Below are positions 1 through 64,000 of a stretch of DNA of 64,000 bases, piece by piece. Origin of the DNA: Dysidea avara. Lineage: Eukaryota > Porifera > Demospongiae > Dictyoceratida > Dysideidae. The notes below the pieces were generated by a model, which was not told the DNA's origin, did no database searches, and saw only the letters and a list, made by a program, of their open reading frames with translations. Position 1 is the first letter of the stretch. The number at the start of each line of letters is the position of its first letter. Where the stretch lies: contig NC_089277.1 of the NCBI RefSeq assembly GCF_963678975.1, positions 23,324,672 through 23,388,671 of the forward strand, in the 5' to 3' direction. The position numbers were made by a program, and so were the translations under genes.

Positions 1-461
1 ATAATGAAGCTTCAAAGTTCAAAAATGGATTAAGTTTTGTGTGTGAATAAAGTACCTTTTCGTAAATCCAGTCACATTTGCTGACTAGATAACAAATTAG
101 TCAGATTAAACTCACAGACTATCCAATCTGCTGGACACTGAACACAAAAGTAACCAATTGCAATTGCAAGTATCTGTAAGTAGCTTTCATCACCACTAAT
201 AATTGTGTATAAGCTAGTAGTACTGTACAGCTACAAATTTTTTGTCACCGGTTAATACCAACTATTGGCAACAACCGGTTAATTGGTTTGAGTGTAATAG
301 AGTGATATTGGCAGACATAATGGGTACTCCACAAGCTTGCTGGAAGGTTTAGGTTGTGGTACCAAAGTGACCATCAACATTCTGTCTTACAATAACAGTT
401 ATTGCTGTGTAGAAACTCTGTGGAGCATGACACACAGATATAAAGTGAATAGTAAATCTAC

Positions 462-704
462 ATATGTGACCCGGTCTGCGAAAAGGGCTCTTATAGCCTT
501 TCCAATTATCCATGTTTGGCTAATCATAACTCCTAATCTACTAAAGCTATCACCATGTAATTACACCCACAGCTACTGCCAGGTTAGGGTTGTTGAGTGA
601 CCAAATTGTAGGCTTGTACCATATTCACCAGTCAAGTTATGGGTTACCATATATATGCAATTGGAAAGGCTATAAGAGCCCTTTTCGCAGACCGGGTCAC
701 ATAT
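462..704. mobile_element. Foldback MITE-like element, copy 1
   Basis: The two ends are inverted copies of each other for about 45 bases. The left arm begins TATGTGACCCGGTCTGCG and the right arm ends with its complement. A second, more diverged copy with the same arms lies at 3427-3665, so this is a repeated family and not a chance hairpin. No convincing ORF lies inside. Confidence 0.7.
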
Positions 705-748
705 ATAAAGTAACTATACTATAATCCTTTAAAATCATTCAAAGATAG

Positions 749-2400
749 CTAGTTGACTATGTTTTCTGGGAGATTGTTCCATAATTTAATAGTTGAAGGC
801 AAGAAGGAGAAAAGGTAAGCGTTAATCCTGGCATATGGTGTTCTAAAACATTGGGAATGACCCCTGGTGGATGTGGACATTGGAGTTAATGATATAGATG
901 GGACAATAATGAAATCATTAACTAACTTGTAAACATAATTAGGTACGACATGAATCAAAAGAAGGCCAATTAAGTGAGTTAATCATAGTAGTAACACTGT
1001 TTCTCCAAGAGTAGTCATTCATTGTGTAACATGCTGCAGTATGTTGTACCTTTTCTAGATCTACTGCAGAGATATAATACTTGAGTGAGGTTCCCATATT
1101 GGAAATGCATATTGTCTGACAAAGGTTTTGTAACAGTTGGATTTAATGTGTCTATGGCAGTACAGTAGTTGGTATTTCTTGTAATAAAAATTTAATCTTG
1201 AGCAGCATTGGACATGGTACAGATGTCATGAATGTGATTTTCCAGGTGAGATGTTCATCGAAAATTACTCCTAAATACTTTGCATTAGAAACCTTCTGTA
1301 TTAGGTAATTAGATATGTAATAACTATGGTGGTGTTTGTTAAAACTTGTGAGATGCATACATTTGGATGGGTTGAATTCCATTTGCCACTTTTCAGCCCA
1401 GGTATGTAGAGAAATTAGGTCATGTTGAAGGACACAGTCCTCAGGAGTACGGATGGTAAAGTAGATTAGGATGACATCTGCATATAGTCTAATAGTGCAA
1501 TGTAGACCTTGTATAATGTCGTTGATAAAGATAAGGAATGATAAGGGGGCTAGCACTGTCCCCTCAGAGTATGGCAGAGAGTTTGCTGTTGTCACCATCA
1601 ATAACTACTGTTTGAGTTTGTCCACATAAAAAAAAAAACTTTTAATCCAATCTAATAAACATCCATTAATTCCATAGTGTGATAGTTTGAGATACAGTTT
1701 TTTTATGGGGAACTTTGTCAAAGGCTTTAGAAAAGTCTAGAAACAATGCGTTGATTTGATCTCCAGAATTCAGTGCTTCAGCAAAATCATTAGCTATACC
1801 CAATAGCTGAGTTTCACATGACCATTTAGAATGAAAGCCGTGTTGGTTATCCCACATATAAATGTTAAGTTGGCAAAAGATAAAGGTGTAAACTATATTA
1901 TGTTCGTGATCAAGTGTTTTACAACAAATGCTAGTCAAGGAGATTGGTCAGTAATTCCTTGGGTTGTGTTTTTTGTGAATCGGAATATGGCTTTCTTCCA
2001 CTCATCAGGAACTGATCCCTGCTGAATAGAAGCTTGAAAAATAGAGGGGCCATAAGACTGGCAGTGTCTTTTAGTAGTCTAGATGGTATACTAGTGCTTA
2101 GTGGACATCTAGATCTTCTAAAAGTTTTGTACTCCAAAATTAAGGGTCGATGTTTAGTAAGGGAATATCTTGTATTAGGTCTCTGTCTACAGTAGGAAGT
2201 GAAGTTAAATTCTCCTTAGTAAATACCGATGAAAAACAATTGTTTAAAACATCTGCTTTACCACCTTCTTTAAGAGTAGCTTCACTTGCTTATACCTTAT
2301 TTTCTTCGTTAAACGATGTGCCTTCAATAGTAACCGCATTTGAGCAGGCCAGTCACTTCAACAATAAGGCTTAAATATTGTTTTTGAGCATCGAGTGGTG
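749..2400 (-). pseudogene. Decayed non-LTR retrotransposon (LINE) ORF2 fragment
   Basis: Broken reverse-transcriptase reading frames run on the minus strand. From the 5' side (high coordinates): a pre-RT stretch at about 2140-2400; a segment resembling the fingers region (1931-2137); one with QHGF and FLDFSKAFDKVPH motifs (1666-1938); one with LAPLSFLIFINDI and the catalytic-loop region (1152-1601); and a C-terminal piece ending in a LWNNLPENIVN-type motif (749-958). The catalytic YADD box reads YADV, and several frameshifts separate the pieces, so the element is dead. The motif order fits Jockey/CR1-like LINEs; I cannot name the clade. Confidence 0.8.
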
Positions 2401-2735
2401 GCCGATTTTGAATAGTCACCACATTGACTTTCGGAACTAAGCTAAGGTAATAAAAGCCATGGCATTTAACCAAGTAAATATGTACAGTATTATATACAAC
2501 TCTAGTTGCCATTGTCTTTCTAGCTATATGTTAAACAATAAACAGTGTCCTTAATTACAGTAGCTCAATAAAAACTCCTTTTATGTACAATTACTCAGTG
2601 TTATTTTAATGACAACGGATGAGTAAATCTGCTTTCTGAATGTTGGAAATGGTTTTTAACTTCCTATGTAAGTATTTATAGTGCACGATAGTACATATAT
2701 TATTCACTATTTCACTGGCTAGGTATTAATTCCAA

Positions 2736-5700
2736 TTAAAAATCTGTTTCCAATATCAAAGCAGAGTAGCTATCATCCGAATCATCTGAATCAATCACAT
2801 CCACTAATTTATCTTTTTTAGGTGGAGGACAACACCTCCACTCACAGAATAGTGAGTGTCCATAGTTGTACCAGTAGTCAATACTGAACACTGACTGGTC
2901 TGTACCTCCTTCAGGTACTGATATAATATTGTATAGGATCAGTCCAAACATGATCACCACAAATCCTCCAATGTAGAAGGCTGAGAACTGTAAAAATGTA
3001 CATAATTTTAAACAAATATATCACCAGCCAATGCAGATAAATAGCTCAAAATGATTGTTTATAGGTGTCAAAAGCATTTTGCACTGTACCAACCAGCTGA
3101 CTGAAATGTTATAATGACTAGTTAAACAGCTTTACATTTGTATTACAGCATAAGTCCCACCAATTAGATTGTGCAGCTTATCATACAATACCATACTGTA
3201 TAGTGGGAATAATGAAGGTTTGCACTTTCCCATGGCCCCAAAAAAATGACCAGAAACAAGCCTCACCATACCTTCACAGTGCCTTGGCAGTATTGGTGAG
3301 CCCAAACCAGTACCACCCCAAAAAACTTGCTACATTTATTTTAAAATTTAGTGGAATTTTCTACTGATTTGCTGACTGCTCAGGAAAGATCTTCAGACAA
3401 ACATATAATGACTGAGTTTGCTTTACAGTATGGGGGATCTGTGAAAAGGGGTCTTATAGCCTTTGCAAAGTTCCACGTGTGACGAGTCATACCTCATCTT
3501 GTGTTTAACCTATTGTCTTAAACTTACATCCAGGAATGGTGCTATGTTCGGAGTGTAAAGTGACCAAATTTCAGGTTGGTACCATACACACAAGTCACGT
3601 TATGGATTGCCAAGTACATGCAATTGGAAAGTCTATAAGATCCCTTTTCGCAGATCCGGTCACAATTTATGTTATTTCACACACAGTAGAGCTTCAATCA
3701 CTGTAATAGTTCAACACACCAAATGTGATTGCTTTATTAAAGAGTAATTAGATGTTCTTGTTGACTATGTATTCTAAATTAACCCTTCTTATAACATTTT
3801 TGTCTGTGGTGTTGCACACAATTAATGTCAGACTTGAGCTTTGGTCATCTGAACAACCCATAGCTCCAAATTCCTGTGGTTGAATTTTATTGTGGTTTTT
3901 TATGTAAACTATAATTTCAAACATTTTACTAAGACCAAAATACTCTAATAGAACAGTCGTTGCATAGTGAAAATATCCTAACAGAACAGTCACACATTTC
4001 ATTGGGTTTGAGATATCCTATATAAAATATTATTAAATTCTGAGCATGTTATATAAATATAAACTATAAATCATAAAGGATAATGAAAAGGAAATTACTG
4101 AAATAAAAAAAAGAAAAATGGATGCATTAACATAAATATATAATTTGGCACCATATAGAACTACATATATGGTACTAACCCTTGATAATGTGTATACAAT
4201 GCTCTGTTACTCTGACACAATAATACCATATAATGGGTTATTTTTGGAGGTATTTGAAGTCTCAAATTATTTGAAGAGCAGTGGTTCTATGAAAAATTAA
4301 CTCTTCAAAATTATTCTGCAGCATAGCTACTAAAATCTATTTGAAGGGATTGTGCACACTACTCTATACTGTCTAGCTGTGCTACTGTATGTGAACTCAT
4401 GCTACAGATGTGTGTAACTGTTACTGTTAAACCACATGCAGTTGGAGTGGCATGCTATGGCTTTTCATCATTATTTCAAGCCAATCGATGGTAAGGTACT
4501 GGACCCTAGAGCTACTCAAGATCTCCTTCCACACATGGCCAACGATTTCACTTGCTTTTATGACTGCCACAGTAAGCCAACTATAATTATGTGCCAGCAT
4601 AATTTCAATAGGCTAGCTAAAGCATCAAGCATTATGACAGTACAATAGGACATACAAAAATACAGCAAAACATGAACACACTACTACAAAATGCATGTAT
4701 CGTGAAATGATATTGCTTCTTAACTAGTGCTCTGTGATATACCGGTAATACCGTTTATCGTGATAAATTATCATAACCATACCATGACATCCTTTGATAA
4801 CTGATACGTGACCTGGCCTGTGAAAATAAGGTATGTGGGCACATAAAATTTGCCTAATTTTTCAAACTTTGATTACCCATAACTTTGTGTGCTATTATGC
4901 TATTGCTTTGAACGTTCCAGCAGATATTAAGAAATTAACTGGCTGTAAAATAAAAGTTACAGAATTAAAATGTTTTATTCCAGTACGGAGATGTGATCTG
5001 TTGATGTAGTTTGTGCCCACATGCTCTGGTAACATAATATTACATCAATGAATACCAGTATAGGTTTGTTTTTAACCCAGCTAGCCATTGGTATTTAATT
5101 ACCCAATTTGTTGATGATTTAGCAGAAACACCCTAAACAAAAACTTGAGGTTCTCATGTTACAACACATGCCTACTTGTACTGAACTATATACATGTATT
5201 TTTGGTTTTTTGGGATGCATACCGCTTCATGCTAGGTCCAAGAATTGATGCAATTTAGTTACAATCAAGCTAACTGTATATCGATATACCGCAATATTTT
5301 CCTGTTTCTAATACCATGTATTCAAATTTAAATACTGCCAAGCACTGTTCTTGACTAATATTATTACACTTTGTGGAAATAAGATAGAGGTTACTTTAAT
5401 AGAGCAGTCACTTACTCCAATACAGGAAATGCTGATAAAACAATCAGCTCTCTAGCTTTTTGAAAGCATAATTTTGAGCATAATAGACTAGATTTTTAAC
5501 TATTTTCAAAACATAACTAGTAGTCACAAAAATTGGTCCTTTTCTTGTTTGCAAAACAAAATTCCCACTAGTGCAGTGGTCTGTAGACGTAACAATTTGT
5601 TCAATTTAGCACACACCAGCAAATATTTTTGATGGTGCTATGCACAACTTTTGTGCATTCAAAAGTAAAACCTTTGTTTTCTTCTTCAAAATTTACCCAC

Positions 5701-5831
5701 TATAAAGTAGTACAAACACCCTAATGAAACATACACATACACCTGAAATATACTGTAATATCATTGAAATGAACAGTTTTTAGACATGCCATAGACAAAA
5801 TTAATGGTGGCAGAGGGTCTACAGTTTTCCC

Positions 5832-5865
<34 letters not shown>

Positions 5866-8800
5866 TGTGTCTGTGTCTGTGTCTGTGTGTCTGTGTGTGT
5901 GTCTGTGTGTGTGTCTGTGTGTGTCTGTGTGCGTGTGTGTGCGTACCTTGTTGTTAAATAAGAAGATGGCAAACAGCAAGCTGTAGGTATTGGACGTTAA
6001 CAGTGATAGACCTGCTACCATGGATGATGACTGTAATATAATCAGTGGCAGAACAACATAGTGAGATGTGTTGCAGATGTGATAACCAAGAAAGTACAAT
6101 ACTGCAAAAAGAGCAATAGGTATTTATTAACAATGCAAGTTACATGCAAAAACTGAACATAGTGTATGATATGTGTGGTACAGAATTTATAGTTGGATGC
6201 ATCATTTTATACAGTTTTAAACATGATAGAATCCATATATGTAAGGAAAGGAATTTATGAAAATGACAAACATATAATTTTAAATCTATGAACAATAGGG
6301 ATCTGCAATACATACCTGTATCAATGTATCAATACAGCAAATAAGTATCACAATACAATACTGTATTTAGAAAATATCGATATATTGAAGTTCTCGAGCA
6401 GAACAGTTAGTGATTGCTATATTACTATAACAGTGATCTAGATACTCAAATTTAAAGTCACTGTATTTACCTGTGTTATAAATTGGAACGTTACAAGAAG
6501 CCATACAAATACACGTGTATGAGTGCTGCTGTTATGGCTAAAATATTCTTACCCGGGTCTTCTAATAGCTGTTACACTTTAAGTGTAAAGAACTGCACCA
6601 CTAAGCAGTAAACAAATCTGCTAAATAGCTATACTAGCCATCTTGAAAACTCATCAAAATGCGGAGTAATCTGGACAAGCCATTGTGGGAGCATGTGTTA
6701 AAATGTTTGTGGTATAGCTAATTGTCTGGGTAGTGTAATAGAGGCAGGTATCCAGGTCAAGATGTGCTTTTTAACAGCAACTCTGTTTTCCATACTAAAA
6801 ATCATCAGAACACACTAGCTATTTGTCACATCAATGTAATACTGTAGTTCATCATCATTCACTGAATAAAGACATTATACACAGTGAATGTAGAATCAGC
6901 GTCGGCTCTTTAATGTACAGATAAATTGGATATTGTTACAACTATTAGCTAATATGCCAGTCATAACTAGCCATGACTACTTCATTATAGTATCATGATA
7001 CAGTATCGTATCGAACAATTTATTGATGGTGATACATGATACACTAAATGCACTGTATCACAGAACACTAATGAACAATGAGCATAGAGTTGTGTGCAAA
7101 TGTACATATGTGTAATTACAGGATTAAAATTTTAAATTTTCAAAAGCATTGCATATCAGCTAGTTAATGATAACAATAGCATATAAGCTGTTGTTTTTGA
7201 ATGCTGCACTCTTTTTACAGCTTAATTGTTTTGTATGGAAGTCGTTTCTTTTTGTATTGTAAATATCCCATACCCGGCCATAAACTGGTTTTGAGGCTTC
7301 TTTTTACCAAATTTCTGCCAATCTACAGGCACAATGATGATTATGATGACAGATGTTACAACAGTATTATAGATATTATTTGACCATTTGTTTGTAATAC
7401 CCTAGTGCTTCCTTGATTATTCAAACCTTTATTATCTGAACACTTGGTTAACAAACAGTAAAATGACTGCTCTATTAGAGTATTTTGTCTAAGATGTATG
7501 TTCTGAACATTTGAACTGTGTGTATACATGAATGGTTCGAAGTTTTTGAATACCTGAACATGTCTTGATCCCAAGGGGATCAGATAATTGAGGGAGCACT
7601 GTACTTCTGATAGAACACACATAGAATGCTCTAGAACGATCATTGGTAGATTTATGATCTTTACAAGAATTTTCACTAATAAAATAAGTGAGCTAAGAAG
7701 CTGACACCAGTGGTTCAGTGGATAAGGGTTTGGGTGATAGGTAAGAAAGTCCCCAGTTCAAGCTTAGGACAATCATTTTTTTGTGCACTTTGGTGACTGT
7801 TCTATTAGAGTATTTTACCCTCTGCGTTTGGCAGAGCTCACCGCAATTTCTTTTAAACCACAAAAACTTTGAGTTATATGCATGGTTAATCTATATACAG
7901 ACTGATTTTCAAACGATTCCCTTAGACAAGATAATTAGCCTGCAGGCATGACAAAATCATTCTGTATATGAAAATAATTGTCCATAATTCTGTGCAGATT
8001 TGCACCAGATCTGGTATGTGAATTTGCCTCAATACATCCTTATTGTTTGCCAAATTTCACCTCAATTGAATTGCACATTTGCATTTTATACTGGGTTTTG
8101 TAAAGCATGTGAAAACAAGAAATAATGAGGCTCCCAGGAAAAATTAAACCTGATTTTGAAAGGCTTGTATTTCATGAACCAATACCCTGATTTTGCTGAA
8201 AATTTGGAATGTGAGATGCCAAAGGTGGTTAGCAGCTGTAATGTAAAAATCGAATACTTTTGAGAAGGAACCATTGTGCTATGCATGTATCAATATACCC
8301 TTCTTGTCAATATATCTATGGTGTGGCTCACCGGCTTTCTTGGCCGCATAACACACTACCTTGATAATTGTGTCTTGATTACCAAGAGTTAAAGTGTTTA
8401 GTGAAAGTATACAGTGCCAGTATAAAATGAGTAAATATGAAACTGTAATTTCACATTAGTTTTACAGCAGAATGGACTCTGTGAACTCTTTTCCTATACT
8501 GGTCTAACTATATAACACACACCTGAATGTAAGTCCCACTTCATTACTAACAGGGTTTTTAGATCCAAAATACACCTATCAAATAAAATGATAACAGTTA
8601 AAACAATTTCACTGTTCATCTTATAATGATTGTACGATACATACGACATCATCATCGACATGCATAGAGTGAAACCAGAGATATGTGTATCATGCTGCTG
8701 TTTTACACAACTGAAGAAGGATAACCATCCTTTATCAGCATCACTGCTGCAATGTCTGTAGTATGACTGGATTGATTGTTGAGGCACTTCCTGTATTGTT

Positions 8801-11800
8801 ATTCGTTGGTGACGTTGTGTAATGAGTGGAATATACTCAACATAGCTGAACCTGAAGTGGAATGGCCACTTCATCACCATTCAATAATTGACTGATAGTT
8901 GGGGTGTACATCCAGTCACTATTCTATAGTGGCTGGATTAGTTGCAGACTCTGAGACATTTCTCATACTGTTGTTCATTTATAATACTGTGGGACATAAC
9001 TGGAAAAAGAAGTGGAATGTCCACTTCATGTTTCAGTTATTGATAGTTAGGGCATGCATTTCATCATGCGGTTCATTGTTACAATATGTCTGGTGCCATT
9101 TTTCCTCTAATGTGGTATGGGCTGGTTAACCAGTCATAAAATTATGTTGCAAAAAGGTAAACAATTAAGAAAACAAATAGAAAAAATTAAATGTTACATA
9201 TAATAGAGATAAAACGAGGAAGGCATGCAGATATACTAGTGCATAGACATTTAATCCCTGGGTATACTATCGAAAGGCTGTAAACATTGATATATATATA
9301 TACTAACCATATTATGCTGTATATAAAAGTAGGAATTAAATGTTCACTAGTATAGCTACAGGCCTAAATAGATGACCCTCTTGTTTCATTGCTTTTTTGT
9401 AATCCCTAAAAGATTTTTGATACACTTGTGATTATTTAATCCCAATAATTATACACTATCGACCACATATAATGCTATTAATTAACATTCCTTAATTTGG
9501 CATGGTGGAAGGCTCCATATAAGACTGGTCTACAGAAAGTTACATATGGAGTCTAAGCAAGGAAGTAATCGTGGTCATATCTGTCTAAATGAGACAATTT
9601 ATAATGTCTAAACATATCAGTCGTTTGTATATTAAAATAAATGGTCACATATTTCATTAGGAGGTCACAAAAGTTTTACTGTTATTGTCAAGTTTCAATG
9701 TATAGTCTTTATAGCTTCAGTTATCTGATTATCAGGTCTCCAAATCATAAAAACAGAATTTGAATATTAGAGTGCATATGTGACCAGATTTCATATAACA
9801 AGGCTTTCACACACACAAAATCAAACTTACGATTTTACCAGAAATGGATTGCTGGTCTAATACACTATCATATTTTACACTGTACTTCCTTCAGCACTGG
9901 CAAGTCTGGTTTCTGTAGCAGCTTTCTTCCGACCCTGTCAAAGCCGCGAGTGGGAGATTGGCGCCATTAAATGGCCATGGTTTTGTGATAATGGTGTGTA
10001 GTGAACTGGGACTTCACAGAGAGCTCGCCAATAGTGTTCTCAGTCAATTTGGAGTAATTTGAGGGCCATGGAGGGCCATGGAGAGCCCAAACTTGGCATC
10101 TGGATTCCAATCGTCTTCTTATTTCGTTTTATACCCCTATATTAAGACCACAGTCCAGCCCCACCCTACCACCCTATTACTACCACCTGTGATATTATTA
10201 CCCGCTCGAAAAAAGCTGCCCAAAACAGGGCAAATGTTGGGTATCAGAAATGTATACACCTACTCAGTGAGAGCTAGTGAACAGATGAACAATTGGTTCA
10301 AATTTTGTTTGCACACCTGTAGGCACTGGGAAGTTACTACACAATGATTCCTTAAAATCGCCATATCTCCTAACAAAGCTTTGTGTGTCGAAGCCTTGTT
10401 TTGTCAAATTAAGTCACATATATACTAGAGTTATACCGATTCCCACTTTTTAGGGAAAACCGATATCCGATATATTTTTACCCTGTTTTACCGATAGTTA
10501 ACCGATACCCAATTGTAGGTCTCTACAATTATACTTGTGCACACTCCATTAAAAGTGGAGCTACGTAGTAAAGCCAATTCTGTGAAATTGTACACTTATC
10601 TCAATCAAAGTTGCTAGTCAGACAAGTGGGCTAGGGCCTGAACCATCACTGCTTATCTTAGTGATTACCACAAAACATAAACAAATTACCCAAGTACATA
10701 CCAGAGCCTTTGACACCAGCCCTCCAGTGGTACTGCAGCTGCTGAAGCTGAATAGACTAATAATCTGCTGGCCACAGCCCATTATAACTGATTTCCGGTT
10801 ACGGTAAAAACAGCTAATTATCGGCTTCTACCGATTACCGATCCGATTATTGGTACAACTCTAATATATACTCTACTGTGAACTGTCCCTTAACATAAAC
10901 AGCACACACTTAATACACAAGGGTTCAGATAACTCTCAGTAAGTACGTAAATGTGTACAATGCTCCCTTGATTATCTGAACACTTGGTTATCCGAACAGT
11001 AGAAATGACTGCTCTATTAGAGTATTTTGTCTAAGATGTATGTTCTATTAGAGTATTTGAACAAGGCTCCGGATATAAATGATTGGGTTTTGATTATCCA
11101 AACTTTTTGATTGTCTGAACATGTCTTGGTCCAAAGGGGGTCAGATAATCGAGGGAGCACTGCACTGCTAAGCTGCATTGATTACTAATGTACAAGTATC
11201 AATTTGTAGCTATCTGTACCACATACGCACATTTGGATACCAGACACAATTGCTCCACTGAATCCTAGTAAGGCTGTAAAGTCTAACACACTGAGTTCTC
11301 CTTTGATCACAACCTCTTCACCAACATTAGCAATAGCAACACCAAATCCTCCAGCAATACAAATTAAATTTCCAAGTAATGGATCACGCCCTGCAAGGAT
11401 ATGCTAGCATTGCATAAAAACTTTAATGGATACAGCACTAGTGCCAGTAGTCAGCTAATAGTTTCACCTTTACTAATGTCTGTCTTCAAATCTTCCAAGA
11501 TGACAATGACCATACCAGCAGTACTGATGATGATGGAAATGTAGTGGATCAGTTTGTATTTCTTCTTGATCAGAAGGATGGAAAGAGCAGCAACAAACAC
11601 GGTCATAGAGCCATTGGTGATTGCCTATACGGGCACATAGTACCACATGGCCTAACCACTTTGTTTCATTTGTGCGTGTGTGATTATTCTTTCCCTACCA
11701 GTGCATGAAAGGAAAAAAGCAGTTTGGATACTTATGGACACTGTGCAATTTACAATACAATTTATAGTTACAAATACTGAAATAATACGTAACTGTAGGC

Positions 11801-14032
11801 TTACATATCATACAGTACGGTAGTACTGCATATCAGGGATCATAGAGGTTCGCATATTTGGACAAAGAATATTGACCAGAAAACCAGCCTCGCAAATACC
11901 TTTGCAGTGCCTTGGTATCATTGGTGAGGTATATATAGTCAGGCCCAAAAGTGCCTCCAGTGCAACCCAAAACACTTCAATAAGTTGCTACAAATTAAAG
12001 TTTTAAAATATTATATTATTAGTGGAATTTTCTGCTGACTGACTGACTGACTGACTGACTGACTGACTGACTGACTGACTGACTGACTGACTGACTGACT
12101 GACTGACTGACTGACTGACTGACTGACTGACTGATTGACTGACTGACTTACTTACTGACCTAAAAGTTCCGGGGCTACGGGTTTGATTTAATCTCTTAAA
12201 GAAGTCACTTCACAAATTTTGGCATACCACAGTACAATGCAAGCACCATGGACTCATCTATGTCCTCCATTGTGTCCCTTTTCTATTCATTGATAGATCA
12301 AGGTGTTGATTCATGGGTTATGGCTTCTTGTACCAGGAATTTTCCATCATGGCTGGATTGATTGCAGAGACAAACTTCCTGTGTTGCTATTCATTTGTAG
12401 TATGTGTAATGAGCACAGCTGAAAATGAAGCATAATGGTCACTTTACAGTAATTGAAGGTCGCAAAATTAATTTGTGGCATGTCTCTCTTTTGATATGGT
12501 ATATACTCCAGTCATCATTATGTTGTAGTGCACTTTTTGGCTTCTTGTATGGCTTTACTGGGGTACTTACAGATTTTCAGAAGTTTCTAGAAGCAATCTA
12601 CTAATTGATCCTTGTTGACCACATTGGGACTACAAATGAAGATAATATGCTGACCTGTTATTTATGACATCATTTGTGCACACTTAGTGGTGAAGATATT
12701 GCTTAACCAACTAGTTTATTTAACTTGTGATGGTGTTGATAGTGGTGTTTCCCTTAATCTAACCATCAGTCTTACTCGTTAGTGTAATTGATGTTTTCTT
12801 TGTACTATATATTGATCCCTGCTTTCTAGATTACAGCACACAAATGATGTCAGTGATCATTTATACTGCTGACATGCTTCTTCATGTTATGAACCACCAA
12901 CATGGACTATCCTAAAGAGCAGTCCTTACATAACTTATAGTATGTTCACGTTGAGCTGAACCCTGAAAAACAGTTAAAAATTAAAAGTGGATTTTATCTC
13001 AACAGAGTTAACATTTCAGCCAACCAGATGATTATTGGTAACAACAAAGGTGTTAACAACAGACACATACAGTTTGGCTCCATTAAAAGTTCGGGAAAGG
13101 GCTGTAATGGACACTGTATTTACATGGCTTCTCCATAGGAAATGTATTGTGAAAAATTTCAATGGCCGTAAATATGATGTCAAACATTTGAACAAAAAGA
13201 TTTTGAAATATTTTTAGCGGGTCAAGCAGTACTACAAATGAGCCAAATTTCAAGATCATGTGTAATTGCATCCATGAGTTATTAAATGTTTTTGAAGATT
13301 CAGCTCAACCTGAACATACTATAGTTACTTACTGAGAATGGGATATTTAATTGATTAGGGATAAGAAGTGAAACAAGGGAAGTCATTTATACCTGCAGAT
13401 ATACTAGAGAAGCGCAGGCTCATACATTTGCAGGATTTAAAGGCCTACTAGTATATCTGTGGGTATAGACCTCCCTTGTATCACTATTATTTTTATTTCT
13501 ATGATCCCTAGTCAATTTTAAAATTCCTAAGTTTTCTTTATACTTGTAATATCTTGACTACTAGGAAATGTACACATTCATGCCTGGCTACATACAGTAT
13601 ACATAATGCAAGTACATGCAAGTACCGTACATAGAGGCATACATTTACATAAATGCGTACATACATTATTATGGTAAATTTCTTGTACACTGCAAATATT
13701 CACACAACTGTAATTATGCACTAACAAGAATTATTACCTGGTTACTGGCTACTGAAGTGAACTTGAAGCCAAGTGTTTGTAGGTAAGTCCCATACACATC
13801 ACCTATAGCAACTATTGTACATTTCCACCAGTAGTGTCGTAGTTTCTTCAAGAAGTCTGGTCTGCATGCTATGTATGGACCAAGACAAGCAGTCAAAATG
13901 AAGAACACTCCGGCTGTTAGTGTGGATGAGACATCTTCTCCTGTGTGGTTCTCTAGTAATGTCGCAAACACCCCCAGGCCAGTTACTAATAGTGACAACA
14001 CTTGACCTGATATCAGGACAATGGCAAATTTC
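2736..14032 (-). CDS. SLC35F1/F2-like transporter, gene A
   Basis: Minus-strand gene with six coding exons placed by splice sites and by alignment to genes B and C: 13738-14032, 11468-11624, 11231-11390, 8523-8575, 5947-6101 and 2736-2987 (stop at 2736-2738). Phases join cleanly and give about 356 residues without the missing first exon; human SLC35F2 is about 374. The protein has about ten hydrophobic segments. Family-like stretches include a WWK...GD.YGTYLQTLGFKFTS block, a VANVGEE-type motif, FSGAIVSGIQM, LLTSNTYSLLFAIFL and VVIMFGLILYN. The tail is cytosol-like and acidic (IDSDDSDD). Members of this family are multi-pass membrane solute carriers; the substrate here is unknown. The 53-base exon uses an unusual GTGTGT donor, and a CA/GT microsatellite starts within a few bases of the 5947 donor. 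The first coding exon was not found upstream of 14032. Confidence 0.85.
3427..3665. mobile_element. Foldback MITE-like element, copy 2
   Basis: Diverged second copy of the 462-704 family, in the last intron of gene A. The ends share the GGTCTTATAGCCTTT and CTATAAGATCCCTTTTCG arms in inverted orientation. Confidence 0.65.
5836..5943. repeat. GT/CA microsatellite at a splice donor
   Basis: An imperfect GT run interrupted by CTGTGT units ends at the donor of gene A's 155-base exon (exon edge 5947). Read on the gene strand, the intron begins GTACGCACACACAC. The ORFs over this tract are low-complexity artefacts. Confidence 0.9.
7405..7601. mobile_element. pogo/Tigger-like MITE, copy 1
   Basis: Terminal inverted repeats of the type CAGTGCTCCCTCAATTATCTG lie at both ends; the left end has lost its first bases. 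TA flanks both sides. The inside contains the dispersed CTCTATTAGAGTAT motif. The TIR style and TA target resemble pogo/Tigger non-autonomous elements. Confidence 0.6.
7699..7773 (+). repeat. tRNA-like SINE head
   Basis: TGGTTCAGTGG matches the pol III A-box consensus exactly, and a degenerate B-box-like GTTCAAGCTT lies about 40 bases downstream. The cloverleaf is not intact, so this reads as a tRNA-derived SINE relic and not a tRNA gene. Confidence 0.4.
7900..8378 (-). mobile_element. Relic of the composite element head
   Basis: Read on the minus strand, it starts TCAAGACACA preceded by A, followed by a diverged GTGTGT.ATGCGGCC block, and remains recognisably similar to the head of the large element at 47901-51153. 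Shared stretches include a GAAAATTTGGAATGT-type block and a CCTGCAGGCATGACA block. There is no array or palindrome here. Confidence 0.6.
9205..9420. repeat. Degenerate foldback repeat
   Basis: It contains GCAGATATACTAGT and a TTGTTTCATTGCTTTTT segment like the arms of the better preserved foldbacks at 13352-13517 and 27113-27250. Boundaries are uncertain. Confidence 0.35.
10958..11162. mobile_element. pogo/Tigger-like MITE, copy 2
   Basis: Same family as 7405-7601. Inverted ends are TGCTCCCTTGATTATCTGAA and GATAATCGAGGGAGCA, with TA before the left end. It contains two copies of the CTATTAGAGTATTT motif and ends 68 bases from a coding exon of gene A. Confidence 0.65.
12034..12149. repeat. 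(GACT)n tetranucleotide microsatellite
   Basis: About 28 units of a GACT repeat, nearly perfect until the last few units, in the intron of gene A between the 295- and 157-base exons. Confidence 0.97.
13352..13517. mobile_element. Foldback MITE-like element
   Basis: The arms pair ACAAGGGAAGTC...GCAGATATACTAG with the complement of CTAGTATATCTGTGGGTATAGACCTCCCTTGT. It lies within an intron of gene A. Related arms occur near 9205 and 27113. Confidence 0.55.
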
Positions 14033-14666
14033 CTACAAGAAGAAGGAGATGGCCACAAGTTTTATCCCAATATTTAACTAAATCAGCACAAAATACTTAT
14101 TCCATATGTACATGTGTCCATACATGCACAACCATGCAATGTATCTAATGCAATGAATAGTAAGAAAACCTTCTAGTCCAGCAGAAGAAAGGGCCTTTTG
14201 GGTGAACCTTGTGATCTGTAGTTTATTTTATGTTAAAAAAATGTTTCTCCATAATTACTATGGACTACTCAAAATCACCTCCTGGACCTGTGTCAGCACT
14301 GAGTAAATTAAAGCTACATCATAAAGTTTAACCTACCATCTCTCCAAAATTAGTTTACTCCACTCTCTATCTACGAAAAGACAAAACAAAACTCTTGGTC
14401 CCAACAAACTGGCTCCACTTTGTAGCTACATACAAGGTTCTGTCCATACACATGGTCTAAACGAGATACAGTGCTATTTAGGGTTATAGGCAGGAGTGTT
14501 GTATCAATAACAACTACAATGAAACCTGTGGTGTGGATCTAGGGCTTTCTCTTTCACCCATTTGTTCATATAGCAATAGTCATTGTCTGATCATTAGTAC
14601 AGAAGTCACACATCACTTCTTCAGTCTCCAGTAGATGTTGTCTTATTCATATTGTAAAGTACTCAA

Positions 14667-15008
14667 CAGCGGCGGAGGAAGTAGTTGATATGAGGGGGGG
14701 GCTGGGCTGACCCAGACTTATTTCTATGGTTTGGTAGGGTGAAACCAAAAAAAAAAAAAAAAAGGTCACAACCAACTGACAAGAGCTTTCCACCGCACTA
14801 CAGCTACCATTTCTAGCTGATAAACAACATAAAAATCCTTACATAGCTCGCTACACACTGACTACTTTATTAGAGTGACTGCTCTATTAGAGTATCTCGA
14901 TCTTTATCACGGTTTTCAGCCCCACTCCAAGAAAGATAATTTCGGTGTGATATCATTCTGAGGGGGGGCTAAGCCCCCTAGCCCCCCCCCTCCTTTCCGC
15001 CGCCTATG
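14667..15008. mobile_element. hAT-like MITE with 8-bp target duplication
   Basis: The sequence GTACTCAA occurs directly on both sides (14659-14666 and 15009-15016), an 8-bp target duplication. The ends are imperfect inverted repeats around GGCGGCGGAAAG. The inside contains a poly-A run, G and C homopolymer tracts, and the CTCTATTAGAGTAT motif. Confidence 0.8.
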
Positions 15009-15088
15009 GTACTCAATAGTACACCCACATATAAACACATTATTTTATGAACCACAGAGCTGAGAGAAGTCCCACAACACATGCATTA

Positions 15089-15126
15089 TATCAAGAGTTC
15101 ATAATTATTATTATGAACTCTTGATT
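15089..15126. repeat. Short perfect palindrome, GAGTTCATAATA family
   Basis: Two inverted copies of ATCAAGAGTTCATAAT stand almost back to back. Related sequences form the ends of the elements at 15431, 44996 and 52170, so this is probably the collapsed form of a foldback element. Confidence 0.6.
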
Positions 15127-15430
15127 ATATTTATTGCAGTTGGCAAGTTGAACTTTACAAAAATGACTTGATGTGGAAGGGGTACCATGTACTGACACCC
15201 AAGTGGTCAGTACAGAGGCCCTGAAGACTATAGGAGCCCTGTATCACAAACTTTCCATCATGGTGCTGATCTGGCAATACCGATATTATTATACACCTCA
15301 AAAATACAGCCAATAATTGTGGTCTTTGTGATAACTGATCTGATTATCAGTACAACATTACTTTTAATGTGTATTGGCAAAAGTAAAGAGTATTAGTTAT
15401 TGCTGCATGTGACCATAATTATTAGCTGTA

Positions 15431-15693
15431 CCAAGAGTTCATAGCTTATATAAAACAGTGAGGGAGAGTGTCTAACTGCCAATGCTGCCTGTACAAAATC
15501 ACTGCATAACATTCAATAGACAAGACACTTTTACTGATGATAGAGAACTGTTGATAAGTGTAGAGTGCTGTTGATAGGAGCTAAATAAAGTAAAGCTTTG
15601 TTCTACCAGGTATCTACGTAATTAAGTTACACAGTGATTGTGCCTTAGTTAGACACTCTCCATCACTATTATTTTTTTATTCTGAACTCTTAG
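15431..15693. mobile_element. TIR element, GAGTTCATAATA family
   Basis: The left end, CCAAGAGTTCATAG...GTGAGGGAGAGTGTCTAA, is matched in inverted orientation by the right end, giving arms of about 45 bases around a roughly 170-base centre. No ORF. Confidence 0.65.
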
Positions 15694-16637
15694 CAGTAAC
15701 ATGTTACTGGCTATAACATTACATACTAGTGATTATGGCTTCTTTATAGTACCACACAATGAATATAATAGCAGCTACCATATGCTTTATTACTTTGAAG
15801 CCAAAAATTGTTTATTATGTGACATGTAACTATAGTAATGTGTTAAAACTCAGACTTTAATTTATTCATTGTTTGCATAGTTAGCAATAGTCACTCCGTA
15901 AGTGCTATCAGTTCTATTCATACGGTCAATCAGAAGTTACATATATCACTTCTTCAGTCTCCAGTGTAGGTGCTATCTACTTCCACCATAACTATTATTA
16001 ATAGTATCCATGTAGTCCAAGGAAGATCGAAAGTAAAGTATTAACGGGAATAGCTACGTATACGCCAGCCAGAAATTCATCGCTTTGTACTGATCTCAAA
16101 CCCTATCGCGAGCCCTATAGCTACGTATATATAGCTACGCGGGATTATGCCGCCATAGACTGAATACCGTCAGTACTCATATACAGTTAAAAATATGTAC
16201 CGCGCGGATCATAACACATTCACAAAAGGTTATTGTAGGTAACATACCATGTTATGCTCATTTAAAACATTGGCTGACGGCAAACTCACTCTAACCGTAC
16301 TCAACCATTTAACTAAGATCACGTGCGAATACTGAATCCTAGCAAGTGATTGCTTAGTTGGCTGCATAGACACGCTCCGTCACTGGAGGATGAACCAAGA
16401 GCCTGACAAATAGACCAATCACCAGTTACAACTAGCCCAACCACCATGCATTTAAAACTATAGCCACCAAAATTGAGTCACTTACAAGAAGATATTTGGC
16501 CACAACAATTGGAGTCTGAATTGGGGTACTCATAGATAGTATATACTACGTACATACTATCTATGGAGTACTGTACAGTTCCGAGGTAGCAAGCTATTGC
16601 TATATATATAATGTGGCTATGTGCTGTCACTTCTAAC

Positions 16638-17649
16638 CAGTGTTGGGCAAGTTACTTTGTAAAAGTAACTAGTTACATATTACATATTACTTGCAACTGA
16701 ACTATTTAGTTACAGTTACATATTACTCATAAAATAAAGTAACTGTAATAATATTACACTTTGTATCCACAGCCTTAAGCTGTCACGTGTGAAACTACCA
16801 CTGTTTGTTCGAATTGACAGTACCAACTAATACCCAGCAACATCTTCTTGCTGCTAGAGCTAGAAAGGAAGATCGATATAGCTCCTTGCAATATGACCTC
16901 CAGCTTTCTGGGTTAACTGTCAATCTTGTTCCAATTGAAATTGGTTGTTTAGGCCACTTTTTGTCAGAAAAAAATGCTCAAATGGCTACTGCTTGTGAAG
17001 TGCCAAAGAAAACCATAAGATCCTTGTTTGAGCAGGCAGCTCGCATTGCTGTGTCCTGTTCTTACAGAATTTTTAATTCTAGAGCCTCCCCGGGCTGGGA
17101 TCTTTTAGACCACCTTAGGTAAATTTAAGTATTACATATATGTAGATATAGTTTTTTTTTTTTGTTTTTTGTGTATTGTAATTTAATTTACCTTTAGTTA
17201 ATGTAAGTCTTGCCAGCGCTCCTGTACTGATCCATCAGCACATGGTACCCCTGTGTCTAGGCCCCTGTATGCTTGTAATGCATATTTTGTCTTAATCATT
17301 AAGACGTTTATTCTCTCTTATCACGTGACACGATTGCGTTGTTGGGCAATGTGCAAATCTTGGTTATAAGTAAGAAGCTGGTGAATAAGCTTCATTAAGT
17401 AGACTTCATTACTTCGTTGTGGCTAGACGTTACTCAGAGGATAACTAACGAGATTAGTAACTTCGTTACTTGTAGTAATAACATTACGTAATATTAGACT
17501 CGTTACAGTAACTATATTACTTAGGTAGCGCGTTACATCTGTAAGTAAAGTAGCTTGAGTTATATTACCTGTTTTTATAGGGTATTTCGTTATATTACTT
17601 AGTTACCACAAAAGTAATAATATTACGTAACGCGTTACTCCCAACACTG
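16638..17649. mobile_element. hAT-like element carrying a captured ORF
   Basis: The ends are CAGTGTTGGGCAAGTTACTT and its near complement, and CTTCTAAC is directly repeated outside both ends (16630-16637 and 17650-17657), an 8-bp target duplication typical of hAT elements. Long AT-rich GTTAC/GTAAC subterminal stretches flank a central ORF (16805-17122) that does not look like a transposase. The element sits inside a LINE 3' end whose frame continues on the right side. The element at 27474-28077 has the same ends without the ORF. Confidence 0.85.
16805..17122 (+). CDS. ORF with retroelement-associated domain, 105 aa
   Basis: An open frame in the middle of the hAT-like element. It has FELTVP near the start, a basic ARARKEDRY segment, a VPIEIGCLGH segment, and a hydrophilic C-terminal half. 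From memory, ELTxP and xEIGxxG blocks in this order occur C-terminal to the reverse transcriptase in some invertebrate retroelements, possibly as a nuclease-like fold. This is a family impression and not a firm assignment. It starts in mid-domain and is best seen as a captured 3' fragment. Confidence 0.35.
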   Translation: MFELTVPTNTQQHLLAARARKEDRYSSLQYDLQLSGLTVNLVPIEIGCLGHFLSEKNAQMATACEVPKKTIRSLFEQAARIAVSCSYRIFNSRASPGWDLLDHLR

Positions 17650-17940
17650 CTTCTAACACCAGAGGACATGACCAAAGATTTCATCACATCTATGCAAGGA
17701 CCAATCATTACAGCAATTCATTCTTCCCTAGATCAATAAGACTGTGGAATTCACTCCCAATCCAACAACAATCATTACAAATTTTTAAGCACCAACTGAA
17801 ATTATTATTACTTTCCCCTACCAATCAGTAATCCCATAATCAATCATATTGTAAAACATTTTGTATGCATGTTTCATATGTGCATTAATCCTCAAACTGA
17901 GGCTGCACATTTTTTGGAAAATAAAATAATAAAATTATGA
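17650..17940 (+). pseudogene. LINE 3' end, plus strand
   Basis: Translation gives SNTRGHDQRF, then NSFFPRSIRLWNSLP, the typical C-terminus of a Jockey/CR1-like ORF2, ending near 17830. An untranslated tail with TGAGGCTGCACATTTTTTGG and AATAAAATAATAAAA follows. The hAT-like element interrupts the frame at the SNT codons. Confidence 0.75.
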
Positions 17941-19189
17941 CGCATACATGTATGTGGTCTATAGGACAAACCTGACAGAGTAGCATCAGTAGCACTGACT
18001 TGGCTTCATATCAGTACACAGCATGTACAAGTACAGTGGAGAATGTCATTCTCACAAAGGAACAAGTGTAATGCTCTGTTGGAGTAAGCTTAATTTAAAG
18101 CTTCTGTGCAGGTACTAAGTATAGTAGTTATCATGAGCTACAACGAAATCTTAGTTATCTAAATACAAACTTTCAGTTAACTGGATGCTGAAGTTCCATT
18201 AGAATCAATCATGGCTAGAGATATGGAGATAATTTTATAGTCCTCTACTATCTACTATATAGCTAGCTAGCCACTATGACCATAGAGCAAGCTAGTTTTC
18301 TTGGCTCTAGCTTTATAGCTAATGAGTTATATAGTAGAGGTAACGAGCCTAGGTGCAGTTCCCCTAATTATTAAAAGTAGCCAGAATGAGGAGATAGTTC
18401 AAGAGATCGAACATGGGAATTTTAAACCTCTATTTATTCCTCCACTATACTGTTAGTGTAGCCTATATAAGCATCTGGCCTTCTTCTCGTCTCGTCTCAT
18501 AAGTGAAAAACTCCCCTCCATATTATAATGCAATGAGCTGGCTTTATTGTCGTCTAGGTTTTTCCCTGTTGCTGCATTCTGCCATGATATGAATCAGATC
18601 TAGAAGTTGTTATTCTTCCTCTGGTCATACCCTTAAATGTTCCTTTTATACTCAATTTTGAGGTCTTTCACAGTAATATAATATCATTAATGTTCCAGCC
18701 TTCCGTTGTGTTTGCCTCCAGTGGTACATGCTTAACTGGTAAAGTTGATAATAAATTAATAAAAATCCAACCTCACACAGGCCAGGGGGGGAGACGTCTT
18801 GGTGCTGTCTAACCCCTTTTCAATTACTTTATTTTAGTTCTGTGGGTGCGTGTAGGTCAGTATGTACGTGGCTAAGAAAACTATTTTTTACAACTAGGGG
18901 GTAGTTCAATGGTGGGTCCAGGATGGGAAAATGCCCCTCTTCACCTTGTGGAGAAGCCAGCCTCATACTTCTGATTAAAATACTAAACTTTATGTCAGGC
19001 CAAGATCACTGAGTTTATAAAACACATGAAAATATGCAAATTCACCTGAAATTAAAGCAAACCAAAGTTAACTGTGTAATTGTACTAAACACCTCTAAAA
19101 ATAATTATCGTGTTACTGTTGTTTAAGACATTCTGAATCTTTATTTATTTTTTTGCAGAAATCACACAAGAGTATAATGCACAGATATA
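17941..19189. other. Intergenic stretch, nothing recognised
   Basis: AT-rich sequence with scattered CTAGCTAG runs and short homopolymers. I see no exon, RNA gene or bounded element. Confidence 0.4.
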
Positions 19190-19560
19190 ATTACTTAAGT
19201 TATTACAAAACTGATCTAAGGAGAGAGAATTAACTACACAGGAGGGGAGTGGGTTCCAAAGCTTAATTACTAAGAGGGGAAAGGAAAATTTATATGAATC
19301 AATGTTCGTCATTAGTTGTTGAAAATATCCATTCCTGAATCAAGGATCACAAGGGATAAAGAAATCTTTAGGGATATCAATGTGGTCATTAATAATCTTG
19401 TGTATACATCATTATGAGTTTAGCTCTGACTCTTCTCTGTTGTAGTGTAGTGTGGTCAGCGTTTTAAAAACACTGGAATATCTCAAAAAGCATTTAAACA
19501 GAATCTGGTAGCTTTCTTCTGGATGGCTTCAATTTGGAACCTTAAGACTTCACAACCATC
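19190..19560 (-). pseudogene. Decayed LINE ORF2 C-terminal fragment
   Basis: On the minus strand the translation, with stops and frameshifts, reads IEAIQKKATRFCLNAF, then DIPVFLKR, then NDHIDIPKDFF, then YKFSFPLLVIKLWNPLPS. This is the usual order of motifs at the C-terminus of Jockey/CR1-like reverse-transcriptase proteins. Confidence 0.7.
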
Positions 19561-21178
19561 TGCAAAGGCCATGATGGCAACAATCAACAGTGAGACACTA
19601 CTAAGAGATGATTATTTGCTGCTTCAAAAATGCAGCAACTGTTTTTAAAACAAGATTATCTGGCTCTCCCTGACCACTAGCTTGTTTGTGCCCCTCCCCT
19701 TCCCAGCTCCTGGATCCGCCCCTGTAGCTATACACAGCGTTTGAAGATAGTATTGACTTAATTTATGTGCTCTAACTACATTACCATAGTTGCATCAGTG
19801 TCCATGCAGAAAGTTATAAGAGAGAGCTTGTATAGGTACCAGCTAGTAAAGAGGAAAACTGTAGGGATTTCTAACTAACTAGTGAAGTGACTGAGGTCTG
19901 ACCATGCAGGCATGCGGCCGCATGCCATGAACTCCATAGGGAAGGTTTTGAAATGTAAAAGTGCCAAGATTGAATTTGACAGCAACTAGCTAAAGAGAAA
20001 TGATTGAGATTTGGCAAGCTGAAGGGAAATTTAACAATAAGAACTATGTATCACATTTAGTCACTAGTACAGTACATATACGTACATCAGTGTAAGCCTA
20101 TAGTTTATTGGATTTTCGGTAATTTTACATATTTTATCATGAGTGGACAGTAAGAAAGAAAATTAAAAATAGTTAGTTTGTTGGCAAAGAGTAGACCACA
20201 AAAAGTGCCATAAGCCATAGAGTCTGAGAAATAATTAAAATGCTTGGGTAAAGTCCAAACTAACACCCAGCTATCCATTTATTGCTCACTATCCATTATA
20301 ATTATGGACCTGCAAGAAGGCTCAAAGTGAACCAGGGGTCGGAAACATAACACTAAAAGCTTTTGCCTAAATCACATGAATGTATTTCAAATTTACAGGT
20401 GCAATTAGAACATCTTTCAAATGTGGTAAAATAAGCTGTGTTTTAAACACTCCTGAGTCAAATATGCTCAAAATTTTGCCTAAAGGAATTTCCTAAACTT
20501 TTCACCCATTATGCTCTTTCAGTGTTCCCATTATGCTTGCATTATGCTTCTTAGTTAGCAACATTTGTTACAATTATCTTGGAACATTTTAATCAGTGAA
20601 TGCTCCATTAGAGTATTTTACTGTAAAGTGACTTCTTTTAGAGAGTATTGATCTAAGGAGCTATGTATATATATACAATGGAATTGTGTACTCTATTGCA
20701 GTTTCAACTATAACTGCTCTGTTAGGGAGTATCAATATATTTTCATGGAATTAAAATCCATACTTTGAAGTATCCACCTAGTATGCCTGGCATAGCACTC
20801 CAGCCTATTATGCCTTTTGTTATGCTGGCATATTTGACGCAGGCCTACTTGTGTACCATAGAGATTCAAGTGGCAAACAAACACTCAAAATCTCTTGCCT
20901 ACTCATGATCAGTTTTCCTGTATGCCCCCACCCATGCCATGATCTTCCATAGATCTACTCCGAACATATATAATGCTATATGGTTTGTATATGGTAGATA
21001 TGTACAAAATAAGTTGTATCAAAAATAAAAAAATATACCTGCATGCACAAAGTGATTAAAATTTTTAAAACATCATGGAGTAGTTATAGTATATTATACC
21101 TCCTATATATACACACTTCAGTGAATAAAAAAATAATTATAATTAAAAGTAATGGCATAGCCAAGACACTAATAAACG
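19561..21178. other. Region downstream of gene B
   Basis: No gene recognised. Copies of the dispersed CTATTAGAGTAT-type motif occur around 20605 and 20715. The 3' untranslated region of gene B should lie just below 21179. Confidence 0.4.
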
Positions 21179-35366
<14,188 letters not shown>

Positions 35367-37609
35367 CTATGAATAAAATTACGCCTTGTGTTACAAAACA
35401 TAATATAGTTGTGAACATGAAATGGGCTTAATGTGATCTAAAGTAAGGAAATTTTATGTAAAACACACCAAAAAGCACTTAATCAAAATCAGCAAGCCTA
35501 CATGTATATAACTACTATATCAGTACAACTCTATACATTTCTTAACATTTGGCATACGTCCGTGAAAAGCCAGCAAAAGAGTTAAAGGAGCAAGGTCAAC
35601 TATCCACACCAAGAGACAAATTACTATTGTTAGTGTTACCAACCAATATTAGAATTAGTTATTTGAACTCACTGCAATAATTGAGCCACTCTGAATTACA
35701 GGCAGGGTTGGTTTATAAAACAAATTTGCAAATGATTCTCATTCTACCACACTACTGAAAATTGATGACCTGTGGTTATGAACTATTCCTTTTCACCTAT
35801 TGATCATTTTAGTTATGTACGTAGGCTAACAGTAGTTGTAGTTGTATACCACAAGTTACTGTTAGACCTCAATGCTTCAGAAGTGCCTTTCAGTTTCTTA
35901 TTCTTAACATATATATGCTTTTAAATACTATAACAGTACAGCTACTATAACAGTTAGCTAATCCATACTGTAAACATGGTTACTAGAATGCATGATGCAT
36001 GATGTATGTTAACCACATTAGCATACACAGCTACAGTTACAAAAAGCATAGCAGAATAAAGTAGTCTCATGTAGCCATACTGCCTTTTTACCTTACTGAG
36101 TGATGGCCAGCATAAAAAAGGGTCTATTGAAGTTCCAATAGCCATTTGGTGCTGACTATACACTATGCAGAATTTTGGAGATTTTGAATGGTTAGTATGG
36201 TGAATAATAGTATGGCGAATATAAAGAAGTGTTACAAAGTGCAAGCGATTGTCTCACTGCAAAAATGTTTGAGAGTATACCCCCAAGGGGAGAAGGCAAG
36301 ACATCAGATGCTTTCCACTATCAATGTACAGTGTAGAGATCACTGGTTTGCACTTTTTTATTATTAATTAACATTTATTTATTTAGCTTTACAGTACAAG
36401 TGCTGAAGGTCTGTAGGACACCTGGTCCTACAGCCTGTTTAAAGATGTTATTAAGTATGTTTGAAAAGTTGCAGAAAGGAGAAAATATCCATGACTGTAC
36501 CTAGGCAGCCTCAATCCTACAGCCATCTGATTAATGCTCTAACCCTTATCAATGTCAAGCCCCAACCTCTCCCACTATCACCAAGTTTACTGGTTTGCAC
36601 TTACCAATGTAAATCCCTAACCCCATACTAAACTGGAGATATGACACCTATCTTTTTTTTGGTTTTTGGTGATGGTAGTTGGGCCAAAATTTGTTGTTTC
36701 AGTATAGGTAATCAAATCCCTTCTTATGTGGTGGGAACATAGTAGGGATTTATTAACACGTTGCTTTGACCCAGTATAGGGGCAAATCTCCTATATTGCC
36801 CTACATGTCTGGGGGTGTGTGTGTGGGGGGAATGATATTGCATATATAGGTGCATTTAATATTGACACATTTAATATTGACACATTTAATATTCAATATA
36901 AATATAATTTCAACTTGTTACAAACTTGATACCATGTTAAGTTTTCATCTATGCATGCCTGGTTAGCAGATGCAGCTTGTACTGGTACGGTATCAAGCCA
37001 TTATGGACATTATAGACCATCCAATTTTATTGATTTTGGGTTTGATTTTTATTATTTCGTGCCATGTGGCAAGTCATATAAACCGACAACACAAGTATAA
37101 TCAAGTACAAGTGCTATAGGCACAGATAGCAGAGGATGTGGACATAGGTATAGTGCATTCTGAAATAAACTTGCATCTTGCATTAGTAAACTATTTGCAC
37201 AATAAGAGTGGCTCCGAACAAAATGTAATGCTGATATTAGCCGCACTACGCAGTTGCACAAATAAAGATAAACCACCAATTGTCCATCTGGCCAGTAGCT
37301 ATACATATGTATAATAATCAGGAGTGACCACACTTTATTCAGAAACCTGCATGCAGAAGTGCTTGAACAGCCACACACATATGAAGAAGTTTGCGGAAAT
37401 TTGGCTCCAGCGGCACCAATATGTCCACTATAAAGTATATAGTTTCTATTGTATTGATTCTTTATACTCGTATATCTTTTCACTCAAAGTATGAATTTCA
37501 GATTTGCAAGTGAAGAGCAACTCTTTGGCAAACAGGATGATGCTAAATGAGGCTCAGTACACAATAAATCCACTCGTCATTTAATACAGGAACACAATCA
37601 TCTGCAATA
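35367..37609. other. Upstream region of gene B
   Basis: Long blocks match the region upstream of gene C (62114-63660): GGTTACTAGAATGC, ATACCCCCAAGGGGA, a GTGGGAACATAGT block, and ATTTTATTGATT.TGGGTTTGATTTTTA. This shows the duplication includes 5' flanking DNA. No first exon could be supported. A small 17-base tandem repeat (CACATTTAATATTGA) lies at 36850-36890. Confidence 0.5.
36360..36590 (-). repeat. SINE-like element
   Basis: It shares TACAGTACAAGTGCTGAAGG and CCTACAGCCTGTTTAAAG with 30118-30226 in the same orientation. On the minus strand it ends in an AAATAAATAAA tail. The 5' part (36480-36590) could be a degenerate tRNA-like head. Confidence 0.5.
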
Positions 37610-37860
37610 TCAAGACACACGATAGTGTGTCGTGCGGCCCAAGAAGCCGGCGCGCCACACCGTGAGTATATTAACAGGAAGAAAGAAAACGCAATTTTCA
37701 CACCTATGTAGCTCTGTGATCCCTTATCCGATTGGAACCAAAATTGCTAGAGACGTGCCGCCCAGTTAGGGGAGTCTACATACCAAATTTGGAGAAAATC
37801 GCTCCAGCCATTTCCGAGATACGAGCGAACAAAATTTCGTTTTAATTTCTTCGTTTTTTT

Positions 37861-37909
37861 CTTCTTCTTCTTCTTCTTCTTCTTCTTCTTCTTCTTCTTC
37901 ATCTTCTTC
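37861..37909. repeat. (CTT)n microsatellite
   Basis: CTT units, nearly perfect, within the head module of composite element I. The matching site in element II (about 50900-50925) has only a short GAAGAAAAAAAAAA remnant, so the tract expanded in this copy. Confidence 0.95.
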
Positions 37910-38514
37910 ATTTCGCACACTTCGCAAAATTCGCCATAAAACACGAATGCGTGCTCGGATCGGGCTGAAATTTGGCACACTTAAAGGGCTCATTAAGGAG
38001 GATCTCCGTATCAACTTTGGTAGGAATCCGATGAACATTCACGGAGTTATGACCGATTATTTGCGTAAAATAAGGTCGAAGGTCTGTCACGCCTACAGGG
38101 TAAACCCCTTGGAGGAATCAGTTGAAAATTGATATGTAGATGGAGCAACCATCGTAGGAGTGCCTTTTTGTGGTTTGAAAGGAATCGGGATAAAGACCAT
38201 GGAGATATGACACAAAACCCAACCTGTGTCAAAATTACGCGATCGATTTTTATGAATAAAAAACTATTAGTTTTCGTGTCTACCAGGCAAACCGCTTAGA
38301 CCAACGAGCTGAAAATCAGTATGTAGCTTAAATAATCATCATAGAAAGTCCTTGCAGTAGTACAGAAGAATCGGATTACAAATCACAGAGTTATGGTTCG
38401 AAAGGCAACTACGTGCAGCAAATGCGAGATCGAGATACTCTAATAGAACAGTCACCCTAATAAATCATTCAGCTGCATTTATAATTTACTCAGTAATATT
38501 ACATTGCAAGTTAT

Positions 38515-41500
38515 TCTGTAGAGGATTCAGCTACAAACAAGTCACCCTGTAGTCAGATCAGCTAGAAGAAGATACCTTATAGATTGTTCAGCTACAAAGA
38601 AGCCATCATATAGAGAGTTCAGCTCAAATAAATCACCCTGTAGAGAATTCAGCTACAAACAAATTACCCTATAGAGAGATTAGCTAGAAGGAGTTACCTT
38701 GTAGAGACTTCAGTTACAAAGAAACAATCATGCAAAGAGTTTAGCTGCAAACAAATCACCCAGTAGAAAGTTCCGCTATGAACAGATCACACTGTAGAGA
38801 GTTCAGTTAGAAACAAGTCATCTTGTAGATAGATCAGCTAGAAGAAGTCACTTTGTAGAGAGTTCAGCTACAAAGAAACCACCATGTAAGAGAGTTCAGC
38901 TGCAAACAAATCACCCTGTAGAGAGTTCAGCTAGGAACAAGTCACCCTGTACAGAGATCAGCTAGAAACAAGTCATCCTGTAGAGAGTTCAGCTAGAAGA
39001 AATTACATTGTAGAAAGTTCAGCTACAAAGAAACTACCATGTAGAGAGTTCAGCTACAAACAAATCACCCTGTAGAAAGATCAGCTAGAAGAAGTTACCT
39101 TGTAGAGACTTCAGCTACAAATAAGTCACCCTGTAGAGAGTTCAGCTAGAAACAAGTCATTATGTAGAGAGATCAGCTAGAAACAAGCCACCCGTAGAGA
39201 GTTCAGCTAGAAGAAATTACATTGTAGAGAGTTCAGCTACAAACAAATCACCCTGTAGAGAGTTCAGCTAGAAACAAGTCATCCGTAGAGAGATCAGCTA
39301 GAAACAAGTCATCCTGTAGAGAGTTCAGCTAGAAGAAATTACATTGTAGAAAGTTCAGCTACAAAGAAACTACCATGTAGAGAGTTCAGCTGCAAACAAA
39401 TCGCCCTGTAGAGAATTCAGCTACAAACAAATTACCCTGTAGAAAGATCAGCTAAAAGAAGTTACCTTGTAGAGAGTTCAGCTACAAATAAATCACCCTG
39501 TAGAGACTTCAGCTAGAAACAAGTCACCCTGTAGAGAGATCAGCTAGAAACAGGCCACCAGTAGAGAGTCCAGCTAGAAGAAGTTACATTGTAGAGAGTT
39601 CAGCTACAAAGAAACTACCATGTAGAGAGTTCAGCTACAAACAAATCGCCCTGTAGAGAATTCAGCTACAAACAAATCACCCTGTAGAAAGATCAGCTAG
39701 AAGAAGTTACCTTGTAGAGACTTCAGCTACAAAAAAGTCACCCTGTAGAGAGTTCAGCTAGAAACAAGTCATTATGTAGAGAGATCAGCTAGAAACAAGC
39801 CACCCGTAGAGAGTTCAGCTAGAAGAAATTACATTGTAGAGAGTTCAGCTACAAAGAAACTACCATGTAGAGAGTTCAGCTGCAAACAAATTGCCCTGTA
39901 GAGAATTCAGCTACAAAAAAATTACCCTGTAGAAAGATCAGCTAGAAGAAGTTACCTTGTAGAGAGTTCAGCTACAAATAAATCACCCTGTAGAGACTTC
40001 AGCTAGAAACAAGTCACCCTGTAGAGAGATCAGCTAGAAACAAGCCACCCGTAGAGAGTTCAGCTAGAAGAAGTTACATTGTAGAGAGTTCAGCTACAAA
40101 GAAACTACCATGTAGAGAGTTCAGCTGCAAACAAATTGCCCTGTAGAGAATTTAGCTACACACAAATCACCCTGTAGAAAGATCAGCTAGAAGAAGTTAC
40201 CTTGTAGAGAGTTCAGCTAGAAACAAGTCCCCCTGTAGAGAGATCAGCTAGAAACAGGCCACCCGTAGAGAGTCCAGCTAGAAGAAGTTACATTGTAGAG
40301 AGTTCAGCTACAAAGAAACTACCATGTAGAGAATTCAGCTACAAACAAACCACCCTGTAGAGAATTCAGCTACAAACAAATCACCCTGTAGAAAGATCAG
40401 CTAGAAGAAGTTACCTTGTAGAGACTTCAGCTACAAATAAGCCACCCTGTAGAGAGTTCAGCTAGAAACAAGCCACCCATAGAGAGTTCAGCTAGAAGAA
40501 ATTACCTTGTAGAGAGTTCAACTACAAACAAATCACCCTGTAGAGAGTTCAGCTACAAGCAAGTCACCTTGTAGAGAGTTCAGCTAGAAGAAGTTACATT
40601 GTAGAGAGTTCAGCTACAAAGAAACTACCATGTAGAGAGTTCAGCTGCAAACAAATTGCCCTGTAGAGAATTCAGCTACAAACAAATCACCCTGTAGAAA
40701 GGTCAGCTAGAAGAAGTTACCTTGTAGAGAGTTCAGCTACAAACAAATCACCCTGTAGAGAGTTCAGCTAGAAACAAGTTACCCGTAGAGAGATCAGCTA
40801 GAAACAAGTCATCCTGTAGAGAGTTCAGCTAGAAGAAGTTACATTGTAGAGAGTTCAGCTACAAAGAAACTACCATGTAGAGAGTTCAGCTTCAAACAAA
40901 TTGCCCTGTAGAGAATTCAGCTACAAACAATCACCCTGTAGAAAGATTAGCTAGAAGAAGTTACCTTGTAGAGAGTTCAGCTACAAACAAATCACCCTGT
41001 AGAGAGTTCAGCTACAAACAAGTCACCCTGTAGAGAATTCAGCTAAAAACAAGCCACCCGTAGAGAGTTCAGCTAGAAGAAGTTACATTGTAGAGAGTTC
41101 AGCTACAAAGAAACTACCATGTAGAGAATTCAGCTACAAACAAATCACCCTATAGAAAGATCAGCTAGAAGAAGTTACCTTGTAGAGAGTTCAGCTACAA
41201 ATAAATCACCCTCTAGAGAGTTCAGCTACAAACAAGTCATCCGGTAGAGAGATCAGCTAAAAGGATCACCTTGCAGAGAGGTCAGCTACAAAGAAATCAC
41301 CATGTAGAGAGTGTAGCTGCAAAGAAATCACCCTGTAGAAAATTCAGCCACAAACAAATTGCCCTGTAGAAAGATCATTTAGAAGAAGTTACCTTGTGGA
41401 GAGTTCAGCTACAGAGAAACCATTCTGTAAAGAGCTCAGCTGCAAACAAATCACCTGTACAGAATTCAGCTACAAACAAATCACCCTGTACAGAGATCAG

Positions 41501-42595
41501 CTAGAAGAAGTCACCTTGTAGATCGTTCAGCTACAAACAAATCACCCTGTAGAGAGATCAGCTAGAAGAAGTCACCTTGTAGAGAGTTTAGCTACAAAAA
41601 AACCACCATGTAGAGAGTTCAGCTGCAAAGAAATCACCCTGTAGAAAATTCAGCCACAAACAAATTTCCCTGTAGAAAGTTCAGTTAGAAGAAGTTACCT
41701 TGTAGAGAGTTCAGCTACAAAGTAACCATTCTGTAAAGAGCTCAGCTGCAAACAAATCACCTGTACAGAATTCAGCTACAAACAAATCACCCTGTAGAAA
41801 GATCAGCTAGAAGAAGTTACCTTGTAGACAGTTCAGCTACAAACAAGTTACCCTGTAGAGAGTTCAGCTAGAAGAAGTTACATTGTAGAGAGTTCAGCTA
41901 CAAAGAAACTACCTTGTAGAGAGTTCAGCTTCAAACAAATTGCCCTGTAGAGAATTCAGCTACAAACAAATCACCCTGTAGAAAGATCAGCTAGAAGAAG
42001 TTACCTTGTAGAGAGTTCAGCTACAAACAAGTCACCCTGTAGAGAGTTCAGCTAGAAACAAGTCACCCTGTAGAGAGATCAGCTAGAAACAAGTCACCAT
42101 GTAGAGAGTTCAGCTAGAAGAAGTTACATTGTAGAGAGTTTAGCTACAAAGAAACTACCATGTAGAGAGTTCAGCTTCAAACAAATTGCCCTGTAGAGAA
42201 TTCAGCTACAAACAAATCACCCTGTAGAAAGATCAGTTAGAAGAAGTTACCTTGTAGAGAATTCAGCTACAAACAAATCACCCTGTAGAGAGTTCAGCTA
42301 CAAACAAGTCACCCTGTAGAGAGATTAACTAGAAACAAGCCACCCGTAGAGAGTTCAGCTAGAAGAAGTTACATTGTAGAGAGTTCAGCAGTTTAGCTGC
42401 AAACAAATCGCCCAGTAGAGAATTCAGCTACAAACAAATCACCCTGTAGAAAGATCAGCTAGAAGAAGTTACCTTGTCGAGAGTTCAGCTACAAACAAAT
42501 CACCGTGTAGAGAGTTCAGCTACAAACAAGTCATCCGGTAGAGAGATCAGCTAGAAGGATCACCTTGCAGAGAGGTCAGCTACAAAGAAATCACC
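38515..42595 (+). repeat. 31-bp minisatellite array I
   Basis: About 130 units of 31 bases. A typical unit reads TGTAGAGAGTTCAGCTACAA followed by ACAAATCACCC. Units alternate between CTACAAACAAATCACC, CTAGAAACAAGTCACC, CTAGAAGAAGTTACCTT and CTACAAAGAAACTACCAT types, giving a higher-order period of several units. There are no unique spacers, so this is not CRISPR-like. Confidence 0.95.
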
Positions 42596-42704
42596 CTGCT
42601 TCATCTTTTCTTCTTCCTGTAGTAAAGAAATAAATGATAGGTTAAAAAGCCCTAAAGCTGGCCATAGGCCGGTTTTGGGGTATACAAATACAAAAAGAAG
42701 TGAA

Positions 42705-43021
42705 ATCTAATCCAAAACAGCCAAGCTGTAAAAAAAGAGTGCGGCCCTGAGAAAGGCTATGGTGAAAAAAGATGTGAAATCCAAGGTGGCGGCCAAGAAA
42801 TGGCTGTGATGGTAGGTTAATGGTAAAAATTTTAATAATGACAATTCAGGTGAATTTTGTGCGGCACCAAATTCACCTGAATTGTTGTTATTAAAATTTT
42901 TACCATTAACCTACCATCACAGCCATTTCTTGGCCGCCACCTTGGATTTCACATCTTTTTTCACCATAGCCTTTCTCAGGGCCGCACTCTTTTTTTACAG
43001 CTTGGCTGTTTTGGATTAGAT
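42705..43021. repeat. Terminal palindrome of element I
   Basis: The left arm (ATCTAATCCAAAACAGCCAA onward) and right arm are near-perfect inverted copies of about 150 bases each, meeting around TTTTGTGCGGCACCAAA. The arms contain complementary ORFs that are by-products of the symmetry. Confidence 0.93.
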
Positions 43022-43702
43022 ATTTCTAACGGAACATTTTGATGATTCTAATAAATTCATTCACATTTTGTGACATCTTTGGATTATCCCAGATTCGCAG
43101 CTAGATTATTTAGCCTATTCTTGAGTGATTTGAACAAGCCATATTGAGCACCTATAGCGTAAACTATCACTCATCAAAATGATGTCAGTCAGGTTAAATT
43201 GTGTATGATTCTGAGCAAGATTGTTGCTGTGATTTGGTATGGATTCCATCTGGTTAGTAACACACAGCAAAGCTTTAACTGTAAATCACTCCTCAGAATT
43301 AATACAGAGCTTTAAAAAAACTTTATTAAAGAAATTCTGTATGCATACTAAAGTTCCAATGCTCCAAAGCACCTGTCATAAATACACTATATGAAGCATA
43401 GAAGTAAAGCTTTTAATAAATGAAATATAGGTTAAAATATCTGCAGCTGCTTATAGGCTTTGATCTTAACTGGAGTATAAATCACCTGCAGCTGACCTTA
43501 AATTTCTGTTTTTGAGCCAAATTAAACTTCCTGATATGGTCTTGAATCCAGGGCTTCCCCTGAAATTTGCATAAAATTTTTATATTTAATTTCCCACTGA
43601 TTAGTTGACACACTCATCAATATTTGTGACCAGACCTGCAAAAACAGAGTATGTGGGTACATAAAATTTGCCTTGTTTTTCAGAACTCATATATAACTTT
43701 TA

Positions 43703-44029
43703 GGTCACTCCAAATAAATTCTCTGTTTCCTGCCTACCACCCACATCTGTTTACTGCCAGCGGTGAACAGCCTGATAATGTTGGCCAGAGGTTTTTTCTG
43801 TGTATTTTGCTACATATCAGCCACTAAGGAGCCAGCACAGCCCAGTAATCTCGTCTCTGGACTCCAGTCGTGGTCTGCCTCCATTTTGAGGTCTAGCCCT
43901 TGCCCACCCCACCACCCCCCACCCTCAGGTAAATATTGGCTGCCAATTTTATAAAGGAAATGGACTACCTGCCCGCATGCAAATATGCCTAAGAGGAGGA
44001 TGGGAAACAGAGAATTTATTGGAGTGGCC
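43703..44029. mobile_element. Harbinger-like MITE
   Basis: Inverted ends are GGTCACTCCAAATAAATTCT and AGAATTTATTGGAGTGGCC, extended by CTGTTTCC/GGAAACAG, with TTA directly repeated on both sides (43700-43702 and 44030-44032). The 3-bp TTA target and GG-CC ends fit PIF/Harbinger non-autonomous elements. Confidence 0.75.
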
Positions 44030-45146
44030 TTAACTTGGCTATTAACTAGCTTAATTAGCTATATAAGGCCACGAAAAGTTAATTATAAGTTTCTGGTTCC
44101 CTTCCTGGTCATTTTTGTTGTTGAATGAATTGCACAATCATCATACAATAATATCTTATATCTGTTGAAGTCATCATCTCCTGTAAGCACTCTTGTTATA
44201 AAGATGCACAAATTTATATATTAACTTTGTTTTTTCCCTAATAATTCCCTGTAATGATTATTTTGTGTATGTATTGTCTTGTTTATAACTGTAGCTAACT
44301 GTATAGTGTTTCTGCTCCTACCAATTCCCCAAAACTTAGGTGACCAGGCTTGTTTCTTTCTTTTTTCAATTGATGTGGTACACTACATTTGACACCGCAG
44401 TACATGGAATAGATAGATAAATATCTAACTCCACAAAATCGGCTAAAGCCATTCTTCCTTGCAGGAGACATTACAATACATACATACAATACAACTACAT
44501 AATATAATTAACTTTGCATGGCCTAATGCAAGTTACAGAATGCAAATAGTTTGTTCCAATCCTGAGTTATGACCTTTACAGAGGAGTCTAATAAAAATAA
44601 TAATGTGATGGAGTGTCAGTACTTTGTGCCCACATGCACATGCCCTATTATTGCAGGGTCAGTCACATTTTCAAAGCGAACAGCATATAGTGTGTAGAAA
44701 AAATCGCGAATAAAACACGGTGGTAAGAAATGACGGAAAACTTCAGTTGGGAGTGGCCTTAACGACATCCTAGCGAGTCGCTTTGTAGCGAACGAGCTAA
44801 CACGTACGATCAATACCTTAAGTTACTGTAGCTCACAAAATGTCCTCTCCACGTTGGGTCCTCGGTTGCACCTATCCTTTTCATGCAGTACAGCTGGCTG
44901 GTGACACGACTCAAACATACACTGGACCATTCACGGAACCATACAAAGGTCATTAATCACGTGGGAATTTTGAAGCCTAGCAAGTGGTTGCCATAGCAGT
45001 TCATAATAAAAAATAGTGAGGGTGTTTTTATTATGAACTCTTGCTTTTTAATATACTGACCATGCGTGATTCAGTGATCCGGCATGGCAACGTTGTTGTT
45101 GTCTTTATCTTTACCAGTTAGGATTACTGTAACTCTGCACCTGGTA

Positions 45147-45904
45147 AGGTAAATGAGGGTAATTCCGGACACTCTTTAGTAAAATCGCTCTAACACTGCA
45201 CTCACAACGAGTTAAGACAAACTCTAGGAATCGTTTTAAAACCTATGTCATGGTGCATCTGCAGTACAAATTTCGTTTCGATACAATCAACTGCTGAGGA
45301 GTTATGAGCCAAAATTTAACAGCGTGTAAAAATGCAACATGCGCCTAATTCCGGACACTTCGAATAACAAGCAAGTAGCGCCTTCCACAGGTTATAACAA
45401 TCCTCTTTGAAGTATGGAGACTAAAGTACAACTCATCTGCAGCTTATAAATCAAGTAGAAAGTTCATACCTTTTGGGAGAAAGCAGTAGTGAGTATTTTA
45501 AAAAGTTTATGTAATTCACGAATATTTTCTTTGTATTTCAACCGAGCAGCTGCTGAAAAATCGACTACCACTTCGCCTGTGCTGCATGGATTCTTATGAT
45601 TTTTAGTATGCAATTAGCCGAGGGTATGACCTTCATATAAGTCTCTGAAAATCGAAAATAGGAGCTTGGGCTGCATGGTTAGATAAACATTTTCAAAGTT
45701 TTTGAACAAAACTACCCGTGATTTTGCTACAAATACTTGTCAAACTTCAAGGTGGAATAACGGATTCGCTTCAATTTTGGTTTGTAGATAGGCCATAGGA
45801 CACTGCATTAGCATGCCAAATTATAGGCCCAAGGATTCTACCATTGTTGAGAACGATCTAAGTGTCCGGAATTAGCCGCTGTCCGGAATTACCCGCACTT
45901 ACCT
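45147..45904. mobile_element. mariner-like MITE, 758 bp
   Basis: Inverted ends of about 25 bases, AGGTAAATGAGGGTAATTCC / AGGTAAGTGCGGGTAATTCC, both continuing GGACA. TA flanks both sides (45145-45146 and 45905-45906). The right end carries an extra copy of the CCGGAATTA block. No ORF of note. Confidence 0.75.
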
Positions 45905-47568
45905 TACTAATGAGCGAGAGAAGGCGTAAGACATGCAAGAGAAACAGCCTCGGAAAGGAGCTCACCTCCGACGAGGAGTAAGGACCATTCTACAGCTATC
46001 CTTTCATTGAGTTACACACTGGGGCTATAGGGAAAACATGAAATGTACGTATAGATTCAGGCAGTGGCATTTTTGGATTAAGGAATAAATTCTACACTGC
46101 ACTGATAAATCATCTTTTGTCTGAAATATTGTGTAGCCTGTGGCCTGCACATGATGCATGGCGACAGGCCCTGAACTTAACTGTGCACATATCATGATCA
46201 GTTACTAGTTAAGGAAGAGAAAGTGTGACTGCCATGAACTGAAGCAGAAAATGCACCGCCATTAAGGGATGTATAAATTGGCTGGCTTTATCAGTTCAGT
46301 CTCTATCAAGGTCATATTTCTGACTGATGAGAGAGAGACGTGATGACCAGACTCATGCAGTTTGTTTGTACTGGCTGTGATAACAGTACATGCATGCATA
46401 CAAAATTAAAACAAGAACATGCAATAAAGTATTTTAAAAATGAGTTACTTAATGAGGTGAATTGTGCCCTGCCACGGCTTGTGACAGACATTGTAGATTT
46501 ATTTATTAGTTAAAACTTGAAATGTCAGCTGATTTCTTCCACCATATAACATACTCTAACTCCCTGCTTGCCTACACAGGCTTTCAGTAGCCTTCGCTTC
46601 TTTGCAAACCCCTAGTGGGATAATGACTAATGATCTGGCAAATCCCTAAGAGAAGTTGTGCATGTATGGTTCCCCTGCTGTTCACTGCATGGTGGAATGC
46701 AATACCATCCGACTCCCATCCTGCTGATCCGTCACGATGTCATGCTTAGCCATTTACTTAATAATTTATAACATTTAGTTTGTATTTCAGTTGTTCTTAC
46801 TTGTATATTGTGTGTTTAGCTAATTTTTATACTGCATGTCTATTTTTTTAGTGTTACTGTATGTTGTCACTCCTGCAAGGAAGAACGGCTCTAGCTGATT
46901 GTGTGGAGTCAAAAAACAATAAATCAAGTACAGGTTGAATGATGTAGATTGCCTAGACTGCAAGTTGCCTGCAGATCAAAACCTACACTGCATGGTCTGA
47001 GATTTTTTCTGTATTCAAGTAACATGTTTCTGATACATTAATATAGCTATAATTACTTTTACTGTACAGCCATGCACTTCCATGCTTGATGCGGAGCATA
47101 TAGTACAACACTTAATGATAAAAATATGGTCACCCAGATGGGCTGGGTTCGTGATTTGACAGCACTGCTGCATGGGCAAACCATTCTACAATTTAATTGT
47201 GCATGGAGGAGTAGAGGTATTTGGAGTGTGGCTGTAGAAATTGTTGATTATGACCCTGTGTTTAATTTGGCTTGTTATTTTATTTCATTTTTTAATTTTA
47301 TTGTAGTAGGCTGTTCTTCAGCTGTGCCCTGATTTTGTACATAATACAATAATACAGCTGGGTGACTATAGGGGTAAAATTTCTTGCTCAAGGAAACAAC
47401 ATTACACTAGCATAATTATATAGTAGTACGTAGTACTGCTCAGAAATTAGATTTCCACTTTTAACATTTCAGCTAGGTTATTTGTATTATTCAGGTGGAG
47501 TAGAATCTCAGTTATACAAGCTTTCAGTATAATATTCTTTGCAGGTCATAGTGGGATGGTGACTGATA

Positions 47569-47851
47569 CAGGGGCGTAGGCAGGATTTCCAAAAGGGGGG
47601 TTCTGCCCTAAGTATAGAATTTCGTAGGTGTGCACATGTGTACACGTGTAAACATGTGTATTCTTATAAATTCATTCGCAATAGCGAGTAGAGGTACTTG
47701 AATTCCTCTGCCTGAAGACCTGTAGCTACCCATTTCAGTGGATTTGTGTAAGTTAATTCAGTTCTAGTTAACCAGTATCACGATTTAAAAAACTTAACTC
47801 TGAAAAGGGGGTTCGTCCGAACCCTTTGAACCCCCCCTGGCTACGCCCCTG
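47569..47851. mobile_element. Short TIR element, CAGGGGCGTAG type
   Basis: The ends are CAGGGGCGTAGGCAGG and CCTGGCTACGCCCCTG, with G and C runs just inside. TGATA is repeated on both sides. The ends resemble those of the 32320-34140 element. Confidence 0.75.
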
Positions 47852-47900
47852 TGATAATAAGGTGCTAAATGTAAAGGTATCTTTCTTGCTGCATTCCTAT

Positions 47901-48224
47901 ATCTAATCAAAAACAGCCAAGCTGTAAAAAAAGGTGCGGCCCCCAAAAAGGCCATGGTGAAAAAAGATGTGAAATCCAAGGTGGCAGCCAAGAAATGGCT
48001 GTGATTGTAGGTTAATGGTTAAATTTTAATAACGACATTTCAGGTGAATTTGGTGCCAAGACCAAGCGGCACAAAATTCACCTGAATTGTCGTTATTAAA
48101 ATTTAACCATTAATCTACCATCACAGCCATTTCTTGACCGCCACCTTGGATTTCACATCTTTTTTCACCATGGCCTTTTTGGGGGCCGCACCTTTTTTTA
48201 CAGCTTGGCTGTTTTTGATTAGAT
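47901..48224. repeat. Terminal palindrome of element II
   Basis: Inverted arms begin ATCTAATCAAAAACAGCCAA and end with its complement. The arms match those of 42705-43021. The short ORFs on opposite strands at 47794-47991 and 48134-48442 share a translated segment only because they read the two arms. Confidence 0.93.
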
Positions 48225-48417
48225 ATCACTTCTTTTTGTATTTGTATACTGCTTTTGGGGCTTTTTCAACCCATGTGTTTTTTTCTTTACCACAGGAAGA
48301 AGAAAAGAACTTAAAGAAGATTTGTAATACTTCAATTATTTTTGATTTTATTAGTAATCATACAAATTATATACATATATTTATTACATGCCCATTATTC
48401 CCCACAGGATATCTTTT

Positions 48418-50128
48418 TGCAGCTGATCTCTCTACTGGGTGACTTGAAATGTAGCTGAACTGTATACAGGATGGTTTCTTTGTAGCTGAACTCTCTACAA
48501 GGTGACCTCTTCTAGCTGGTCTCTCTACAGGGTGATTTGTTTGCAGCTAAACTCTCTACATGGTGGTTTCTTTGTAGCTGAACTCTCTATAAGGTGACTT
48601 CGTCTAGCTGAACTCTCTACAGGGTGATTTGTTTGCAGCTGAACTCTCTACATGATGGTTTCTTTGTAGCTGAACTCTCTACAAGGTGACTTCGTCCAGC
48701 TGATCTCTCTACAGGGTGATTTGTTTCTAGCTGAACTCTCTACAGGTGATTTGTTTGCAACTAAACTCTCTACATGGTGGTTTCTTTGTAGCTGAACTCC
48801 CTACATGATGGTTTCTTTGTAGCTGAACTCTCTACAAGGTAACTTCTTCTCTACAGGGTGATTTGTTGTAGTTGAATTCTCTACAAGGTGGTTTGTTTGA
48901 GGCTGAACTCTCTACATGGCGGTTTCTTTGTAGCTGAACTCTCTACAGAGTGATTTATTTGCAGCTGAACTCTCTACATGATGGTTTCTTTGTAACTGAA
49001 CACTCTACAAGGTAACGTCTTCTAGCTGATCTCTCTACAGGGTGATTTGTTTGTAACTGAACTCTCTACATGATGGTTTCTTTGTAGCTGAACTCTCTAC
49101 AAGGTGACTTCTTCTAGCTGATCCCTCTACGGGGGATTTATTTGTAGCTGAACTCTCTACAAGTGATTTATTTGCAGCTGAACTCTTTATGTGGTGGTTT
49201 CTTTGTAGCTGAACTCTCTACAAGGTGACCTCTTCTAGCTGATCTCTCTACAGGGTGATTTGTTTCTAGCTGAACTCTCTACAGGTGATTTTTTGCAGCT
49301 AAACACTCTACATGGTGGTTTCTTTGTAGCTGAACTCTATACATGATGGTTTCTTTGTAGCTGAACTCTTTACAAGGTGACTTCTTCTAGCTGATCCCTC
49401 TACGGGGGATTTATTTGTAGCTGAACTCTCTACAAGTGATTTATTTGCAGCTGAACTCTTTATGTGGTGGTTTCTTTGTAGCTGAACTCTCTACAAGGTG
49501 ACCTCTTCTAGCTGATCTCTCTACAGGGTGATTTGTTTCTAGCTGAACTCTCTACAGGTGATTGTTTGCAGCTAAACACTCTACATGGTGGTTTCTTTGT
49601 AGCTGAACTCTGTACATGATGGTTTCTTTGTAGCTGAACTCTTTACAAGGTGACTTCTTCTAGCTGATCTTTCTACTGGGTGATTTGTTTGCAGCTGAAC
49701 TCTCTACATGGTGGTTTCTTTGTTGCTGAACTCTCTACAGGATGTTTGGCTTGTAGCTGAACTCTCTGTAGGGTGATTTGTTTCTAGCTTATCTCTCTAC
49801 AGGTTGATTTGTGTGTAACTGGTCTCTCTACAAGCTGATTTGTTTGTAGCTGATCTCTCTGCAGGTTGATTTGTTTGTAGCTGATCTCTCTACAAGTTGA
49901 TTTTTTTGTTGCTGATCACTCTAAAAGTTGATTTGTTTTGTAGCTGAACTCTCTGAAAAGTGTTTTGTTTGTAGTTGATATCTCTACAAGATGATTTTTT
50001 GTAGCTGACCTCTCTTCAGGGTGATTTGTTTCTAGCTGATCGCTCTACAGGTTGGTTTGTTTCTAGCTGAACTCTCTACAGGGTGATTTGCTTGTAGCTG
50101 AACTCCTTACATTGTGTCTAGTTTCTAG
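48418..50128 (-). repeat. 31-bp minisatellite array II
   Basis: Units such as TAGCTGAACTCTCTACAGGG plus TGATTTGTTTG are the reverse complement of the array I unit. About 55 units precede the gap. A block of several units near 49140-49370 is repeated at 49390-49620, a local higher-order duplication. Confidence 0.95.
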
Positions 50129-50328
50129 NNNNNNNNNNNNNNNNNNNNNNNNNNNNNNNNNNNNNNNNNNNNNNNNNNNNNNNNNNNNNNNNNNNNNNNN
50201 NNNNNNNNNNNNNNNNNNNNNNNNNNNNNNNNNNNNNNNNNNNNNNNNNNNNNNNNNNNNNNNNNNNNNNNNNNNNNNNNNNNNNNNNNNNNNNNNNNNN
50301 NNNNNNNNNNNNNNNNNNNNNNNNNNNN
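50129..50328. other. Assembly gap of 200 N
   Basis: Exactly 200 undetermined bases at the edge of the minisatellite array. The round size suggests a placeholder, so the true array length is unknown. Confidence 0.99.
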
Positions 50329-51218
50329 GAGTAAATAAACTAGCTGAATGCTCTATTAGGGTGACTGTTCTATTAGAGTATCTCGATCTCGCATTTGCTA
50401 CACGGAGTTGGCTTTCGAATCATAACTCAGTGGTTTGTAATCCGATTCTTCTGTACTACTGCAAGGACTTTCTATGAAGATTATTCCAGCTATACACCGA
50501 TTTTCAGCTCATTGCTCTAAGCGGTTTGCCTAGTAGGCGTGAAAACTAATACTTTTTTATTCATAAAAATCGATCGCGTAATTGTGACACAGGTTGGGTT
50601 TTGTGTCATATCTCCGTGGTCTTTATCTCGATTCCTTTCAAACCACCAAAAGGCACTCCTACTATGGTTACTCCATCTACATAGCAATTTTCAACTCATT
50701 CCATGAAGCGGTTTACCCTGTAGGTGTGACAACAAATCGATCTTGTTTTACGCGAATAATCGGTCATAACTCCTGAACCATTCATCGGATTTGTACCAAA
50801 TTTGATGCTAGGATTTGCCTTTGGACTCCCTTTCTGTGTGCCAAATTTCAAGGCGATCGGAGTACGCGTTTGCTTGTTATAGCAATTTTTGCAAGTGTGC
50901 GAAAAGACGAAGAAAAAAAAAACGAAACTTTGGCAGCTCGTATCTCGGAAATAGCTTGAGCGATTTCCTTCAAATTTGGAATGTAGACTCCCTTGGCTGG
51001 CGGGCAACTGTGTAGCAAATTTGGTTCCAATCAGATAAGTGATCACCGAGATACAAAGGTGTGAAAATGACGTTTTCGTTCTTCCTGTCAATATACTCAC
51101 GGGTGTGGCGCGCCGGCTTCTTGGGCCGCACGACACACTACCGTGTGTCTTGATATAATCACATTAAAATGAATTTGCTCATGCAATGCATTATTTATCT
51201 ATAGCATATATCATTTCC

Positions 51219-51460
51219 ATATGTGATTGGTATTTGACAAAACCAGGCTTCCACACACATCCAGATTTATGACTTCAAAGAATCATATCTCAATGTAGGA
51301 ATACGCTATCACTTTCAGATTTTGACCTATTATTACATAATACAATGAAAGCATTGTGAGAAAATTGTAGGTCAAAAGCATGCTGACTGGAAAAGTTACA
51401 AGCAATTGAAGTCGAAGAATTGGATGTGTGTGGAAGCCTGGTTCAAATCCAGTCACATAA
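51219..51460. mobile_element. Foldback element
   Basis: The left arm with CCAGGCTTCCACACACATCC is inverted at the right end (GGATGTGTGTGGAAGCCTGG), and the outer parts ATGTGATTGG/CCAGTCACAT also pair. A degenerate relative with GGCTTTCACACACA is near 9785. Confidence 0.75.
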
Positions 51461-52008
51461 CTACAATAAAAGAATGACCATCCTCATGATTATGTGCACC
51501 TTAACAAGCTAAATTACTAAAATTATAGTGTGCCACAAGATTATCAAAGAGACAAGACATATCAAACTTGATCACATGAAAGTATAACTTGTGATTTATT
51601 CATCCCCTTTCAAACAGCACATGTTTCGTCCTAAAATGTCTCCTGCCATCTCTCAGTTCTCCTGTGCCCCATTACTCCCCCACTTAGTAGGATATTCTAT
51701 AGATCTGCATACAATGTATGTTCATTGCCACATGTATCCTATTCAGGAATTATACACACACCACAACTGCAGTATTATCCACAATAAAATACTGAATAAA
51801 ATTAAACTTAATAATATATCAAAAATGTTAATGAAAGGCTACAGCTACCCACCATGTTCTTCCAGTTCTTTCTCTATTTTGGTACTGCAGCACTGCTGCT
51901 GCTATTTGCTTTGTTTGACCATCATGGCGAGCTAAGTCCCTACATTTTGATATCACAATACAACATCCACTGGACTGCAGCTACAAACATGTACATAGAA
52001 ACGGGAGC

Positions 52009-52561
52009 TCATAAGCGCTCCTGAATGCCCTGATAACTGAAAAGTTTACAGTATCCATGGAGAACCACAGCGATTTCATATTTTGTTTGTGGGAATCTTT
52101 CTAACACCAGCCCAACCATTTGTGCAATCTGCAAAATTGATGCAAAGTGTAAAAATTTATCATATAATAGTATCAAGAGTTCATAATATTAGAAGAGGTA
52201 CTATTATACTACTATTATGAACTCGATCTTGATAATATATTATTATAGTAACATGTAGCTCACGTACCTGTTATAATATACATGTATATAGCTCTAATGT
52301 GACTTACCGATGTAGACTACAAAATTAATATTGATTGACATGTAAGAGGATGAAGAGAAGATGCCTGACCATCACATTATAAATGGGCAAAACGTCGACA
52401 TGCTTTGGCCATTCAGAGATGGCCAACAGTTTGATGACAAAGAGATGATAAGCCATCTTTAAAATTAAAAATATGACAATCTGCAAAACTACCACAAGAA
52501 AGTGGTACCTCTTCCATCCTGATTCCCAATTATTGCTCCTAAATAGTTGAAAGCACCATCT
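52009..52561 (-). CDS. Unrecognised two-exon ORF candidate
   Basis: The last exon (52009-52128, minus strand) has a strong acceptor (TCAATTTTGCAG) and an open 39-codon frame ending in TGA, with segments QMVGLVLERFPQTKYEIAVV and LHGYCKLFSYQGIQERL. A 64-codon open stretch at 52370-52561 lies upstream and can be joined in phase through a GTCAGG donor. It contains hydrophobic segments (YHFLVVVLQIVIFLILK and YHLFVIKLLAI) and an ISEWPKHVDVLPIYN segment. Joining them is inference. I know no homologue. It could be the 3' end of a gene whose upstream exons I missed, or a transposon relic. Confidence 0.35.
52170..52228. repeat. Foldback of the GAGTTCATAATA family
   Basis: ATCAAGAGTTCATAATA at the left pairs with TATTATGAACTCGATCTTGAT at the right, around a centre of about 20 bases. 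It lies in the intron of the candidate ORF at 52009-52561. Confidence 0.55.
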
Positions 52562-53196
52562 TTACATAGACTCGCTCTTTTATAATATAAAATAACAGAT
52601 TTTCAACCACTTTAAATGAACCATGCTACATGAAGCACATACAGGGTATGTAAACAAATAGTCTAATCGGGTATCTGGTGAGAAAATTCTCAAGATTTGA
52701 TTTTCCGTGATTAAATACAAGGGCGTTTTTTATGTTATCTAAATGTGTGCTTTGAAGTATATGTGTTAATTAATACCGTAATTCAGTTGAATGCTGCTCT
52801 ATTATGGTTAGTGTAATTTTAAAGTATTTCAATCTTGACTCCTTTGTCCCCTTCACCCTAAGAGACTTGTGGCTGACTATATCAACACTGAAAGGTTTCG
52901 GTGTCATCCACAATAAAGTTTGTGTTGAAATGTTGCAGTAGAACCCAGCGTGGTCCAATCCGGTGTTTTACTTAGAAATGCAAAACCACTTTAGAAGAGG
53001 TTTTAATGTGGTGCAGTAGAAGCCTCGACCCCACTTACTTATGATTAGTCAACATGACATCAAATATACACACCCCTTCTTTAATTGCTGACATTCATGT
53101 GATGCTATAGTATAATAATTATATTATGTAATTACTAAGTGCATTGTATGCCCACATATTACATTAATCATAAAAAATTATTTAGATACTAACTGG

Positions 53197-56100
53197 CTAG
53201 CTATTAATTCCAATTACTGATTTATTTCCGTTATCAAAAGTAGAGTAGCCATCATCCGAATCATCTGAATCAATCAAGTTTACTAGATGTTTATCTGCTG
53301 CTGCTGAACGACACCTCCACTCACAGAATAGTGAGTATCCATAGTTGTACCAGTAGCCAATACTGAACACTGACTGGTCTGTACCTCCTTCAGGTACTGA
53401 TATAATATTGTATAGGATCAGTCCAAACATGATCACCACAAATCCTCCAATGTAGAAGGCTGAGAACTGTGTAAACAGATCCATATATATGTGCAGAGAC
53501 AACTATAATTTTTTAAAACCTCAGTGAAAATGTCAGGAAAACTAAAGCTTTACCTGACATTGATACACTGCTGCTTTACATAATTTGACATTCAGGGAAT
53601 ACATCAAGAGATTTACTTAACCTTTGTATGTATAATGGTACAATCATTATTGTGTTCGCTATTTACTTATGCACTTTAAAAAACTATACAACCTTGGACT
53701 ACTTCCTTGTATTTTAATCTGACATTTTGTCAGGCAGGTCCCATTGTGGTTGGCCATGCATGATATTTACCTGACAAATGGCCTATGTCAGGCAGTAATA
53801 ATTGACTCTGCATATGTGTACATGATTAAAGCATGATTTTCTTACAAGGTTGCATAAAATCTTGCAAGGAAAGGACCTTTTACTTTGCACCTGCACCAAA
53901 AAGTCTAACAGGAATTATGCTAGGAAAGCATCATTTATGCCTGCACATCTTGCCTTGCAAGAATTTCATGCAAAGTTGCAAATTTTTACTGTAGATTTTT
54001 ATCAAACAGTATGGTAATACTGTTTAGTAGAGTTTTCTTCTAAAGTGATGGGCGTTGCTAAAAATGCCGCGTCCCACCATAGAAATATATATCATATGTG
54101 ACAAAAATTACCTTTACAGAATAGTCTTACCCCATTCAACATCAAATAACAAGACTTACAGGTGGCTGGATATGAATTTTATTACAACATAGAATTTTGG
54201 TCTGCTAGCCTGACCACAGTTGCAAGGCAAGAGCCCAATCAAAGCAGCACACGACCACCATTTTACATCACAATAACAAACCCATTGGTGAGATGTACCT
54301 TTTGTGGTTCCAACAAATGTCTGCCTTCTCCTCTCCTTCTTTTATCTTCAATTAAATAGTAATCTTCTTCATGCCAGTAAACCATACCAAAGCATTAAAT
54401 TTCTGTATCGACACTTTCTTGCTTATAACGGACTGTAGTACCCTGGGGAAGGACAAATTAACGTGAACTGATAAACATTATGCAATGCATTTAAGCAATG
54501 CTTGAAACTATGTTAAGTGAGCCAATGGTTACTATACAAAATATCAATGAAGAGGTTAAATAAGGTTCAATAGATATTTGGATCTTACTGTGTTAAGTGC
54601 GTTATGTTTGTACTTTGCATGCTGTGATAATGGTAAAAAAACAAAACCGCTATGAAAATCAGTGTTTCAAAATGACAACATGTGGCACTCACCATTTTGC
54701 CACTAACATTCCCCGCATTTATTGAGCAAACACAAACGATCGTCCATGGTCTATAGAGAGTTAGAAGAATCCATTTTTTTAGAATATATTTTAGTGGTGC
54801 TAAGGACGTTACATAATTCCATTACCAGTTCACGTGGGCTCACTTTCCCTGCATGCCCTGGTAGCATCGGGTAGCAGCCAAGCTTGGCTTAGAAAACAAT
54901 TGCAATGGGCCATGCACATCAGAACACACCGTCTAACCTTTAATAATTAGCATTAAGGCCCTCAAATGATCTAGCTGATGATATGCCCTTGTAGTTGGCC
55001 ATTGGCCAAGGAATATAACAGATGTACCCTCAAGGAATATAACAGATGTAGCCCTCAGGATTTTAGTTTCAATACAAAATAATTCCAGAAACAATTTTGC
55101 AGTTATGAAAGTGGTAAACTTTGACCCTATAGTTAGAATTGTACAACTGCTCATATTGTTTCCTCAGTCTGATACAAAATATGCAAACAAAATGTTTGTA
55201 CAAGGCGGTCAGGACAGGATCTTGTGACTAACATAGTGATTGGCTTCATCCTACAGTTTACACATATCAATTCATATACAGTAGACAATGTCATCCACAC
55301 AAAGGAGTTGCTTTATTCAATGCTGTTGTGTGCTATGTACATACAGTGGAACCTCAGTTATCCTAATACACTTTCAGTTAACCGGATGCCGAAAGTATAT
55401 ATGTGGCTGAATTTTGGAAAAGAATCCATATGGTTGTGCATGAAAGAATTGGAATTAAAATTTCAGTGAGATGCTGTTAAGAGCACAGTTCATTTGTAAA
55501 TATACTTCAATAATTTTCTTGTAATTTAAGCAATTGGGATTTGCTTACAACCATTAACATGTAGATTCACACTACACAGCTTGTTATTTGATCATTAAAT
55601 ATTTTAGGTGTCCATATGGTTGAATTTTCAAAATTCGGTCACAGTTATTCTTTAGAGTAGTGAGTGCTAGCTTGTGTTTATTCATTACAAAATGTTTATC
55701 TTTAGGTTTCTTCAATAACGTAAATTTTCATGATTTTTGCAGATTGGCAGCTACCCATGAAAACATTTTCCCCCACAGTAATATAATACATTACTTTTTA
55801 AGGGGAAGTAATGTGTAGCGGCTTGCTATTTGACACAGTAATACGTTACTTTTGTCACTCGTTACTGTAAAAAGTAATGCATTACTGTGTTACTGTATAT
55901 AATAATATTACTTTTTTAAAGTAACAAAGTAATATGTAACTTCAATTCTGACTGCAAAATAAGATGGTACATTACTATACACATAGCTTGCAATCCTTCC
56001 TACAGATAGCCAACATGATACTGTTCTAATAAGTAAGCATCACTAGTATGATCATATGAACTTAATATTTGAAAGCATGACAGGCTTAACGAAGTTAACA

Positions 56101-59100
56101 GGAGTTGAACATGTAGCTAGAACAAGTTATGAAACTAGAAGTAGACAAGGCAGCTGGGTTTCTGACAATTTTAATATGTCATCTTACAAAAGTAATATGT
56201 TACTTATTTATTTGTAATTGCTCCGTCTTATAATTATGTAACTGTACTGTATTTCTTTTTGCTGTAGTAACGAGTAATAAGTAATATATTACTTTAAAAA
56301 GGTAACGACCCCAACAGTGGTTACAATGGCATCTTGAAGAAGTGAAAATCCCTCCCCCTCCTTGAAATTTTGGATGGTAGCAATTCACATAGTTTAAATA
56401 ACCTATAGTAGTCCTCTTGGGTAAGAAACTATTTATATATATCACTGTCTATGCTGTTGCACAATTCTATATACACAACCAGATACACTAGCACAGTAGA
56501 ATCTTGGTCAACTGAATCCTAATGCTGTTGGGCTCTTTTGAATAATTTTATAACTCCAATAAATCACACACCTGAAGCACACAGATAACTGAGTCGGATA
56601 ACTCAGGGTACACATATTGTTCTTCTTATCTGACAATTATTCGTAACAGTTTTCCACTGTATATTCTAGTTACGATACTACTAGTACTTATCTACAGTAC
56701 ATGCACAGCTAGTTTACAAATTTAAACTGGAAAAATGGTGCATGTGTGTACCTTGTTGTTGAACAAGAAGATGGAAAATAAGAAGCTGTAGGCAATGGAA
56801 GTTAACAATGACAAACTTGCTACCATGGATGATGATTGTAATATGATCAATGGTAGAACAAAGTAGTATGATGTATTGCAGATTTGATAACCAAGAAAGT
56901 ACAATACTGTTAAAAAAAATTAACAATGCAAGTTAAATTCAAACTAAACATACTCTAAATTTATATAATATATTAAAAAATTTTAAAAGGGAAGAGGCAT
57001 TCCCCCAGACCCCTCTATGCTTTGCATTTCAGAGTGTGCTTCTCACACTTAGTGATCCTCTCTCATAATCCATAAAAATTAATATATTCCAAAACATACC
57101 CCCCTCCAGCTGGATTGAGCCCTGTTGTTACAGTAAACTTCTGATACTGAGAATAAGGGGAGTATATATAATAAGTGTAATACACTGAAGTAGCCATGGT
57201 TCATATGACATACGTATACTATTGACTTCTAGTCAACATGAGTTTTATATATGCACAAACTAACTCATCTAAGTAACTAACAGGCTGTACACACATAGTT
57301 TGGCAGTCAATAGGTAGTGTAGTGTAGTGTCAAGTCTGAATAAGGCAACCCACAATCATGTCCACAATTCACAATCAATTATAGCACTTGATAACCAAAT
57401 GTATATAGTAACAACGTTACCTGCTAGCAACTATCACAATGTCTTTAAGTATGTTTATAAAACAATTCCAGTGATTTTAGTCATACTGCCTGGGGTGATT
57501 GGCCATACACCAAATTATTAGCTTTGGTGATTGGTTGTGTAAATATACTAAAGAATTTCAGAAACTGAAAACTACACCTTATTACAATTTATTCTCATTG
57601 ACGCTCACTGTGGTATGTTTGCAGTATTTACAAGTACTTTAAGTACTCAAGTAAAAAAAGAACAAGGTTTTTGCTTAAATGTGTGCCCCAACTATCAGTT
57701 ATTGTAAAGTGGCCATTACGCTTTGCTTTCAGCTATGTTCTGCATGTTACACAACTTTACAAATGAAAAACAGTAAGAGAAGTGCATCTGCAATCAATCC
57801 AGTCACCACAGAAAATATGGACAATTCCCATTTACAAACGTAGGGAAGCCATCACATGGCCCCATGAATTGACACCTTGGGCTGCCAGCAAAATGCAATG
57901 GACAGAGGTAAGTGCATGTTGCATGCATTGTACGTACTGCAGTATGCCAAAAAGCACCTGTCAGGCTGAAATGATGTCAAACAGTGAAAAATCAATTGAG
58001 TTATGCTTGTCTGAAGGCATCAGGCAAGCAGGGAGGAAAATAGTCAGTAGAAAATTCTATAGATTGAAAATTTTAAAAATTTGTAGCAAGCTATTGAAAG
58101 CATTTAGGGTCATTTTTGGGCTTGGTTATACCTAACCAATACTGCCAAGGTGTCAAGAGGCTGGTTTTAAGGTGATATTGTTGGCCAGAAAAGCCCAAAC
58201 CTTCATGATCCCTAATATACAGAACTAACATATTGTATGATATTTGATTGCTAATGTTCTGGTCATTTTGAAGAGAAATTATGGATATTTTAAAGAGAGA
58301 AGCTATCCAAAACCTCATTAAAATATATTTGAATTGTGTAAATATGTGCCAGGTGCAGTAGTTAGTCTGCTACTGGCAGAGAAGCATATATAAAATAAAG
58401 CTTTTTGCACAAAAATCAAAGTATGGGTGGTAGTTGCTCTTTTCATATATCAAGCATAGCTTTAAGCATTACGAACAGTGCCACTCGACCAATTATAATT
58501 TTTGTCCAATAATTGATGATAATTATTCAGATAGGTCACGTGACTTTAACAGCTCCTGCAGCCAGACAAAGAAAGTTGCAGGTATGAAGCATTGAAGGGT
58601 ATAGCTCAGACATCTCCAATGGCATAGCATCTAGGCTATATAATATCGCTTTTGATCAGATGGTGATCAAAAATCAATGGCTTATAACTCTAAAGCTGAA
58701 GCATTAATAATATGATAGTATCCACAATTCTACATAATTGAATGGTATCCACAATAGGATATATAAATCCAGTTACAAAATACTGTGCAAATATGTGTAT
58801 GTACACTACTGTCCAATTAAACATTGACAGACACAAAAACCACCTACAGTGAAACCTTACTTATCCAAACACCAGTTATTTAAACTTTTGGTTAATGTGA
58901 GTGCTTTGTTATAGAGCTGAAATGCATAATTTATATTTGTTAATTCAAGATAAGTTTGTACACAATTTCAGAGATACAAACTTTACTTGAATATCAGGTG
59001 GACCACGAAGGTTCAGGTAACTGAGTATTACAATAAGGTACCATATAAATTATGCTAGTGTATACACTTACCTGAACGTAAATCCCATTTCATTACTATA

Positions 59101-61074
59101 ACACTTCTTCGATCCAAAATACACCTATCGAGGAAGATGACTACATTGCACAGTGTCAACAACATGTGGCAAATTAAATTATAATGGTCATTGTGGTCAA
59201 GGCAGGAAATAAGTGGACATCTGATTTACAAAATCTAAAAGCCCTGATATAAAACACTTCAGGCTACAGTGTACAATCCTTGGAGCTTCAATTATCTAAT
59301 TACTGGATGTAAACACTGGAAAAACTGCAATATCAGAGTGAGAAATGTCAATAGCCCAAACAGCTCAAGATACCCAAGGAATTGGTAAGTAATTCAAATA
59401 CATATGAACTGCATGTAATCACTGAAATACTTATAAAATTGTGTGGGAATGCATTGTAGTAATAATTATATATATACATTTGTATGCCAGACATAATTGC
59501 TCCACTGAATCCTATTAAAGCTGTAAAGTCTAGTACACTGAGTTCTCCTTTGATCACAACCTCTTCACCAGCATTGGCAACAGCAACACCAAATCCTCCA
59601 GCAACACAAATTAAATCTCCAACTAATGGATTATTCCCTGCAAAAACCAAGCATTATACATAATTTCATTCTCATATCTACTCCAACAAAGAATATAAAT
59701 GCAAGCAGTCTACAACATAAGAGCAATTTATTACAGGATCTACCACCTTTACTATTTTTTTTATATTGATGATCTAAATAAAAGTAAGTACGTAAGTACT
59801 GGACGTAAATCTTGTTAGTGAATTCATTACAGTATAGAACTTCTATTATCTGAACACCTGTGTGCCACTAAAGTATTCAGAAATTTAGTGAATTTCTTTG
59901 GCCCATTCATTTATAGGCAGAACACTGTTCAAACACTCTAATAGAACATACATACATTATAATGTACACCATTTTATGAACTACTCTAATAAAACAGTCA
60001 CTACTACGTTTTGGAATATCTTCACTATTTCACCTTTATTAGTGTCTGTCTTCAAATCTTCCAAGATGACAATGACCATACCAGCAGTACTGATGATGAT
60101 GGAGATGTAGTGGATCAGTTTGTATTTCTTCTTGATCAGAAGGATGGAAAGAGCGGCAACAAATACAGTCATAGAGCCATTGGTGATTGCCTATAGTACA
60201 AAAGAATGTACAGACATACAAACAAAATATCTCAGTGGCACCACTCAATATTGGTTCTAATACACTTGTACCCAATGGTGATCCTAGATAGCTTTCACGC
60301 TACAGCATATTCAATTCTAAGGACACTTGCCATCCTGGTAAAAAGGTGTGGTTGAACAGATTAGCATAATTAGGTTTAATGGTTTTAGCATCAGCGTACT
60401 TAGAGAATCACTTCTAAGCCACTTTAAAGTATTTAAATAGTGAAAATCCTATAGCTTTTGGGAACCCATGCCAGCCCTAGAATCATTACTGTAAACCTGT
60501 TTGCCAGTTTAATGACAAAGTGCTCAGATAAGTCAATACGATGGTTCAGAGAATACATGCAGAGCTCCATTCAGTCACTTTACCAGAAGGTACTGTACAC
60601 TTCTTACTTCTACAAATCACTAAATTGACATTTTGGTGTGTGTAATGTACTTACACTGATATTAATACATACACAGTAAAGCCTTTGGTTGCAATATACA
60701 AGGTCAGTGAAACACTGCCAGGCACTTGTGCACTTATGTAGGTACTACTAGTACTTGGAGTCAGTGAAGGAACCATCTTCCTAGAGCAGGCTAGGACTAG
60801 TACCCAATACCCATCTGAGGAAGGTGTGGGTGCCCAAGGTCTCACATGAACATAAGACATTGGCAGTAGAAAACCTTGCTGAATCAAGACACATGGTAGC
60901 GTGTCGTGCGGCCAAGAAAACTGGCTCACCACACAGTGAGTATATTGACAGGAAGAATGGCAATAAACCTGGAACCTTCCAATTACCAAACAGTTGTGTG
61001 ATTGTGATCATACGCATGCACACACGCATGTACACACATACCTACACACGTACACACACACACACACCTACACA

Positions 61075-61149
<75 letters not shown>

Positions 61150-61219
61150 CTACACACGTACACAAACATGTACACACACACGTATAAACAAACCACACAC
61201 ACACGTATACACACACACG

Positions 61220-61302
<83 letters not shown>

Positions 61303-62113
61303 ACCACACAACACAGATGCATGGCTGTGCCTACCCAGTAAATCAGCACTAGGACACTGTGCACTGCTCAAGTCCCATGAGTCAGTGCAGACAAATCAGG
61401 ACTAGTAACGCACAGGAGGCTGTATCTTGTCTTACAGGTAAAGCTGTGGACACCTGAAGTCCCACCAGGATATTCACCCATTATGTAAAAGATGGACAGT
61501 TGGTGTTTGCTTCTCTGGTTAACACCACGTATCCATTGATGTTGCAGTTGGGTGGGCTGCTTTCCCCATTGAAACTTATTCACCAGGTCCCCATTTAGCA
61601 GCTGAGTAGACTGGAACAATTTGAGTAAAGTTTCTTGCTTAAGGAAACAACAACAGAGCAACCAGGTATTGAACCTTTTGATTACCAGGTAAACCACTTG
61701 GCAATGCTGCTTCACTACACATGTACACACATGTAGCCACAATGTCATACAAGTGTAAATACTAGACTGTACGCTACACTAGTATTTGTATTAGTATCAC
61801 CAATACATAACACACTACCTGATTACTGGCTACTGAAGTGAACTTGAAGCCAAGTGTTTGTAGGTAAGTCCCACACACATCACCTATAGCAACTATTGTA
61901 CATTTCCACCAGTAGCGTCGTAGTTTCTTCAAGAAGTCTGGTCTGCATGCTATGTATGGACTAAGGATAGCGCTCATAAGGAAGAACACTCCGGCTGTAA
62001 GTGTGGATGAGATATCTTCTCCTGTGTGATTCTCTAGTAATGTTGTGAACACCCCGATGCCTGTTACTAATGGTGACAACACCTGGCCTGACATCAGGAC
62101 AATGGCAAATTTC
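53197..62113 (-). CDS. SLC35F1/F2-like transporter, gene C
   Basis: Minus-strand gene with six coding exons: 61819-62113, 60034-60190, 59478-59637, 59072-59124, 56752-56906 and 53197-53466 (stop at 53197). Lengths and phases are identical to A and B except for the last exon (270 bases). The visible part encodes about 362 residues. The 53-base exon and its GTAAGTG donor are nearly identical to gene B, whereas the C-terminal tail with LIDSDDSDDGYS is like gene A. The predicted product is a membrane carrier of about ten segments with a cytosolic acidic tail; substrate unknown. The first coding exon was not found between 62114 and the end of the window. Confidence 0.85.
53865..53975. repeat. Short foldback near gene C's last exon
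   Basis: TTGCATAAAATCTTGCAAGG at the left pairs with CCTTGCAAGAATTTCATGCAA at the right. Similar sequence (TTTGCAAAATCTTGCAAGG, AGGAAAGCATCATTT) stands in the equivalent intron of gene B at 21500-21610, so it may predate the duplication. Confidence 0.55.
54000..54420. repeat. Interspersed repeat, copy 2
   Basis: Ordered similarity to 28676-29100, including AATTACCTTTACAGAATA, CAACATCAAATAA, ACGACCACCATTT and AACAAACCCATTGGTGAGAT. The ORF at 54162-54359 falls in this repeat and is not a gene. Confidence 0.6.
55775..56319. mobile_element. Degraded hAT-like element
   Basis: The AT-rich TACATTACTTTTTAA...AGTAACAAAGTAATATGTAAC body and the right end GGTAACGACCCCAACAGTG resemble the elements at 16638 and 27474. 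The left CAGTGTTGGG end is missing, and no target duplication is visible. Confidence 0.45.
60884..60965 (+). mobile_element. Short relic of the composite element head
   Basis: TCAAGACACATGGTAGCGTG, preceded by A, continues CGTGCGGCC and CACACAGTGAGTATATTGAC as in elements I and II, then similarity stops after the AGGAAGAA block. It lies in an intron of gene C. Confidence 0.75.
61011..61302. repeat. (CA)n microsatellite with TACACACGTA interruptions
   Basis: Two pure CA runs separated by a stretch of ACCTACACACGTACACA-type units. It is in the intron of gene C between the 295- and 157-base exons, with flanks related to those of the tract at 34396. Confidence 0.97.
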
Positions 62114-63941
62114 CTACAAAAAGAAAATTGACACTTTTGTGTTACAAATTTTAAATAAACATAATGTTGCCACAAAAAAGAGCACCTAAAAGTAACAAGG
62201 TTGTTATGGAAAAATCAACAAAAGCACATTACATACAATATACATATCCCCACTATAACAGTACAACTACTCTATACAATATAGCAAATCCATAACACAA
62301 GAATATGACACATGGTTACTAGAATGCGTGATGTAATGTTAACCACATCATCTGCCAACCACTACAAAACTTAAACAGTCTGGCCAAGTCAGAGTATGGA
62401 TAAAGACTTTTTTGAGTGCAACTATGCTAAAATTGAATACTGTATAGCCAGAAAGTTTGGCAGGGGGAAACTTTGGGGATTTGTATAATAGCATTTTGGC
62501 AAGAAAAAAGGCTTGGCAATTTAGTAGAGCTGATGCACAATTGTATTGGACAAAGGATTTGGTGGATTTTTAGTTTGGCGAAACACCACTCACTTGCCAA
62601 ATTTGCCAAACTCTCCAGCTAAATGGTAGCCATTATCTTTTAGTAAATGACTGCCTCACTGTGGTCTGACTCTGTAGCTAAATTATGCTTGTGAGAATAC
62701 CCCCAAGGGGAAAACAAGATTTCAGATATGCCACTACTAAGATATAACCTATTGTGTGATGGGGTGTAGCACATGCCCTATTTTTGCAGGCAACATTAAG
62801 TTGATCGAATTCCTTCTTAGGAGGTGGGAACATAGTGGAGATTTTTGGAAAGCTACTTTGCTCCAGGATGTGACACTAGAATTTGTCGGTCTCATATTCC
62901 AGGGATGGGATACGGGCATACATGACATTACATACATGGGTGCATTTATCACCATCTTCTCCAGTTTGGTCAGCAGGTGGGAATTTGTAGGGGATTCGTC
63001 ACCGTAACTCGTCCTCAGGATAGGGGTACTTGCAACAAACATAGGAATGTTAGTGATTCCCGGGGTAATTTGTAACATGAATGTTGTGCCAGGGATGAAT
63101 TAGTCACACAATCATTGCAAATCCCCACCTCTGATTGAGTCTGACTTGGGCGTAACATCAGTACACATTAATTGGTGAATTATGCACCTATCAATGTCAC
63201 GCCCCACCTACCCCAGGTCGGACAGCGGGTGGGGATTTGTCACCCAAACTCATCCCCAGGGTAGGGGCATTTGCAACACAAATAGCCATACTTGGCCATA
63301 TTGTTAGTGATTCCTGGGATAATATGTAACTCGAAGTTGTCTCCAGGAGTGGGGAATTTAATTTGTCATTCAATCCCCACCTCTGCTCGACCTCGAACAG
63401 GCTCTGCCTTCTGTGTACACCCTCCAGTGCCTAACTGGTAAAGTAGATAACAACAACGACGACCTGGGGTAGGTGGGGCTTGACATTGATAGGTGCATTA
63501 CGATCGAAACATCATACAACGTACAATCAATACAATTATACAAACACTTCCAACTTGTTGATATACCATGATAGGATTTTCATTTACAGCCTGGCTTTGC
63601 GTAGTTTTCAACCGCTAACGAACATCTAATTTTATTGATTGTGGGTTTGATTTTTAGGTTCATTAAATCCGTTTATCCGCAAACGCAAGGGGCAGGCGCC
63701 GATAGTAACTAGAAGGGAGGAATTTTCATCAATACAGGCTATCTTTTATGCATTCCACTCTAATAGGCCAGGCAAACTTGTGCCGTGTTATCAATTAAGT
63801 GCACGTATTTCGGACGCTGGCTACCATTTTACAGCACAGCAAGTGTCACTTGCACCTCAAAAACGGTGGTAAAATGTAAGTACATGCTTTAGCTAACGTC
63901 TATAGTAACAGACAGCTTGGTTTGGAGTGTTTTCTTTAATA
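62114..63941. other. Upstream region of gene C
   Basis: Shares ordered blocks with the gene B upstream region up to about 63660, so the duplicated segment includes this DNA. It also holds internal repeats around 62960-63400 (CAGCAGGTGGGAATTTGT / CAGCGGGTGGGGATTTGTCA; GTGATTCCCGGGGTAAT / GTGATTCCTGGGATAAT). No start exon for gene C was found. Confidence 0.45.
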
Positions 63942-64000
63942 ATGAATATAAACGACCTCCCGCCTGCATGGAAATCAATCCAAATTTATGAGAAACAAGT
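63942..64000 (+). CDS. Possible 5' start of a plus-strand gene, cut by the window
   Basis: An ATG opens a frame reading MNINDLPPAWKSIQIYEKQ to the window end, after a stretch that is less AT-rich than its surroundings. Only 19 codons are visible, so this is weak. No family can be named. Confidence 0.2.
   Translation, partial: MNINDLPPAWKSIQIYEKQ

Follow-up and report, generated by a model that had tools for sequence, protein, structure and literature searches.

The window analysed here, a 64,000-nucleotide stretch of the Dysidea avara genome, carries two copies, in opposite orientation, of a unit in which a head, a 31-bp minisatellite array, a tail and a terminal palindrome of 315-322 bp follow one another in this order. 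The first-pass annotation had described two such inverted three-module copies, with a palindrome of about 320 bp at the far end, and its limits (37610-43021 and 47901-51153) proved correct within 1 bp. TRF called the 31-bp arrays at 38516-42598 and 48416-50105, and the palindromes measured 315 and 322 bp.

Copy 1 is a complete non-autonomous element of 5,411 bp (37610..43020, + strand) that reads TC...TTAGA between A and T and has near-identical copies elsewhere (L009 and L010). Its 5' terminus (37610..37640, +) consists of TCAA, a hairpin with a 7-bp stem (GACACAC-GATA-GTGTGTC) and then GTGCGGCCC. The head of about 906 bp (37610..38515, +) has no long frame and contains two diverged units about 187 bp apart as well as a TTC microsatellite (37847-37909, +), which is visible in this copy and degenerate in copy 2. 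The array (38516..42598, +), of about 133 monomers, also shows a higher-order period of roughly 245 bp. Next comes the tail, a spacer (42599..42705, +) in which a GC-rich, hairpin-like stretch was noticed by eye, and then the 315-bp palindrome (42706..43020, +), which contains GGGCCGCAC and ends in ACAGC-TTG-GCTGT followed by TTTGGATTAGA.

Copy 2 (47902..51153, - strand) is an independent, more divergent element of 3,252 bp including a 200-N gap. It is made of a head (50329..51153, -), a 31-bp array (48416..50128, -; TRF call to 50105) and a 322-bp palindrome (47902..48223, -) whose arms are 93.5% alike. The run of 200 N (50129-50328) lies between head and array and cuts the latter, so that the array coordinates cover its assembled part. 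A frame-length scan showed no frame longer than 155 aa in either unit, and Rfam gave no match within 36000-52500. Over their aligned positions the two copies are 19% different, and their flanks (200 bp on each side) have no mutual match longer than 80 bp. They consequently do not form a single inverted segmental duplication with common near flanks, a case that the first-pass annotation had named as fatal to its own reading.

Recent movement and insertion sites

Between copy 1 and L009, which lies on another contig, there is 1 mismatch over 5,408 bp, plus a gap of 3 bp; L010 differs from copy 1 by 6 mismatches in 5,393 bp and by gaps of 428 bp (in the array) and 18 bp. In both comparisons the flanks are unrelated. 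The near identity of the L009 twin within unrelated flanks indicates that the whole unit moved recently. Array length differs by 14 monomers between near-identical copies, and ranges from 50 to 206 monomers of 31 bp across copies (fuzzy count).

The ends of the unit are sharp. The base preceding TCAAG was A in all 22 5' flanks analyzed (L027 and L028 have one in common), each of these 5' ends reading A followed by TCAAGACACACG, and 19 out of 20 3' ends were closed by GATTAGAT. L027 and L028 have both flanks in common and resemble a segmental or assembly duplicate. For 5 of the 19 copies analysed, an uninterrupted site matched the joined flanks. Three of these paralogous empty sites were readable (L020, L023 and L025); the spanning matches of L017 and L022 fall in TA repeats and are uninformative. 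The readable sites fit two readings alike, an element TC...GA placed between A and T with no duplication and an element CAAG...TTAG surrounded by a 2-bp AT duplication. For L020 the empty site (17317..17638, unstranded) is an uninterrupted repeat that matches the joined flanks at 93.8% over 322 bp, with G, not A, preceding the junction.

Abundance and co-occurrence of the modules

We counted exact matches of words from the unit in the window's own 550.8-Mb genome. The 5'-end word, a 29-mer beginning one base outside the element, occurred 1,347 times, the array word 11,786 times and the 3'-end word, of which each palindrome carries one or two, 10,108 times; the controls gave 0 in each case. The exact 5'-end search returned 0 matches in bacterial and 0 in viral contig collections.

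Out of 20 loci fetched by head similarity, 18 contained head, array, tail and palindrome in order. As for the other two, L018 is cut inside the palindrome by the edge of the fetched stretch, and the array matches of L024 reach the stretch edge without tail or palindrome. All modules were thus found together at most of these loci, as the first-pass annotation had predicted for a mobile unit dispersing its own satellite, and the fixed module order, the sharp ends and the readable empty sites of 3 of 19 copies support that proposal. Tail and array were also present in the three loci picked by palindrome similarity. In the first 4.8 Mb of contig C1, a palindrome lay no more than 5 kb downstream of 26 out of 38 array clusters (expected number 2.6), and seven of the eight checkable exact 5' ends on C1 had one 3.0-8.2 kb downstream. 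For 12 of the 38 array clusters, the 10 kb downstream contained no exact copy of the 3'-end word, and for 37 of 64 palindromes on C1 the 10 kb on the inner side contained no exact copy of the array word, which indicates that truncated, mutated or separate pieces exist.

The palindrome was also considered as an independent MITE, its 3'-end word being far more abundant than the 5'-end word. Ten loci were selected solely by their 3' end, from the top of the list of matches: its first eight inverted pairs plus two of its leading three single words. In all ten the tail lay on one side only, the inner one, which indicates that the palindrome is not a separate unit in any of the ten.

Comparison of the ends with Helitron classes

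The unit is delimited by TCAAGACACACG...GTGCGGCCC at its 5' end and GGGCCGCAC...GGATTAGA at its 3' end. As in canonical Helitrons (Helitron1), as far as the published descriptions go (PMC4067079, PMC3627910), the 5' end is TC (22 of 22 ends) and insertion is between A and T at L020, L023 and L025 (a 2-bp AT duplication being equally compatible). Canonical Helitrons also have a hairpin 10-12 nt from the 3' end. Here ACAGC-TTG-GCTGT, a candidate counterpart inside the long palindrome, stands at 11 nt, with an energy that 23 and 28 of 200 shuffles equalled. Unlike these Helitrons, the sponge element has a 5' hairpin, no RepHel gene and no CTRR 3' end, 19 of 20 ends reading TTAG(A).

With Helitron2, as portrayed in the accessible text of PMC3627910, the element shares the 5' T, mostly duplication-free insertion, the 5' terminal hairpin and an asymmetric inverted repeat. 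The 5' hairpin has a 7-bp stem and an energy of -8 kcal/mol, equalled by 0 and 1 of 200 shuffles in the two copies. GTGCGGCCC at the 5' end and GGGCCGCAC at the 3' end form the 9-bp inverted repeat; 17 of 19 copies carry its 8-base core at each end, and 182 of 20,000 shuffles had 9 or more bases in common. The 5' copy is placed differently: it begins 22 nt in, just past the hairpin, whereas the Helitron2 repeat (8-15 bp) starts 0-2 bp from the end and forms part of the hairpin. The 3' copy of Helitron2 directly precedes the 3' hairpin, 20-30 bp from the end; GGGCCGCAC comes close to this, at 32-33 nt from the end and some 9 nt ahead of ACAGCTTGGCTGT. The target also differs (A and T, against TTTT and T or C in Helitron2), as does the palindrome of 315-322 bp. 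The HINE / DINE-1 build is matched in that the unit is non-coding with a microsatellite (copy 1), central tandem repeats and a 3' palindrome; the TT or T-rich target of that group was not found. FoHeli1/2 of Fusarium oxysporum resemble the element in a 5' TC followed by a hairpin, asymmetric inverted repeats and an AT-bearing target (TNAT), but they are autonomous and end in ATTTT, and the accessible description mentions no satellite or long palindrome (PMC5148889).

The terminal palindrome

The palindrome of copy 1 (42706-43020 plus one extra base) folds at -191 kcal/mol; shuffled sequences averaged -35 (z -37), and 0 of 100 equalled it. Within a copy, the palindrome arms tend to change together: 27 complementary double changes were observed against 0.5 expected, and a permutation test of arm matching gave 0 of 100,000. 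The opposite trend was seen in 3 of 28 palindromes (L027, L047 and L057), and L021 was tied. The palindrome centre is found in both orientations among copies, and in L020, a member of a young subfamily, the head differs by 2.3% from that of the closest copies with the opposite centre orientation. Together, the joint changes of the arms and the two orientations of the centre suggest that the palindrome is copied as a folded hairpin.

The terminal hairpins of parvoviruses resolve into two orientations, flip and flop. By analogy the single-stranded intermediate might fold on its 3' palindrome, prime or template its second strand there and resolve into flip and flop, a parallel that we hold to be rather unlikely. 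There is nearly an even chance that ordinary gene conversion or chromosomal cruciform inversion produced the matching arms and flipped centres with no single-stranded transposition intermediate. Conversion from arm to arm is known in chromosomal palindromes, and orientation differences between copies do not date the flip. The flip of L020 within a young subfamily would need fairly fast inversion, but no transposition step. This explanation bears on the palindrome alone and can hold for a Helitron-like element as well.

Discussion

The element is very probably a non-autonomous Helitron-like DNA transposon, of the rolling-circle type, carrying its own 31-bp satellite. Were it instead a MITE moving by cut and paste, or a foldback element of which Tetris is an example, the palindrome arms would be its long inverted repeats and the satellite would have expanded inside. 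The palindrome alone does resemble a foldback unit, and the available part of PMC4079207 reports a satellite-linked foldback transposon. However, both inverted repeats are here at the 3' end while the 5' end differs in sequence, no target duplication beyond the possible AT was found, and the tail was one-sided in all ten palindromes chosen by 3' end; we regard a foldback origin as very unlikely. The AT at both sides would also fit the 2-bp crossover of a Crypton-like or other tyrosine-recombinase element inserted as a circle through an AT match, a highly improbable origin given that Helitron2-type ends, at least as these appear in the accessible text (PMC3627910), are a closer match for the 5' hairpin and the asymmetric inverted repeat of 9 bp.

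That three unrelated repeats adjoin by chance, or that one inverted segmental duplication accounts for the pair, is hardly credible, even if the palindrome and array words are each very abundant and L027 and L028 share both flanks. Module order is fixed in the 18 loci, flanks differ except in that pair, arrays and palindromes co-occur on C1 about as described above and far beyond expectation, and the window copies, which lack common near flanks and have near-identical copies elsewhere, refute it for both.

If the element is a Helitron-like transposon, a RepHel protein of another Helitron family in the genome would nick the 5'-TC end, a single strand would be displaced as far as the 3' end, and this strand would be joined into an AT dinucleotide elsewhere, so that each jump would seed a ready-made satellite array. 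While single-stranded, the long palindrome could fold into a hairpin, so that one arm might serve as template for repairing or copying the other, and the loop might invert. RepHel genes are common in the genome, with at least 150 matches (150 of 230 candidates scored). An autonomous element with these ends was not found in five stretches upstream of RepHel genes; on C1 (0-32.6 Mb) the 20 kb upstream of each of the five RepHel matches contained no exact 5' end (compared by eye). Patterns joining the 5' or the 3' end to another interior occurred in 1 and 3 places, and the two of these four that were read proved to be a divergent copy lacking any long frame (L059) and a palindrome with a deletion (L060). 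L042, in which a 31-bp array is followed downstream by a RepHel frame, was found on comparison with L043 to contain a canonical-looking Helitron inserted in the tail of an array-bearing copy; the 5' end of this Helitron, TCTATATTATAAGAGTG, recurs in L043 with a different flank.

The closest known system is described, in the available portions of two papers, for the Pacific oyster. Cg_HINE is a non-autonomous Helentron-type element, dispersed genome-wide, for which no autonomous partner is identified there, and it likewise has a left module with a microsatellite, a central satellite-like array in fixed orientation, a right-module palindrome and no target duplication (PMC7492417). The oyster elements differ in a short 3' stem-loop, a T-rich or TT target and a longest array of 29 monomers (PMC7492417), the monomers of one main family being about 165 bp (PMC8268682), against the 315-322 bp palindrome, the target between A and T and the 50-206 monomers of 31 bp in the sponge. 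The Pearl elements of bivalves are similar by description only (interspersed, with central repeats, and reclassified as non-autonomous Helentrons; PMC7492417). The first-pass annotation knew of no named family with exactly this build. This holds for the palindrome, since the literature searched (mostly open-access, Repbase lying outside its scope) yielded no long terminal palindrome in a Helitron, but not for the general type, as satellite-bearing HINEs were already known. In all, the satellite-bearing non-autonomous Helentron is a known type, and the long palindrome at one end is new or unusual.

Being a very common mobile unit that carries a 31-bp array, the element spreads satellite DNA around the genome. 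It offers a clear case of satellite DNA as cargo, an array of 133 monomers having moved intact in a 5.4-kb unit very recently. A model cited in the oyster paper has long arrays accompany low mobility (PMC7492417, accessible part); beside it stands a sponge family that is abundant and recently active with 50-206 monomers. Because the palindrome records both arm matching and loop orientation, a hairpin step in Helitron-like transposition becomes testable, and if the parallel with parvoviruses were true, a cellular Helitron-like element would join a hairpin-replication step to rolling-circle transposition.

Copy structure in the window

One unit is present twice in the window, in opposite orientations: as copy 1 at 37610-43020 (+ strand) and as copy 2 at 47902-51153 (- strand). 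Both start with TCAAGACACACGRTAGTGTGTCGTGCGGCCC and consist of a head of about 800-900 bp, an array of 31-bp monomers, a short tail and, finally, a palindrome that extends to the element's last base. Neither head contains a long frame, and that of copy 1 carries a TTC microsatellite. Folding predicts a nearly unbroken hairpin for the copy 1 palindrome (-191 kcal/mol versus -35 for shuffles). In copy 2 a stretch of 200 N (50129-50328) obscures the length of the array. The copies diverge by 19% over aligned positions, and the 200 bp flanking copy 1 on each side do not match the flanks of copy 2; the two copies are thus not one inverted segmental duplication sharing these near flanks, an alternative of the kind raised by the first-pass annotation. 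The 3' part of the copy 1 head (38110-38489) consists of two diverged units in tandem, spaced by about 187 bp. Over 133 columns they are 65% alike, more than in any of 200 shuffles, and they may represent an older satellite.

Elsewhere in the window we found stretches of SLC35F-like transporter genes at 13714-14061, 35039-35437 and 61774-62214 (all - strand; PF06027, E 1e-10 to 5e-10), several members of this family being present and the two copies lying between two of them. There is also a reverse transcriptase fragment at 1152-1604 (- strand; PF00078, E 1e-11). The 3' flank of copy 2 is adjoined at 47820-47855 by GTTCGTCCGAACCC and CCCCCCTGGCTACGCCCCTG, a stretch that looks like part of another repeat.

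Joint occurrence and movement of the modules

Searching the genome (550.8 Mb, 108 contigs) with the head gave 5,167 candidates, and each of the 40 that were scored matched over essentially the whole query. As the first-pass annotation had proposed for a mobile unit carrying its own satellite, the modules occur jointly: head, array, tail and palindrome were found in one order and orientation in 18 of the 20 loci fetched from the head list. The fetched stretch of L018 ends within the palindrome; in L024 array matches reach the stretch edge, and tail and palindrome are absent within it. Head divergence among sampled copies averaged 2.8% (copy 2 and L028 left out).

Two copies are nearly identical to copy 1: L009 on contig C2 (1 mismatch in 5,408 aligned bases, one 3-bp gap) and L010 on C14 (6 mismatches in 5,393, one 428-bp block and an 18-bp gap). 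The flanks of these three copies are mutually unrelated, indicating that head, array and palindrome moved jointly and recently. The 428-bp block corresponds to 147 monomers in L010 versus 133 in copy 1 by fuzzy count, so array length changes fast. By the same count the array has 50 to 206 monomers in 19 complete copies, the first fuzzy match of the longest (L017) falling in its head and the array of copy 2 being interrupted by the N run. A separate pair, L027 (C14:6362224-6372223) and L028 (C14:5887909-5897908), about 475 kb apart, identical over 4,439 bp and sharing both 200-bp flanks, reflects either a recent segmental duplication or a duplication in the assembly.

Exact words from the element ends occurred genome-wide 688 + 659 times (29-base 5' word) and 5,058 + 5,050 times (26-base 3' word), with reversed controls giving 0. 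The 3' word can be counted twice per palindrome; on contig C1 the 100 listed matches collapse to 64 palindromes, 36 of them pairs, and extrapolation suggests roughly 5,000 to 8,000 palindromes genome-wide. Because 3' words outnumber 5' words, we fetched palindrome loci without regard to the head, taking from the top of the 3'-word list eight inverted pairs, and two of its three leading single words. The tail lay on the inner side of the palindrome in all 10 loci and on the outer side in none, which counters a free-standing palindrome. Palindromes found by similarity were accompanied by tail and array in 3 of 3 cases. On C1 between 0.36 and 4.85 Mb a palindrome followed within 5 kb downstream of 26 of 38 array clusters and preceded 5 within the same distance upstream; 1,000 random placements averaged 2.6 downstream, with 9 as the highest count. 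Among the 8 exact 5' ends for which the list includes the surroundings, 7 had a palindrome 3.0-8.2 kb downstream, and for the eighth the nearest one was 31.7 kb off. By exact words, which overlook diverged copies, some modules stand apart: a 35-base array word is absent within 10 kb inward of 37 of the 64 palindromes on C1, and the 3' word within 10 kb of 12 of the 38 clusters. Truncated or separate pieces of the element probably exist.

Element ends and target site

The 5' end is TCAA followed by a hairpin with a 7-bp stem, equalled by 0 and 1 of 200 shuffles in the two window copies. After it comes the 9-mer GTGCGGCCC, an inverted copy of which lies 32-33 nt from the 3' end. Of 19 complete copies, 17 carry its 8-base core at both ends, that is, all but the duplicates L027 and L028. 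In 182 of 20,000 trials a word of at least 9 was shared by shuffled ends. A small hairpin, weak by energy, is located 11 nt upstream of the 3' end, which is closed by GATTAGAT in 19 of 20 copies (L021 deviates in the final bases). An A precedes TCAAG in 22 of 22 flanks, L027 and L028 sharing one.

Empty sites and target duplications, both named as checks in the first-pass annotation, were sought by comparing the joined flanks of 19 copies with L001-L048 and the window. Junction-spanning matches were obtained for 5, of which 3 are readable and those of L017 and L022 fall in TA repeats. L025 is inserted into another copy's head, and its joined flanks match uninterrupted heads; those of L023 match L025:5226-5505, and those of L020 match window 17317-17638 (93.8% over 322 bp, with G replacing the A before the junction). 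These sites indicate insertion at A|T without gain or loss or, equally, with a 2-bp AT duplication. Elements also occur head to tail (L061, C1:4244660-4244780; 10 bp from 3' end to next 5' end) and, in one case, with one inserted in the tail of another (L062, C1:4247830-4248070; near TGTACAAATATATA, at a site resembling one hit in L017), making the TGTACAAATATATA region a possible self-insertion hot spot.

Relation to known Helitrons

The element is best read as non-autonomous and Helitron-like, its anatomy resembling that of Helitron2 and HINEs. The passages of PMC3627910 defining Helitron2 describe a 5' hairpin and asymmetric inverted repeats, both present here, with the 5' repeat as part of the hairpin, whereas in our element it follows the hairpin. 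The HINE layout outlined in PMC4067079 and PMC7492417, a head with a microsatellite, an array and a palindrome, is that of the element. Since it also lacks the CTRR 3' end of canonical Helitrons, the TTTT target of Helitron2 and the TT target of HINEs, we assign no single subgroup.

Genes for the Helitron protein RepHel are plentiful (at least 150 matches, with 150 of 230 candidates scored). By score they form several distinct groups. In one of these, L040 has by eye an OTU-like N-terminus; another has very large frames, up to 2,798 aa, several of them lying on C14 and C15, which are small contigs. No element combining these ends with a RepHel gene was found in five stretches upstream of RepHel genes or with two exclusion patterns. 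L042 was rejected as an autonomous link: its positions 1-2605 and 2606-4500 hold another Helitron, with 5' end TCTATATTATAAGAGTG, and the array-bearing copy into whose tail that Helitron is inserted; this copy also contains an additional insert of roughly 820 bp.

Exchange between palindrome arms

Among 32 extracted palindromes, the main spacer type has its centre in one orientation in 16 (counting both duplicates, L027 and L028, as well as copy 2 with its mixed centre) and in the opposite one in 4 (L020, L047, L053, L055). By eye, two more types occur in both orientations (L025 versus L054; L051 and L052 versus L056). Paired arm positions of 30 palindromes (deleted L050 and duplicate L028 left out) showed 27 complementary double changes versus about 0.5 under independence, with 7 double non-complementary and 103 single-arm changes; sliding the pairing by 5-20 positions lowered the number of double changes, complementary or not, from 34 to between 1 and 6. 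The 27 represent 12 kinds, 9 of which occur in a single copy each; the remainder are common to relatives and not independent. In 28 palindromes (L009 and L010 additionally left out) the two arms of a copy differed by 2.8% versus 4.0% for random arm pairing, and none of 100,000 permutations attained the observed figure. Own arms were nearer than the mean foreign pairing in 24 of 28, with the reverse in L027, L047 and L057 and a tie in L021. By head sequence L020, of the minority orientation, groups with copies of the majority orientation (2.3% divergence). The matching arms and the orientation of L020 therefore indicate that arms exchange sequence and that, inside a young subfamily, the loop undergoes inversion. 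A folded single-stranded intermediate would fit these observations, as would chromosomal conversion.

Satellite-bearing non-autonomous Helentrons are already known. In oyster, arrays of one family average about six monomers (PMC8268682) and the longest in another survey has 29 (PMC7492417), oyster monomers being longer in bases than 31 bp. Our literature search found nothing comparable, though Repbase may already list the family. What is new here is a long terminal palindrome whose arms match and whose centre occurs in either orientation, together with arrays of 50-200 monomers.
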